Shown one piece after another: positions 1 to 47,163 of a DNA stretch of 47,163 bases. The DNA comes from Stappia sp. TSB10P1A (GTDB lineage Bacteria > Pseudomonadota > Alphaproteobacteria > Rhizobiales > Stappiaceae). The stretch's first letter is position 1. Each line of letters opens with the position of its first letter. Where the stretch lies: NCBI RefSeq assembly GCF_900185725.1, contig NZ_FYAU01000030.1:1-47163 (forward strand), in the 5' to 3' direction. The translations under genes and the position numbers were made by a program. A model generated the notes under the pieces. That model saw nothing but the letters and a program-made list of their open reading frames with translations, was not told the origin of the DNA and made no database searches.

Positions 1-96
1 TCCACATGGGAGCGCGGCACCAAGCCAATCCCTGAGACCGGCGAGCTGCGCCTCGCCCTGGCCGCGCTGCTGGCCGGCCTGGAGCCCGTCGAATAG
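1..96 (+). CDS. C-terminal fragment of a possible HTH (XRE-like) regulator
   Basis: The first 31 codons are open from the window edge to a TAG at 94-96; the start lies outside the window. The visible peptide begins STWERGTKP and ends in a leucine/alanine-rich helix. STWERG resembles the end of the recognition helix in XRE/HTH_3 regulators (usual pattern SxWExG). Family assignment from so short a tail is weak; it could be the end of any small helical protein. The gene is followed by a stretch without genes. Confidence 0.45.
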   Translation, partial: STWERGTKPIPETGELRLALAALLAGLEPVE

Positions 97-609
97 GCGC
101 TTTCGGCGCGATTTGAAATTTCCCACCTTCGGCACCTTTTGGAGACGGCATGGCGGCGGACTTTCGCAGAAATCCGCCATTTTCTTGTGGTGGGAACGCG
201 TCGGCCAATCAGGTGTTTCAGTTCCCACCATCAAAGTGGTGGTTGGCGGTTTTCCGCCGTTCTTGCCGCTCGATATCGAGCGCCGGCCGGTCTTTTGGGC
301 TCGAATTGCCAAGTGATCTTGCGCTGCCTATCCGATCGACGGCGCGCGGCTTTCCGCTGCACAACCCCGTCAAACCCCGCACAAATCCTTGATTTCCCAC
401 GGCGTCTCGACGTGTTTCCGGCCCTCCCCGGATCTCCCCGTCAATTGCCATCTGTTCTTGCGGGTTATACCCTTGGCCTTGCGAACCCTGCGGGTCCGAA
501 ATGCCTGCGCGATGCTCCGCCATCTCGGTCAAAATAGCGCTTCAGGCGAACGAACTACCGCCGAATGCCGCCGATATTCCCACTCTGCAGGATCGAGCGG
601 AGCACGACC
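97..609. other. Gene-free stretch with several inverted repeats
   Basis: No open frame here resembles a protein. Visible structures are a 10-bp perfect inverted repeat, TGGTGGGAAC at 188-197 and GTTCCCACCA at 221-230, with a 23-nt spacer; a hairpin GGCGG-TTTT-CCGCC at 245-258; and a 14-bp perfect palindrome GCTCGATATCGAGC at 268-281. A TTTCCCAC motif also appears near 118 and 393. No promoter, tRNA or recombinase site was recognised. Confidence 0.5.
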
Positions 610-1359
610 TCAGCCGTGGCGGGCCTGATAAAGGGCGACAGCGTCAGCTCCACCGGGAAACTGAAGCCGGCCGGACGTGTCGTGAACGGCGGCCCAGACG
701 GCCTCTGCGACATCCGTTTCCTTCGTCGTTTGCGCCGGCTTGGCGTAGGCTTCGAAGATCGGCGCCGCGAAACCGGCATAGGCCGCAGGGATGAGATCCT
801 CGACGCGCAGATCGGTGTTGTGCGCAAACCGGGTCGTCGGAGCATAGCCCGGTTCCACCAGCCTTGCGCGGACACCGAAGTGGCCAAGCTCATGGGCGAG
901 CGAGCCGGTGAAGCCCTCAATCGCCTGCTTGCTGGCGGTATAGGCGGCCGCCAGCGGCATGGAAGCCAGCGTAACGCTCGATGTCACATTGACGATGACG
1001 CCGGATCGGCGTCCGCGCATCTGCGGAATGACGGTCTGACACATCGCCATGACACCGAACGTGTTGGTGTCGAACACCTTGCGGATATGCGCCATCGGCG
1101 TCGCCTCGAAGGCTCCGACGACGCCGATGCCGGCATTGTTGACGAGCACGTCGATCGGCCCGGCGGCCTCGATGGCGGCGACGATGCTCTCTTCGCTCGT
1201 CACGTCGAGCGGCAGCATGCGCAGGTTGGACGAAACCGGCAGAAGAGCGGCGTCGGGGCGACGCATGGTCGCGATGACATTCCAGCCCTTGTCGAGGAAA
1301 TACCTCGCCGTTTCAAGGCCATAGCCCGAGGATGTGCCGGTGATCAGGATCGTTTGCAT
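610..1359 (-). CDS. Short-chain dehydrogenase/reductase (SDR)
   Basis: A classical SDR of 249 aa, a cytosolic NAD(P)-dependent oxidoreductase of unknown substrate. The Rossmann motif TGTSSGYG is at about residues 7-14, NNAG near 74-77, and the catalytic YxxxK (YTASK) near 139-143, with a serine-rich strand (NVTSS) before it. The start at 1359 gives the usual SDR N-terminus (MQTILITG) and has GGAAG 5 nt upstream. An in-frame ATG at 1371 is an alternative. The gene lies downstream of the AraC-type regulator on the same strand and may be its target or be co-transcribed. The substrate cannot be read from the sequence. Confidence 0.88.
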   Translation of the reverse strand: MQTILITGTSSGYGLETARYFLDKGWNVIATMRRPDAALLPVSSNLRMLPLDVTSEESIVAAIEAAGPIDVLVNNAGIGVVGAFEATPMAHIRKVFDTNTFGVMAMCQTVIPQMRGRRSGVIVNVTSSVTLASMPLAAAYTASKQAIEGFTGSLAHELGHFGVRARLVEPGYAPTTRFAHNTDLRVEDLIPAAYAGFAAPIFEAYAKPAQTTKETDVAEAVWAAVHDTSGRLQFPGGADAVALYQARHG

Positions 1360-1482
1360 GGGAGCTTCCATTCGTTTCGGATGGCTCCGTGATAGCTTCA
1401 AAGGTCGAGACGATATATAATCCAAAGTCCATTATCGTTTTCCAATCGTCCATATCGGCAGAGGCAGCCTGGTATCGAGACT

Positions 1483-2418
1483 TCAGCGTGGCTCGCTCTC
1501 GATCCTAGCCGGTTCACCGGCACTGCTGCTCCGAGCAAATTTTCCGGGTGGACAGCCGAGCCGCTTTCGAAAGGCCGTGCTGAAGGCGCTGGCGGATTCG
1601 TAGCCGATCTCGTCGGCGATCCGGTCCAGCGTCTTGGTTCCCCGTAGCAGGGCGTCCTTCGCCAGCGCCATCCGCCAGCGGACGAGATATTCGATCGGAC
1701 CGCAGCCGAGGACCGCGCCGAAGCGCGCGGCGAAGGCGGAGCGCGACTGCCCGGCGATCCGGGCGAGACCGGCGACCGTCCAGTCGGCGCGTACATCGGC
1801 GTGCATGGCGCCGAGGACGCGCGCCAGAGCAGGATCGCGCATCCCGTTGAGAAGACCGGCGCGATCATCGTCGGTCGCGACACCGCGCAAGCGCAAGGCT
1901 TCGATAAGCAAAACCTCCAGCAGCCGCCGGAGGATCATGTCCTTGCCCGGCTCGTCGCCGCTGCATTCCTCCATGATGAGGTCGATCACCCGCCTGAACC
2001 GCACCGATCGCCCTTCCGAGGGTGGGACATGGATCATCCGCGGCAGCAGGGCGAGCAGGAGCGGAGCGTTGGCCGCCTCGATGCGAAAGGTGCCGCCCAG
2101 CGATTCGAAGTCCGCCTCTCCCTCCTGCTCGCCATGGCGGGCGGGCACGTCCATCGGGTCGCGCGGCTCACAGGCGATGGCGGGATGGCTGCTCAAGGTG
2201 AAGGCCGGGGTTGCAGGCAGAAGGAGAAAGGCGCCCTTTTCCAGCTTCAGGGGCTGCTCTCCCTCGAAAGCGATCCAGCATGCGCCTTTCAGAATGATCG
2301 TGAAGCCTGGAGCGTCGTAAGCCGCATAGCGAACGCCCCAGTGACCCCGCCCGGTAATGGGCTTGGAGATGGCCGTGTTCGGCCGGAGCAGAGCTATCAC
2401 ATCGCTGAGAGGGTCCAT
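1483..2418 (-). CDS. AraC-family transcriptional regulator
   Basis: A 311-aa regulator. The N-terminal half is a cupin-type ligand domain of the AraC_binding/cupin_6 class (glycine- and hydrophobic-rich, with FLLLPATPAF near residues 65-75). The C-terminal hundred residues hold the double helix-turn-helix of the AraC/XylS family: LARIAGQSRSAFAARF is the first HTH and IADEIGYESASAFSTAF the second, followed by the usual PPGKFAR motif. It sits directly upstream of the SDR gene with a 123-bp gap, on the same strand, and probably controls it. Cupin_6 AraC proteins often regulate adjacent oxidoreductases. The effector is unknown. The Shine-Dalgarno sequence is weak. Confidence 0.9.
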   Translation of the reverse strand: MDPLSDVIALLRPNTAISKPITGRGHWGVRYAAYDAPGFTIILKGACWIAFEGEQPLKLEKGAFLLLPATPAFTLSSHPAIACEPRDPMDVPARHGEQEGEADFESLGGTFRIEAANAPLLLALLPRMIHVPPSEGRSVRFRRVIDLIMEECSGDEPGKDMILRRLLEVLLIEALRLRGVATDDDRAGLLNGMRDPALARVLGAMHADVRADWTVAGLARIAGQSRSAFAARFGAVLGCGPIEYLVRWRMALAKDALLRGTKTLDRIADEIGYESASAFSTAFRKRLGCPPGKFARSSSAGEPARIESEPR

Positions 2419-2676
2419 ATGGACTGTCCGTAATTAATACCCGCTGCTCGTTTATATGCCGTCCTGCCCTCGTCTTCCAGCACGCAAGGGTCGGCAGATC
2501 TCGCGGTCTGCCCACCGGGAGCCCGATATCATCGCCGTTTGTCACCCAATCACCGCCGAAAACCGCAGGCCCCAAAGCCACATGGCGCCCCCCTGTTCTA
2601 CGCCGCAGCCCCAGATATCTTGGTGGCAGTTACCAGCTCATTCGGCGCAATAGAGGCAGCTTGTGCCCTCTTTCTA

Positions 2677-3423
2677 TCACCGTGCCATCAGCGCGAACAC
2701 GCCCCAGCCCAGGTATTCACGCGTGTAGCTGGCGTGTCGCAACGGTTCCGAGGCCAATTGGGTTCGAACATCTTTCGCGAATTCGTCCTCGGGATTTGCA
2801 TCGAGCCATCGGCGCATGGTGAGCCACTTGGCTGCTTCGTACCTGTCCCAGCCGTCCTGATTTGCCAAGACCATTTCCACGACGTCGTGGTCGAGGTCGC
2901 CGAACGACGAAAGAAGTTCCGGAAGCAAGAGAAAGTCCGAGATGGAACCGGCGCGGCATGCCTTGGCGACGTCTTCCGTCGGCGGCCTTCGCAGCCAGTA
3001 TGGTTCGCCGATGAGGGTGATCCCGCCAGGGAGAAGGCTCTTCGCCAGAAGCTCAATGGTGCCGGCGACACCCCCACCGATCCAAGTGGCTCCGACGCAG
3101 GCTGCCACACCAACCTTTTCGTCGGCGACGTAGCCGGCTGCGTCGCCGTGGATGAACTCGACTCGATCGGCCACGCCGAGTTCTTCAGCGCGCAGTTTCG
3201 CGTGCTCGGTGAACAACCGGCTCATGTCGACACCGGTGCCGGTGATGCCGTGGTCGCGGGCCCAGGTGCACAACATCTCGCCCGAGCCGCTTCCGAGGTC
3301 GAGCACGCGAGTTCCCGGGGGCAGGCGCAACGCCGCTCCGAGAGTGGCGAGCTTTTCGGGCGTGAACGGGTTGTGGATGCGATGGGCGCTTTCGGTGATG
3401 TTGAAGATGCGCGGGATGTCCAC
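2677..3423 (-). CDS. Class I SAM-dependent methyltransferase
   Basis: A 248-aa cytosolic methyltransferase. Motif I (VLDLGSGSG) lies near residues 40-48, an acidic residue ending strand 2 is in TGVDMS, and motif II is near EFIHGDAAGY. The product is a Methyltransf_11/25-type fold. The C-terminal half (LTMRRWLDANPEDEFAK) has no recognised function, so the substrate is unknown. The start is GTG at 3423, preceded by AGGAG with an 8-nt spacer; no ATG start fits the fold as well. It stands alone, with gene-free DNA on both sides. Confidence 0.85.
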   Translation of the reverse strand: MDIPRIFNITESAHRIHNPFTPEKLATLGAALRLPPGTRVLDLGSGSGEMLCTWARDHGITGTGVDMSRLFTEHAKLRAEELGVADRVEFIHGDAAGYVADEKVGVAACVGATWIGGGVAGTIELLAKSLLPGGITLIGEPYWLRRPPTEDVAKACRAGSISDFLLLPELLSSFGDLDHDVVEMVLANQDGWDRYEAAKWLTMRRWLDANPEDEFAKDVRTQLASEPLRHASYTREYLGWGVFALMAR

Positions 3424-3723
3424 TGCCGAAACTCCTGGGGGGTGAAATCCACTCGAACCGACCGGAACCGGTCTTTCAGGGCAATTTGTTCATGGCTCTG
3501 TTCGGCGAAGCATAGGGGGTAATCGCGGAAACGTCGTTCTGCGTTTCGTCGCACTCCGGCCGCCATCCTTTCGCTCATGGCAGTCCCGGTTCGCTCGGCG
3601 CTTCCGCTGGGGCGGTCTGACCGGCCGGCCCGCAGTCGCCCGCTGGGATCCGAGTGCGAAATGTCTCCCGAAACCTCGGCCGCCGCACCTGAAGGGCGGC
3701 GCCGCGCACGACTGCCGCCCGTA
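3424..3723. other. Gene-free spacer
   Basis: About 300 bp between the methyltransferase start and the toxin-antitoxin promoter. Open frames here are on the wrong strand for their neighbours and look like nothing known. No terminator or conserved RNA was recognised. Confidence 0.4.
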
Positions 3724-3752
3724 TTGACATTGTAGATACGGGCCAGCATATT
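3724..3752 (+). promoter_or_regulatory. Sigma-70-type promoter of the toxin-antitoxin operon
   Basis: TTGACA at 3724-3729 and CATATT at 3747-3752 are separated by exactly 17 bp, a near-consensus housekeeping promoter. Short arms GTAT (3721-3724) and ATAC (3736-3739) flank the -35 region and could be part of an antitoxin operator (inference). Transcription would start near 3759. Confidence 0.7.
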
Positions 3753-3810
3753 TTCGGGCATGTCGAAAGCTCGCAGTCCCTCCTCCGAAAGCCCCGATCA
3801 GGAGGCCGTA

Positions 3811-4101
3811 ATGGTCGCCGAGCGCTCTTCGGCTGCCGAGACGAAGGGGAGCATCAATCTGCGGATTGAGGCGAACACCCGTCAACTGATCGACGATGCG
3901 GCAGCGGTGCTGGGCAAGACGCGCACGGAGTTCATGGTCGAAAGCGCCCGGCGGCAGGCGATTGATGTGCTGCTCGACCAACGGCTGTTCGTGCTCGATT
4001 GCGAGCGTTACGATGCTTTCATGCACGCGCTCGACAATCCGCCCGCACCGGGGCCGAAGCTGCGGTCTCTGCTGCGCCGGGTGCCGGCATGGCAGAAGTA
4101 G
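3811..4101 (+). CDS. DUF1778 ribbon-helix-helix antitoxin (TacA-like)
   Basis: The start at 3811 is chosen because AGGAGG (3800-3805) lies 5 nt before this ATG; it gives a 96-aa protein. An upstream in-frame ATG at 3760 would need leaderless translation from the predicted promoter. The core INLRIEANTRQLIDDAA, followed by a helix with TRTEFMVESARRQA, is the ribbon-helix-helix DNA-binding part of DUF1778/TacA antitoxins. The C-terminal tail (DRYDAF-type helix, LDNPPAPG, then basic residues) is the toxin-neutralising segment of this family. The gene overlaps the GNAT gene by 13 bp, the classic antitoxin-first arrangement. It is expected to repress its own promoter together with the toxin. Confidence 0.9.
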   Translation: MVAERSSAAETKGSINLRIEANTRQLIDDAAAVLGKTRTEFMVESARRQAIDVLLDQRLFVLDCERYDAFMHALDNPPAPGPKLRSLLRRVPAWQK

Positions 4102-4619
4102 AGGGCGCATCGGAGCGCCCCGACATTCATCTCTCGGCTCCCGTTCCCTTGACCGCTGAACACGACGTGTCGGGTTTCGACTGCGGCGAGCCAGCGCTGA
4201 ATGACTGGCTGCGTCACCGAGCCTTGAAGGACGAAAGCCGCTTCTCCCGCACCTATGTCGTCTGCCGGGGAAATCGGGTAGTCGCCTATTTCTGTATCTC
4301 GGCCGGAGCGGTCGAGCGCGGGGCCGCTCCCGGCAAGGTACGGCGCAATGCGCCCGAAACGATTCCGGTCTCCGTGATCGGGCGCTTGGCGGTCGATCGC
4401 GATGACGCGGGGAAAGGTCTCGGCGCCGATATTCTTTCGGATGCGTTGCGCCGGATCGCCCTCGCCTCCCAGAGCATCGGCATTGGCGCTGTGCTGGTCC
4501 ATGCAAAGGACGATGCCGCCAAGCGGTTTTACCTCCGCTGCGCCGAGTTCATCGAGTACCCGCAAGACAGCCGCACGCTGTTTCTCCCCATTGAAACGGT
4601 CGTTGCTGCGTTCAGCTAA
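4089..4619 (+). CDS. GNAT acetyltransferase toxin (TacT-like)
   Basis: A GNAT-fold protein of 176 aa. Family members of this context acetylate the amino group of charged aminoacyl-tRNAs and stop translation. Features seen: FDCGEPALNDWL near residues 29-40, the hallmark N-terminal helix of TacT/AtaT-type toxins; the acetyl-CoA loop DRDDAGKGLGADIL near residues 101-114; and a late tyrosine in RFYLR, the proposed general acid. The ATG at 4089 lies within the end of the DUF1778 gene, so translation is probably coupled. The amino-acid specificity of the tRNA target cannot be predicted. Confidence 0.88.
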   Translation: MAEVEGASERPDIHLSAPVPLTAEHDVSGFDCGEPALNDWLRHRALKDESRFSRTYVVCRGNRVVAYFCISAGAVERGAAPGKVRRNAPETIPVSVIGRLAVDRDDAGKGLGADILSDALRRIALASQSIGIGAVLVHAKDDAAKRFYLRCAEFIEYPQDSRTLFLPIETVVAAFS

Positions 4620-4700
4620 CTCGTGGACTCATATTGTCCCGGAAACGGCGTCTGGCCCGGCAATGATATGCTAGGAGGAGCGCGGCTTTAAGACCCGCCG

Positions 4701-4735
4701 GTCACGGGTCCTGAAGTCACGGGTCCTGACGTCAC
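4701..4735. repeat. 15-bp tandem duplication at the 3' end of the SoxR gene
   Basis: GTCACGGGTCCTGA plus one variable base occurs at 4701-4715 and 4716-4730, and a third copy begins at 4731. The partial third copy contains the stop codon of the SoxR gene. It looks like a slippage duplication at the gene end. Confidence 0.75.
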
Positions 4736-5172
4736 ACGCCCTGAATCAGTCGGGCACCGGGGCCGTCTTTCGCCAGTTCATCATTCTCGTTGACCAGAGG
4801 GCAGCGCTGCACGCTCAGGCATCCGCAGCCGATGCATATCGCCATCTTGTCGCGCAGCGCCGTGAGCAGTTCGATCCGCCGCGTCAGACCGTCGTGCCAG
4901 TTTTCGGCGATGCGCTCCCAGTCATGTGTGTCGGGGGACGCATCCCTTGGCAGTTGCGACAGGGCTTCGGCGATCTCGGCAAGTGGGACGCCCGCGCTCT
5001 GTGCAATCTTTATGACCGTCACCCGTCTCAGGATTTCGCGCCGATAGACCCGATGATTGGCCGACGTCCTTTCGGATGCGATCAGCCCCTTGCGCTCATA
5101 GAAGTGGAGCGTGGAGACGGGCAACCCGCTGCGGCGCGAGAGTTCGCCGACGGACAATTCCTTCTTCGCCAT
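4732..5172 (-). CDS. soxR: Redox-sensitive MerR-family regulator SoxR
   Basis: A 146-aa MerR-family activator that senses redox-cycling compounds through a [2Fe-2S] cluster. The N-terminal winged helix (SVGELSRRSGLPVSTLHFYE) is followed by the dimerisation helix and the cluster motif CIGCGCLSVQRC, with cysteines at residues 113, 116, 118 and 124: the C-x2-C-x-C-x5-C spacing specific to SoxR. The start at 5172 has AAGGAGG 6 nt upstream; upstream in-frame codons have no support. It is transcribed away from an MFS gene, and a perfect SoxR box lies between them. In non-enteric bacteria SoxR usually controls efflux and redox genes directly rather than soxS, as this layout suggests. Confidence 0.95.
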   Translation of the reverse strand: MAKKELSVGELSRRSGLPVSTLHFYERKGLIASERTSANHRVYRREILRRVTVIKIAQSAGVPLAEIAEALSQLPRDASPDTHDWERIAENWHDGLTRRIELLTALRDKMAICIGCGCLSVQRCPLVNENDELAKDGPGARLIQGV

Positions 5173-5183
5173 ACGAAACCTCC

Positions 5184-5214
5184 TTGACCTCAACCAATGT
5201 TGAGGTCGTAGCAG
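5184..5214 (+). promoter_or_regulatory. SoxR box inside a MerR-type promoter
   Basis: A perfect 22-bp dyad lies at 5186-5207: GACCTCAAC, four spacer bases, GTTGAGGTC. It matches the SoxR box pattern CCTCAA...TTGAGG. It sits between a -35 (TTGACC, 5184-5189) and a -10-like element (TAGCAG, 5209-5214) with a 19-bp spacer, the stretched spacing typical of MerR-activated promoters. It points toward the MFS gene. Confidence 0.9.
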
Positions 5215-5238
5215 CATGTCCGTCAACAGGAGACGGAC

Positions 5239-6678
5239 ATGGCAGGCATGAACACCGAGGCAGGGAATGACACGCAGACTTTCGTGTCATGGAGGGAGTT
5301 TGTCGGAAGCCCGTATGCCGCATCTCTGGCCCTGGTTTGCCTCGCCGTCTGGCTGCACGCGGCCGACAGCCTGATCGTCGCCACCATGCTCCCCTCCATC
5401 GTGGCCGAGATCGGCGGCGCCGCCCTGGTGGGCTGGTCGGTCTCGCTCTACGAAATCGGGTCGATCGTCGCGGGGGCGGCCAGCGCGCTGCTGATCCTGC
5501 GCTTCGGCCTGCGCGCGCCGATGAGCCTGGCGGCCATCCTGTTTGGGTTCGGTTGCCTCCTCAGCGCCGTCAGCCCGACCATGCCGTTGCTTCTGGCAGG
5601 GCGCGCCTTGCAAGGCATCGGCGGCGGCGGTCTGGTGGCGATGGGTTTCGTCGCAGTCGGCCTGATCTTCCCGCGCCGCTACATCGCGCGTGCCATGGCT
5701 GCCGTTTCGACCCTTTGGGGCGTCTCGGCGTTCGCCGGGCCGCTGGTCGGCGGCGTCTTCGTGGACTATGCGACCTGGCGCTGGGGCTTCGCCTTCTTTG
5801 CCTGCCAGGCATTCGCCCTCGCCCTCTGGATCGTCTTGCGAAACGAGGCGGGCGTGACACGATCCACGGCCGACGCTGCCGGGCTCCCTGTCAGGCGTCT
5901 GGCCTTGTTGTGCCTCGCCGTCGTCCTGGTCGCCTTTGGCGGCGTCGAGGTCTCGGTCCTGCGAACGGTCCCATCCGTTGCCGCAGGCCTTGCTTGCCTG
6001 ATCGGATTTCTGTGGCTGGACCAGCGCGCAGGGGCCAACCGCCTTCTTCCGCCTCGCCCGGTCGATCCCACGCGCCCGTCAGGCGCCGCGCTGATCATGA
6101 TCGTGTCCATGTCGATGGCGACCATCGCCGTCACCGCGTTCGGGCCGCTCCTGGTCACGGCGATCCATGGCGTCTCCGCGCTGACCGCCGGCTACATCAT
6201 AGCCTGTTCGTCCATCGGCTGGTCGGTGATGGCCGTTCTGGTCAGCGGCTTGGCCGAGCGGTTCGACCGGCTGGCGATCGCTCTCGGCATGGCGGTGGTG
6301 GCCCTCAGCATCCTCGGCTTTCTCCATGCGGTTCCCAATGGCCCCGTCTGGCTGATCGCGGTTTATGCGACGATGGAGGGTGCCGGCTTCGGGATGGCCT
6401 GGACGTTCATTCTCAGGCGAACGATGAGGCTCGTCGAGGCCGACGAGGTTGAGCGGATTTCCGCCGCGATCCCCACGATGCAGAGGCTCGGCTACGCTCT
6501 CGGCGCCGCCTATGTCGGGATCGTGGCGAATGCATCGGGTCTGCTGTCGATGGAGACAGCCGCCGATGCTGCCAAGGTCGCCCGATGGATCTTCGCGTCC
6601 TGTGTGCCCTTCGCGGCCATCGGTCTCGCCGCCATGAGCGGATTGCTGCGCGACCGGCAGGTGACGCCGCGACCGTGA
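5239..6678 (+). CDS. MFS drug/efflux transporter (SoxR target)
   Basis: An inner-membrane protein of 479 aa with about 14 hydrophobic segments, of the DHA2/EmrB type. It shows LASLVCLAVW-like first membrane helix, an acidic residue in helix 1, the RALQGIGGGG motif of antiporters near residue 125 (the helix 4 arginine), and FAGPLVGGVFVD near 165, which is motif C of drug/H+ antiporters. The start at 5239 has AGGAGA 5 nt upstream; ATG at 5248 is a minor alternative. The adjacent SoxR box indicates induction by redox-active compounds, so the likely role is export of phenazine- or quinone-like molecules (inference from SoxR biology). Confidence 0.9.
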   Translation: MAGMNTEAGNDTQTFVSWREFVGSPYAASLALVCLAVWLHAADSLIVATMLPSIVAEIGGAALVGWSVSLYEIGSIVAGAASALLILRFGLRAPMSLAAILFGFGCLLSAVSPTMPLLLAGRALQGIGGGGLVAMGFVAVGLIFPRRYIARAMAAVSTLWGVSAFAGPLVGGVFVDYATWRWGFAFFACQAFALALWIVLRNEAGVTRSTADAAGLPVRRLALLCLAVVLVAFGGVEVSVLRTVPSVAAGLACLIGFLWLDQRAGANRLLPPRPVDPTRPSGAALIMIVSMSMATIAVTAFGPLLVTAIHGVSALTAGYIIACSSIGWSVMAVLVSGLAERFDRLAIALGMAVVALSILGFLHAVPNGPVWLIAVYATMEGAGFGMAWTFILRRTMRLVEADEVERISAAIPTMQRLGYALGAAYVGIVANASGLLSMETAADAAKVARWIFASCVPFAAIGLAAMSGLLRDRQVTPRP

Positions 6679-6745
6679 GCGAAACGGCATGCGCGCAAGG
6701 ATCAGGGCCGGGACAACAGCATCGCCCAGGACCCCGCCCTGCCCC

Positions 6746-7396
6746 TCACCTCGCCGGCCACAGGCCCAGCATGGCGATGATCTGCCGGGCCGCCTCGTCG
6801 AAATCGCTCTTGCGGAGCTTCGGCACTTCCAGCGTGGTGGCCGCCATCGGCGCGAAATCGGCGAAGTACTGGGTGGTCGACCACAGCATGATCAACAGGT
6901 ATCGCGGGTCGACCCGGTTGCACTTGCCCTCGTCGACCCAGCGCTGCACCACCTCGCAGGCCTCCCGCGTCACCGCCTGGACATGCCGCTTCTGGCGCGG
7001 GCTGAGAAAGGTCGCCCCGCGCAGCAATTCGCCGGCGAAGAAGCGCGACTTCTCGCCATGCCGGCGCGAGAATTCCAGCTTGCCGGCGACATAATTGAAC
7101 AGCGCCTCGCGCGGGTCGAGCTCCGGGTCCAGCAGGCGCAGGGCGGAGTCCCAGTCCTGCAGCACCTCGCTGATCAGCCGCTCGTAGATCGCCGCCTTGG
7201 TCGAGAAGTAGTAATAGACGTTCGCCTTCGGCAGTCCGGCGGTCTCGGCGATCTGCGAGATCGTCGTGCCGTCATAGCCCTTGGCGGAAAACAATCTGAC
7301 CGATGCGTCAAGAATCAGCCGCTCATTGCGCGCCCGTATCCGCCCCTCGGATTCGTCCTTTGCAATGAAGGTTCTGGATTTTTCCCGGCTTTTCAT
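6746..7396 (-). CDS. RutR-like TetR-family regulator
   Basis: A 216-aa TetR-family protein. Its HTH (TTISQIAETAGLPKANVYYYFSTK) lies at about residues 40-63. The ligand domain follows E. coli RutR closely in pattern: KLEFSRRHGEKSRFFAGELL and a late segment VDPRYLLIMLWSTTQYFADFA. RutR binds uracil/thymine and controls pyrimidine utilisation. The ATG at 7396 gives the usual length, with a G-rich Shine-Dalgarno (AAGGGTGG); an earlier ATG at 7447 is unlikely. It is divergent from the nucleobase operon, and two RutR-type palindromes lie between. The ligand may be uracil or a related base (inference). Confidence 0.9.
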   Translation of the reverse strand: MKSREKSRTFIAKDESEGRIRARNERLILDASVRLFSAKGYDGTTISQIAETAGLPKANVYYYFSTKAAIYERLISEVLQDWDSALRLLDPELDPREALFNYVAGKLEFSRRHGEKSRFFAGELLRGATFLSPRQKRHVQAVTREACEVVQRWVDEGKCNRVDPRYLLIMLWSTTQYFADFAPMAATTLEVPKLRKSDFDEAARQIIAMLGLWPAR

Positions 7397-7462
7397 CGTT
7401 TCCACCCTTGTCTCTCCCCTCCTTAGCACGCGGCGGGACCGTGGCAAAGGCGATCTGAGAAC

Positions 7463-7478
7463 CTGACTATTTCGTCAG
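7463..7478. promoter_or_regulatory. Second, imperfect RutR-type operator
   Basis: CTGACTATTTCGTCAG is an imperfect palindrome with CTGAC and GTCAG outer arms and the same 16-bp layout as the neighbouring site. The two centres are 34 bp apart, about three helical turns, so cooperative binding is possible. Confidence 0.55.
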
Positions 7479-7495
7479 ATTTCTGATCGAAAAAA

Positions 7496-7513
7496 CTTGA
7501 CGAAGTCGTCAAG
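7496..7513. promoter_or_regulatory. RutR-type operator
   Basis: CTTGACGAAGTCGTCAAG is a perfect 18-bp palindrome with 8-bp arms and a 2-bp centre. It fits the E. coli RutR consensus TTGACCAnnTGGTCAA except for one symmetric base change. It lies 35 bp before the start of the uracil-DNA-glycosylase-like gene, so binding would block that promoter. Confidence 0.8.
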
Positions 7514-7548
7514 ATTCGCTCACATCGAAGGCGAATGGGAGGGGCGAT

Positions 7549-8394
7549 ATGCCGCAGAGACTGTCCGAGGCGATGCGCGAGGTTCTGGCCGGCTGGCAGG
7601 GCGACCTGCCGCCCTCCTGGCACGCGGTGCTGGGCGATACCGCCCTCGATTTCGCGGCGATCGATCCGGCGCTGGAGATCGAGCCCTGGGAGCCGGTGTT
7701 TCCGCCGCGCAAGGGCCGGATCTTTCCCGGCGCCCCCGCCGGGGCGCATCTGCTGCGCGCCTTCGACCAGGTGGCGCCCTCCGGCGTGCGCGCCGTCATC
7801 CTCGGCCAGGACCCCTATCCGGAGCCGGCCTCGGCCACCGGCCGCGCCTTCGAGATCGGCGCAGCCCTTGCCTGGCGCGATCTCGACAGGATGTTCTCGG
7901 CCTCGGTGCGGGCCTATACCCAGTCGCTGCTTGCCGCGCGCCTTGGCCGGCCGGAGCTTGCCCGCAGCTTCGCGGACTGGCCGGCGCTGTTGCGCCTGAT
8001 CGAGACGGGCGAGATCGCGGTGGAGGCGCATGGCGCCCTGTCCGACCGTCACGAGGCAGAGGGCGTGCTGCTGCTGAACGCCTCGCTGACCCTGTCCCGG
8101 TTTCGGCGGGACATCGATCCGCACCAGGCGCGCGGGCATCTGCCGCTGTGGCGGCCGCTGATGCTGGCCGTGCTGCGCCATGTGGCGCGCTCCGAGGCGC
8201 CGGTTGCCTTTCTCGGCTTTGGCGCGGCCGCGCAGGCCCTGTTCGCCGAGGCCGGCCTTGCCGCAATGGGCCGGCACATCGTCCTCAACCGCCCTCACCC
8301 GGCTTTCGCCGACGACTATCTCTCGCACCCCAATCCCTTCGCCGCGGCCAATGCGCATCTGGCGGGCGCGGGCGTGCCTCCCATCGACTGGTAA
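7549..8394 (+). CDS. Uracil-DNA glycosylase superfamily protein
   Basis: A 281-aa protein of the family-1 (UNG-like) uracil-DNA glycosylase fold. Motif A reads ILGQDPYP at 84-91 (UNG: GQDPYH, catalytic Asp), with ATGRAFE after it. The core strand is GVLLLNASLTL. Motif B is HPNPFAAAN from residue 260 (UNG: HPSPLS, His). The histidine after GQDPY is replaced by proline. It is the first gene of the RutR-controlled operon, with GGAGGGG 6 nt before the ATG, and 3 bp separate it from the GMC gene. Its place among uptake and catabolic genes suggests a role with free bases or nucleosides, or repair of DNA under a base load. Both are inference. Confidence 0.85.
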   Translation: MPQRLSEAMREVLAGWQGDLPPSWHAVLGDTALDFAAIDPALEIEPWEPVFPPRKGRIFPGAPAGAHLLRAFDQVAPSGVRAVILGQDPYPEPASATGRAFEIGAALAWRDLDRMFSASVRAYTQSLLAARLGRPELARSFADWPALLRLIETGEIAVEAHGALSDRHEAEGVLLLNASLTLSRFRRDIDPHQARGHLPLWRPLMLAVLRHVARSEAPVAFLGFGAAAQALFAEAGLAAMGRHIVLNRPHPAFADDYLSHPNPFAAANAHLAGAGVPPIDW

Positions 8395-8397
8395 GCC

Positions 8398-10026
8398 ATG
8401 ACAGAGAGCTTTGATTTCATCGTTGTCGGGGCCGGGTCCGCCGGCTGTGTGCTGGCCAACCGGCTGTCGGCGAACGGGCGCTTCCAGGTGCTGCTGCTGG
8501 AAGCCGGGCCGCGTGACCGCAACCCACTGGTGCGCCTGCCGATGCTGATGGGCAAGCTGTTCCATTACGGCATCTACAACTGGAAATATTTCACCGAGCC
8601 GCAGCCGCAGCTCAAGGGGCGCAAGCTGTACTGGCCGCGCGGCAAGGCGCTTGGCGGCACCTCGACCATCAACGGCATGATCTATGTGCGCGGCAACCGG
8701 CACGACTATGACCGCTGGGCACAGCTTGGCCTGCCCGGCTGGAGCTACGAGGACGTGCTGCCGGCGTTCCGCCGGTCGGAGCGGCACGAGGACCGCAACG
8801 ACGACTACCACTCGCAGGCCGGCGAACTCGTCGTCAGCCGGGCGCGCGGACCCAATCCGCTGTTCGACACCTTCCTTCAGGCGGGCGCGCAGGCCGGGCT
8901 GCCGATCAATGACGACTTCAACGGCGAAGCCCAGGACGGCGTCGGACGCTACGACTTCAACATCCGCAAAGGGCGCAGGTGGTCGGCGGCCTCCGCCTTC
9001 CTGACCCCCGCCAGGGGCCGCCCCAATCTGCGGATCGTGACCGGGGCGCTCGTCACCGGACTGACCTTCGAGGGCACCAAGGTCACCGGCCTGCGCTACC
9101 GCGCCAGGGGCGCGGAGGTCACCGTGAAGGCCGGCCGGGAGGTGATCCTGTCCGGCGGCACGGTGAACTCGCCGCAACTGCTGATGCTGTCGGGCATCGG
9201 GCCGGCGGCGCATCTGGCGGAGCATGGCATCGCCGTGCGCGCCGACCGTCCGGGCGTCGGCCACAACCTGCAGGACCATGTCGACTGCGTGATGAGCTGG
9301 GAATGCCCGCAGCCCATCACGCTCTATCGCGACCTGCGCGCCGACAGGCTGACCCTGTCGATGCTGCAGGGCATGTTCCTCGGCACGGGGATCGTCACCA
9401 CCTTTCCTTATGAGGCCGGTGCCTTCCTGCGCACCCATCCGGGCCTTGCGGCGCCGGACGTCCAGTTGCATTTCATGCCGGCGCTGGAGAAGACGGCCAA
9501 CCTCAACTTCCCCAATCCGTTCCGGCGGCAGGCGGTGGAGGCGAACCACGGCTTCACCATCCGCGTCGGTCCGGTCAATCCGGCCAGCCGCGGCAAGATC
9601 GAACTGGCGAGCGCCGACCCGCTGCGCCCGCCGCGGATCATGCCCAACTACCTCGCCGACGAGTTCGACGTCCGCACCATGATCGCGGCCATCCGCAAGA
9701 CGCGCGACATCGTCGCACAGGCGGCGATGGCGCCGTTCCGGGGAGCGGAGCTGGCGCCCGGCTCGGCCGTCGACAGCGATGCCGCGCTCGAGGACTGGCT
9801 CCGCGCCACGGCGATGACGACGTTCCATCCGGTCGGCACCTGCAAGATGGGCACCGATGGCGATCCGCTGGCCGTCTGCGATGCCCGCCTGAGGGTGCGC
9901 GGCGTCGAGGGGCTTCGCGTGGCCGACGCCTCGATCATGCCGATCATCGCCAGCGGCAACACCCACGCCCCTTCCGTGATGATCGGCGAGCGGGCTTCCG
10001 ACTTCATTCTGGAGGACGCGCAGTGA
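8398..10026 (+). CDS. GMC-family FAD-dependent oxidoreductase
   Basis: A 542-aa flavoprotein of the glucose-methanol-choline family, related to choline dehydrogenases. The FAD-binding GAGSAG motif is at 12-17, the GMC signature [15 protein letters not shown] near 80-94, and [18 protein letters not shown] (GMC signature 2) near 257-274. The C-terminal active-site pair is in [12 protein letters not shown] and [10 protein letters not shown]; the second position is a histidine, which is common in the family. It probably oxidises an alcohol, perhaps the sugar part of a nucleoside, given the operon (inference). It overlaps the NIPSNAP gene by 4 bp. Confidence 0.92.
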
Positions 10027-10373
10027 TCGTCGAACATCGCACCTACACCTTCCGTCCCGGCACGGTGCCGAAATGGCTCGCGAAATACGAGAGCGACGGG
10101 CTGCCGATCCAGAAGCGGCATCTTGGCCGCTTCGTCGGCCTCTATGTCTCGGAGATCGGCCGCCTGCACACGATCGTGCTGATCTGGGCCTATCACAGCC
10201 TCGCCGACCGGGAGGCCCGCCGCGCCGCCATGTATGCCGATCCCGCATGGCAAGACTTCATCGCATCGATCTGGGCACTTGATGCGATCACGGCACAGGA
10301 TGTCATGATCATGACTCCGGCATCCTGCTCGCCGACACCAACGATAATCCAGCCCGCCGCACCAGAGGAATGA
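10023..10373 (+). CDS. NIPSNAP-family protein
   Basis: A 116-aa small ferredoxin-like (dimeric alpha/beta barrel) protein. The N-terminus VEHRTYTFRPGTV and the middle HTIVLIWAYHSLADREARRAAMYADPAWQDF match the NIPSNAP pattern, including the aromatic/RRxxxxxDPxW stretch. Such proteins often accompany oxidoreductases and amidohydrolases; their biochemical role is unclear. The ATG overlaps the GMC stop, and the binding-protein gene follows after 4 bp, so it is part of the operon. The C-terminal tail after residue 95 is low-complexity and proline-rich. Confidence 0.85.
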   Translation: MIVEHRTYTFRPGTVPKWLAKYESDGLPIQKRHLGRFVGLYVSEIGRLHTIVLIWAYHSLADREARRAAMYADPAWQDFIASIWALDAITAQDVMIMTPASCSPTPTIIQPAAPEE

Positions 10374-10377
10374 ACCC

Positions 10378-11409
10378 ATGACCACGTCGACCTTCACCCG
10401 CCGCCGACTGCTGCAGACCTCCGGCGGTCTTCTTCTCGCCGCCGGCCTTCTCGGCCCCTCGGCCGTCCGCGCGCAAGGCGGACTGATCGCGCTCGTCCAC
10501 ACCCAGGCGGCCGGCGATGCCGGCCCGGTGGACTCGATGATCGGCAAGCTGAACCAGTTCGCCGCCGAAACCGGCATGCGGGCACGCGCCATCTACGCGC
10601 AGGACCCCGCGACCTACGAGACCAGCTTCACCACCCTGGGAGAGGCCGGCGCCTCGATCGTCGTCTCCACCTTCAACGAGGTGGCGGAGCCGATCCGGGA
10701 GGTCGCGCCGAACTTCCCCGACACCAAGTTCATCCAGCTCTTCGCCGACCCCTTCGAGCCGGCGATTCCCAACGTCACGACGGTCTCCTACGACTATTAT
10801 CTCGGCTGCTATCTTGCGGGCATCTTCGCCGCCCGCATGTCGCGCTCCGGCAAGCTCGGCTTCATCGGCGGCATCTCGATCCCGCCGATCAACGCCGACT
10901 TCAACGCCTTCAAGGCCGGCGCCCAGTCGGTCAATCCGGACATTACCGCGACGGTGGCCTTCGCGGGCAGTTTCCAGGATCCGGCCAAGGGCCAGGAGAT
11001 CGCCACCCAGATGTATTCGGACGGGATCGACTTCATCCAGACCGACGCCGCCGCGACCGATTTCGGCATCATCGCCGCCGCCCAGGAGCGCGAGGGGCGC
11101 CTGGTCTCCTGCCTCGACCCGGCGCAGTTCACCCTGGCCCCGAAGAGCCTCATCTCCATCGTCGGCCTGGACTTCGGCGCCTCGCTCTACAACGAAGCGC
11201 AGCGGGCGCTGACGCCCGACTGGCAGGCCGGCCATGTGCCGACCGGCCTTGGCACCGGCGTGATCGACTTCATCCGCAACCCGGAGTTCATCGCCCAGGG
11301 ACCGGCCGAGCTCAACGCCATGGCCGAAGCCGCGATGCCGGAGGTCGATCAGGCGCGCACCGCGATCCTCGACGGATCGCTGGTGGTCGAGTTCAACACG
11401 AACCTCTGA
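10378..11409 (+). CDS. BMP-family ABC transporter substrate-binding protein
   Basis: A 343-aa periplasmic binding protein of the Bmp (basic membrane protein/PnrA) family, whose members bind nucleosides. The N-terminus holds a Tat signal (TRRRLLQTSGG, hydrophobic stretch, then AVRAQG), so it is probably exported folded. The mature protein has two lobes with SYDYYLGCYLAGIFAARMS, a Bmp-type hinge motif, and a GKLGFIGGISIPP strand. It delivers its ligand to the ATPase and permeases encoded next. Purine or pyrimidine nucleosides are the likely ligands; the RutR-type control favours pyrimidines. Confidence 0.92.
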   Translation: MTTSTFTRRRLLQTSGGLLLAAGLLGPSAVRAQGGLIALVHTQAAGDAGPVDSMIGKLNQFAAETGMRARAIYAQDPATYETSFTTLGEAGASIVVSTFNEVAEPIREVAPNFPDTKFIQLFADPFEPAIPNVTTVSYDYYLGCYLAGIFAARMSRSGKLGFIGGISIPPINADFNAFKAGAQSVNPDITATVAFAGSFQDPAKGQEIATQMYSDGIDFIQTDAAATDFGIIAAAQEREGRLVSCLDPAQFTLAPKSLISIVGLDFGASLYNEAQRALTPDWQAGHVPTGLGTGVIDFIRNPEFIAQGPAELNAMAEAAMPEVDQARTAILDGSLVVEFNTNL

Positions 11410-11415
11410 CCGCAG

Positions 11416-13020
11416 ATGGCAGGACCCCAACCGGCGGGCGCTTCGGCGCCCGCCCTCGACGCCGGCAATGTCACGGTGCGCTACGGGAGCTTCACCGCTC
11501 TCGAAGGGGTTTCGGCCCGCTTCGAGCCGGGGCTCATTCACGCGATCGTCGGACAGAACGGCGCGGGCAAGACGACATTCGCGCGCGTCGCGGCGGGGCT
11601 GGTCGCCCCGGCGCAGGGCGACGTCCTGATCTTCGGCGAGAAGGTCCCGCCCGGCGATGTGCTTTCCGCGCGCGCCGCCGGTGTCGAACTGGTGCATCAG
11701 AGCTTTGCCCTGCCGCCCTCCTTCACGGTGGCGGAGGTGCTGCAATTCGTCAGTCCGCGGCGCGGGATCTTCTCGCGCAAGGCGATCGAGCGGCACTGGC
11801 AGTCCTGGCTGAACGACATCGGCATCGACCTGAAGGCGGATGCGCGCATCCAGGACCTTCCGGTCGAATCCCAGCAATCTGCCGAGATCGCCCGCGCGAT
11901 GGTCTCCGATGCGCGGCTGCTGATCCTTGATGAGCCCACCGCCGTGCTGGCGCCCGAGGGCATCGAGCGGCTGTTTGCCCGGGTGCGCGGGTTGAAGGCG
12001 CGCGGGGTGACGGTGTTCCTGGTGCTGCACAAGATCCGGGAAGTGCTGGCGGTTGCCGACACGGTGACGGTCCTGCGCGGCGGCCGTCTGGTCACCGGAC
12101 CGGTCGCAACAGTGGGCCTCGAACCCTCCGCCCTGTCGGGCCTGATCATCGGTGACAGCGCCGGCACGATCGATGCCGCCGACCGCGCCGCCCTCACCGG
12201 CGAGGGCGAAACCACCCACGCCTCCTCAACCCCGCCCGCAAGACGGCCGGGCTGGGCCGGGGCCCTGCGCATCCGCCGGGCCACGGTGCCGGGCGGGCCC
12301 TATGGCCATGGCCTCCACGGCGTCGACCTCGATGTCGACGAAGCCGAGATCGTCGGCATTGCCGGCGTCGAGGGCAATGGCCAGCGCGATCTGGTCGCCG
12401 CCATCGCCGGCCTCGCACCGCTGACCGCCGGCGAGATCGAGATCGGCGCGCAGCGCTTCGCGCGCCAGGGGCTCGCCGCGCGCCGCAAGGCCGGTCTGCG
12501 GATCATCCCGTTCGAGCGCAATGTCGAAGGTCTCAGCCTGACCAGCAGCCTGTGGGAGAACTGGTGCGCCGCGCGCCTCGTCGGCCGGTCGCTGTTTTCC
12601 CCGGCAGGTCCGCGCGCCCTGCGCCGCGATGCCGATGCCGCGTTCCAGGCCTGGGATGTCCGCTATCGCAGCCCGGACCAGCCCGCCGGCTCCCTGTCCG
12701 GCGGCAATGCGCAGAAGGTGATCCTCGCGCGCGAGATCGATGCCGAGGCCCGGCTCATCGTCGCCGCCCAGCCGACGCGCGGCCTCGACATCGGCGCGAC
12801 GGCGGCGGTGTGGAATGCCCTGCGCGGCGCGCGCGATCGCGGGGCGGGCGTTCTCATCATCTCCTCGGACCTCGATGAGCTCTTCGATATCTGCGACAAG
12901 GTCGTCGTCCTCGCCTCGGGCAGGAGCGTCGGCAGCTTTACGCCCCCTTACGACATCCGGGCGGTCGGCGACGCGATGATCGCGGCCGGCGGACACGGGC
13001 AGGAGGATCTGGCGCCATGA
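11416..13020 (+). CDS. ABC transporter ATPase with two nucleotide-binding domains (nucleoside type)
   Basis: A 534-aa cytoplasmic ATPase of the RbsA/NupO (YufO) type with two fused domains. Domain 1 has an intact Walker A (GQNGAGKT, 46-53) and Walker B (LLILDEPTA), with a degenerate signature (PVESQQSAEI). Domain 2 has a degenerate Walker A (GVEGNGQRD) and an intact signature (LSGGNAQK). This asymmetry is usual for sugar/nucleoside ATPases of this type. The linker around residues 240-275 is proline/alanine-rich. The stop overlaps the next gene by 4 bp. It energises uptake by the two permeases that follow. Confidence 0.93.
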   Translation: MAGPQPAGASAPALDAGNVTVRYGSFTALEGVSARFEPGLIHAIVGQNGAGKTTFARVAAGLVAPAQGDVLIFGEKVPPGDVLSARAAGVELVHQSFALPPSFTVAEVLQFVSPRRGIFSRKAIERHWQSWLNDIGIDLKADARIQDLPVESQQSAEIARAMVSDARLLILDEPTAVLAPEGIERLFARVRGLKARGVTVFLVLHKIREVLAVADTVTVLRGGRLVTGPVATVGLEPSALSGLIIGDSAGTIDAADRAALTGEGETTHASSTPPARRPGWAGALRIRRATVPGGPYGHGLHGVDLDVDEAEIVGIAGVEGNGQRDLVAAIAGLAPLTAGEIEIGAQRFARQGLAARRKAGLRIIPFERNVEGLSLTSSLWENWCAARLVGRSLFSPAGPRALRRDADAAFQAWDVRYRSPDQPAGSLSGGNAQKVILAREIDAEARLIVAAQPTRGLDIGATAAVWNALRGARDRGAGVLIISSDLDELFDICDKVVVLASGRSVGSFTPPYDIRAVGDAMIAAGGHGQEDLAP

Positions 13021-14060
13021 CCACTCAGCTTGCCGTCGTCTTTCGGACCTTTGCCTTCATCCTCGCGGCGCTGCTGCTCTGCGCGCTGATCTTCGCGGCC
13101 GTCGGACTGTCCGCCACCGAAACGCTGCAAGGCGTGATCGAGGGCGCGCTGTTCCGGCCGCGCGCGCTCGACCACGTGTTGCGATGGGCCCTGCCCCTGC
13201 TCATCACCTCGGTCGGGGTGGTGATCTGCTTCCGCGCCGGCTTCTTCAACATCGGCGCGCAGGGACAGTTCTACATGGGCGCGATCGCCGCGGCCTTCGC
13301 GGCCGAGGCCCTGCGCGGCACATCGCCCCTCGTGGCGGTGCCGCTCTGCCTTGCCGCCGGCATGGCGGGCGGTGCCCTGTGGGCGCTGTGGCCGGCGCTG
13401 CTGCGCGTTCGCGCCGGCGCCGACGAAGTCATCACCACGATGATGGGCAACTTCATTGCCGCACTGGCTCTGGTCCATGTGACCTCCGGACCGCTGAAGG
13501 ATCCGTCCGGCTCCGGCCAGGCCACCTCCTCCCGCCCCATCGATGCGGCGCACCGGATTTCCGAGACGACCGGAACCTCGCCCGTCATCCTGGCGACCGC
13601 GGTCCTCGTCGTGCTGCTCGGATGGTGGCTGACGCGCCGCACCGCGTTCGGCATCCTCTCAGGGCTTGCCGGACGGAACCCGTCGATGGTCGCCTGGCAA
13701 GGCGCGCGGGTGGAAAGCATCGCCATTAGCGCCTTCCTGTTTTCCGGCGGGCTCGCCGGCCTTGCCGGGTCGATCGAACTGCTCGGGCCGAACGGCCGGC
13801 TGGCCAGCGGCTTCCTGCCGACCCATGGCTTCACCGCGATCCTGATCGGGCTGGTGTCGTCGCTCTCGGTGCTCGCCACCGTCGTCGTCGCGCTGTTCTT
13901 CGGCGCGCTGGCCTCGGCGGCCCTGTATCTGCCGATCGTTGCCGGACTGCCGGCGGCGGCGATCGAGATCATCAACGCCTCGATTGCCCTCTTCATCACC
14001 GCGCGTGCCGACGCCGTGCGCGGCGTGTTGTCCCGCTGGAGGTCCCGATGGAAGACCTGA
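13017..14060 (+). CDS. ABC transporter permease, nucleoside type (first subunit)
   Basis: A 347-aa inner-membrane permease of the BPD_transp_2 family (NupP/YufP type). It has about eight hydrophobic segments, with the conserved GFFNIGAQGQFYMGAI motif near residues 76-91 and GADEVITTMMGN near 135-146, the region that contacts the ATPase. It overlaps the ATPase gene by 4 bp and the second permease by 13 bp. It would form a heterodimer with the next gene product. Confidence 0.93.
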   Translation: MTTQLAVVFRTFAFILAALLLCALIFAAVGLSATETLQGVIEGALFRPRALDHVLRWALPLLITSVGVVICFRAGFFNIGAQGQFYMGAIAAAFAAEALRGTSPLVAVPLCLAAGMAGGALWALWPALLRVRAGADEVITTMMGNFIAALALVHVTSGPLKDPSGSGQATSSRPIDAAHRISETTGTSPVILATAVLVVLLGWWLTRRTAFGILSGLAGRNPSMVAWQGARVESIAISAFLFSGGLAGLAGSIELLGPNGRLASGFLPTHGFTAILIGLVSSLSVLATVVVALFFGALASAALYLPIVAGLPAAAIEIINASIALFITARADAVRGVLSRWRSRWKT

Positions 14061-14938
14061 TCGTCGCGTTCCTGCGCTCCGGAACGCCCATCGTCTATGT
14101 CGCGCTGGCGGGGGTCATCGCCCAGCGGGCCGGCGTGTGGAACCTCGGCCTCGAAGGGCTGATGATCGTCGGCGCCTGCGCCACCATCGTCACGATCCGG
14201 CTCACCGGCTCCCTGCCCCTGGCTCTGGCCGTCGCCGTGCTGCTGTGCTGCGCCCTGTCGGCGCTGCTGTGGTTCGTCGTGGAGATCCTGAAGGCCAATC
14301 AGATCATTGCCGGCCTCGGCATCACCGGGCTCGGGCTCGGCGGCACGGCTCTTGCCCTGACGGCGATCTTCGGCAGCGAAGCGGCGGTCAACGCGCCCTT
14401 CGGCCTGCCGCGGATCGGGCCGGCATTCGGGGCGTTCGGCGGCTTGTCGGTGCTCGTCGCACTCATGCCCGTGCTGGTGTTCGGCACCTGGCTGGTCCTG
14501 TGCCGCACCCGCTTCGGCCTGCGCCTGTCCGCCTGCGGCGAGCATCCGTTCGCGGCGCGCGCCATCGGCGTCAGCCCGACCCTGATGCGCCTGTGGGCGC
14601 TGCTGCTCGGCGCCCCCTTCTGCGCCCTTGCCGGGGCCGAGCTTGCGGCGGGAAGCCTGCAGATGTTCTCGGTCAACATGACCTCCGGGCGCGGCTTCAT
14701 GGGCTTTGCCGCCGTCATTTTCGGCGCCGGCCATCCCGTCGGCGCGGCCCTTGCCGCCTTCTTCTTCGCCTTCGCCGGCGCCCTCGGCATCCGCGCGCAA
14801 CTGCTCTATGGCGACAGGGTCCCGTCCGCCCTGCTGCTGGCGCTGCCCTATCTTGCAACCGTCGCCGGCCTGTGGCTCAGCGCGCGGCTCGGCCGCCGCT
14901 CCACCGCCTCGGGCCCGAACGAATTGGGGCGGCTGTGA
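14048..14938 (+). CDS. ABC transporter permease, nucleoside type (second subunit)
   Basis: A 296-aa inner-membrane permease of the NupQ/YufQ type. The motif AGVWNLGLEGLMIVGA near residues 29-44 is the equivalent of the NIGAEG motif in this family, followed by KANQIIAGLGITGLG, the coupling region. TSGRGFMGFAAVIFG near 216-230 is another conserved block. The TGATG arrangement at 14936-14940 overlaps its stop with the amidohydrolase start, so the two are translationally coupled. Confidence 0.93.
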   Translation: MEDLIVAFLRSGTPIVYVALAGVIAQRAGVWNLGLEGLMIVGACATIVTIRLTGSLPLALAVAVLLCCALSALLWFVVEILKANQIIAGLGITGLGLGGTALALTAIFGSEAAVNAPFGLPRIGPAFGAFGGLSVLVALMPVLVFGTWLVLCRTRFGLRLSACGEHPFAARAIGVSPTLMRLWALLLGAPFCALAGAELAAGSLQMFSVNMTSGRGFMGFAAVIFGAGHPVGAALAAFFFAFAGALGIRAQLLYGDRVPSALLLALPYLATVAGLWLSARLGRRSTASGPNELGRL

Positions 14939-16425
14939 TGCGGGCCTGTCTCATCCGCGGCGCCGAGGTCCTGACGCTCGAGGGACCGCAAGGGCTTCAG
15001 CCGCAGCGCCTCGACATCCTGCTGCGCGAAGGGCGGATCGCCGAGCTCGCCCGCGACCTGCCCCCGCCCCCGGATGCCATGGTGCACGAGGCGCGCGGCA
15101 AGCTGGTCATTCCGGGCCTCGTCAACGCCCATCTGCATTCCAGCGAGATGTTCTTTCGCGGCCGCTACGAGCGCATGGCGCTGGAGACCTGGCTGAGCTA
15201 CGCCTATCCGTTCTTCGCCGCCGAGCCTGTCGGCCTGCGCCTGCTCTATCTGCGCTCGATGCTGGTCGCCATCGAGTCGCTGCGCGGCGGCGTGACCATG
15301 ATCAGCGACGATTTCTTCGATCCGCCGAAGCACGATCTCGAACGGCTGGCCACCGTGTTCCGCGCCTATGGCGACATCGGCATCCGCGCCAACGTCTCCT
15401 CGGGGCTGATGAACCTGCCCTATCTCGACACGCTCGCCTTCGGTCGCGAGGTGGTCCCGCCGGACATCCAGGCCGCGCTCGAGTTTCCGCTGCCGACAGC
15501 GCGGGACTACACCGCCTATTGCGAGGAGGTGTTCCGCCATCTGCATGGCGGCCATGACGGCCGCCTGCGCTTCATGCTGGCCCCGTCCGGGCCGCAGCGC
15601 TGCACGCCCGACCTGATGCTTGCCTGCATGGACCTCGCCCGGCAGCACGCGGTGCCCTATCACACGCATGTTCTGGAAACGCGGGTGCAGGCCGTCACCG
15701 GCGCCAAGGTGTTCGGCGGCTCGCTGGTCAGGTACATGGACGACCTCGGCCTGTTGCATCCGGGCGTGCTGATGGCCCATGCGGTCTGGATCAGCGACGA
15801 CGACATCGCCCGCATGGGCGCGGCCGGAGTGTCCGTCTCCTACAACGCCATCGCCAACCTGAAGCTGGGCTCGGGCCTGTGCCCGGTTCGCAAGCTGCTG
15901 GACGGCGGAGTGAATATCGGGCTCGGCACCGACGGCGCCTCGTCCAACGACACGATGCGCATCTTCGACGTGATGCGCGTCGCCGCCCTGGTGCAGACCC
16001 TGCAGGACACGGCGCCGGAGCGCTGGCTCGCCGCGCATGAGGTGCTGCACGCGGCAACGCTTGGCGGGGCGAAAGCCGCGCTGCTCGACCACGAGACGGG
16101 CTCGATCCGCCCCGGCAAGAAGGCGGACCTCGCATTCCTCGATCTGACATCGGGCACGGCCTTCACGCCCAATTCCGACGCCGTCCGCCAATTGGTCTAT
16201 TGCGAGAACGGCTCCTCGGTCACCGATGTCATGGTCGACGGGACGTTCGTGCTGCAGGCGGGCCGGCTGACGCGGATCGATGAAGCCGCGGTCCTTGAGG
16301 AGATCCGCGACGTGATGGGAGAGTTCCTGGCCCGGCACCGCGAGGTCGAGGCGGCGAATGCCGGCCTGGTGCCGCTTTTCGAGGAAATCCGCCGGCGCTG
16401 CGCCCAGGAGCCGCTTCCCGGATAA
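14938..16425 (+). CDS. Amidohydrolase/deaminase of the TRZ/ATZ-guanine deaminase type
   Basis: A 495-aa cytosolic metal-dependent hydrolase. Metal ligands are visible: HxH at residues 65 and 67 in LVNAHLHS, a histidine in YHTHVLET, one in MAHAVWIS, and the aspartate in LGTDGASSND. This set is shared by cytosine, guanine, 8-oxoguanine and adenosylhomocysteine deaminases and by chlorohydrolases; the exact substrate is not fixed by these residues. It is the last gene of the transporter operon, coupled to the permease, so it probably deaminates the imported base or nucleoside. It is slightly long for the family because of an extended C-terminal helix. Confidence 0.9.
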   Translation: MRACLIRGAEVLTLEGPQGLQPQRLDILLREGRIAELARDLPPPPDAMVHEARGKLVIPGLVNAHLHSSEMFFRGRYERMALETWLSYAYPFFAAEPVGLRLLYLRSMLVAIESLRGGVTMISDDFFDPPKHDLERLATVFRAYGDIGIRANVSSGLMNLPYLDTLAFGREVVPPDIQAALEFPLPTARDYTAYCEEVFRHLHGGHDGRLRFMLAPSGPQRCTPDLMLACMDLARQHAVPYHTHVLETRVQAVTGAKVFGGSLVRYMDDLGLLHPGVLMAHAVWISDDDIARMGAAGVSVSYNAIANLKLGSGLCPVRKLLDGGVNIGLGTDGASSNDTMRIFDVMRVAALVQTLQDTAPERWLAAHEVLHAATLGGAKAALLDHETGSIRPGKKADLAFLDLTSGTAFTPNSDAVRQLVYCENGSSVTDVMVDGTFVLQAGRLTRIDEAAVLEEIRDVMGEFLARHREVEAANAGLVPLFEEIRRRCAQEPLPG

Positions 16426-16456
16426 CCTCCGGTGGGAGTTCCGGCCGGAGGCAAGC

Positions 16457-16485
16457 AAAACGACCCGGCCGGTGGTCCGGCCGGG
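16457..16485 (-). terminator. Rho-independent terminator of the aldehyde dehydrogenase gene
   Basis: Perfect 9-bp arms CCCGGCCGG (16464-16472) and CCGGCCGGG (16477-16485) close a TGGT loop. On the minus strand this is followed by TCGTTTTG. It lies between the convergent amidohydrolase and aldehyde dehydrogenase genes. Confidence 0.7.
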
Positions 16486-16507
16486 CCAGGTCCCGGAGCT
16501 TGCGGCC

Positions 16508-18028
<1,521 letters not shown>

Positions 18029-18123
18029 GGGTTTCCTCCGTGTCTCCCGGTCCTCCGCCGGGATGGGCGGAAACTACCGCTGGAACGGAGGGCGATCAGC
18101 CGGCACGCGGACGTCGGCGATCG

Positions 18124-18149
18124 GACCTGTCTCGGAATCGAGACAGGTC
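18124..18149. promoter_or_regulatory. 11-bp perfect inverted repeat upstream of the aldehyde dehydrogenase gene
   Basis: GACCTGTCTCG and CGAGACAGGTC flank GAAT. It contains the TGTC-N10-GACA layout seen at many Fis-type activator sites, and overlaps the regulator stop codon. There is no T-tract on the minus strand after it, so an operator about 100 bp upstream of the aldehyde dehydrogenase start is favoured over a terminator (inference). Confidence 0.5.
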
Positions 18150-19113
18150 AGCTTTCGTTTTCGCCGATGCCGAGCCGGTTCATGCGCCGATAGAGCGTGG
18201 CGCGCCCGACGCCGAGGGCACGGGCCGCCTCCGAGACATTGCCGCCGCTGCGCGACAGCGCCCGCATCACCGCCGCCCGCTCGGCCCGCTCGAAGCCGGT
18301 CGGTCCGTCCTCGCGCCCGAACAGGTCCGAGGCGGGCACCCGGCGGATCGGGCCGCTGGTCCCCAGCCCGAAGGCCTTGCGCGCCCCCCGCGTCGCGCCG
18401 AGCACGATGTCGTCGCGGTCCACCGCCAGCAGCATCGCGGTCTCGCTGTCGTCGGCATCGGTGACGATGATGCGGGCCTGCGGGAAGGCGGCGCGGAAAC
18501 TGTCGACCTCAATCTGGCGGGCGGTCTGGGCGACCATGGCGGCGATCAGCCGGTTGAAGGACTCGGTCTGGTCGGCCCGCGCCGAGGAGACGTCGAGCGC
18601 CCCGATCAGCTCCCCCTCGGGCCCGAAGATCGGCGTGTCCATGCAACTCATCGACGTGTTGCGGGCGCGGAAATGTTCGTCGCGGTGGATGATGACGCGG
18701 CGCTGTTCGGCGATGCAGGTGCCGATGCCGTTGGTGCCTTCAGAGGCTTCGGACCAGTCGAAGCCGGGCACCAGGCCCCAGGCCTCGAACACCTCGGCAT
18801 CGCCGTCGGCGGCGCGCAGATCGAGCACCACCCCTTCGGCATCCGTCAGCAACACGCCGCATCCGGAGGCGCTGACGAGCTGGTAGAGCGCATCCAGCCG
18901 CGGCGCAGCGATCCTCAGGATCGCCTCGTAGCGGGCGCGGCGTTCGGCAAGCGCCTCGCCGCTGATGCGCCGCACCGCATCCCGTTCGCCCGGATCGAGG
19001 CCGTAATGGTCCAGCGACCGGCGCCAGGAAGCGGCCAGCCGTGAGCGGGCGGCGGAATTGGAGTCGGTCGCCGTCTTCACGACATGCGCGACATGCTGCG
19101 AGGGATCGGCCAA
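18148..19113 (-). CDS. AcoR-like GAF/Fis-HTH regulator lacking the AAA+ domain
   Basis: The start is TTG at 19113, chosen because AAGGAGGAG lies 6 nt upstream and no ATG precedes the conserved part; the product is 321 aa. SWRRSLDHYGLDP near residues 30-42 and the GAF block SEGTNGIGTCIAEQRRVIIHRDEHF match AcoR-type activators. The C-terminus (GGNVSEAARALGVGRATLYRRM) is a Fis-type HTH_8. The sigma-54-interacting AAA+ module that AcoR carries between them is absent: there is no GESGTGKE or GAFTGA. The GAF is joined to the HTH by only about 130 residues. It may therefore act at sigma-70 promoters. The neighbouring aldehyde dehydrogenase is the probable target. Confidence 0.85.
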   Translation of the reverse strand: MADPSQHVAHVVKTATDSNSAARSRLAASWRRSLDHYGLDPGERDAVRRISGEALAERRARYEAILRIAAPRLDALYQLVSASGCGVLLTDAEGVVLDLRAADGDAEVFEAWGLVPGFDWSEASEGTNGIGTCIAEQRRVIIHRDEHFRARNTSMSCMDTPIFGPEGELIGALDVSSARADQTESFNRLIAAMVAQTARQIEVDSFRAAFPQARIIVTDADDSETAMLLAVDRDDIVLGATRGARKAFGLGTSGPIRRVPASDLFGREDGPTGFERAERAAVMRALSRSGGNVSEAARALGVGRATLYRRMNRLGIGENES

Positions 19114-19161
19114 GTCGTTCTCCTCCTTGGGCGCAGCGTAGCATCCGACAACCCGTCCCGG

Positions 19162-19193
19162 AAACGAAAACCCCCGCGCCGGTGGCGCGGGGG
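19162..19193 (-). terminator. Rho-independent terminator of the binding-protein gene
   Basis: The stem at 19171-19193 has 10-bp arms (CCCCCGCGCC / GGCGCGGGGG) and a 3-nt loop. Read on the minus strand it is followed by TTTTCGTTT. It ends the transcript of the solute-binding protein gene. Confidence 0.88.
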
Positions 19194-19226
19194 CGAAAGG
19201 TCGATGGGGTGAGGATCGGATCCGGA

Positions 19227-20066
19227 TCAGCCGCCGAAGCCGAAGCCGACGGGCATGTCGGTCAGGGTGATGCCGAAGGGCTCCAGACTCTTGACGATCC
19301 AGGTCTGGTTGTTGCCGATGCGGCGGTTGTACTCGGCCCAGGCCGAGACGAAGCTCTTGAACGTCTCGTCGGCGCTGTAGTTGAGGGCGATGACGGAGGG
19401 GGTCGACAGAACCGGCGTCGGCACCTTCACCGAGCCCATCGTCGGCGCCTTCTTGGAGATGACGAGGCCGTTCAGCATCGTGTTGACGAGGCCGTCCGCC
19501 TTGCCGGTGGTGACGGCGACGATGGCCTCGTCCCGGGTCTTGAAGCGCAGCACATTGGCCTTGGGCAGATACTGCTGGGTGATCAGGTCCTGCGCCGAGC
19601 CGAGATCGACGGCGAAGGTGTATTTCGGGTCGTTCAACTCGCCCCAGGTCTTGCCGGTCAGTTCGTCCTTGGCCGAGACGATGATGAAGCTGTTGTAATA
19701 GGTCGGGTCGGAGAACGACACCGACATGGCGCGCACCGGCGTCGCGGTCACCGCGAAGGCCATGTCGACCTTGCCGCTCTGCACGTCGAGAATGGCGTTG
19801 GACCAGCTCGACTCCACCACTTCCAGCTTCACGTCCAGCATCTTGGCGATGTCGCTCGCCATGTCGATGACGAAACCTTGCCATTCGCCGGTGCGCGGAT
19901 CCTTGTTGAAATACGGCACCTCGTTGAGGATGCCGGGAATGCGTAGCACGCCGCGGGCGCGGATCTCCTCGATGGTGCCGGCGCTCGCGGTGCTGACGGC
20001 GGCGCTCGCGGCGCCGATGGCCAGCGTCATGGCGACGACACTGCACAGCTTCTTCAGGAATGTCAT
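19227..20066 (-). CDS. Polar amino-acid ABC transporter substrate-binding protein (PAAT family)
   Basis: A 279-aa periplasmic protein of the SBP_bac_3 family. A Sec signal peptide runs from MTFLKKLC through a hydrophobic stretch to about ASA near residue 28. The mature N-terminus IEEIRARGVLRIP, then VIDMASDIAKMLDVKLEVV and VDMAFAVTATPVRAMSVSFSDPTY, is standard for this family. The start at 20066 has GGAGG about 10 nt upstream. It lacks its own permease and ATPase; those lie at 27.5-29.0 kb beyond a LysR gene, so the transporter is split. The ligand is probably an amino acid or diamino acid. Confidence 0.9.
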   Translation of the reverse strand: MTFLKKLCSVVAMTLAIGAASAAVSTASAGTIEEIRARGVLRIPGILNEVPYFNKDPRTGEWQGFVIDMASDIAKMLDVKLEVVESSWSNAILDVQSGKVDMAFAVTATPVRAMSVSFSDPTYYNSFIIVSAKDELTGKTWGELNDPKYTFAVDLGSAQDLITQQYLPKANVLRFKTRDEAIVAVTTGKADGLVNTMLNGLVISKKAPTMGSVKVPTPVLSTPSVIALNYSADETFKSFVSAWAEYNRRIGNNQTWIVKSLEPFGITLTDMPVGFGFGG

Positions 20067-20266
20067 GGGTAAAGGACCTCCGTTGTTCCCCGACGTATCG
20101 TTGGCCGGTGCCCGTCTGGTGGCGCGGCCCGGCAGCACTGTTGGCCGGGGTCAAGCCTAGCGGGCGCGGGGGTGGGAACAATGCTAGAGACGCCGCCGCC
20201 CTTACGCAGTTTTTTATATGTTGGAAGGACCAATGGCGCTCACGGCGCCGGATAATCCGAGGGCGC

Positions 20267-21196
20267 CTACAGCGCCGGATGGGCGAGATCGCCGCCGCGC
20301 GGCGGCTCCAGCACCGGGCCGACCAGCTCGGCCTGGCAGTCGGCGAACAGCCGCTGCACGCTCGGGTGCTTCTGCAGGAAGCCGGCGCTGCCGAAATAGA
20401 CCCGCACCTCGGGCAGGTTGGTCAGCCTGACGCTGGCGATCGCCGCTTCCTCGCCCTGCATGCACCAGGACGGGATGATGGAGAAGCCCAGCCCCTCCTC
20501 GACGCAGCGCTTCACCGAGGAACTGCCGGAGGTGGAGATCGCCGGCTGCACCTGCGCCCCGTCGCGGCCGAGGAAGTCGACGGCGAGGTTGCGCAGTGTC
20601 TGGCCGGGCTCGTAGGTGATGAAGGCGCGCCCGCGCGCCCAGGCCGGCACCTCGGCCGGGGCCGGCGCCGCGCCCCAGGCGCGCGGATAGACGAGACTCA
20701 GCCGGTAGCTGCCGAGCAGGCGCTGCGGCACCACCGGATCGCCGAAATAGCGCTCGGAGATGCACACGTCGAGACTGCCGTTCTTGACCAGTTCGGCCAG
20801 CACTGTGTCGCGCTCGTAGACGGCGAATTCCATCTCCGGGAATTCCTCGCGAAACCGCGTCAGCACCTTGGGGAACAGATAGAAGAAGATCGCCTGCGGC
20901 ATGCCGACGCGCAGCGCCGAGCGCTGGTTCTCGATCAGCTTGGTCAGCCGTTCCAGCATGATGTCGAGTTCGGGATGCAGCAGGTTGTAGAGCGCCCGGC
21001 CGCGCGGCGTCAGCGCGATCCGCTTGGCGCCCTGCTCGGTCTCGATCAGCCGGCCGTTGAGGATCTGCTCCAGCCGGCGCACATGGTTGGCCGCCGACTG
21101 GTAGCTGAGATTCAGTTCCCGCGCCGCGCCGGAAAACGATCCGTGCCGGGCGACCTGGTAGAAGGTCTGGATGAGCGTCAGGCTGATCTTGGCCAT
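20267..21196 (-). CDS. LysR-family transcriptional regulator
   Basis: A 309-aa LysR-type regulator. The N-terminal winged HTH (LIQTFYQVARHGSFSGAARELNLSYQSAANHVRRLE) is complete. The effector domain follows with the expected lobes (LRVGMPQAIFFYLFP; TYEPGQTLRNLAVDFLG; GFSIIPSWCM). The start at 21196 gives the standard LysR N-terminus and has GGGAGA upstream. It is divergent from the flavoprotein gene at 21320 and precedes the binding-protein gene on the same strand, so it probably controls the whole amino-acid catabolic cluster. The shared promoter contains an 8-bp inverted repeat. Confidence 0.93.
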   Translation of the reverse strand: MAKISLTLIQTFYQVARHGSFSGAARELNLSYQSAANHVRRLEQILNGRLIETEQGAKRIALTPRGRALYNLLHPELDIMLERLTKLIENQRSALRVGMPQAIFFYLFPKVLTRFREEFPEMEFAVYERDTVLAELVKNGSLDVCISERYFGDPVVPQRLLGSYRLSLVYPRAWGAAPAPAEVPAWARGRAFITYEPGQTLRNLAVDFLGRDGAQVQPAISTSGSSSVKRCVEEGLGFSIIPSWCMQGEEAAIASVRLTNLPEVRVYFGSAGFLQKHPSVQRLFADCQAELVGPVLEPPRGGDLAHPAL

Positions 21197-21242
21197 GCGT
21201 GTCTCCCTGCCGCACCGCCATAGGGGCTGCCTCCCCCTTAGC

Positions 21243-21285
21243 CGATACAAAATTCCGCAGCAAGCTCGCCCGTCATCTTGTATCG
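21243..21285. promoter_or_regulatory. Candidate LysR operator in the divergent promoter
   Basis: CGATACAA (21243-21250) and TTGTATCG (21278-21285) form perfect 8-bp arms 27 bp apart between the LysR gene and its divergent neighbour. ATAC-N(n)-GTAT arms are of the type bound by LysR proteins. The assignment is by position only. Confidence 0.5.
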
Positions 21286-21319
21286 ACGCTTCCCCGCCGG
21301 CCCCGCCACACTTGCCCCC

Positions 21320-22585
21320 ATGTTCAACCCCTGGGGTCAGCCCGTGGCAACTGCGCATCCGCAACCCGCTTCCGTTGTCGTCGCCGGTGCCGGCATCATT
21401 GGCAGCGCCGCCGCCTATTTCCTGGCGCGGCGCGGGCTCAATGTCACGGTGCTCGACGCGCTCGCCCCGGCCGCCGAGGCCTCCGGCGCCGCCGACGGCG
21501 CCGTCTCCGTCGCCAGCAAGCGTCCGGGCCCCTTGATGCAGGCCGCGCTCCAGGGCATCGCCCTCTATCGCCGGCTGGCGGGGCTCGACCCGGACCCCGG
21601 AACCGGCCTTCAGGGCGACGACGCACCGCTTGCCGGCCTGTTCCATCCCCGCTCCACCTTCATCGTCGCCGCGAGCCCGACCGAACGCGCGGTGCTGGAA
21701 GCCCATGCCGCCGCCCTCGCCCAGGCCGGCGTCGCGGTCGCGGCCATCGAGCCGCCGGCGATCCAGGCGCGCTTTCCCGCCCTGTCGGCGGCCGCCTGCC
21801 TCGTCATCGAGGTGCGCGGCGACGGCCATGCCATCGGCTATCAGGTGGTGCGGCAACTGCTTGCCGCCGCCCGCGTGCCGGTGCTGCGCGGCTGCCCGGT
21901 GACCCGGCTCGACATCGACGCGGCCGGCGGGCGCATTCGCGCCGTCGAGACGCCGCGCGGCCGGATCGCCGCCGATGCCTTCGTCTTCGCCACCGGCAAC
22001 GGCACCGCGCCCCTGTTCGGCCTGCAAGCCGTGCTCACCCCGCGCAAGGGCCAGTTGCTGATCACCGAGCGCGACCTGGCGCTGAGCCGCGCCATGCCCG
22101 GCTCGATCATGTCCGGGCGCTATCTCCTGTCCAAGGGCAGCCAGACCCGCGCGCTGGACGCCGGCGGCGAGCAGGCCTCCGCCTCCGCCGCGCGCGGCTT
22201 CGGCCTCGTCGTCGACCCGCTGCGCACCGGCCAGTTCCTCATCGGCGGCACCCGCGAGGACCATGGCGACAAGCGCGAGACCGATCTTGCCGCCGTCTCC
22301 CGCATCCTCTCCGACGCGGTCGCGCTGGTGCCCGGCCTTGCCGGCGTGCGCCTGCTGCGCGGCTTTGCCGGCGCCCGCACCGCCGTGCGCGACGGGCTGC
22401 CGCTGGTCGGCCCCCTGCCCGGCCTTGCCAACGGGTTTCTCGCCACCGGTTTCGAGGGTGACGGCATCTGCCTCGGTCCGGTCACCGGCGCCGCCCTTGC
22501 CGATCTCGTCTGCGGCACGGCGCCGGCGCTGGACCTTGCCCCCTTCGCGCCCTCCCGCTTCGCCGAATTGCAGGCCGCCGCATGA
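21320..22585 (+). CDS. D-amino-acid dehydrogenase-like flavoprotein (DAO family, HcnC-like beta subunit)
   Basis: A 421-aa FAD-dependent oxidoreductase of the DAO family. The dinucleotide motif VVAGAGIIGSAAAYFLARRG is near 20-39, and the C-terminal GFEGDGICLGPVTGAALADLV is the second FAD-contact region. DAO proteins followed by a small [2Fe-2S] protein and an FAD/NAD protein form heteromeric dehydrogenases for D-amino acids, hydroxyproline, opines or glycine (HcnABC). The ATG at 21320 is used; a TTG at 21278 and a GTG at 21343 are alternatives, and the Shine-Dalgarno is poor for all. The stop overlaps the next gene by 4 bp. Confidence 0.85.
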   Translation: MFNPWGQPVATAHPQPASVVVAGAGIIGSAAAYFLARRGLNVTVLDALAPAAEASGAADGAVSVASKRPGPLMQAALQGIALYRRLAGLDPDPGTGLQGDDAPLAGLFHPRSTFIVAASPTERAVLEAHAAALAQAGVAVAAIEPPAIQARFPALSAAACLVIEVRGDGHAIGYQVVRQLLAAARVPVLRGCPVTRLDIDAAGGRIRAVETPRGRIAADAFVFATGNGTAPLFGLQAVLTPRKGQLLITERDLALSRAMPGSIMSGRYLLSKGSQTRALDAGGEQASASAARGFGLVVDPLRTGQFLIGGTREDHGDKRETDLAAVSRILSDAVALVPGLAGVRLLRGFAGARTAVRDGLPLVGPLPGLANGFLATGFEGDGICLGPVTGAALADLVCGTAPALDLAPFAPSRFAELQAAA

Positions 22586-22869
22586 CCCGTCCCACCTTCT
22601 TCTGGATGTCGCGGCCGATCCCGTTTTCGGACGGCGAGAGCATCGCCGCCGCCCTCACCGCCGCCGGCATCGTCTCGCTGGGGCGCGATCCCGTCGGCCA
22701 GTCGGCCCGCTACTTCTGCGGCATCGGCGCCTGCCAGGCCTGCACCGTGCGGGTCGCCGGCGTGCCGCGCGAGGCCTGCCTGACCAGGGCCGAGGCGGGC
22801 GCCCGCGTCGAGCCCCTCCACCCCGCACCCCTCCACCTCGTACAGGGAGAGCCCGGCGATGCGGCCTGA
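22582..22869 (+). CDS. [2Fe-2S] small subunit of the dehydrogenase (HcnA-like)
   Basis: A 95-aa plant-type ferredoxin domain of the Fer2_4 class, the electron-transfer subunit between the two flavoproteins. Cluster cysteines are at residues 46, 51, 54 and 66 (FCGIGACQAC, then EACLT), the C-x4-C-x2-C-x11-C arrangement of the family. The start overlaps the previous stop (ATGA), and its own 3' end overlaps the next gene by 11 bp. This tight coupling indicates a stoichiometric complex. Confidence 0.92.
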   Translation: MTRPTFFWMSRPIPFSDGESIAAALTAAGIVSLGRDPVGQSARYFCGIGACQACTVRVAGVPREACLTRAEAGARVEPLHPAPLHLVQGEPGDAA

Positions 22870-24262
22870 CGCCCCCCGCAAGATCGAACGGGCGATGGAT
22901 GTGCTGGTCGTCGGCGGCGGCCCGGCCGGCATGGCCTGCGCCAGCGCCTGCGCCCGTCAGGGCCTGTCCGTCACGCTGGTCGACCAGCGCGCCAGCCTCG
23001 GCGGCGCCATCTTCCGCCAGCCGGTCGGCGGCGCCGCGCCGGTGCCGCAACCGGCCTCCTCCCGGCAGCGCTGGCGCCGGCTCCTCGCCGATCTCACCTC
23101 CGCACCCGGCCTCGACCTGCGCCTTGAAACCCTGTTTCTCGGGCTCGAGGCCGACGGCCTGGCGCTGATCGAGGATCGCAATGCCGGCCGCGTCCTGTCG
23201 CTGCGCCCGCGCGCGCTCGTGCTTGCCACCGGCGCCGTCGAGCGCATCCTGCCGCGTCCCGGCTGGACCCTGCCGGGCGTCGTCACCGCCGGCGGGCTGC
23301 AGGTGTTGATGAAGGAGACCGGCCGCCCTCCCGCCGGCCGGGTGGTGCTGGCCGGCTCCGGCCCGCTGCTGCTCGCCGTCGCCGCCCAGATGACCGGCCT
23401 CGGCCATCCGCCGCTCGCCATTCTCGAGGCGGGCGACCCGCTGCGGCGCTGGTCGGCAGGTCTTGCCCTCATCGCCCATCCGGCCCTGCTGCGCGAGGCG
23501 GCGGGCTATCTCGCGACCCTTGCCCGCGCCCGCGTGCCCTGGCATCGCGGCGCCGTGCTGCGGCGGATCGCAGCCGAGAGCGAGGGCGAGGGCGAGACCC
23601 TTGTCGCCACCTGGACCGACCGGCGCGGCGCCAGCCACAGCCTTGCCGCCGATCGCATCGCCCTGCATGACGGGCTTGCCGAAAACGCCTTCGGCCTGCC
23701 CGAGGATGCGGCGGCGTCGCCGCGCCGCCCGCTGGTCCTGCGCATCGGCGACTGCCGCGCCGCGCTCGGCGCCCCGGCCGCCATCGCCGACGGCACTGCC
23801 GCCGGAGAGCGGATCGCGGCCCGCCTCGCCTCCCCGACCGGGCGGCAGGCCACCGATGCCGAAACCGAGCCCGCCGCCCTTGCCCGCCACCGCGCCGCCC
23901 AGGGCCATATCGCCCGCGCCTTCGCGCCGCTGGCGCCGGTGTCCCCCGCCGACCTTGCCGACGACACGGTGCTGTGCCGCTGCGAGGGCCGCACCGTCGG
24001 CGACCTCAAGCGCCTGCTTGCCGAGGATGAAGGTCTGTCCCCGCGCGAGCTGAAGCTGAGCGGCCGCTTCGCCATGGGCGCCTGCCAGGGCCGGTTCTGC
24101 GCCGCCAACACCGCCGCCCTGACCAGCAGCCTGACCGGTGCGACCACTCCCTTCGCCCCCGGCGCGTTCACCGGCCAGCGCTGGCCGATCCGCCCCGTTC
24201 CCATCGCCGCGCTCGCCGCCCCGGCGCCCGCCCCCTCCCTGCCTGACGAGAGCCAGACATGA
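22859..24262 (+). CDS. FAD/NAD(P)-binding alpha subunit of the dehydrogenase with a C-terminal BFD-type [2Fe-2S] domain (HcnB-like)
   Basis: A 467-aa flavoprotein. VLVVGGGPAGMACASACAR at 16-34 binds FAD. A second Rossmann region (RVVLAGSGPLLLAVAAQM) is central. The C-terminal domain has cysteines at 373 and 375 (LCRCEG) and at 409 and 414 (GACQGRFC), the CxC...Cx4C ligands of BFD-like [2Fe-2S] domains. This is the alpha subunit of heteromeric amino-acid/opine dehydrogenases (OoxA, HcnB, D-hydroxyproline dehydrogenase). It passes electrons on, probably to the quinone pool. The stop overlaps the aldehyde dehydrogenase start by 4 bp. Confidence 0.9.
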   Translation: MRPDAPRKIERAMDVLVVGGGPAGMACASACARQGLSVTLVDQRASLGGAIFRQPVGGAAPVPQPASSRQRWRRLLADLTSAPGLDLRLETLFLGLEADGLALIEDRNAGRVLSLRPRALVLATGAVERILPRPGWTLPGVVTAGGLQVLMKETGRPPAGRVVLAGSGPLLLAVAAQMTGLGHPPLAILEAGDPLRRWSAGLALIAHPALLREAAGYLATLARARVPWHRGAVLRRIAAESEGEGETLVATWTDRRGASHSLAADRIALHDGLAENAFGLPEDAAASPRRPLVLRIGDCRAALGAPAAIADGTAAGERIAARLASPTGRQATDAETEPAALARHRAAQGHIARAFAPLAPVSPADLADDTVLCRCEGRTVGDLKRLLAEDEGLSPRELKLSGRFAMGACQGRFCAANTAALTSSLTGATTPFAPGAFTGQRWPIRPVPIAALAAPAPAPSLPDESQT

Positions 24263-25656
24263 CCAAGCTGTCCACCGCCGCCCTGCACACCGAGCCCGAC
24301 TTCGCCGTCCGTAACCCGTTCGACGGGACCGAGGTCGCCCGCCTGCCGGCGAGTTCCCCGGCCGATATCCTCGCCGCGCTCACCCGCGCCCGCCGCGCCC
24401 AGGCTCAGTTCCGCCATTCGACCCCGGCGGAGCGCCGTGCCCTGCTGAACGCGCTCGCCGCCGAGATCGCCGCCGATGCGGAACCCCTTGCCGCCACCAT
24501 CTGCGCGGAAATGGGCAAGACCATCCGCGAGGCGCGCAACGAGGTCCGCCGCGCCCAGAACACGCTGAAACTGTCCGGCGATGCCGCCACCTTCCTCGAC
24601 GGCGAGGCGCTGCACTGCGCCATTGTCGAGGGCGGCGCCGACCGGCTCGCCACCATCACCTATCAGCCGGTCGGCGTCGTCGGCGCGATCACCCCGTTCA
24701 ACTATCCGGTCAATCTCCTGTGCCACAAGCTCGGGCCCGCCATCGCCGCCGGCAATGCGGTGGTCGCCAAGCCCTCGCCCAAGGCGCCGCTCGCCGCCGC
24801 CCGCCTTGCCGAGCTCGCCGTGCGCGCCGGCTGGCCGCGCGATCTGTTCCAGGTGGTGCATGGCGGTGCCGAGGCGGCGCTGGCGCTGGCCCGCGCGCCC
24901 ATCGACCTGCTCTCCTTCACCGGCGGTCCCGCAGCCGGCCTTGCCCTGAAGACCGCCAGCGGCCTCGTCCGCTGCCTGATGGAACTCGGCGGCAACGATC
25001 CGCTCTTCGTCCTGCCGGATGCCGATCTCGACCGCGCCGTCGCCACCGCCATCGGCCATCGTTTCGAGATCGCCGGCCAGAGCTGCGCGGCGGTGAAGAA
25101 GCTCTATCTCCACTCCGCCATCGCCGAGACCTTCATCGATCGGCTGGTCGCCGCCGTCGCCGGGGTCCGTGCCGGCGATCCGGCGGACGAGGCCACCGAC
25201 ATGGGGCCGGTGATCGACGAGGCCGCCGCGCGGCTGGTCGAGGAGCGCGTCGGCGCCACCCTCGCCTCGGGCGCGCGTCTCCTCGCCGGGGGCGGCCGCA
25301 AGGGCACGCTGGTCGCCCCGACGGTGCTGCGCGACGTCGCCGCCGACGCGCCGATCATCGCCGAGGAAACCTTCGGCCCGGTCATCGCCATCCGCACCTT
25401 CTCGGACGCCCGCACCGCCATCGCCGAGGTCAATGCCGGCGCCTACGGCCTGCAGGCCGGCGTCTTCACCAACGACCATGCCATGGTCAAGCTGTTCTCG
25501 CGCGAGCTGATCGTCGGCGGCGTGATGATCAACGAGGGCCCGGATTTCCGCGCCGAACACGTCCCCTTCGGTGGCGTCAAGCGCAGCGGCCTCGGCCGCG
25601 AGGGCGTGCGCATCGCCCTGCGCGAGATGAGCGAGCCGAAGGTGGTGATCGACTGA
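24259..25656 (+). CDS. Aldehyde dehydrogenase, GapN/lactaldehyde-dehydrogenase-like
   Basis: A 465-aa NAD(P)-dependent aldehyde dehydrogenase. ITPFNYPVNLLCHKLGPAIA is the oxyanion-hole segment, LMELGGNDPLFV carries the catalytic glutamate, and Cys276 lies in GQSCAAVKK, close to the GQRCTAVKR of GapN-type enzymes. The group oxidises small polar aldehydes such as lactaldehyde, sulfoacetaldehyde or phosphonoformaldehyde. Here it sits between an amino-acid dehydrogenase and DapB/DapA-like genes, so a semialdehyde from amino-acid cleavage (for instance aspartate semialdehyde) is a reasonable substrate. This is inference. Confidence 0.88.
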   Translation: MTKLSTAALHTEPDFAVRNPFDGTEVARLPASSPADILAALTRARRAQAQFRHSTPAERRALLNALAAEIAADAEPLAATICAEMGKTIREARNEVRRAQNTLKLSGDAATFLDGEALHCAIVEGGADRLATITYQPVGVVGAITPFNYPVNLLCHKLGPAIAAGNAVVAKPSPKAPLAAARLAELAVRAGWPRDLFQVVHGGAEAALALARAPIDLLSFTGGPAAGLALKTASGLVRCLMELGGNDPLFVLPDADLDRAVATAIGHRFEIAGQSCAAVKKLYLHSAIAETFIDRLVAAVAGVRAGDPADEATDMGPVIDEAAARLVEERVGATLASGARLLAGGGRKGTLVAPTVLRDVAADAPIIAEETFGPVIAIRTFSDARTAIAEVNAGAYGLQAGVFTNDHAMVKLFSRELIVGGVMINEGPDFRAEHVPFGGVKRSGLGREGVRIALREMSEPKVVID

Positions 25657-25667
25657 GGGAACCCGCC

Positions 25668-26411
25668 ATGCGCATCGCCGTCATGGGCGCGTCGGGCCGC
25701 GTCGGGACCCGCCTCGTCGAACTCGTCCTCGCCAGTCCCGGGCTGGAGCTGGCCGCCGCGCTGGTCTCGCCCCGCTCGGCCCTGGTCGGCACGCCGGTCG
25801 CCGGCGGCAGCATCGAGTACCGCCCCTCGGACGCGGCCATGAACAGCCATTGCGACGTGATCGTCGACTTCTCCTCGCCCGCCGCCTCGCTCGCCCTGCA
25901 GGGCGAGGTCGGCGAGAAGCCGATCCCGATGGTCATCGGCACCACCGGCTTTTCCGCCGAAGAAGACGCCGCGCTCACCGCCTTCGCCGCCCATCGGCCG
26001 ATGGTGGTCAGCGCCAATTTCGCCCTCGGCTTCGAGGCCTTCCGCCAGATCGCCGGCCGCTTCGCCCGGTTGATGCCCGGCGGTGAGGCCGGCGTCGGCG
26101 AGGTCTATCACGCCCGCAAGAAGGCCGAGCCCTCCGGCACCTCGCGCTGGCTCGCCGCCACGGTGCGCGAGGCCCGCTCCGCCGCCATGGGCTTCGACGC
26201 GCCGGAGCCGGACATCCGCGTCACCCGCGAGGGCGACACGGTCGGCGTCAACGAGCTCCGGTTCGACCTTGGCTCCGCCGAACTGCTGCTCAGCTACCGC
26301 GTCCACACCCTCGCCGCCTATGCCGAAGGGGCGCTCGCCGCCGCCCAGTGGCTCGCCGCCCGCCGTCCCGCCAACGGGCGCTATGCGCTCGCCGACACCA
26401 ATTCAAACTGA
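25668..26411 (+). CDS. DapB-like reductase with a substituted catalytic histidine
   Basis: A 247-aa protein of the dihydrodipicolinate reductase family. The N-terminal MRIAVMGASGRVG binds NAD(P)H, and VIGTTGF is the family motif. In the active-site block the E. coli pattern HHRHKVDAPSGT is replaced by Y147-H148-A-R-K151-K-A-E-P-S-G-T: the lysine and the second histidine are kept, but the first (catalytic) histidine is tyrosine. It is probably not the housekeeping DapB. It may reduce or oxidise a related cyclic imine. The start has GAGGGA about 7 nt upstream, and it is followed 21 bp later by a DapA-like gene. The motif comparison is by eye. Confidence 0.82.
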   Translation: MRIAVMGASGRVGTRLVELVLASPGLELAAALVSPRSALVGTPVAGGSIEYRPSDAAMNSHCDVIVDFSSPAASLALQGEVGEKPIPMVIGTTGFSAEEDAALTAFAAHRPMVVSANFALGFEAFRQIAGRFARLMPGGEAGVGEVYHARKKAEPSGTSRWLAATVREARSAAMGFDAPEPDIRVTREGDTVGVNELRFDLGSAELLLSYRVHTLAAYAEGALAAAQWLAARRPANGRYALADTNSN

Positions 26412-26432
26412 CTTCTGCAAGGAGGATCTTCC

Positions 26433-27350
26433 ATGACCGACATGGCCAGCCGTTTCCGCGGCGTCTTCACCGCCCTCGTCACCCCGTTCCGCGACGGCGA
26501 GGTCGACCATGCCGCCTTCGCCGCGCTGGTGGAGCGCCAGCTCGCGGCGGGCGTCGCCGGCCTCGTGCCGGTCGGCACCACCGGCGAGGCGGCGACCCTG
26601 TCCGAGGCGGAGGCCGAGGACCTGATCGCCCGCACCGTCGCGCTGACCGCCGGCCGCGCCATGGTGCTGGCCGGCGCCGGAGCCAACGACACCCGCAAGA
26701 CCGTGGAGAAGGTGACGCGCGCCGAGGCCGCCGGGGCGGACGCGGTGCTCGTCGTCACGCCCTATTACAACAAGCCGACCCAGGCCGGCCTGCTCGCCCA
26801 TTACGGCGCCGTCGCCGAGGCGACCAGCCTGCCGATCGTGCTCTATTCGGTGCCCGGCCGCTGCGGCGTCGAGATCGCGCCGGAAACCTGCGCCCGGCTG
26901 GTCGAGCGCCACGCCAACATCGTCGCCATCAAGGAGGCCGGCGGCTCCTCCGCCCGCGTCACCCGGCTGCGCCAGGCCTGCGGCGACCGGCTGATCATCC
27001 ATTCCGGCGACGATGCCCTGACCCTGCCGTTCCTGTCGCTCGGCGCCGTCGGCGTCACGTCCGTCGTTTCCAATGTCGCCCCGCGCGAGATGGTGGAGAT
27101 GGTCAAGGCCTGGGAGGCGGGAGACACCGCCCGCGCGCTCGCCCTGCACGAGCTGGTCGCCGAGCTCGCCGACGGCCTCTTCATCGAGTCCAACCCCGGC
27201 CCGGTCAAGGCGGCGCTCGCCCTTGCCAATCTCGCCGGTCCGGAGCTGCGCCTGCCGATGGTGCCGGTGACGGATGCCAGCCGCGAGACCATCGCGGCGA
27301 TCCTCGGCCGCTTCGCCGATGCCGCCGCCAGCTTCCAAGAAATGCGCTAA
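26433..27350 (+). CDS. DapA-family aldolase/lyase
   Basis: A 305-aa TIM-barrel of the DHDPS/NAL family, which uses a Schiff-base lysine. GTTGE near residues 49-53, the tyrosine pair 111-112 in TPYYNKP, K167 in VAIKEAGG, and the carboxylate-binding arginine in SVPGRCG are all present, so the catalytic apparatus of dihydrodipicolinate synthase is intact. Families with this fold include DapA, hydroxyproline-pathway deaminases and sugar-acid aldolases. AAGGAGG lies 7 nt before the ATG. In this catabolic cluster it may run in the cleavage direction, giving pyruvate plus a semialdehyde (inference). Confidence 0.88.
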   Translation: MTDMASRFRGVFTALVTPFRDGEVDHAAFAALVERQLAAGVAGLVPVGTTGEAATLSEAEAEDLIARTVALTAGRAMVLAGAGANDTRKTVEKVTRAEAAGADAVLVVTPYYNKPTQAGLLAHYGAVAEATSLPIVLYSVPGRCGVEIAPETCARLVERHANIVAIKEAGGSSARVTRLRQACGDRLIIHSGDDALTLPFLSLGAVGVTSVVSNVAPREMVEMVKAWEAGDTARALALHELVAELADGLFIESNPGPVKAALALANLAGPELRLPMVPVTDASRETIAAILGRFADAAASFQEMR

Positions 27351-27477
27351 GCCGGCGCCCTTGCTTTGCATTGCGGCGCCCGCGCGCCGCATAGGACACT
27401 GCCTCAAGCCATGGACAGGAGCGGCCGCGATGCGGCGTGATCGTCCACACGAACAAGAAACCAGAGGACCCGAGACA

Positions 27478-27531
27478 ATGACAGCGACGCGACAGGCCCC
27501 GCGCCGTCCCGGCAGGGAGGCGCAGCCGTGA
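27478..27531 (+). CDS. Possible 17-codon leader peptide before the permease gene
   Basis: An ATG at 27478 opens a frame for a 17-residue, arginine- and proline-rich peptide whose TGA overlaps the GTG start of the permease (GTGA at 27528-27531). GAGG lies about 10 nt upstream. It could couple translation to the permease. It may also be chance in GC-rich DNA. Confidence 0.25.
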   Translation: MTATRQAPRRPGREAQP

Positions 27532-28193
27532 CCTATACCTGGGATTTCCACTCGGTCTGGCAGTACCGCGACCTCTTCATGTGGGGCCTGTGGATCAGTG
27601 TGGTCTACACGGTCGGCTCGATTGTCTTCGGCGTGCTGATCGGCTTCCTCACCTGCTCGATGCGCCTGTCGGGCTGGCGCATGCTCAGCTTCATCGCCCG
27701 CGTCTATCAGGAGATCTTCCGCACCACGCCGCTGCTGGTGCAGCTCCTGTGGTTCTACTACGCCTTCCCGCTGCTGGTCGGTGGCAACATCGACAACCGC
27801 GTCGCGGCGATGCTGACCCTGTCGCTCTATGTCGGCGCCTTCTACGCCGAGATCTTCCGGGGCGGCATCGTCTCCATCGACAAGGGCCAGCGCGAGGCGG
27901 CCGCCGCCATCGGCATGAGCCCCTGGCAGGCGATGCATCGCATCATCCTGCCGCAGGCGTTCAAGCGCATGCTGCCGTCCTTCATCAACCAGTCGGTGAT
28001 CCAGTTCAAGAACACCTCGCTGGTCTCGGTCATCTCCGTCGCCGACCTCGCCTATATGGCGGCCGTCGTCAACGGCCAGACCTACCGCCCGCTGGAATCC
28101 TACACCGTCATGGCCGTGCTCTACATCGCCATGCTCCTGCCCATGACGCAGATCGCCGACTGGGTGGAAAAGCGCCTGCGCGTCAGCGACTGA
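27528..28193 (+). CDS. Polar amino-acid ABC transporter permease
   Basis: A 221-aa inner-membrane permease of the His/Glu/Gln/Arg (HisMQ/GlnP) type with about five membrane segments. The EAA loop ([29 protein letters not shown]) near residues 122-150 is complete, and [22 protein letters not shown] is the family-specific segment. The start is GTG at 27528 with GGGAGG 7 nt upstream. Only one permease gene is present, so the channel is probably a homodimer. It pairs with the next ATPase and with the binding protein at 19.2-20.1 kb. Confidence 0.92.
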
Positions 28194-28203
28194 GGAGATC
28201 CAG

Positions 28204-28983
28204 ATGACCGCCACATCCCTGTCCGCCGCGCCCGCCCCCGTCATCGAGGCCATCGGCCTGCGCAAGACCTTCGGCCATCACGAGGTGCTGAAAGGTCTCG
28301 ACCTCGGCCTTGCGCGCGGCGAGGTCGTCGCCCTGATCGGCCCGTCGGGCTCGGGCAAGTCCACCTTCATCCGCTGCCTCAACCGGATGGAGGCCCCGAC
28401 CGGCGGCGAGATCCGCTTCCGCCAGAAGCGGGTGCGCGACGGCTTCCGCGATCGCGGCGAGGACCTCGGCATCGGCACGCTGCGCCGCCATGTCGGCATG
28501 GTGTTCCAGCACTTCAACCTCTTTCCGCACAAGACCGTGCTGCAGAACGTCACCGAGGGTCCGGTGATCGTCTGCAAGCGGCCGCGCCGCGAGGCGGAAG
28601 AGGAGGCGATGGCGCTGCTCGAACAGGTCGGGCTCGCCGAGAAGCACTCGGCCTATCCCAATCACCTGTCCGGCGGCCAGAAGCAGCGCGTCGCCATCGC
28701 CCGCGCCCTCGCCATGCGCCCGGAAGTCCTGCTGCTCGACGAGGTGACCAGCGCCCTCGACCCGGAACTGGTCGGCGAGGTGCTCGCCGTCATCCGCGCC
28801 CTTGCCGAGGCCGGCATGACCATGGCCATCGTCACCCACGAGATGGCCTTCGCCGCCGAGGTGGCAAGCCGCGTCCTGTTCCTCGATCAGGGCGTCATCG
28901 CCGCCGAGGGCAGCCCGGCCGAGGTCATCCTCGAACCGACGAACCCGCGCCTGCAGGCCTTCGTCGCCAGGTTCAAGGGCTAG
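28204..28983 (+). CDS. Polar amino-acid ABC transporter ATPase (GlnQ-like)
   Basis: A 259-aa cytoplasmic ATPase. Walker A is GPSGSGKST near residues 47-55, the Q-loop [10 protein letters not shown] is at about 102-111, the signature LSGGQKQR near 158-165, and Walker [15 protein letters not shown] near 178-191, followed by the H-loop (IVTHEM). The Walker B glutamate is kept. It energises uptake with the preceding permease. The saccharopine-dehydrogenase-like gene starts 3 bp after its stop, so all three genes belong to one operon. Confidence 0.94.
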
Positions 28984-28986
28984 CAA

Positions 28987-30063
28987 ATGTCGCAGGTCAA
29001 GCTCACCCTGTTCGGCGCCGGCCATGTCGGCACGGCGCTTGCCACCGTCCTTGCCGGCCATGGCCGCTTCGCCGTGCAGGTGGTCGACGGGTCCGACGAC
29101 GCGCTCGACCGGCTGCAGGGCCTCGGCCTGCCGCTGACCCTGCGCCATCTCGCCCCCGGCGAGGAGGCGCACCGCCTGATCGAGGGGCAGGACATCGTCG
29201 TCGCGGCGGTGCCGGACCAGGCCGTCGCCCGCGTCGCCGAGGCGGCCCTGCTGGTGAAGGCGCATTATCTCGACTTCATCCCGACGCCCCGGGCCGCGCG
29301 CCACAGCCTCGACGCCCTTGCCGGCCACCGCGCGGTGCTTACCGGCTGCGGCGTGTCGCCGGGGCTGATCGGCGTGCTCGCCTGCGGCCTGCTCAAGGAC
29401 TTCGCGCCGGTCTCCGATCTCGTCATCCGGGTCGGTGCCATCCCGCGCCATCCCACCAACCGGCTCGGCTACGGCCAGATCTGGAATGTCGACGGGTTGA
29501 TCGAGGAATACACCCGCCCGAGCGCCGCCATCCGCGACGGCGCCGCGGTCGAACTGACGCCGCTGGAGGAGTATGAGCGCCTCACCTTCGACGGCATCGG
29601 CTACGAGGCGTTCGTCACCGCCGGCGGGCTTGCCGATCTCGACGCGCTCGCCGGCTTCACCCCGCGCAACGTCACGGTGAAGACCCTGCGCTATCCGGGC
29701 CATCTCGATTACATGCGCTTCCTGCTTGACGATCTCGGCCTGCGCCATCGCCGCGACCTGCTGCGCACGCTGCTGTCCAACGGCCTGCCGCTGATCGAGG
29801 ACGACGTGCTGCATGTGGTCCTCACCGCGCGCGGCCAGCGTGGCCGCCAGCAGGCAGAGCGCACGCTGCGCTACCGCTTCGCGCCCAATGCCGCCTACGG
29901 GCCGTTCAACGCGCTGACCTCGGTCGCCACCGGCTATGCCGCCAGCCTGCTGACGCTGCTCGCCGACGGCGCCCTGCCGGACCGTGGCCGGATCGCGCCG
30001 CACCATCTCGATGCCGCCCGCCTGCTCGACAGCCCCTTCATCGCGCCGCTGCGGCGGGATTAG
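28987..30063 (+). CDS. Saccharopine-dehydrogenase-like NAD(P)-binding oxidoreductase
   Basis: A 358-aa protein of the saccharopine dehydrogenase/Lys9 superfamily, which also contains bacterial lysine 6-dehydrogenases and opine-type reductases. GAGHVG at about residues 10-15 is the Rossmann motif. The middle (GQIWNVDGLIEEYTRPSAAIRDG; ELTPLEEYE; GYEAFVTAGGLADL) matches the substrate domain of the lysine-dehydrogenase group. It is the last gene of the catabolic cluster. It could form or remove the terminal amino or imino group of a lysine-like compound. Its 3' end overlaps the convergent gene at 30060 by 4 bp. Confidence 0.82.
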   Translation: MSQVKLTLFGAGHVGTALATVLAGHGRFAVQVVDGSDDALDRLQGLGLPLTLRHLAPGEEAHRLIEGQDIVVAAVPDQAVARVAEAALLVKAHYLDFIPTPRAARHSLDALAGHRAVLTGCGVSPGLIGVLACGLLKDFAPVSDLVIRVGAIPRHPTNRLGYGQIWNVDGLIEEYTRPSAAIRDGAAVELTPLEEYERLTFDGIGYEAFVTAGGLADLDALAGFTPRNVTVKTLRYPGHLDYMRFLLDDLGLRHRRDLLRTLLSNGLPLIEDDVLHVVLTARGQRGRQQAERTLRYRFAPNAAYGPFNALTSVATGYAASLLTLLADGALPDRGRIAPHHLDAARLLDSPFIAPLRRD

Positions 30064-30293
30064 GGACGGGCCTCTCTGGTCGCTGCCGCTGTGCCGTCCC
30101 GCCGTGCGAGCCACGGCTGGGCGAACAGCCACAGGCCCGTCAGCATCAGGGGGATCAGCGGCACCAGCGCCAGCACCCCCACCCAGACGGAGGCCGTGCC
30201 GGCAAGGTTCGTGGCGATATTGGCGAGGACCGCCAGGGTAAAGGCGAGCGACAGCCAGCGGTGGGTCTGTCGGATCCATCCGTTTCGGGTCAT
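30060..30293 (-). CDS. Small two-helix membrane protein
   Basis: A 77-aa protein starting MTRNGWIRQTHRWLSL, followed by two hydrophobic helices (about residues 15-35 and 38-58) and a charged tail. The N-terminus resembles the first helix of PepSY_TM proteins (xRxxHRWxxL), but the domain is not complete. It is the last gene of the ArsR-SRPBCC operon, 52 bp downstream of the SRPBCC gene. Its stop codon overlaps the stop of the convergent saccharopine-dehydrogenase-like gene. No function can be assigned. Confidence 0.7.
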   Translation of the reverse strand: MTRNGWIRQTHRWLSLAFTLAVLANIATNLAGTASVWVGVLALVPLIPLMLTGLWLFAQPWLARRDGTAAATREARP

Positions 30294-30345
30294 GACAAGT
30301 TCCAGGTTTGGGGGGACGGTGTGGTTCAGGTCGCGGTGGAGCCGG

Positions 30346-30756
30346 TCACTCCATGCGCGCCAGCACCTCTTCCAGCGCATCGAGGAAATGCGGCCAGCCG
30401 GCCTTGGCGCCGCCATAGTAGCGCGGCTGGTCGCGGCGGAAGCCGGTCTGCTCCATCCGCAGCCGCGTTCCCCCGCGCGTCGGGGTCAGCGTCCAGGTGA
30501 CGATGCTCTTGAGATCATGGTCGCCCCAGCTATAGGCGAGCAGGAGCGGCGGCTCGATGTCCAGCACCTCGCAATCGACCGAGCCCCAGTCGGCGCGAAA
30601 GCCGAAGCGATGGCCGATGGCCGGGCGGAAGTCGCCCTTCATCAGCCACTCCTCGATCAGATGCGGCTCGGTCAAGGCCCGCCAGATCCGCTCCGGCGGG
30701 TGGGCGATATCGCGTTCGACGACGACCGACAGCGTGTCTTCATGGGTATCCGTCAC
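30346..30756 (-). CDS. SRPBCC/AHSA1-domain protein
   Basis: A 136-aa START/Bet v 1-like (AHSA1) domain protein. VERDIAHPPERIWRALTEPHLIEEWL near residues 13-38 and the closing helix GWPHFLDALEEVLARM are family hallmarks. The start is GTG at 30756, and the stop of the ArsR gene overlaps it (GTGA). ArsR-SRPBCC pairs are widespread in proteobacteria; the ligand and role of the SRPBCC member are usually unknown, though stress and metabolite binding are proposed. Confidence 0.9.
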   Translation of the reverse strand: MTDTHEDTLSVVVERDIAHPPERIWRALTEPHLIEEWLMKGDFRPAIGHRFGFRADWGSVDCEVLDIEPPLLLAYSWGDHDLKSIVTWTLTPTRGGTRLRMEQTGFRRDQPRYYGGAKAGWPHFLDALEEVLARME

Positions 30757-31145
30757 TGATCCATCCTTCCAAGCAGGTCTTCAAGGGCGTCGAAGCGGGC
30801 TTCCCAGAAGCCGGTCATCCGCCGCGTCCAGTCGGCCAGCGGAGCGAGGGCCGAGACATCGGCGCTGTAGTGGGTCTGCCGCCCCGCCTGCCGGTCGCGC
30901 ACCAGCCCGGCCTGTTTCAGCACCGCAAGATGCTTGGAAACCGCCGGCTGCGACACGCCGGCCTGCGCCGTCAGCGCGCCGACGCTCTGCTCGCCGTCGC
31001 GGCACAGCCGTTCGAAGATCGCCCGCCGCGTCGGATCGGCGAGCGAGCGAAAGAGGGCGTCTTGGCCAATGTCTTGGCCAGTGTCTGGGCCAATGTCTGG
31101 GCCAGTGACTTGTGCAGTGTCTTCGGCGTGCGGCATGAAACCCAT
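30753..31145 (-). CDS. ArsR-family transcriptional regulator with a repeat-encoded N-terminal tail
   Basis: A 130-aa winged-helix repressor. ALFRSLADPTRRAIFERL and the recognition region VSQPAVSKHLAVLKQAGLV are the ArsR core. No metal-binding cysteines are seen, so it is of the metal-independent type found next to SRPBCC genes. The first 25 residues are a low-complexity string (DTGQ/DIGP-type repeats) encoded by five 12-bp tandem units. The start could be ATG at 31145 or 31136; neither has a clear Shine-Dalgarno. An inverted repeat of the ArsR operator type lies 26 bp upstream. Confidence 0.9.
   Translation of the reverse strand: MGFMPHAEDTAQVTGPDIGPDTGQDIGQDALFRSLADPTRRAIFERLCRDGEQSVGALTAQAGVSQPAVSKHLAVLKQAGLVRDRQAGRQTHYSADVSALAPLADWTRRMTGFWEARFDALEDLLGRMDQ
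31061..31120. repeat. Five 12-bp tandem units in the ArsR coding sequence
   Basis: Units of the form CTTGGCCAATGT begin at 31061, 31073, 31085, 31097 and 31109, with 1-3 differences per unit. They stay in frame and encode a four-residue peptide repeat in the N-terminal tail of the ArsR protein. Confidence 0.85.
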
Positions 31146-31186
31146 AACTCCATGGCTATGGGTTTATCTCATAACCGAATGGTTAT
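31141..31186. promoter_or_regulatory. ArsR-type operator region
   Basis: ATAACC (31171-31176) and GGTTAT (31181-31186) flank GAAT, a palindrome of the ArsR operator class. CCCATA (31141-31146) and TATGGG (31157-31162) form a second inverted repeat overlapping the start of the ArsR gene. Autoregulation is likely. Confidence 0.65.
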
Positions 31187-31193
31187 TGATCCG

Positions 31194-31781
31194 TCAAGGC
31201 CGCTCCGACCGGACCGCGTGGACGCGCGCCCCGCGCGGCGACAGGCGATAGCCGACCGCCAGGCTCTCGGTCAGCCCGAGCTCCTTGAGCCGGCGCACGC
31301 GGGTCTTGAAGGCGAGCTTGTCCAGGCCCATCGCGGCGGCAAGTTCCGCCGCCGGGCGCTCCGGGTTGCGGGCGATCAGATCCAGGATCCGCCCGGTCCA
31401 GGGTCCCTCGCGTGCCCGCCCGTCCATGGCATCGAGCCGCCCGGCGATCTCCGCCAGCGCCTGCGGGTCGAGGCCGGCCTCTTCGCGCAGCCCGGCGCGC
31501 GGGTCCTCGCCGCCCCAGGACACCTCGATCCGCTCCAGCGTCCCCGGCCTGCCGCCATCCAGCCAGTCGCGCAGCGCCGCCGCATCCGGGAAGCCGGCCG
31601 CGCGGGCGTCGTCGTCGGTCACAGCACCCGCCTCGACCGGCGAGATGTCGCCGATGGCAAGGACGCCGATCGCTGTGCGCAGGGTTCCGCCGGGCTTGAC
31701 CGTGCGGCGCCTCCAGCGGCGGAACTGCAGGCTGATCCGCCCTGCCCTGATCCCCTCCAGCACCTCGCCTCTCAGCAGCAT
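31194..31781 (-). CDS. ASCH-like domain protein with a C-terminal winged helix
   Basis: A 195-aa protein. The N-terminal half (MLLRGEVLEGIRAGRISLQFRRWRR, then KPGGTLRTAIGVLAI) is the ASCH/PUA-like RNA-binding pattern. The C-terminal 60 residues (ERPAAELAAAMGLDKLAFKTRVRRLKELGL) form a winged helix-turn-helix. The combination suggests a nucleic-acid-binding regulator, but no substrate is known. GGGAGG lies 6 nt before the ATG. It is on the same strand as the ATPase gene upstream and ends 8 bp from the ArsR operator, so it could read through toward the ArsR operon. Confidence 0.7.
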   Translation of the reverse strand: MLLRGEVLEGIRAGRISLQFRRWRRRTVKPGGTLRTAIGVLAIGDISPVEAGAVTDDDARAAGFPDAAALRDWLDGGRPGTLERIEVSWGGEDPRAGLREEAGLDPQALAEIAGRLDAMDGRAREGPWTGRILDLIARNPERPAAELAAAMGLDKLAFKTRVRRLKELGLTESLAVGYRLSPRGARVHAVRSERP

Positions 31782-31866
31782 TGCGCGCCTCCCTCCCGTG
31801 TCGTGCCCGCCTGCTCCATTGTCATGCCGCCCGCCCGGCCGCCGCCCCCGTCGTCCCCCGTCCCTG

Positions 31867-34599
31867 TCAGTGCTCGCCGTCGCCGTTGCGGCGGAACACC
31901 AGCCGCAACTGCTTCTCGATCTCGATCAGCGCGAAGAACGCCACGCCCACCATCACGATCAGCACGCCGTCGAAGAACGGCACCGCCGCCGTGCCGAACA
32001 CGATCTGCAGCGTCGGCACATAGGTGATGGCGAACTGCGCCAGCGTCACGATGATGACGCAGGCCCAGACGATCGGCGTGCCCTGCACCGCCTTCCAGGT
32101 CAGCGAGGTGCCGTAGATGTTGCGGATGAAGAACAGGTGGAAGATCTCCAGCACCACCAGCGTGTTGACCGCCATGGTGCGGGCGACATCCTGCGAGTAT
32201 CCCCGGTCGATGGCGTAGAAATAGATGCCGAAGACCCCGGCCAGGATCAGCGCCGACACCATGACGATGTGCCAGAGCAGCGCCCCGCCCAGGATCGGCT
32301 GGCGGCGCGGGCGCGGTTCGCGGCGCATCGTGCCGTCCTCCGTCGGCTCGAAGGCCAGCGAGATGCCCAGCGTCACGGCGGTGATCAGGTTGACCCACAG
32401 GATCTGCACGGCGGTGATCGGCAGCGCCATGCCGAGCAGCAGCGCCAGGGCGACGGTCATCGATTCGCCGCCGCTGGTCGGCAGGGTCCAGCTCAGCACC
32501 TTCTTGATGTTGTCGTAGACGGTGCGGCCCTCGCGCACGGCGGCGGCGATCGAGGCGAAATTGTCGTCGGCGAGCACCAGGTCGGCCGCCTCCTTCGCCG
32601 CCTCGCTGCCCTTGCGGCCCATGGCGATGCCGGCATCCGCGCGCTTCAAGGCCGGCGCGTCGTTGACGCCGTCGCCGGTCATCGCGACGGTCAGGCCATG
32701 CGCCTGCAGCGCCGTCACCAGCCGCAGCTTGTGCTCCGGACTGGTGCGGGCGAAGATGTCGGTCTCCACCACCTGCGCCGAAAGCTCCGCATCGTCCATG
32801 GCGTCGAGATCGTTGCCGGTCAGCACCTTGTCGGGGTTCTTCAGGCCGATCTGCCGGCCGATGGCCGCCGCCGTGCCGGCATGGTCGCCGGTGATCATCT
32901 TCACCCGGATGCCGGCGCCGTGGCATTCGGCCACGGCGACCACCGCCTCGGGGCGCGGCGGGTCGATCAGCCCGACAAGGCCGAGGATGATGAGGCGGCC
33001 GGCCAGGTCCTCCTTGCGCAGCACGGCCGGATCGCCGGAGGGCTGCCAGGCGTCGTCGACGGTGGCAAGCGCCAGCACCCGCTGGCCGCGGCCGGCGATC
33101 GCGTCCATCTCGCGGGTCCAGAAGTCCTTGTCGAGCGGCTCGATCCCCCCTTCCGGGGTGCGCTGGCCGGCGCACATCGCCAGCACCTGCTCCGGCGCGC
33201 CCTTGACGTGAAGGTCCGTGTGGCCGTCCGGGCTGCGATGGCGCACCGCCATGTAGCGATGGGCGGCGTCGAAGGGGATCTCCGACAGCCGCGCATGATC
33301 GCCATAGGGCTCGTGGCCGTCGCCGGAGATCTTGGCGGCGAGCGCCTTCAGCGCCCCTTCCATCGGATCGCCCTCGGTGCGCCAGCCCTCCTCGTGCGGA
33401 TGCAGCGCCGCGTCGTTGCACAGGGCGGCCGCCCGCGCGATTTCCGCGAGCACACCATGCTCGCCGGCCGTGACGTCCCGGTCGTCGAGCCGGATCGTCC
33501 CCTCCGGCGAGTAGCCTTCGCCGGTGACGGCGAACAGGTGGCGCGAGGTGGCGACGGTCGCCGCCAGCATCTCGTTGCGGGTCAGCGTGCCGGTCTTGTC
33601 GGAGCAGATCACCGAGACCGAGCCCAGCGTCTCGATCGCCGGCAGCCGGCGGACGATGGCGTTGCGCCTCGCCATCGCCTGCACGCCGACGGCGAGCGTG
33701 ATCGTCAGGACGGCCGGCAGGCCTTCCGGAATGGCCGCGACGGCGAGGCCCACCACGGCCATGAACAGCTCGTCGAACGGCATGTGGATGACATAATAGC
33801 CCCAGGCGAGCACCAGGCCGGCGACCAGCAGGATCAGCAGGGTCAGCCAGCGGGCGAAGCCGTCGAGCTGGTGGACCAGCGGCGTCGTCAGGGTCTCGAC
33901 CGACGACAGCAACCCGCTGATGCGGCCGATCTGGGTGGCCGGGCCGGTGGCGACGGCAACACCGCGGCCAGTGCCGGCGGTGACCAGCGTGCCGCTATAG
34001 GCCATGCCGTGCCGGTCGCCGAGCGGCGCGTCGGCGGCCGTGGCCTGCGTCTCCTTTTCGGACGGGACGGATTCGCCGGTCAGCAGCGCCTCGTCGATCC
34101 GCAGGCCCGCCGCCTCCAGCAGGCGCATGTCGGCCGGCACCCGCTCGCCGGGCTCCAGCAGCACGATGTCGCCGGGCACGATCTGGCTCGCCATGATCCC
34201 CTGCCGCCGGCCGTCGCGCACAACCGAACTGTGCGGCGCCAGCATGTCGCGGATCGCGTCCATCGCCTGCTCGGCCCGCCCCTCCTGGATGAAGCCGATG
34301 ATTGCGTTGACGATGACCACCGCCAGGATGACGCCGGTATCGATGTAATGCTCCATCAGCGCGGTGATCGCGGCGGCGGCGATCAGCACATAGATCAGCA
34401 GGTTGTGGAACTGGCTGAGGAAGCGCACCAGCGGCCCGCGGCGCGGCGCTGCCGGCAGCCGGTTTTCCCCGTATCTGGCGAGCCGCTCGGCGACCTCGCT
34501 CGCCGACAGGCCGGCCGGCGTGGTGTCGAGGGCGGCAAGGACGGTGCCGGCATCGCGGGCATGGGCCTCGGCGATGTCTTGGTCGCGATCACTGCTCAT
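31867..34599 (-). CDS. P-type cation-transporting ATPase (type II)
   Basis: A 910-aa inner-membrane P-type ATPase with about ten membrane helices. The actuator motif LTGESVP, the phosphorylation motif CSDKTGTLT (Asp334), VKGAPE of the nucleotide domain and MTGDGVNDAPAL of the hinge are all intact. Helix 4 reads AAIPEGLPAVL. In helix 6 the stretch QILWVNLITAVTLG has Ala741 where Ca2+-ATPases have a ligand aspartate, so a classical Ca2+ pump is doubtful. The ion could be Na+, K+, H+ or another cation. The start at 34599 gives the standard cytosolic N-terminus; an upstream in-frame ATG at 34695 falls at the edge of the MITE-like element and is rejected. Confidence 0.92.
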   Translation of the reverse strand: MSSDRDQDIAEAHARDAGTVLAALDTTPAGLSASEVAERLARYGENRLPAAPRRGPLVRFLSQFHNLLIYVLIAAAAITALMEHYIDTGVILAVVIVNAIIGFIQEGRAEQAMDAIRDMLAPHSSVVRDGRRQGIMASQIVPGDIVLLEPGERVPADMRLLEAAGLRIDEALLTGESVPSEKETQATAADAPLGDRHGMAYSGTLVTAGTGRGVAVATGPATQIGRISGLLSSVETLTTPLVHQLDGFARWLTLLILLVAGLVLAWGYYVIHMPFDELFMAVVGLAVAAIPEGLPAVLTITLAVGVQAMARRNAIVRRLPAIETLGSVSVICSDKTGTLTRNEMLAATVATSRHLFAVTGEGYSPEGTIRLDDRDVTAGEHGVLAEIARAAALCNDAALHPHEEGWRTEGDPMEGALKALAAKISGDGHEPYGDHARLSEIPFDAAHRYMAVRHRSPDGHTDLHVKGAPEQVLAMCAGQRTPEGGIEPLDKDFWTREMDAIAGRGQRVLALATVDDAWQPSGDPAVLRKEDLAGRLIILGLVGLIDPPRPEAVVAVAECHGAGIRVKMITGDHAGTAAAIGRQIGLKNPDKVLTGNDLDAMDDAELSAQVVETDIFARTSPEHKLRLVTALQAHGLTVAMTGDGVNDAPALKRADAGIAMGRKGSEAAKEAADLVLADDNFASIAAAVREGRTVYDNIKKVLSWTLPTSGGESMTVALALLLGMALPITAVQILWVNLITAVTLGISLAFEPTEDGTMRREPRPRRQPILGGALLWHIVMVSALILAGVFGIYFYAIDRGYSQDVARTMAVNTLVVLEIFHLFFIRNIYGTSLTWKAVQGTPIVWACVIIVTLAQFAITYVPTLQIVFGTAAVPFFDGVLIVMVGVAFFALIEIEKQLRLVFRRNGDGEH

Positions 34600-34694
34600 G
34601 GGCGTTGGTCCGTGGTCTCTGGAGGGGGCGGAGGCCCGGGAAAGGTCCGGCCGAATTTGGGTCAGAGCGCCGGCAAGGCCTAGTCCGGAAAACA

Positions 34695-34971
34695 CCTAGA
34701 GCCCTTTCGGCCAATTCGGAGCCATTCTGACGGAGCGATTTTGTGACAAGGTCAAGCAAAGGCATGCAGGCCGTATCTGGATACGGACAAGGGGCTTTGC
34801 GCTGGAATTGGCGCAAAATCGCCCGTCCCGCAGGGCTTCCGATTGGCGGGCACCCGACGCCGAACCGATCTTGCCCGATGCGAAGGCATCGCGCGGCGAC
34901 CGTTTCGACGCCGGATCGCCGCTCCAATCGAGAAGCAGAATTGACTTCGAATTGGCCGAAAGGGCTCTAGG
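34695..34971. mobile_element. 277-bp MITE-like element with 24-bp perfect terminal inverted repeats
   Basis: The sequences at 34695-34718 and 34948-34971 are perfect inverted copies over 24 bp, both ending in CTAG-containing tips (CCTAGAGCCC inward). Partial similarity continues inward over about 20 bp more (ATTCTG...CGATT on both sides). No transposase fits inside. TA within the terminal CTAG could be a target duplication of the IS630/Tc1 or IS5 (IS427-group) kind. The element sits between the P-type ATPase start and the amidohydrolase end. Confidence 0.75.
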
Positions 34972-35026
34972 AGCAGGTCCGCGCGCGTGCGGGGATTCCG
35001 GGATGCCACTTGCCGAAAATCGCGCG

Positions 35027-36439
35027 CTACAGGCTGGAGCGGACCACCTCGCCGCCCTTCATGATCAGCCGCAGCGACGTGTCCGGCGTTCCCAGGAACG
35101 AGAGATCCGTCTCGGGTTCGCCGTCGACCACCAGCAGGTCTGCGAGCGCCCCCGGCGCCACGACCCCGACCGGCGCGCGGTAGGGGTTGCGGTCGCCCGA
35201 CATGGCAAGCAGCTCGCCGGCACGCCCCGTTGCTGCGCGCAGGGCCTCCAGCGGGCTCATGAAGCGGGCGAGCTTGGCCAGTTGGCGACCTTGTGACGCG
35301 GACCGGCCGGGGTTCAACAGGATGTCTGTCCCGAAGGCCGAGCGCACGCCGAGACGCCTCGCCGTCTCATAGGCGCGGATCGTTCCTTCCGAGACCCGTT
35401 GCTGATCGGCGCGCTGCTTCGGATCGGGATGGACATTGGCATCCTCGTCGGAAAGGAAGGGCTGCAACGACCACCAGATGCCGTTGTCGGCCATCATCGC
35501 GACGGTCTCCTCGTCGGCGAGCTGGCCGTGCTCGATGCAGCGCACGCCGGCGCGGATGGCGCGCTGGATGCCCTTCGGCGTGTAGACGTGGACGCAGACA
35601 TAGGTGCCCCAGTCGGAGGCGGCATCGACGCCGGCGCGCAGCTCCGCCTCGGTGAACTGGGTGCTGTCGAGCGGATCGTAGGCGGACGACACACCGCCGC
35701 CGGCCATCATCTTGATCTGGCTGGCCCCGCGCATCAGTTGCTCGCGAACCCGGCGCAGCACCTCGTCGGCGCCGTCGGCGATCGCGGTGACGCCGACCCG
35801 GTCGGGATAGCTCAGCGGATCGCGGTCGGCCCTCGGCAGGTCGTTGAGCATGCGAAAGTCGCCATGTCCCGAGGTCTGCGAGACCAGCGCGCCGGAGGGA
35901 AAGATCCGCGGCCCGGCGACGACGCCCTCGTCGATCGCCCGCTTCAGCGCGAAGGCGGGGCCGCCGACGTCGCGCACGGTGGTGAAGCCGCGCAACAGCG
36001 TGGCACCGGCCTCGCGCGCGGCCAGAAGATGCACATAGGCGATGTCGCCGGTGAGCGCCGTGACCTGCGAAACGCTGGCCAGCGTCGAGTGCCAGTGGCA
36101 GTCGATCAGCCCCGGCATGGCGACACGGCCGCCGCAATCGAGCCGGATTGCCTCGGCCGGTCCCTGCCCCTTTGGCGGCAAGGCGGAGACGTGGCCGTCC
36201 TCGATCAGGATGTCGACATCCTCGCGGATCGACAGTTCCTGCCCGTCGAAAAGCCGCAGATTGGTGAGGAGCAGCGGCCGGCCCGGATCGCCCGTCTGGG
36301 CGTGCGAGGAAGCAAGACCGAAACCGGCGAACATGCCCATGACCGCGGCGGCGCCGCCGATCATCTCCCGGCGCGACAGTTCGACCTCCATGCGGCGATA
36401 GGCGGCAAGCGTTTCCGGCGCCCCGCAGCGGCAGGCCAT
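35027..36439 (-). CDS. Tat-exported metal-dependent amidohydrolase (prolidase/imidazolonepropionase-like)
   Basis: A 470-aa amidohydrolase of the periplasmic prolidase type. LSRREMIGGAA followed by a hydrophobic stretch and SSHAQ is a Tat signal. Metal and catalytic residues are visible: HxH in LIDCHWHST, a carboxylated-lysine candidate in QIKMMAGGGV, histidines in VCVHVYTP and CIEHGQ, and the aspartate in FGTDIL. Such enzymes cleave dipeptides or organophosphate-like compounds in the periplasm. The start is uncertain: ATG at 36439 (AGGA upstream) or 36391; the longer choice adds a cysteine-containing N-region before the twin arginines. Confidence 0.88.
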   Translation of the reverse strand: MACRCGAPETLAAYRRMEVELSRREMIGGAAAVMGMFAGFGLASSHAQTGDPGRPLLLTNLRLFDGQELSIREDVDILIEDGHVSALPPKGQGPAEAIRLDCGGRVAMPGLIDCHWHSTLASVSQVTALTGDIAYVHLLAAREAGATLLRGFTTVRDVGGPAFALKRAIDEGVVAGPRIFPSGALVSQTSGHGDFRMLNDLPRADRDPLSYPDRVGVTAIADGADEVLRRVREQLMRGASQIKMMAGGGVSSAYDPLDSTQFTEAELRAGVDAASDWGTYVCVHVYTPKGIQRAIRAGVRCIEHGQLADEETVAMMADNGIWWSLQPFLSDEDANVHPDPKQRADQQRVSEGTIRAYETARRLGVRSAFGTDILLNPGRSASQGRQLAKLARFMSPLEALRAATGRAGELLAMSGDRNPYRAPVGVVAPGALADLLVVDGEPETDLSFLGTPDTSLRLIMKGGEVVRSSL

Positions 36440-36882
36440 CGGAACCCGATCCTGATAGGGGGTCCCAGTGAAACAACAGGCGCACAGAAGCATCACACAC
36501 CTCGCTGAACATGCCGAAACGCATGTCATTCTGGGTCGTGTTCGACAGGGCTGTCAAACCACAGGAAAGACTATCGTCAGTTTCGACAATTTACGTTCGG
36601 ATATGACGAAATATTCAAGATGCCCCCGCCTCGTGATACCGGCATGACAACTGGATGAAGGGGCAGGAGAACGGCTATTCTCCAAGTCTTTCGGCCGCCT
36701 GAAACTGGCACTCTCCCGGGCGAAACGGCAACAGAAGTCGCCAAATTGCCGCTTGGGCGATTGACGCGTCGATCTGCGGGGCAGTAGCTTTCGTGTCGCC
36801 TTCGCAGCCCGCCCGCGCTGCGGGCTTGATCGCGCATTGCAAGGTGCGGGCTTGATCGCGCGTTGCAAGGAGGAGCGGCCCC
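36440..36882. other. Gene-free region between divergent genes
   Basis: It holds the promoters for the amidohydrolase (minus) and the outer-membrane protein (plus). It includes a stretch of lower GC near 36560-36620 and the 26-bp tandem duplication directly before the outer-membrane protein gene. No further gene was recognised. Confidence 0.4.
36819..36870. repeat. 26-bp tandem duplication in the leader of the outer-membrane protein gene
   Basis: Two copies at 36819-36844 and 36845-36870 differ at one base. Each ends in TTGCAAGG. After the second copy the sequence runs AGGAGCGG into the ATG, so the repeat ends within the ribosome binding site (AAGGAGGAG). Confidence 0.85.
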
Positions 36883-37692
36883 ATGGTTGACCGATCAGAG
36901 GGCTCTACGCCCATAGTCAGCCGGCGAATCGCCCGCGGGGCATGGTTCCTTGCCGTCCTTCTGCCGGCGCTGCTCGTAGCGGCCCAGTTGCTGGCGCGCC
37001 CTGCCCATGCCGAGGACGGCTGGCGTTTCCAGGTCACGCCCTATGCCTGGGCGCCCTCCTTGTCGGGCACCGTCAAGCCGCGCCCGTTCCTGCCGACCGC
37101 CTCCTTCGACCGTCCGTTCAGCGACATTCTCGAAAATCTCGACGGCGCCTTCTTCGTCAGCGGTACGGCCCGCTACGACCGCTTCGTGATCTTCGGCGAT
37201 TTCACCTGGTCGGCCGTGACCGAGCAGGACCGCATCGCCCTGCCCTTCGCCCCCTTCGGCTTCGATGTGCACGGCCAGGTGCGGCAACTCTCTGCGACGC
37301 TCGCCGGCGGCTATTCCGTGGTCGCCCGGCCCGAGTTCACGCTCGACCTCTTGGCCGGCGCCCGCCTGTGGCATATCGACGCCAGCGTCAATATCCGCGG
37401 CACCGGCCTTGCCGCCAGCAAGAGCGATACCTGGCTCGATCCGGTGCTGGCGGCGCGGGCGCGGTGGCAGTTCGCGCCGGACTGGTCGGTGATTGCCTAT
37501 ACGGATGTCGGTGGCTTTGGCGCCGGCTCGAACCTGACCTGGCAGGCCGTCGGGACGCTGAACTACCGGGTGAACGACCGCGTCTTTCTGTCCGCCGGCT
37601 ATCGCCACATGGCTCTCGACTATGACCGAGGCGGCATGAAGCTCGACATCGACATGACTGGACCGCTGATCGGCGCGACTTTCCGGTTCTGA
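36883..37692 (+). CDS. Outer-membrane beta-barrel protein
   Basis: A 269-aa predicted outer-membrane protein. The N-terminus has a long signal peptide (basic to about residue 18, hydrophobic to 38, then AHAED). The mature part alternates hydrophobic and polar residues in about eight to ten strands (FQVTPYAWAPSL, FVSGTARYDRFVIFGDFTW, QLSATLAGGYSVV, DWSVIAYTDVGGFG), and the protein ends in phenylalanine (GATFRF), the barrel-assembly signal. It resembles opacity/OmpA-type or DUF-type porin-like proteins; no specific function is visible. AAGGAGGAG precedes the ATG. Confidence 0.85.
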   Translation: MVDRSEGSTPIVSRRIARGAWFLAVLLPALLVAAQLLARPAHAEDGWRFQVTPYAWAPSLSGTVKPRPFLPTASFDRPFSDILENLDGAFFVSGTARYDRFVIFGDFTWSAVTEQDRIALPFAPFGFDVHGQVRQLSATLAGGYSVVARPEFTLDLLAGARLWHIDASVNIRGTGLAASKSDTWLDPVLAARARWQFAPDWSVIAYTDVGGFGAGSNLTWQAVGTLNYRVNDRVFLSAGYRHMALDYDRGGMKLDIDMTGPLIGATFRF

Positions 37693-37725
37693 CACTTTCC
37701 GGTTCTGACACTTTCCGGTTCTGAC
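37678..37725. repeat. Three perfect 16-bp tandem copies at the end of the outer-membrane protein gene
   Basis: ACTTTCCGGTTCTGAC is repeated at 37678-37693, 37694-37709 and 37710-37725. The first copy encodes the last residues TFRF and the stop codon; the other two lie downstream and are not translated. Confidence 0.95.
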
Positions 37726-38092
37726 GATGTGCGCCCGTCCCGCGCCGTGAGGGTGATGGGAAGACCGTGCGTTCTCGCCAGCCGCCCCGGCGAGCCGAAG
37801 GGTGCGGGTGTGGTGCGCCCCTGGCGCCCACTTCGTGACATGGATCACAGACATCCCTCGCGGTCTGTCGCAAGGGGATCTCGGCGCATGCCCTGCCCGT
37901 CGCGCGCGGTCCTCCGCCTCCCCGAAAATGGCTCAGCCGGCGTTTCGTTGCCCCAGGCCGCAGCCTCGCAACTCTTGCGGGACCCGGCACAACTGCGTGT
38001 CCGCGACCTTGGTAGCAAAAAGTTCACAACATGCCTTAAAGGCGCTTTCATGACTCGGTTGTATCGGTTTCAGTAGCGGTTTGGAGGAGTGG
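37726..38092. other. Gene-free region upstream of the Cache/GGDEF-EAL operon
   Basis: About 370 bp with no convincing gene. It contains a short palindrome GCCTTAAAGGC near 38034-38044 and the probable promoter of the operon that begins at 38093. No terminator was recognised. Confidence 0.4.
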
Positions 38093-38641
38093 ATGACTGG
38101 TTCCGTGCAAACCCTGACCGTTGCCTTGAGCCTGCTGGCGGCCCTGCCTGCTGCCGCGTTCGCCGAGGCCGACGGGGCGCTGTCGCCGGTCGCCGCCGCC
38201 GAGGCCTTGCACGCGCGCACGGCCGGCGCCGACCTCGACCTGGTGCGCAGCCATGTGGTGGAGCTGGCGGAACTGGCGCGCCGGCACATCGACGAAGCCG
38301 GTCTCGAAACCGCCCTGGAGGATTTCCGCAATCCGCCCTGGCTGCGCGAGGCGAACGGGTTGCACCTGTGGGGCGTCACCACCGCGGGCGTCAGTTGGTT
38401 CGACACCGGCCATCCGGAGCTGGTCGGCATCGACGTCTCCAACATCACCGACATCGAGGGCCGGTTCTGGACGCAGCTTGCGGTCGCCTCCGCTTTGGAA
38501 ACGGGCGAGAAGGTGTTCCTGCTGCTCTTCCCGCATCCGAAGACTGCGAAGTCGGCGATCGGCTTCCACACCTGTTTCATGCTGGAGGACGGCGAGCGCG
38601 TCCTGTGCGCGGGGGCTTTCGAAGATGCGCCGACCGGATAG
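38093..38641 (+). CDS. Secreted single-Cache-domain protein
   Basis: A 182-aa exported protein. A Sec signal peptide runs to about AFAEA near residue 24. The mature part has a long helix (AELARRHIDEAGLETALEDF) followed by strands NGLHLWGVTTAGVSWFDTGHPELVGIDVSNI and KVFLLLFPHPKTAKSAIGFHTCFMLEDGERVLCAGAF. This is the double-PAS-like fold of small sCache/Cache domains that bind small molecules in the periplasm. The ATG at 38093 is preceded by GGAGG; a TTG at 38081 is not needed. The 3' end overlaps the GGDEF-EAL gene by 17 bp, so the two are coupled. Confidence 0.8.
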   Translation: MTGSVQTLTVALSLLAALPAAAFAEADGALSPVAAAEALHARTAGADLDLVRSHVVELAELARRHIDEAGLETALEDFRNPPWLREANGLHLWGVTTAGVSWFDTGHPELVGIDVSNITDIEGRFWTQLAVASALETGEKVFLLLFPHPKTAKSAIGFHTCFMLEDGERVLCAGAFEDAPTG

Positions 38642-40784
38642 CCTGGCCGGCCGCCTCCGCTTCTCCAACTGGCCGATCCTGGCCAAGGTGATGGCGGCCC
38701 CGCTCGCGACCCTGATCGCCCTTGCGGTCATGGTCATGCTCGCCTGGCACGCGCTGACCCAGCAGCGGGCGGCGATCGTCGCCAACCTCACCCGGCTGGA
38801 GACGGTGCTGCACCGCGCCCATGAAGTGTCCCATCACCTGGCCAGCGTCGAGGCAAATCTCTACAAGCTGTCGATGTGGAGCGAGATCGGCGTGCGCGGC
38901 GGCGAGCTCGAAGGGACCCTGCGCGCGATCAATTACGGGCTCGAGCGGGCGGCCATCGACATTACCCTGCTCGACAGGGCCGGCCTCGAAGGGACGGAGG
39001 AGTTGCGGCGGGGCTTTGCCACCTATCGCCAGAACACCTCGCAGGCGGTGCTGCTGATCCTGCGCAACGCCACGCTCGGCGCGATGGCGACCCGCGGCGG
39101 CCACAAGACCTATGCCGAGGTCGAGCACCATGCCCAGGCGATCGGCGACCGGGCGAGCGAGCAGTTCCGCAGGGCGATGAGCGAGGCCGGCGCCACCTTC
39201 GACCGGCTGAACCGGCATTTCCTGATCCTCGCCCTGTTCGCCGCGCTGGTCGTGGTGGGGGTCAGCATCGCCGCCTCGCGGGCCATTGCCCGGCCGATCA
39301 CCGGTCTCGTCCGTGCCATCCAGGCGCTGCTGCGCGGCGACCTGTCGACGCCGGTGCCCTGCACCGCGCGGCGCGACGAGATCGGCAGCATCGCCGGCTC
39401 CGTGCAGGAGCTCCAGCGGGCGCTGGTGCGCAATCGCGAGCTGGCGCGCGAGCGCGAGCAGAAGCAGGCGGAACTGGAATTCATCGCCGCCCATGACGGG
39501 CTGACCGGCGTCGCCAACCGCAAGGCCTTCGACGCCTATATGGACAGCGCGGCGCTCGCCGCCGGCAGCGACGGCGACCTCATCTTCCTGCTGATCGACC
39601 TCGACAGTTTCAAGCCGATCAACGACGCCTATGGCCATGCGGCCGGCGACACGGTGCTGCGGGAACTGGCGCAGCGCTATCGCGCCCTGGTGCGCCCCGG
39701 CGACATGGTCGCCCGGCTCGGCGGCGACGAATTCGCCATCACCATCGTCTCGCGGGAAGGCAGCCGCGATCCCGAGCAGTTCGCCAAGCGGGTGCTGGAG
39801 GCGACGGTGACGCCGGTGCGCCACGCCGGACGCGAGCTCCGGGTCGGCGCCAGCATCGGCGTCGCCTGCAGCCGGGAGGTTCCTTACGGGCCGCAGGCGC
39901 TGATGGCGGCGGCGGACCGGGCGATGTATGTCGCCAAACAGGAGAAGCGGCCGTCCTTCACCATCTATTCGCCGCAGATGGCGCCGCAGCGTTTCGGGCT
40001 GGAGGAGCGGGAGGAGGTCGAGCGGGCGCTGCGCGAGGGCGAATTCGTGCTGCATTACCAACCCAAGGTCGCGCTCGCCGACAATGCCCATGCCGGTTTC
40101 GAGGCCCTCGCCCGCTGGCGCCATCCGCAGCGCGGGCTCCTGATGCCCGACCAGTTCCTGCCGAAGATCGACGAGTTCGGCCTGCAGGGCGACTTCACCA
40201 TGAAGGTCGCGCGGCAGGTGGTGGAGGATCTCCGGCGCTTTGCCGAGCTCGGCCTCGACAGCCGCGGCATCTCCTTCAACATGGAGGAATCCATGCTGGC
40301 GACCCGCAGCGGCATGGACGATCTGCGCCGGCTGGTGATGGAGAACCAGCAGCTCGCCCGGCTGCTCACCCTGGAGATCACCGAGGACGTGTTCATCGCC
40401 CGCGCGGCGGAGACGATCCGCGACAATGTCGACATGCTGGCCGCCCTCGGCGTCCGCATCTCGATGGACGATTTCGGCACCGGCTACGGCTCGTTCAAGC
40501 ACCTGCGCGAATTCACCATCCACGAGCTGAAGGTCGACCGCGAATTCGTCGAAGGCATCGGCCGCGACCGCTCCTCGGAGGTGATCATCGACGGCTTCCT
40601 GGCGATCGCCTCGGGCCTTGGCCTGATGGTGGTGGCGGAAGGCATCGAGACGCGGGCGCAGGCCCGCTACCTGCACCAGCGCGGCTGCCAGTTCGGCCAG
40701 GGCTTCCTGTTCTGCCGCCCCCTGCCCTTCGAGGCCGCCGTCGACTATCTCGCCGAGCGGCAGCCACGCTCGCGTACCGGCTGA
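38625..40784 (+). CDS. Membrane-bound HAMP-GGDEF-EAL protein (c-di-GMP synthesis and degradation)
   Basis: A 719-aa two-domain c-di-GMP protein. Two membrane helices (about residues 17-40 and 195-217) bracket a helical periplasmic part, followed by a HAMP linker (SRAIARPITGLVRAI). The cyclase motif GGDEF is at 366-370, with a complete inhibitory I-site RxxD (R357-D360). The EAL motif is at 493-495, and further phosphodiesterase ligands are kept (FNMEES, LEITED, DDFGTGY, LKVD, VAEGIE). Both activities could therefore be functional. It is translationally coupled to the secreted Cache protein, which may serve as its sensor subunit (inference). It contains no Cache domain of its own. Confidence 0.92.
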   Translation: MRRPDSLAGRLRFSNWPILAKVMAAPLATLIALAVMVMLAWHALTQQRAAIVANLTRLETVLHRAHEVSHHLASVEANLYKLSMWSEIGVRGGELEGTLRAINYGLERAAIDITLLDRAGLEGTEELRRGFATYRQNTSQAVLLILRNATLGAMATRGGHKTYAEVEHHAQAIGDRASEQFRRAMSEAGATFDRLNRHFLILALFAALVVVGVSIAASRAIARPITGLVRAIQALLRGDLSTPVPCTARRDEIGSIAGSVQELQRALVRNRELAREREQKQAELEFIAAHDGLTGVANRKAFDAYMDSAALAAGSDGDLIFLLIDLDSFKPINDAYGHAAGDTVLRELAQRYRALVRPGDMVARLGGDEFAITIVSREGSRDPEQFAKRVLEATVTPVRHAGRELRVGASIGVACSREVPYGPQALMAAADRAMYVAKQEKRPSFTIYSPQMAPQRFGLEEREEVERALREGEFVLHYQPKVALADNAHAGFEALARWRHPQRGLLMPDQFLPKIDEFGLQGDFTMKVARQVVEDLRRFAELGLDSRGISFNMEESMLATRSGMDDLRRLVMENQQLARLLTLEITEDVFIARAAETIRDNVDMLAALGVRISMDDFGTGYGSFKHLREFTIHELKVDREFVEGIGRDRSSEVIIDGFLAIASGLGLMVVAEGIETRAQARYLHQRGCQFGQGFLFCRPLPFEAAVDYLAERQPRSRTG

Positions 40785-40870
40785 GCGGAATTTTGCCGCG
40801 CCGGGCTTGTTTCCGCAGGGTCGCCTCCCGCAAGATCAGGGGCGACTCGTCCAGCCGAAAGGGCCCGCCG

Positions 40871-42067
40871 ATGATCTGCCGCCTGCCTCGCCTCTCCCTT
40901 GCCGCCGCCTGCCTCGCTGCGCTCTTCGCCACATCGCCGGCGGCGGCCGGCACGCCCTGCGGCGGCGATTTCGGCGCGTTTCTGAGCGGCGTCGCCGAGG
41001 AAGCCCGCGCCAAGGGGCTGCCGGATGCGGCGATCCGCAAGACGCTGGGCGGCGCGCAGATCGACAGGACGGTGCTGTCGCGCGACCGCGCGCAAGGCGT
41101 CTTCAAGCAGGATTTCCTCACCTTCTCCAGGCGTTCGGTCAGCGACTACCGGCTGAAGCACGGCGCCGCCAACATGAAGAAGCACGCCGCGATCTTCGCA
41201 AGGGCCGAGGCCGATTACGGCGTGCCGGCGCCGGTGATCACCGCCTTCTGGGCGCTGGAGACCGATTTCGGCGCCGTCCAGGGTGATTTCAACACGGTGA
41301 ACGCGCTGGCGACGCTCGCCCATGACTGCCGCCGGCCGCAGCTCTTCCGCCCGCAGCTCATCGCCGCCATCGAGATGGTCGCCCATGGCGACCTCGACCC
41401 GGCCCGCACCACCGGCGCCTGGGCCGGCGAGATCGGCCAGGTGCAGATGCTGCCTGCGGACATCATCCGCTTCGGCAAGGACGGCGACGGCGACGGCCAT
41501 GTCGACCTCAAGGGCAGTGCGCCGGACACGATCCTCACCGCCGCCGGCTTCATCAAGAGCCTCGGCTGGCGCGCCGGCGAGCCCTGGCTGACCGAGGTCA
41601 AGCTGCCCGCCAGCCTGCCCTGGGAGAAGACCGGCCTCAACTTCGACTCCACCGTCGGCGAATGGGCCAGCGCCGGCGTCACCGCCCGCCAGGGCCGTCT
41701 GCCGGCGGCGAACCTGCCCGCCGCGCTGCTGATGCCGCAGGGCCACAAGGGCCCGGCCTTCCTCGCCTACCCGAATTTCCGCGTCTATCTGGAGTGGAAC
41801 CAGTCGTTCATCTACACGACGACCGCCGCCTATCTGGCAACGCGGCTCGCCGGCGCCCCCCGCTACGATCCGGGCAATCCGGACCCCGGCCTGTCGGACG
41901 CGCAGATGAAGCAGTTGCAGGAAAAGCTTGCCGCAAGGGGCCATGACGTCGGCAAGATCGACGGCATCCTCGGCGCCGGCACCCGCGCGGCGGTGCGGGC
42001 CGAGCAACTGCGCCTCGGCATTCCGGCGGACGGCTGGCCGACGCCCGCGCTCCTTTCTCGGCTCTAA
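40871..42067 (+). CDS. MltB-type lytic murein transglycosylase with a peptidoglycan-binding domain
   Basis: A 398-aa exported enzyme that cleaves the glycan backbone of peptidoglycan. A signal peptide ends near PAAAG. The SLT_2 domain spans about residues 30-325, with the catalytic glutamate E130 in WALETDFG and the conserved block GEIGQVQMLPADIIRFG. The C-terminal PG_binding_1 domain (LSDAQMKQLQEKLAARGHDVGKIDGILGAGTRAAVR) runs to the end. It follows the GGDEF-EAL gene after 86 bp and converges with the PilZ gene, with stop codons overlapping. Confidence 0.93.
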   Translation: MICRLPRLSLAAACLAALFATSPAAAGTPCGGDFGAFLSGVAEEARAKGLPDAAIRKTLGGAQIDRTVLSRDRAQGVFKQDFLTFSRRSVSDYRLKHGAANMKKHAAIFARAEADYGVPAPVITAFWALETDFGAVQGDFNTVNALATLAHDCRRPQLFRPQLIAAIEMVAHGDLDPARTTGAWAGEIGQVQMLPADIIRFGKDGDGDGHVDLKGSAPDTILTAAGFIKSLGWRAGEPWLTEVKLPASLPWEKTGLNFDSTVGEWASAGVTARQGRLPAANLPAALLMPQGHKGPAFLAYPNFRVYLEWNQSFIYTTTAAYLATRLAGAPRYDPGNPDPGLSDAQMKQLQEKLAARGHDVGKIDGILGAGTRAAVRAEQLRLGIPADGWPTPALLSRL

Positions 42068-42411
42068 CCGATCTCGACACGTTCATCGAACGTATCGACC
42101 GGGGGAACGTGCGGCCTGCCGGCTACCGCGTGCGCCTCGCTCGCCTTCTTGTGCAGGAAGCGGATGCCCGCCTCGTCACCCTGCATCCAGACCAGTTCCG
42201 CATCGACCGTGATGGCGCGCCGGGGAAACTCGAAGGCAAACCGCTCGGCGAGCATGTGCTGGCCGGCGAGGCGCACACGGCAGCCGGTGATGCTGAGATC
42301 CTCGACCATGCAGGAGATCGACACGCCCCGGTCGACGATGATGGCGGGAATTCGACAAGGGGCTCTGGGGGCCGAGCGAAGCTCGCCGCGCACCTTCGGC
42401 TTGTGACGCAT
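42064..42411 (-). CDS. PilZ-domain c-di-GMP-binding protein
   Basis: A 115-aa stand-alone PilZ protein. The two c-di-GMP-binding motifs are intact: RxxxR as RSAPR at residues 12-16 and (D/N)xSxxG as DLSITG at 38-43, followed by the strands CRVRL and ELVWMQGDEAGIRF. It would act as a c-di-GMP receptor affecting motility or surface functions. The start at 42411 has AGAGGA 8 nt upstream. It lies close to the GGDEF-EAL gene but on the opposite strand. Confidence 0.9.
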   Translation of the reverse strand: MRHKPKVRGELRSAPRAPCRIPAIIVDRGVSISCMVEDLSITGCRVRLAGQHMLAERFAFEFPRRAITVDAELVWMQGDEAGIRFLHKKASEAHAVAGRPHVPPVDTFDERVEIG

Positions 42412-42553
42412 TCGGGAAATCCTCTGGCCGGACGGAGCGCCGGTTCGGGAATAAGCAATTGAATACAGCCTGATAGCTCCGATCGCGTGAACGGATGGTA
42501 AAGCGCGCGGAAGATTTCACGGGGACGGTTGCGCCCGCCGGCGCGCAGGCCCG

Positions 42554-43699
42554 TCAGTCTCGCGGCGCCAGATCTCCGCGGGCCCAGTCCTCGCGCGTCT
42601 TCGCCCGGAAATCCTCGAACCGGCCCTCCTCGATCGCCGCGCGCATCTCGCGCATCAAGGTCTGGTAATAGGCGAGATTGGTCCAGGTCAGCAGCATCGC
42701 GGCCAGCCCCTCGCCCGCCTTCACCAGATGGTGCAGATAGGCGCGCGAATAGTCCCGCGCCGCCGGGCAGTCCGAGGCCTCGTCCAGCGGGCGCGGATCG
42801 TCCGCATGGCGGGCATTCTTCAGGTTCACCTTGCCGTAGCGGGTATAGGCGAGGCCATGGCGGCCGGCCCGCGTCGGCATCACGCAGTCGAACTGGTCGA
42901 TGCCGCGCGCGACGCTCTCCAGGATGTCCTCCGGCGTGCCGACGCCCATCAGATAGCGCGGCTTGTCCACCGGCATCGCCGGGGTGGTGATCTCCAGCAT
43001 CGCCAGCATCACCTCCTGCGGCTCGCCGACCGCCAGCCCGCCGACCGAATAGCCCTCGAACGGCATCTGCCCCAGCGCCTCAGCCGACGCGATGCGCAGG
43101 TCCGGCACGTCGCCGCCCTGGACGATGCCGTAGAGCGCCTGGCCGCGCCCCGGCCCGCCCATCGTCTCGAACTGCGCGCGCGAGCGTTCCGCCCAGCGGA
43201 GCGACAGGCGCATGGCCCGCTCCACGTCCTCGCGCGGCGCCGGCAGCGCGATGCATTCGTCGAGCTGCATCTGGATGTCGGAACCGAGCAACTGCTGGAT
43301 CTCGACCGAGCGTTCCGGCGTCATCACATGGCGCGAGCCGTCGATATGGCTCTGGAAGGTGACGCCGTCCTCGGTCAACTTGCGCAACTGCGCCAGCGAC
43401 ATCACCTGGAAACCGCCCGAGTCGGTCAGGATCGTGTGCGGCCAGTTCATGAAGCGGTGCAGCCCGCCGAGCCGGGCGATGCGCTCGGCGCCCGGCCGCA
43501 GCATCAGGTGATAGGTGTTGCCCAGCACCACGTCGGCGCCGAGCTCCCGCACCTGGTCCGGATACATCGCCTTGACGGTCGCCTGCGTGCCCACCGGCAT
43601 GAAGGCCGGCGTTGCGACCCGTCCGTGCGGCGTGACGATCTCGCCGCGCCGGGCCATGCCGTCGGTTGCAAGGAGGCGGAAGGAAAACGGCGCGGTCAT
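42554..43699 (-). CDS. tgt: Queuine/preQ1 tRNA-guanine transglycosylase with a degenerate zinc site
   Basis: A 381-aa enzyme that exchanges guanine-34 in GUN-anticodon tRNAs for preQ1. [11 protein letters not shown] holds the catalytic/base-recognition aspartate, and [13 protein letters not shown] the nucleophilic aspartate with the tRNA-binding segment. In the zinc-binding region the usual CxCx2C...H is replaced: S309, C311, A314 and T340 occupy the four positions, so only one ligand is left. The spacing is unchanged, which makes the alignment firm. The ATGA overlap with queA places both in one operon. The fold is otherwise complete. Confidence 0.93.
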
Positions 43700-44793
43700 G
43701 CAGGATCCTTGGGGAAGAGCAGCGAGGCGTCGCCATAGGAATAGAAGCGATAGCCGGTGGCGATGGCATGGGCATAGGCCTTGCGCATCGTCTCAAGGCC
43801 CGACAGCGCCGACACCAGCATGAACAGGGTCGAGCGCGGCAGGTGGAAATTGGTCATCAACGCGTCGATGGCGCGGAACCGGTAGCCCGGCGTGATGAAG
43901 ATCGATGTTTCGCCGGCAAAGGGCGCCAGCCCCTCCTCGCCCTGCGCCGCGCTTTCCAGGATGCGCAGCGAGGTGGTGCCGACGGCGACGACCCTGTTGC
44001 CGCGTGCCCGCACGGCGCGCAGCGCCGCGACCGTTTCCGCGCTCACCTCGCCCCATTCGGCATGCATGTGGTGCTCGTCGGTGTCGTCCGCCTTGACGGG
44101 CAGGAACGTGCCCGCCCCCACATGCAGTGTCACCCGGTGCCGCTCGATGCCGCGCGCGTCGAGCGCCGCCAGCAGATCGTCGGTGAAATGGAGGCCGGCG
44201 GTCGGCGCGGCGACGGCCCCGTCCTTTTCCGCGAAGATCGTCTGGTAGTCCTGCCGGTCCTGTTCGTCCTCGCCGCGCTTGGTCGCGATATAGGGCGGCA
44301 GCGGGATATGGCCGACGGCGGCGATCGCCTCGTCCAGCATCGGGCCGGCGAGGTCGAAGGCGAGCAGCACCTCGCCGCTCTCGCGCTTGTCCGCGACGGT
44401 CGCGTCCAGCGTGCCGAGCAGGCAGGCCTTGCCTTCTCCGCCGAACCGTACCCGGTCGCCGATGATCAGCTTCTTGGCCGGGCGCACGAAGGCCCACCAG
44501 CGGTCGCCTCCGGCGCGCAGGTGCAGCGTCGCGCCGATCCGCGCCACCGCCTCGCCGCGCGTGCGCGTGCCCTCGAGCTGCGCCGGGATCACCCGCGTGT
44601 CGTTGAAGACCAGCGCGTCGCCCGGCTCCAGCAGCATCGGCAGGTCGCGCACGCCCCGATCCTCCAGCACCTCGCCCGGCAGCGGCGCGCCGTTCGGGCG
44701 CACCACCAGCAGGCGCGCGGCATCGCGCGGACGGGCCGGGCGCAGTGCGATGCGCTCCGGCGGCAGCTCGAAGTCGAAATCGTCGACGCGCAT
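43696..44793 (-). CDS. queA: S-adenosylmethionine:tRNA ribosyltransferase-isomerase
   Basis: A 365-aa enzyme that transfers and isomerises the ribose of SAM onto preQ1-34 in tRNA to make epoxyqueuosine, the step after Tgt. [20 protein letters not shown] is the characteristic N-terminus. [33 protein letters not shown]-like [14 protein letters not shown], and [20 protein letters not shown] are QueA signatures. The start at 44793 gives the full N-terminus. Its stop overlaps the tgt start by 4 bp, with queA first. Confidence 0.96.
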
Positions 44794-44946
44794 GGCCTTG
44801 GCTGAAACCCGGTGAAAGATGGCATTGGCTCAGGGGTTCGGCTCTTAGCTCTCCCCTGCCGCGCGGTCAACCGCGCGCCCTTTCCGCCCGCTCCGGCGGC
44901 TCTTCCGAGTCGCCGGCATAACGAGCGCGCGCGCAACTATTTTGCG

Positions 44947-44981
44947 ATGCACAATCTGCATAGCTGCTGTGCACTATCTGC
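44947..44981. promoter_or_regulatory. Repeated LysR-type (T-N11-A) box upstream of the first DUF1127 gene
   Basis: ATGCACAATCTGCAT (inverted arms ATGCA/TGCAT, T-N11-A core) begins at 44947, and a near copy of its core, TGCACTATCTGC, lies at 44970-44981, 22 bp downstream (two helical turns). TGCACAA-N3-GCA occurs again upstream of the small-RNA unit at 46171-46183. In Brucella and Agrobacterium the LysR protein VtlR/LsrB activates DUF1127 genes, so this is a candidate box for it; the assignment is inference. Confidence 0.5.
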
Positions 44982-45088
44982 GCTTTTTTTCGGCACCTGA
45001 AAAAACTACCTTCTGGTCATCGGATCGGAGCGCTGACGAGGAATGACCCAGGCAGCCAACTCCCACATGTCGTGCATATGAGGTTGCC

Positions 45089-45238
45089 ATGTTCGACACT
45101 CTCGCTCGCAAATACCGCAACTGGCGGACCTACCAGACCACCGTTTCCGAGCTGTCGCGGCTGACCACCCGCGAGCTCAACGATCTCGGCATCGCCCGCG
45201 GCGACATTCCCTTCATCGCCCGGAACGCCAGCCGTTAA
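45089..45238 (+). CDS. DUF1127 small protein 1
   Basis: A 49-aa basic mini-protein. MFDTLARKYRNWRTY, then ELSRLTTRELNDLGI and ARGDIPFIAR, is the DUF1127 pattern: an arginine-rich helix followed by a helix with LxRLSxRELxDIGI and the RxDI-type motif. Members in alphaproteobacteria are RNA-binding or RNA-turnover related proteins such as CcaF1 of Rhodobacter, often transcribed with CCUCCUCCC hairpin RNAs. AGG lies 6 nt before the ATG. It is followed by three hairpins. Confidence 0.9.
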   Translation: MFDTLARKYRNWRTYQTTVSELSRLTTRELNDLGIARGDIPFIARNASR

Positions 45239-45251
45239 CAGTTCACGTTCA

Positions 45252-45372
45252 AGGAGATAGACCTCCTCCCCTGTCTCCTGACGTGTTGCCGACGGGATAT
45301 CCTCCTCCCAATCCCGTTCGGACATTGCGACGCCCGCCGGTACCTCCTCCCACCGGCGGGCGTCGCTTTTTT
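45252..45372 (+). ncRNA. Three CcsR/cuckoo-like hairpins with CCTCCTCCC loops (unit 1)
   Basis: Stem-loops lie at 45252-45279 (9-bp stem AGGAGATAG/CTGTCTCCT), 45292-45317 (7-bp stem ACGGGAT/ATCCCGT) and 45327-45366 (15-bp perfect stem). Each exposes CCTCCTCCC in a 10-12-nt loop, complementary to Shine-Dalgarno sequences. They lie directly after the DUF1127 stop codon, as do the CcsR RNAs of Rhodobacter, which are cut from the 3' part of a DUF1127 mRNA. The arrays probably yield processed small RNAs. Confidence 0.85.
45327..45372 (+). terminator. Rho-independent terminator, third hairpin of unit 1
   Basis: Perfect 15-bp arms at 45327-45341 and 45352-45366 are followed by six T residues (45367-45372). 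The loop is ACCTCCTCCC, so the terminator itself carries the anti-Shine-Dalgarno motif. Confidence 0.93.
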
Positions 45373-45553
45373 CTTGGGCATGCCCGCTGGGTGTGCGACC
45401 TCGGCGAAAGCCGCAATCCGGGCATGCGAAAATAGCGCCTCACAAACGGCGCGACGCAGCCCATATCAGTGTCACCGAACGATGACGCAGCGCAAAAAAT
45501 GAGCGAAGAGCGGCCGCTTCGGGAGCAATAAGAAAAAGATCACGGAGTTCGAC

Positions 45554-45706
45554 ATGTTCACGACCCTCGCTCGCAAATACCGCAACTGGCGGGCCTATCA
45601 CAGCACCGTCACGGAGCTGTCGCGCCTGACCCCGCGCGAGCTTGACGATCTCGGCATCTCGCGTGGCGAGATCCCGACCGTCGCTCGCCGCGCGGTGATC
45701 GGCTGA
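45554..45706 (+). CDS. DUF1127 small protein 2
   Basis: A 50-aa basic mini-protein, MFTTLARKYRNWRAY followed by ELSRLTPRELDDLGI and SRGEIPTVARR. Its first 15 residues are nearly identical to those of the first DUF1127 protein, so the two arose by tandem duplication. GGAG lies 6 nt upstream of the ATG. It is followed by two CCTCCTCCC-type hairpins and then by the third DUF1127 gene, probably in one transcript because no T-tract terminator separates them. Confidence 0.9.
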   Translation: MFTTLARKYRNWRAYHSTVTELSRLTPRELDDLGISRGEIPTVARRAVIG

Positions 45707-45721
45707 TCCCATCTCGAACCG

Positions 45722-45798
45722 GCGGGTCTTCTCCTCCCGGACCCGTCAGTCGAACGCGCCGCCCGCCGGTACCCTCCTCCCGACCGGCGGGCGGGCGC
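45722..45798 (+). ncRNA. Two CcsR/cuckoo-like hairpins (unit 2)
   Basis: The first hairpin pairs GCGGGTC (45722-45728) with GACCCGT (45740-45746) around CTCCTCCC. The second pairs 45756-45770 with 45783-45798 (10 perfect bp GCCCGCCGGT/ACCGGCGGGC, then GCGCC against GGGCGC with a bulge) around ACCCTCCTCCCG. No T-run follows, so transcription can continue into the third DUF1127 gene. Confidence 0.78.
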
Positions 45799-45907
45799 AA
45801 CCCCAACGAAACACCGGCTTCGCCGCAGTGCGGCGGTTCGGGATGCTGGCGCCCAATCCGCGCCACCCCGGCCCCCCGGCGCCAGCCCCGACATCAGGAC
45901 CGACATC

Positions 45908-46057
45908 ATGTTCAACACCCTCGTTCGCAAGTACAATTCCTGGCAGCAGTACCGTCGCACCTATGACGAGCTGTCCCGCCTGTCCAATCGCGAGCTCAGC
46001 GATCTGGGAATCGGCCGCGGCGATATCGATTTCATCGCCCGCAGCCACACCCGCTGA
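45908..46057 (+). CDS. DUF1127 small protein 3
   Basis: A 49-aa mini-protein, MFNTLVRKYNSWQQY followed by ELSRLSNRELSDLGI and GRGDIDFIAR. It is the most diverged of the three paralogues: fewer arginines in the first helix, and an added tyrosine-rich stretch. AGGA lies 9 nt upstream of the ATG. A UUCG-loop terminator follows 40 bp after its stop. Confidence 0.88.
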   Translation: MFNTLVRKYNSWQQYRRTYDELSRLSNRELSDLGIGRGDIDFIARSHTR

Positions 46058-46097
46058 GACGACGCACAGCCCTCGCGGGGGCACCGCAAACGGAAGA

Positions 46098-46128
46098 CGC
46101 CGTCCCTTCGGGGGCGGCGTTTTCTTTT
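46098..46128 (+). terminator. Rho-independent terminator after the third DUF1127 gene
   Basis: A 9-bp stem (CGCCGTCCC / GGGGCGGCG, one T-G pair) closes a TTCG tetraloop and is followed by TTTTCTTTT. Unlike the other hairpins of the locus, it does not contain CCTCC, so it is a plain terminator ending the DUF1127 operon. Confidence 0.93.
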
Positions 46129-46170
46129 AAGCTATTGAAAAAAATCAACTTTCAAAATTTTATGCTGCTC

Positions 46171-46183
46171 TGCACAAAAAGCA
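46171..46183. promoter_or_regulatory. T-N11-A box upstream of the free-standing small RNA
   Basis: TGCACAAAAAGCA shares TGCACAA-N3-GCA with the box at 44948-44960 and also has arms CTGC/GCAG. It sits about 23 bp upstream of the predicted -35 element of the small-RNA promoter. Confidence 0.45.
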
Positions 46184-46205
46184 GGGCTGATATGCAACAT
46201 CGTCT

Positions 46206-46234
46206 CTTTAAACAGGGGCGCGACTCCCCCATAT
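46206..46234 (+). promoter_or_regulatory. RpoH (sigma-32)-like promoter of the free-standing small RNA
   Basis: CTTTAAA (46206-46212), a 14-bp spacer and CCCCATAT (46227-46234) match the sigma-32 pattern CTTGAAA-N11-16-CCCCATNT with one mismatch in the -35. The predicted start, about 46241, lies just before the first hairpin of the small RNA. Confidence 0.75.
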
Positions 46235-46239
46235 CTCAA

Positions 46240-46363
46240 CCAACGGAGCAAGCGATCCTCCTCCCACGCTTCGCTCCCGTACCGGCCGGTGTTCCTCCTC
46301 CCTCACCGGCCACCCAAAACGACGCCCACCGGTACCTCCTCCCACCGGTGGGCGTTCGTTTTT
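46240..46363 (+). ncRNA. Free-standing three-hairpin CcsR/cuckoo-like small RNA
   Basis: About 124 nt holding three stem-loops, each with CCTCCTCCC in the loop: 46245-46277 (GGAGC-AGCG arms with a small internal loop), 46284-46311 (8-bp GGCCGGTG/CACCGGCC) and 46322-46355 (12-bp perfect). It has its own RpoH-like promoter and terminator, is separated from the DUF1127 operon by a UUCG terminator and carries no DUF1127 frame. CcsR-type RNAs in Rhodobacter are stress-induced, consistent with RpoH control. Confidence 0.85.
46322..46363 (+). terminator. Rho-independent terminator, third hairpin of the small RNA
   Basis: Perfect 12-bp arms ACGCCCACCGGT (46322-46333) and ACCGGTGGGCGT (46344-46355) close an ACCTCCTCCC loop, followed after TCG by five T residues. 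Confidence 0.9.
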
Positions 46364-46463
46364 GTCCTTCCCTTTTCCCGGCTCCCCTTTTCCCGGCATC
46401 TTCCGCAGGCCCGCCGTCGTCCTCCCTTGCGCATACCTCTCCCGGCGTCATCCCTTGCGCAAA

Positions 46464-46655
46464 CCTCTCCCCGCGTCTTCCCGGACGAGGCCGAAGGCCG
46501 AAGATCCGGGACCGGGGAGCCCCGGCGGTTGTGGTGTTGTTCGGGCGTGCTGCCGCCAGCGCCCTCGGCTCTCCGATCCCGCATCTTCGCTGCGCTTCGT
46601 GCGGGATGACGAGGAGAGAGGTTTGCGCATCTCACATCCGCTCTGGCAACCAATA
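46464..46655. repeat. Long direct repeat, copy 1
   Basis: The first 64 bp (46464-46527) match 46971-47034 with one difference. A second conserved block (46561-46610, including GATCCCGCAT and GTGCGGGATGAC arms) and the closing CTCTGGCAACCAAT match the second copy. The stretch between the blocks differs. Confidence 0.85.
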
Positions 46656-46729
46656 GACCCCGGGTCGCGCTTCGCTTGCCCGGCGTGACGGTCGAGGGGA
46701 TGCAAGGCCGTTCCTCCCTCTCAGGACGT

Positions 46730-46804
46730 CGTCCCGGCCGCGCGCAAGCGCAGAGCCGGGACCCATTGGCGACCTCAGCGGGCGCGAGGCGGGCCGACGG
46801 GGCC
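46730..46804. repeat. Shorter direct repeat, copy 1
   Basis: A block of about 75 bp (CCGGCCGCGCGCAAGCGCAG... ending GGGCCGACGGGGC) matches 46875-46949 with scattered differences. Confidence 0.7.
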
Positions 46805-46874
46805 AGCCACCCTCTCCGCCCGTCAAACCCGGACGCTACGGTGACGGACGACTTTGCGCATACCTCTCCCGGCG

Positions 46875-46949
46875 TCATCCCGGGCAAGGCGCAGCGCAGA
46901 ACCGGGAACCACTGGCGCCCTCAGCAGGCGCGAGGCGAGCCGACGGGGC
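46875..46949. repeat. Shorter direct repeat, copy 2
   Basis: The second copy of the 75-bp block; here the CATCCCGGGCAAGGCGCAGC start is a full REP-like motif. Confidence 0.7.
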
Positions 46950-46970
46950 AGCCTGGCTCATGCGCTCCAG

Positions 46971-47163
46971 CCTCTCCCCGCGTCTTCCCGGACGAGGCCG
47001 CAGGCCGAAGATCCGGGACCGGGGAGCCCCGGCGCTCAAGGGGCGTCCGGGGAGCGCACCTCACAGGCCCTCGGCTCTCCGATCCCGCATCTGGCTCACG
47101 CTTCGTGCGGGATGACGCGGGGAGGAGTTAAGGGGCTCCCGCAACCGCTCTGGCAACCAATCA
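46971..47163. repeat. Long direct repeat, copy 2
   Basis: The second copy of the 46464-46655 block, 507 bp downstream. It runs to the window edge, so its end and any further copies are not seen. Confidence 0.85.

Follow-up and report, generated by a model that had tools for sequence, protein, structure and literature searches.

The window, the whole 47,163-nucleotide stretch of Stappia sp. TSB10P1A DNA that was analyzed, contains a probably transferable module of catabolic build: a cluster of about 11 genes (19227-30063) that encodes an importer, a LysR regulator, dehydrogenases, and DapA- and DapB-like enzymes. Those of its genes that are annotated elsewhere as lysine biosynthesis are probably something else here. 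Based on the encoded sequences, it is quite possible, though short of probable, that the module imports a C7 diamino or imino dicarboxylate, most likely diaminopimelate (DAP), which would be cut to pyruvate and aspartate by the route proposed below.

Gene content and spread of the cluster

Profile searches of the window recovered every gene type listed in a first-pass annotation, which had described the genes as being in tight overlap (Table 1). In the stretch that runs from DAO into DapB-like, successive genes share 4 to 11 bases at each junction if the TTG at 25653 is used; 177 bases separate the DapA-like and permease genes. The DapB-like gene could also start at an ATG at 25668, and the start of the DAO gene is uncertain, with a possible ATG near 21320. 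A longer ORF at 20214-21263 over the LysR gene was rejected as an out-of-frame shadow; the LysR protein shares 82% identity with a Martelella LysR.

Table 1. Genes of the cluster, with positions in the window and supporting profile matches.
Feature	Position	Strand	Profile evidence
SBP_bac_3 periplasmic solute-binding protein, PAAT family	19227..20138	-	Pfam 68.5 bits
LysR-family regulator, divergent from enzyme operon	20267..21196	-	LysR_substrate + HTH_1
DAO-type FAD subunit (beta), three-subunit dehydrogenase	21278..22585	+	PF01266 157 bits
[2Fe-2S] subunit Fer2_4	22582..22869	+	PF13510 45.3 bits
FAD/NAD-type subunit (alpha) of dehydrogenase	22859..24262	+	Pyr_redox_2 47 bits
Aldehyde dehydrogenase (Aldedh)	24259..25656	+	PF00171 457 bits
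DapB-like protein	about 25653..26411	+	DapB_N 90.6 bits, DapB_C 46.2 bits
DapA-like protein (DHDPS)	26433..27350	+	TIGR00674 317.7 bits
PAAT-type permease (BPD_transp_1)	27528..28193	+	PF00528
PAAT-type ATPase (ABC_tran)	28204..28983	+	PF00005 126.8 bits
L-lysine-6-dehydrogenase-like (LysDH-like) protein, saccharopine dehydrogenase superfamily	28987..30063	+	Sacchrp_dh_C + Sacchrp_dh_NADP

Ten core genes occur together in 25/25 complete relative loci, which indicates that their grouping exceeds chance, and the flanks of these loci mostly differ. Outside the block, ORF families (at least 90 aa) each recur in 5 or fewer of the 27 distinct loci compared, window included, except for one family that spans 17 loci and joins ABC ATPases. 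No recurring peptidoglycan-recycling gene was noticed in the flanks, where most families were left unnamed by the comparison. The solute-binding protein is 65-91% identical in 25/27 relative loci, and the genes for the alpha, beta, and gamma dehydrogenase subunits are together in all 25 complete loci. The carriers are scattered soil and water bacteria. The DapA-like protein was found in none of four sampled same-genus genomes. In several relatives, plasmids carry the module or else its DapB-like and LysDH-like genes. Together these observations fit an acquired trait. The earlier remark that no epimerase is seen holds for the window; an Asp/Glu-racemase-like gene ends one operon of the block in two relatives. 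Limited literature searching found no described counterpart of the module.

Elsewhere, the genome encodes another dapA and dapB, for which a search had been proposed, and a dapF, as well as a hydroxyproline-type proline-racemase/DAO/DHDPS-family trio (C28:399393-402610) with the genome's only Pro_racemase match adjoining the DAO and DHDPS-family genes. Because these separate genes exist, the cluster is unlikely to function in lysine biosynthesis or hydroxyproline catabolism. That the cluster provides the dapA and dapB of lysine biosynthesis, or simply backs up those genes, would account for a DapA-like protein above the dapA equivalog cut-off; this explanation is very improbable given the separate housekeeping genes, a DapB-like protein that fails both motif and cut-off, and an operon that also holds an importer and dehydrogenases. 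A hydroxyproline catabolic operon would likewise place DAO, DHDPS-superfamily, and ALDH genes side by side. However, the genome has its own C28 trio, no proline racemase was found in the window cluster, and the DapB-like and LysDH-like genes would be unexplained, which makes a hydroxyproline operon highly unlikely.

Residue states and relatives of the encoded enzymes

We examined conserved positions of the DapA-like protein in 30 cluster rows, two of which are duplicates, using E. coli numbering. T44, T45, Y107, Y133, and K161, which we take to be the catalytic positions of E. coli DHDPS, are kept in 30/30 rows, as is R138. Judged by this full catalytic set, the protein would be able to handle pyruvate and aspartate semialdehyde, as previously supposed. 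Its TIGR00674 score lies above the equivalog cut-off of 206.15 bits, and the C46 DHDPS-family protein scores 190.9 bits. One report assigns Arg138 of E. coli DHDPS an important part in aspartate semialdehyde binding and gives its counterpart in human HOGA as Asn (PMC3188589). The C49 dapA apart, the genome's four other DHDPS-family proteins lack Arg138, that of the C28 trio among them. S48, H53, H56, and E84, presumably lysine-feedback residues that are not universal in DHDPS, are kept in 0/30 rows, and the feedback-site residues N80 and Y106 are kept in 30/30, such that four of six feedback residues are lost. The DapA-like protein may thus be released from lysine feedback; some ordinary DHDPS enzymes also lack a feedback site.

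The DapB substrate motif is given as E(L/A)HHxxKxDAPSGTA in PMC11489326. Position 159 is Tyr rather than His in 24/25 DapB-like rows, with L015, in which the remainder of the motif is disrupted, as the single row without Tyr159; 6/6 housekeeping rows keep His. The imine Lys163 is kept in 24/25 rows, the Ser-Gly-Thr loop in nearly all, and His160 in most, and the nucleotide-binding glycines are kept. The window protein scores 113.8 bits against TIGR00036, under the dapB equivalog cut-off of 122. Its AlphaFold model (pLDDT 88.8) has the DapB fold, and the best 50 Foldseek matches listed are all DapB/HTPA reductases. In a tree, the DapB-like proteins form a branch separate from DHDPR. With Lys163, Ser-Gly-Thr, and mostly His160 kept, the protein has probably retained binding of a cyclic imine dicarboxylate, but it would no longer perform ordinary DapB chemistry.

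The DapB-like gene is present in 21/25 complete loci and absent from 4/25, but 19/27 loci were found by searching with the DapB-like protein, which raises its apparent retention and makes the true rate hard to state. A less biased order-level search, based on the DapA alignment, found the gene in 4 carriers including the window and not in 3, with 1 at a contig end. Among the four carriers without the gene in the cluster, G1030 and G1017 each encode one DapB elsewhere in the genome. No DapB at all was found in the carrier G1065 at E 0.001, which neither the route proposed below nor that of the first-pass annotation explains. Retention and conservation where the gene is present would be odd if the protein were unimportant.

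These results bear on the route favored by the first-pass annotation. In it, the flavoprotein acts on the D-centre of meso-DAP to yield tetrahydrodipicolinate (THDP), a reversed DapB-like reaction with NAD(P)+ comes next, and a DapA retro-aldol and the aldehyde dehydrogenase follow. That route takes most family names in their usual sense, and both the kept glycines and the retention of the gene, inflated as it is by the query, are in its favor. However, reversal of DapB is not an obligate step given the loss of His159, the missed cut-off, and the four loci without the gene, two of them in genomes whose one DapB is elsewhere. Reversal driven by NAD(P)+ would also be strongly uphill from redox potentials, and the LysDH-like gene would have no step, which leaves the route decidedly improbable. 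The annotation's whole reading therefore stands in part. A distinct catabolic-type module, a DapA that is capable by its residues, and the rejection of a hydroxyproline operon are supported; a central role for reversed DapB chemistry is not.

For the LysDH-like protein, to which that annotation gave no step, L-lysine dehydrogenase (3abi) ranks first among PDB entries both in the sequence search and in Foldseek (TM 0.78-0.85). The genome encodes another member of this saccharopine-dehydrogenase-like family, from which the cluster protein is separate. In a midpoint-rooted tree that included no characterised LysDH, one 100/100 branch splits 27 cluster rows from 14 LysDH-like rows. W166, E174, Y175, E207, R235, and H239 are among the residues invariant in both sets; A73, F97, and G120 occur in 24, 25, and 24 of the 27 cluster rows, with S, L, and Q at these positions in 13, 14, and 14 of the 14 LysDH-like rows. 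Based on these relationships, the protein makes a stronger candidate than the flavoprotein proposed earlier as the enzyme of the first oxidation.

For the remaining proteins, the nearest relatives are broader. The DAO subunit has glycine oxidase and dimethylglycine dehydrogenase relatives in the PDB, and the alpha subunit contains soxA-like and GlpA C-terminus-like stretches; the set of alpha Pyr_redox, beta DAO, and gamma Fer2_4 subunits is, as we take it, one shared with opine and imino-acid dehydrogenases. The best NCBIfam models for the aldehyde dehydrogenase, all below cut-off, are sulfoacetaldehyde, lactaldehyde, and phosphonoacetaldehyde dehydrogenases, and none names aspartate semialdehyde. 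The permease is EhuC/GlnP-like, under both cut-offs. The nearest solved relatives of the solute-binding protein are AncCDT-1 and cyclohexadienyl dehydratases, followed by amino-acid binding proteins, and DAP is not named among them.

A proposed route for diaminopimelate

DAP is a bacterial cell-wall building block that is released wherever bacterial walls rot. We know of no described pathway that directly degrades its carbon skeleton, and a phrase search of open-access literature returned no paper on such breakdown. Three independent assignments, i.e., DapA, the DapB-like fold with Lys163, and the LysDH-like protein, point to the lysine/DAP/THDP/HTPA skeleton. In the proposed route, DAP, which is 6-carboxy-lysine, would be imported by the PAAT transporter and oxidised at its distal amine carbon by the LysDH-like protein to L-2-amino-6-oxopimelate, which cyclises to THDP. 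The FAD/[2Fe-2S] dehydrogenase would then convert THDP, in its enamine form, to dihydrodipicolinate (DHDP) and pass electrons to the respiratory chain, a step too uphill for NAD+. Its assignment to a DAO-type flavoprotein is our proposal, and we know of no enzyme that performs it. Water addition would yield 4-hydroxy-tetrahydrodipicolinate (HTPA), which the DapA-like enzyme, putatively free of lysine feedback, could cleave by retro-aldol to pyruvate and aspartate semialdehyde, and the aldehyde dehydrogenase would irreversibly convert the latter to aspartate. The DapB-like protein would be accessory and may aid hydration or tautomerisation at the water-addition step. In the 4/25 complete loci that hold the core set minus the DapB-like gene, the four remaining enzymes fill all four catalysed steps. 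Stated as the upper lysine pathway run backwards, with the flavoprotein desaturating THDP in place of DapB and the DapB-like protein no longer a reductase, this scheme is possible but rather doubtful.

A substrate that is already 4-hydroxylated, e.g., 4-hydroxy-DAP, 4-hydroxypiperidine-2,6-dicarboxylate, or a compound of the 4-hydroxypipecolate/4-hydroxylysine type, would need no novel desaturation. The flavoprotein or the LysDH-like protein would form the imine, and DapA retro-aldol to pyruvate and an aldehyde would precede the aldehyde dehydrogenase, as in hydroxyproline logic plus one carbon. The same superfamilies, DAAO, DHDPS, and ALDH, appear in the hydroxyproline pathway (PMC4113996). 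However, one of the two oxidising enzymes would be left without a clear role, and Arg138 in 30/30 rows favors a carboxylated aldehyde, which disfavors 4-hydroxypipecolate and 4-hydroxylysine. The carboxylated candidates are of doubtful natural abundance, and we consider a 4-hydroxylated substrate unlikely.

Another substrate type is a 3-amino-3-carboxypropyl compound or 2,4-diaminobutyrate, for which the flavoprotein would split a secondary amine opine-style, consistent with its presumed subunit pattern, and the LysDH-like protein would convert the terminal amine to aspartate semialdehyde. The aldehyde dehydrogenase would then form aspartate, with DapA and the DapB-like protein draining semialdehyde and pyruvate. 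PMC10413350 describes a saccharopine-superfamily enzyme that couples aspartate semialdehyde to amines, carboxyspermidine dehydrogenase (CASDH), with a His228-Glu229-Glu230 triad as central. However, a plain string check found the HEE run in 0/29 cluster rows, and there is little reason for a condensing DapA in a catabolic operon, which makes this substrate type improbable.

If the DAP route is correct, the module could be used to trace the turnover of cell-wall amino acids in soil and wastewater, and it would be a natural example of an aldolase recruited from biosynthesis into degradation. Whatever the substrate, what emerges from the analysis is a conserved module of ten genes, with pyruvate plus aspartate semialdehyde as a node that can be tested.

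Comparison with known systems

The cluster resembles trans-4-hydroxy-L-proline clusters, which comprise an epimerase, a member of the D-amino-acid oxidase superfamily, a DHDPS-superfamily deaminase, and KGSA dehydrogenase, in its flavoprotein/DHDPS-superfamily/aldehyde dehydrogenase/transporter layout, but it lacks a proline racemase or epimerase, has the full DHDPS residues including Arg138, and holds additional LysDH-like and DapB-like genes. Its alpha/beta/gamma subunit set is that of three-subunit D-hydroxyproline, opine, and proline dehydrogenases, whereas the companion genes differ. Relative to DHDPS, the DapA-like protein shares catalytic residues and TIGR00674 score but is missing four of six feedback residues and has catabolic-looking neighbours. 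The DapB-like protein shares with DHDPR its fold, nucleotide-binding glycines, Lys163, and Ser-Gly-Thr loop, and it differs by Tyr at position 159, a shorter substrate-domain loop, a separate branch, and a score below cut-off. Finally, the LysDH-like protein has the fold of L-lysine 6-dehydrogenase (3abi), its nearest relative by sequence and structure, with common invariant residues, whereas relative to LysDH-like proteins the cluster set occupies a separate branch with A73/F97/G120 in place of S/L/Q.

Organization and distribution of the block

The window makes up contig 43 of an alphaproteobacterial genome of 5.13 Mb (99.66% complete), and the block named in the first-pass annotation is real, with the importer, regulator, dehydrogenase and Dap-like genes all present. 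Its genes are arranged divergently, and the coordinates are listed in the table together with those of two racemase-like genes in related loci. A frameshifted LysR gene was considered and rejected, because the ORF at 20214-21263 is an out-of-frame shadow of the intact gene on the complementary strand. Around the block, we observed a second aldehyde dehydrogenase gene (16508-18028, minus strand, 534 bits) about 1.2 kb away, which is 29-33% identical to the aldehyde dehydrogenases in the clusters of relatives and shows no sign of module membership. Directly downstream lies a pair encoding an ArsR-type regulator and an AHSA1-domain protein (30346-31145, minus strand), and the alphaproteobacterial small RNA family ar14 is represented by two plus-strand copies about 1 kb apart (45240-45368 and 46238-46360; 65.1 and 70.3 bits).

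Genes of the block, in order, and racemase-like genes of two related loci
Feature	Location	Strand	Pfam result
PAAT solute-binding protein	19227-20138	minus	
LysR regulator	20267-21196	minus	
DAO-type FAD subunit		plus	
Fer2_4 [2Fe-2S] subunit		plus	
Pyr_redox subunit		plus	
Aldehyde dehydrogenase		plus	
DapB-like protein		plus	
DapA-like protein		plus	
PAAT permease		plus	
ATPase		plus	
Saccharopine-dehydrogenase-superfamily (LysDH-like) protein	ends 30063	plus	
Racemase-like gene, locus L028	11095-11805		Asp_Glu_race, passes cut-off
Racemase-like gene, locus L051	about 11143-11823		no family matched at 1e-5

Scanning bacterial and archaeal genomes for the DapB-like protein yielded 19 loci, and the best match among named genomes was Pannonibacter carbonis (84% identical). 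With the addition of one plasmid each from Martelella and Chelatococcus and of further genome stretches, 27 loci were compared, with two duplicates left out; L012 and L037 are cut by contig ends, and the remaining 25 are complete. The ten core genes, which comprise all those of the block except the DapB-like gene, are present together in each of the 25 complete loci. We also clustered ORFs of at least 90 residues across 28 relative loci and the window, a set that includes the two duplicates and leaves out L012. Only one family was widespread beyond the block, and it joins the ABC ATPases (17 loci). Besides that family, no flanking gene that might serve as a clue to the substrate recurred in more than five of the 27 distinct loci, a number that counts the window. 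Several flanking families were common only to a Ciceribacter-like group (L002, L004, L005 and L019). A search with the DapA alignment found no match in any of four other genomes sampled from the genus; across 397 genomes at order level it found 8, own genome included. At an E value of 1e-105, there were 2 matches among 385 genomes at class level and 12 among 398 at phylum level. Each total includes the own genome, and the other 11 phylum-level matches (355-371 bits) may be ordinary dapA. Several copies of the module are located on plasmids. Taken together, the co-occurrence of the core, the non-recurring flanks, the sparse distribution and the plasmid copies mark the block as a rare, transferable and coherent unit.

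Two loci showed peculiarities. L002 lies in a metagenome-assembled genome labelled Arenimonas (Lysobacteraceae), and in the trees its DapB-like protein and its LysDH-like protein both fall with Ciceribacter; a binning error, and not transfer over a long range, may explain its presence there. In L008, an extra ORF (5576-6796, minus strand), possibly an insertion sequence, separates the DAO and [2Fe-2S] genes.

The Dap-like enzymes and alternative roles

The first-pass annotation had proposed that diaminopimelate (DAP) or a cyclic imino acid may be degraded by DapB- and DapA-type reactions running in reverse. The predicted model of the DapB-like protein (pLDDT 88.8) has the DapB fold, as all 50 listed Foldseek matches are DapB. 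However, the protein scores 113.8 bits, below the 122-bit cut-off, and Tyr occupies position 159 in 24 of 25 cluster rows, compared with His in all six housekeeping DapB rows, which indicates that by sequence it is not DapB. A single 99/99 branch splits the 25 cluster rows from the six housekeeping rows, among which the Nonomuraea row is a long branch. Lys163 (24/25), His160 (22/25) and Ser168-Gly169 (25/25) are kept. The sole exception at position 159 is the gene at L015:10001-10759 (Aminobacter carboxidus), which encodes His there and whose substrate motif is otherwise largely disrupted, as if the gene were decaying or changing further. PMC11489326 describes DapB His159 as the proposed general acid, with His160 contacting the C2 carboxylate and Lys163 the ring imine nitrogen, and reports that mutation of His159 and Lys163 causes a dramatic drop in activity. 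Set against these roles, the substitution at 159 and the retained residues suggest that the DapB-like protein has probably kept its binding of a cyclic imine dicarboxylate but would do something else.

The DapB-like gene is present in 21 of the 25 complete loci, a share that is inflated because the DapB-like search itself supplied 19 of the 27 loci. In the less biased order search with the DapA alignment, the gene was present in the own genome, G116, G027 and G165 and absent from G1017, G1030 and G1065; the locus of an eighth genome, G296, is cut just ahead of the expected position. The four complete loci that lack it are L028 (Chelatococcus), L049, L050 and L051, which indicates that the DapB-like protein, assigned a reaction of its own in the first-pass annotation, is dispensable to the module. 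The genomes with L049 and L050 (G1030 and G1017, respectively) each have one DapB outside the block, and no DapB_N match was found at E 0.001 anywhere in G1065, which carries L051 and is listed as 99% complete. One operon of the block ends in an Asp/Glu-racemase-like gene in both L028 and L051, and the two proteins are 60% identical to each other. L028 has a second such gene (111-785) on the opposite side of the block. Neither a DapB-like nor a racemase-like gene was found near L049 or L050; in L049, genes for a GNAT acetyltransferase, a GntR regulator and an M20 peptidase follow DapA, and L050 looks alike. Extra DapB genes in G027 (contig C4) and G296 (C447) were rejected as cluster variants because they are only 29-32% matches, and the stretches read around them held no further module enzyme, just ATPase matches of 27-38%.

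The DapA-like protein scores 317.7 bits against TIGR00674 (cut-off 206.15) and is, by sequence, a dihydrodipicolinate synthase (DHDPS). The DHDPS residues T44, T45, Y107, Y133, R138 and K161 (E. coli numbering) are kept in all 30 cluster rows (window and two duplicates included). Of the lysine feedback site, S48, H53, H56 and E84 occur in none of these rows, and N80 and Y106 occur in all of them. A DHDPS free of feedback would fit degradation, although the site is also missing in some ordinary DHDPS enzymes. Besides this protein and the dapA on contig C49, the own genome encodes four members of the DHDPS family, all without Arg138. According to PMC3188589, Arg138 has an important part in the binding of aspartate semialdehyde by E. 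coli DHDPS, the equivalent residue is Asn in the human enzyme, and that enzyme, 4-hydroxy-2-oxoglutarate aldolase, is a DHDPS relative that works in the retro-aldol direction.

Lysine biosynthesis, which had been doubted from the outset as the function of the block, is disfavored by separate genes in the own genome: a further full-scoring DHDPS gene on C49, a DapB gene on C35 and dapF on C41. A hydroxyproline operon is likewise disfavored, by a trio of adjoining Pro_racemase, DAO and DHDPS-family genes elsewhere in the genome (C28:399393-402610); hydroxyproline catabolism is built of these superfamilies, according to PMC4113996. Another DAO/DHDPS pairing occurs at C46:87612-92143 (L026:6613-11144, minus strand), where a 969-residue fusion protein of Fer2_4, Pyr_redox and DAO adjoins a PAAT permease and a DHDPS-family gene without Arg138.

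A candidate route for diaminopimelate degradation

The nearest solved relative of the LysDH-like protein, by sequence and by fold, is the L-lysine dehydrogenase 3abi. A His-Glu-Glu run, which PMC10413350 presents as a feature of carboxyspermidine dehydrogenase, is found in none of 29 cluster rows. The own genome encodes a second family member (C49:338656-339708) that groups with a wider set here named "LysDH-like". One 100/100 branch sets 27 cluster rows apart from 14 LysDH-like rows, and most invariant residues are common to both. A73, F97 and G120 are found in 24, 25 and 24 of the 27 cluster rows, whereas the others have S, L and Q in 13, 14 and 14 of 14. Because DAP differs from lysine by a carboxylate at C6, a relative of L-lysine 6-dehydrogenase with a changed pocket would be a natural candidate DAP dehydrogenase. 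In L032 (8153-10113, Rhizobium phaseoli), a gene of this family adjoins one annotated as ectoine synthase.

With the DapB-like protein optional, four enzymes are left (LysDH-like, flavoprotein, DapA-like and aldehyde dehydrogenase), which fits a route of four catalyzed steps. The candidate substrate DAP would first yield tetrahydrodipicolinate (THDP), and THDP would then be converted to dihydrodipicolinate. Hydration, which is not among the four catalyzed steps, would give 4-hydroxy-tetrahydrodipicolinate, from which pyruvate and aspartate semialdehyde would arise, and the semialdehyde would finally become aspartate. The second step inverts a reaction in which NAD(P)H reduces a conjugated C=C; by redox potentials it should lie far uphill for NAD(P)+ but would be possible for a flavoprotein with quinone as electron sink. 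The three-subunit dehydrogenase of the block, with its iron-sulfur subunit, would be the right kind of enzyme for this oxidation. The strongest competing reading is that the compound would already be 4-hydroxylated when imported, as in hydroxyproline catabolism.

In the open-access literature, a scope that leaves subscription journals largely outside, we found neither DAP catabolism nor a described counterpart of the cluster, and judging by titles and abstract openings, none of the papers found on related enzymes or other subjects describes it. As a DAP pathway, if true, the block would be new. Compared with the known DAO/DHDPS-superfamily/ALDH clusters for amino acid degradation, it is a variant of the same architecture, and new as such.
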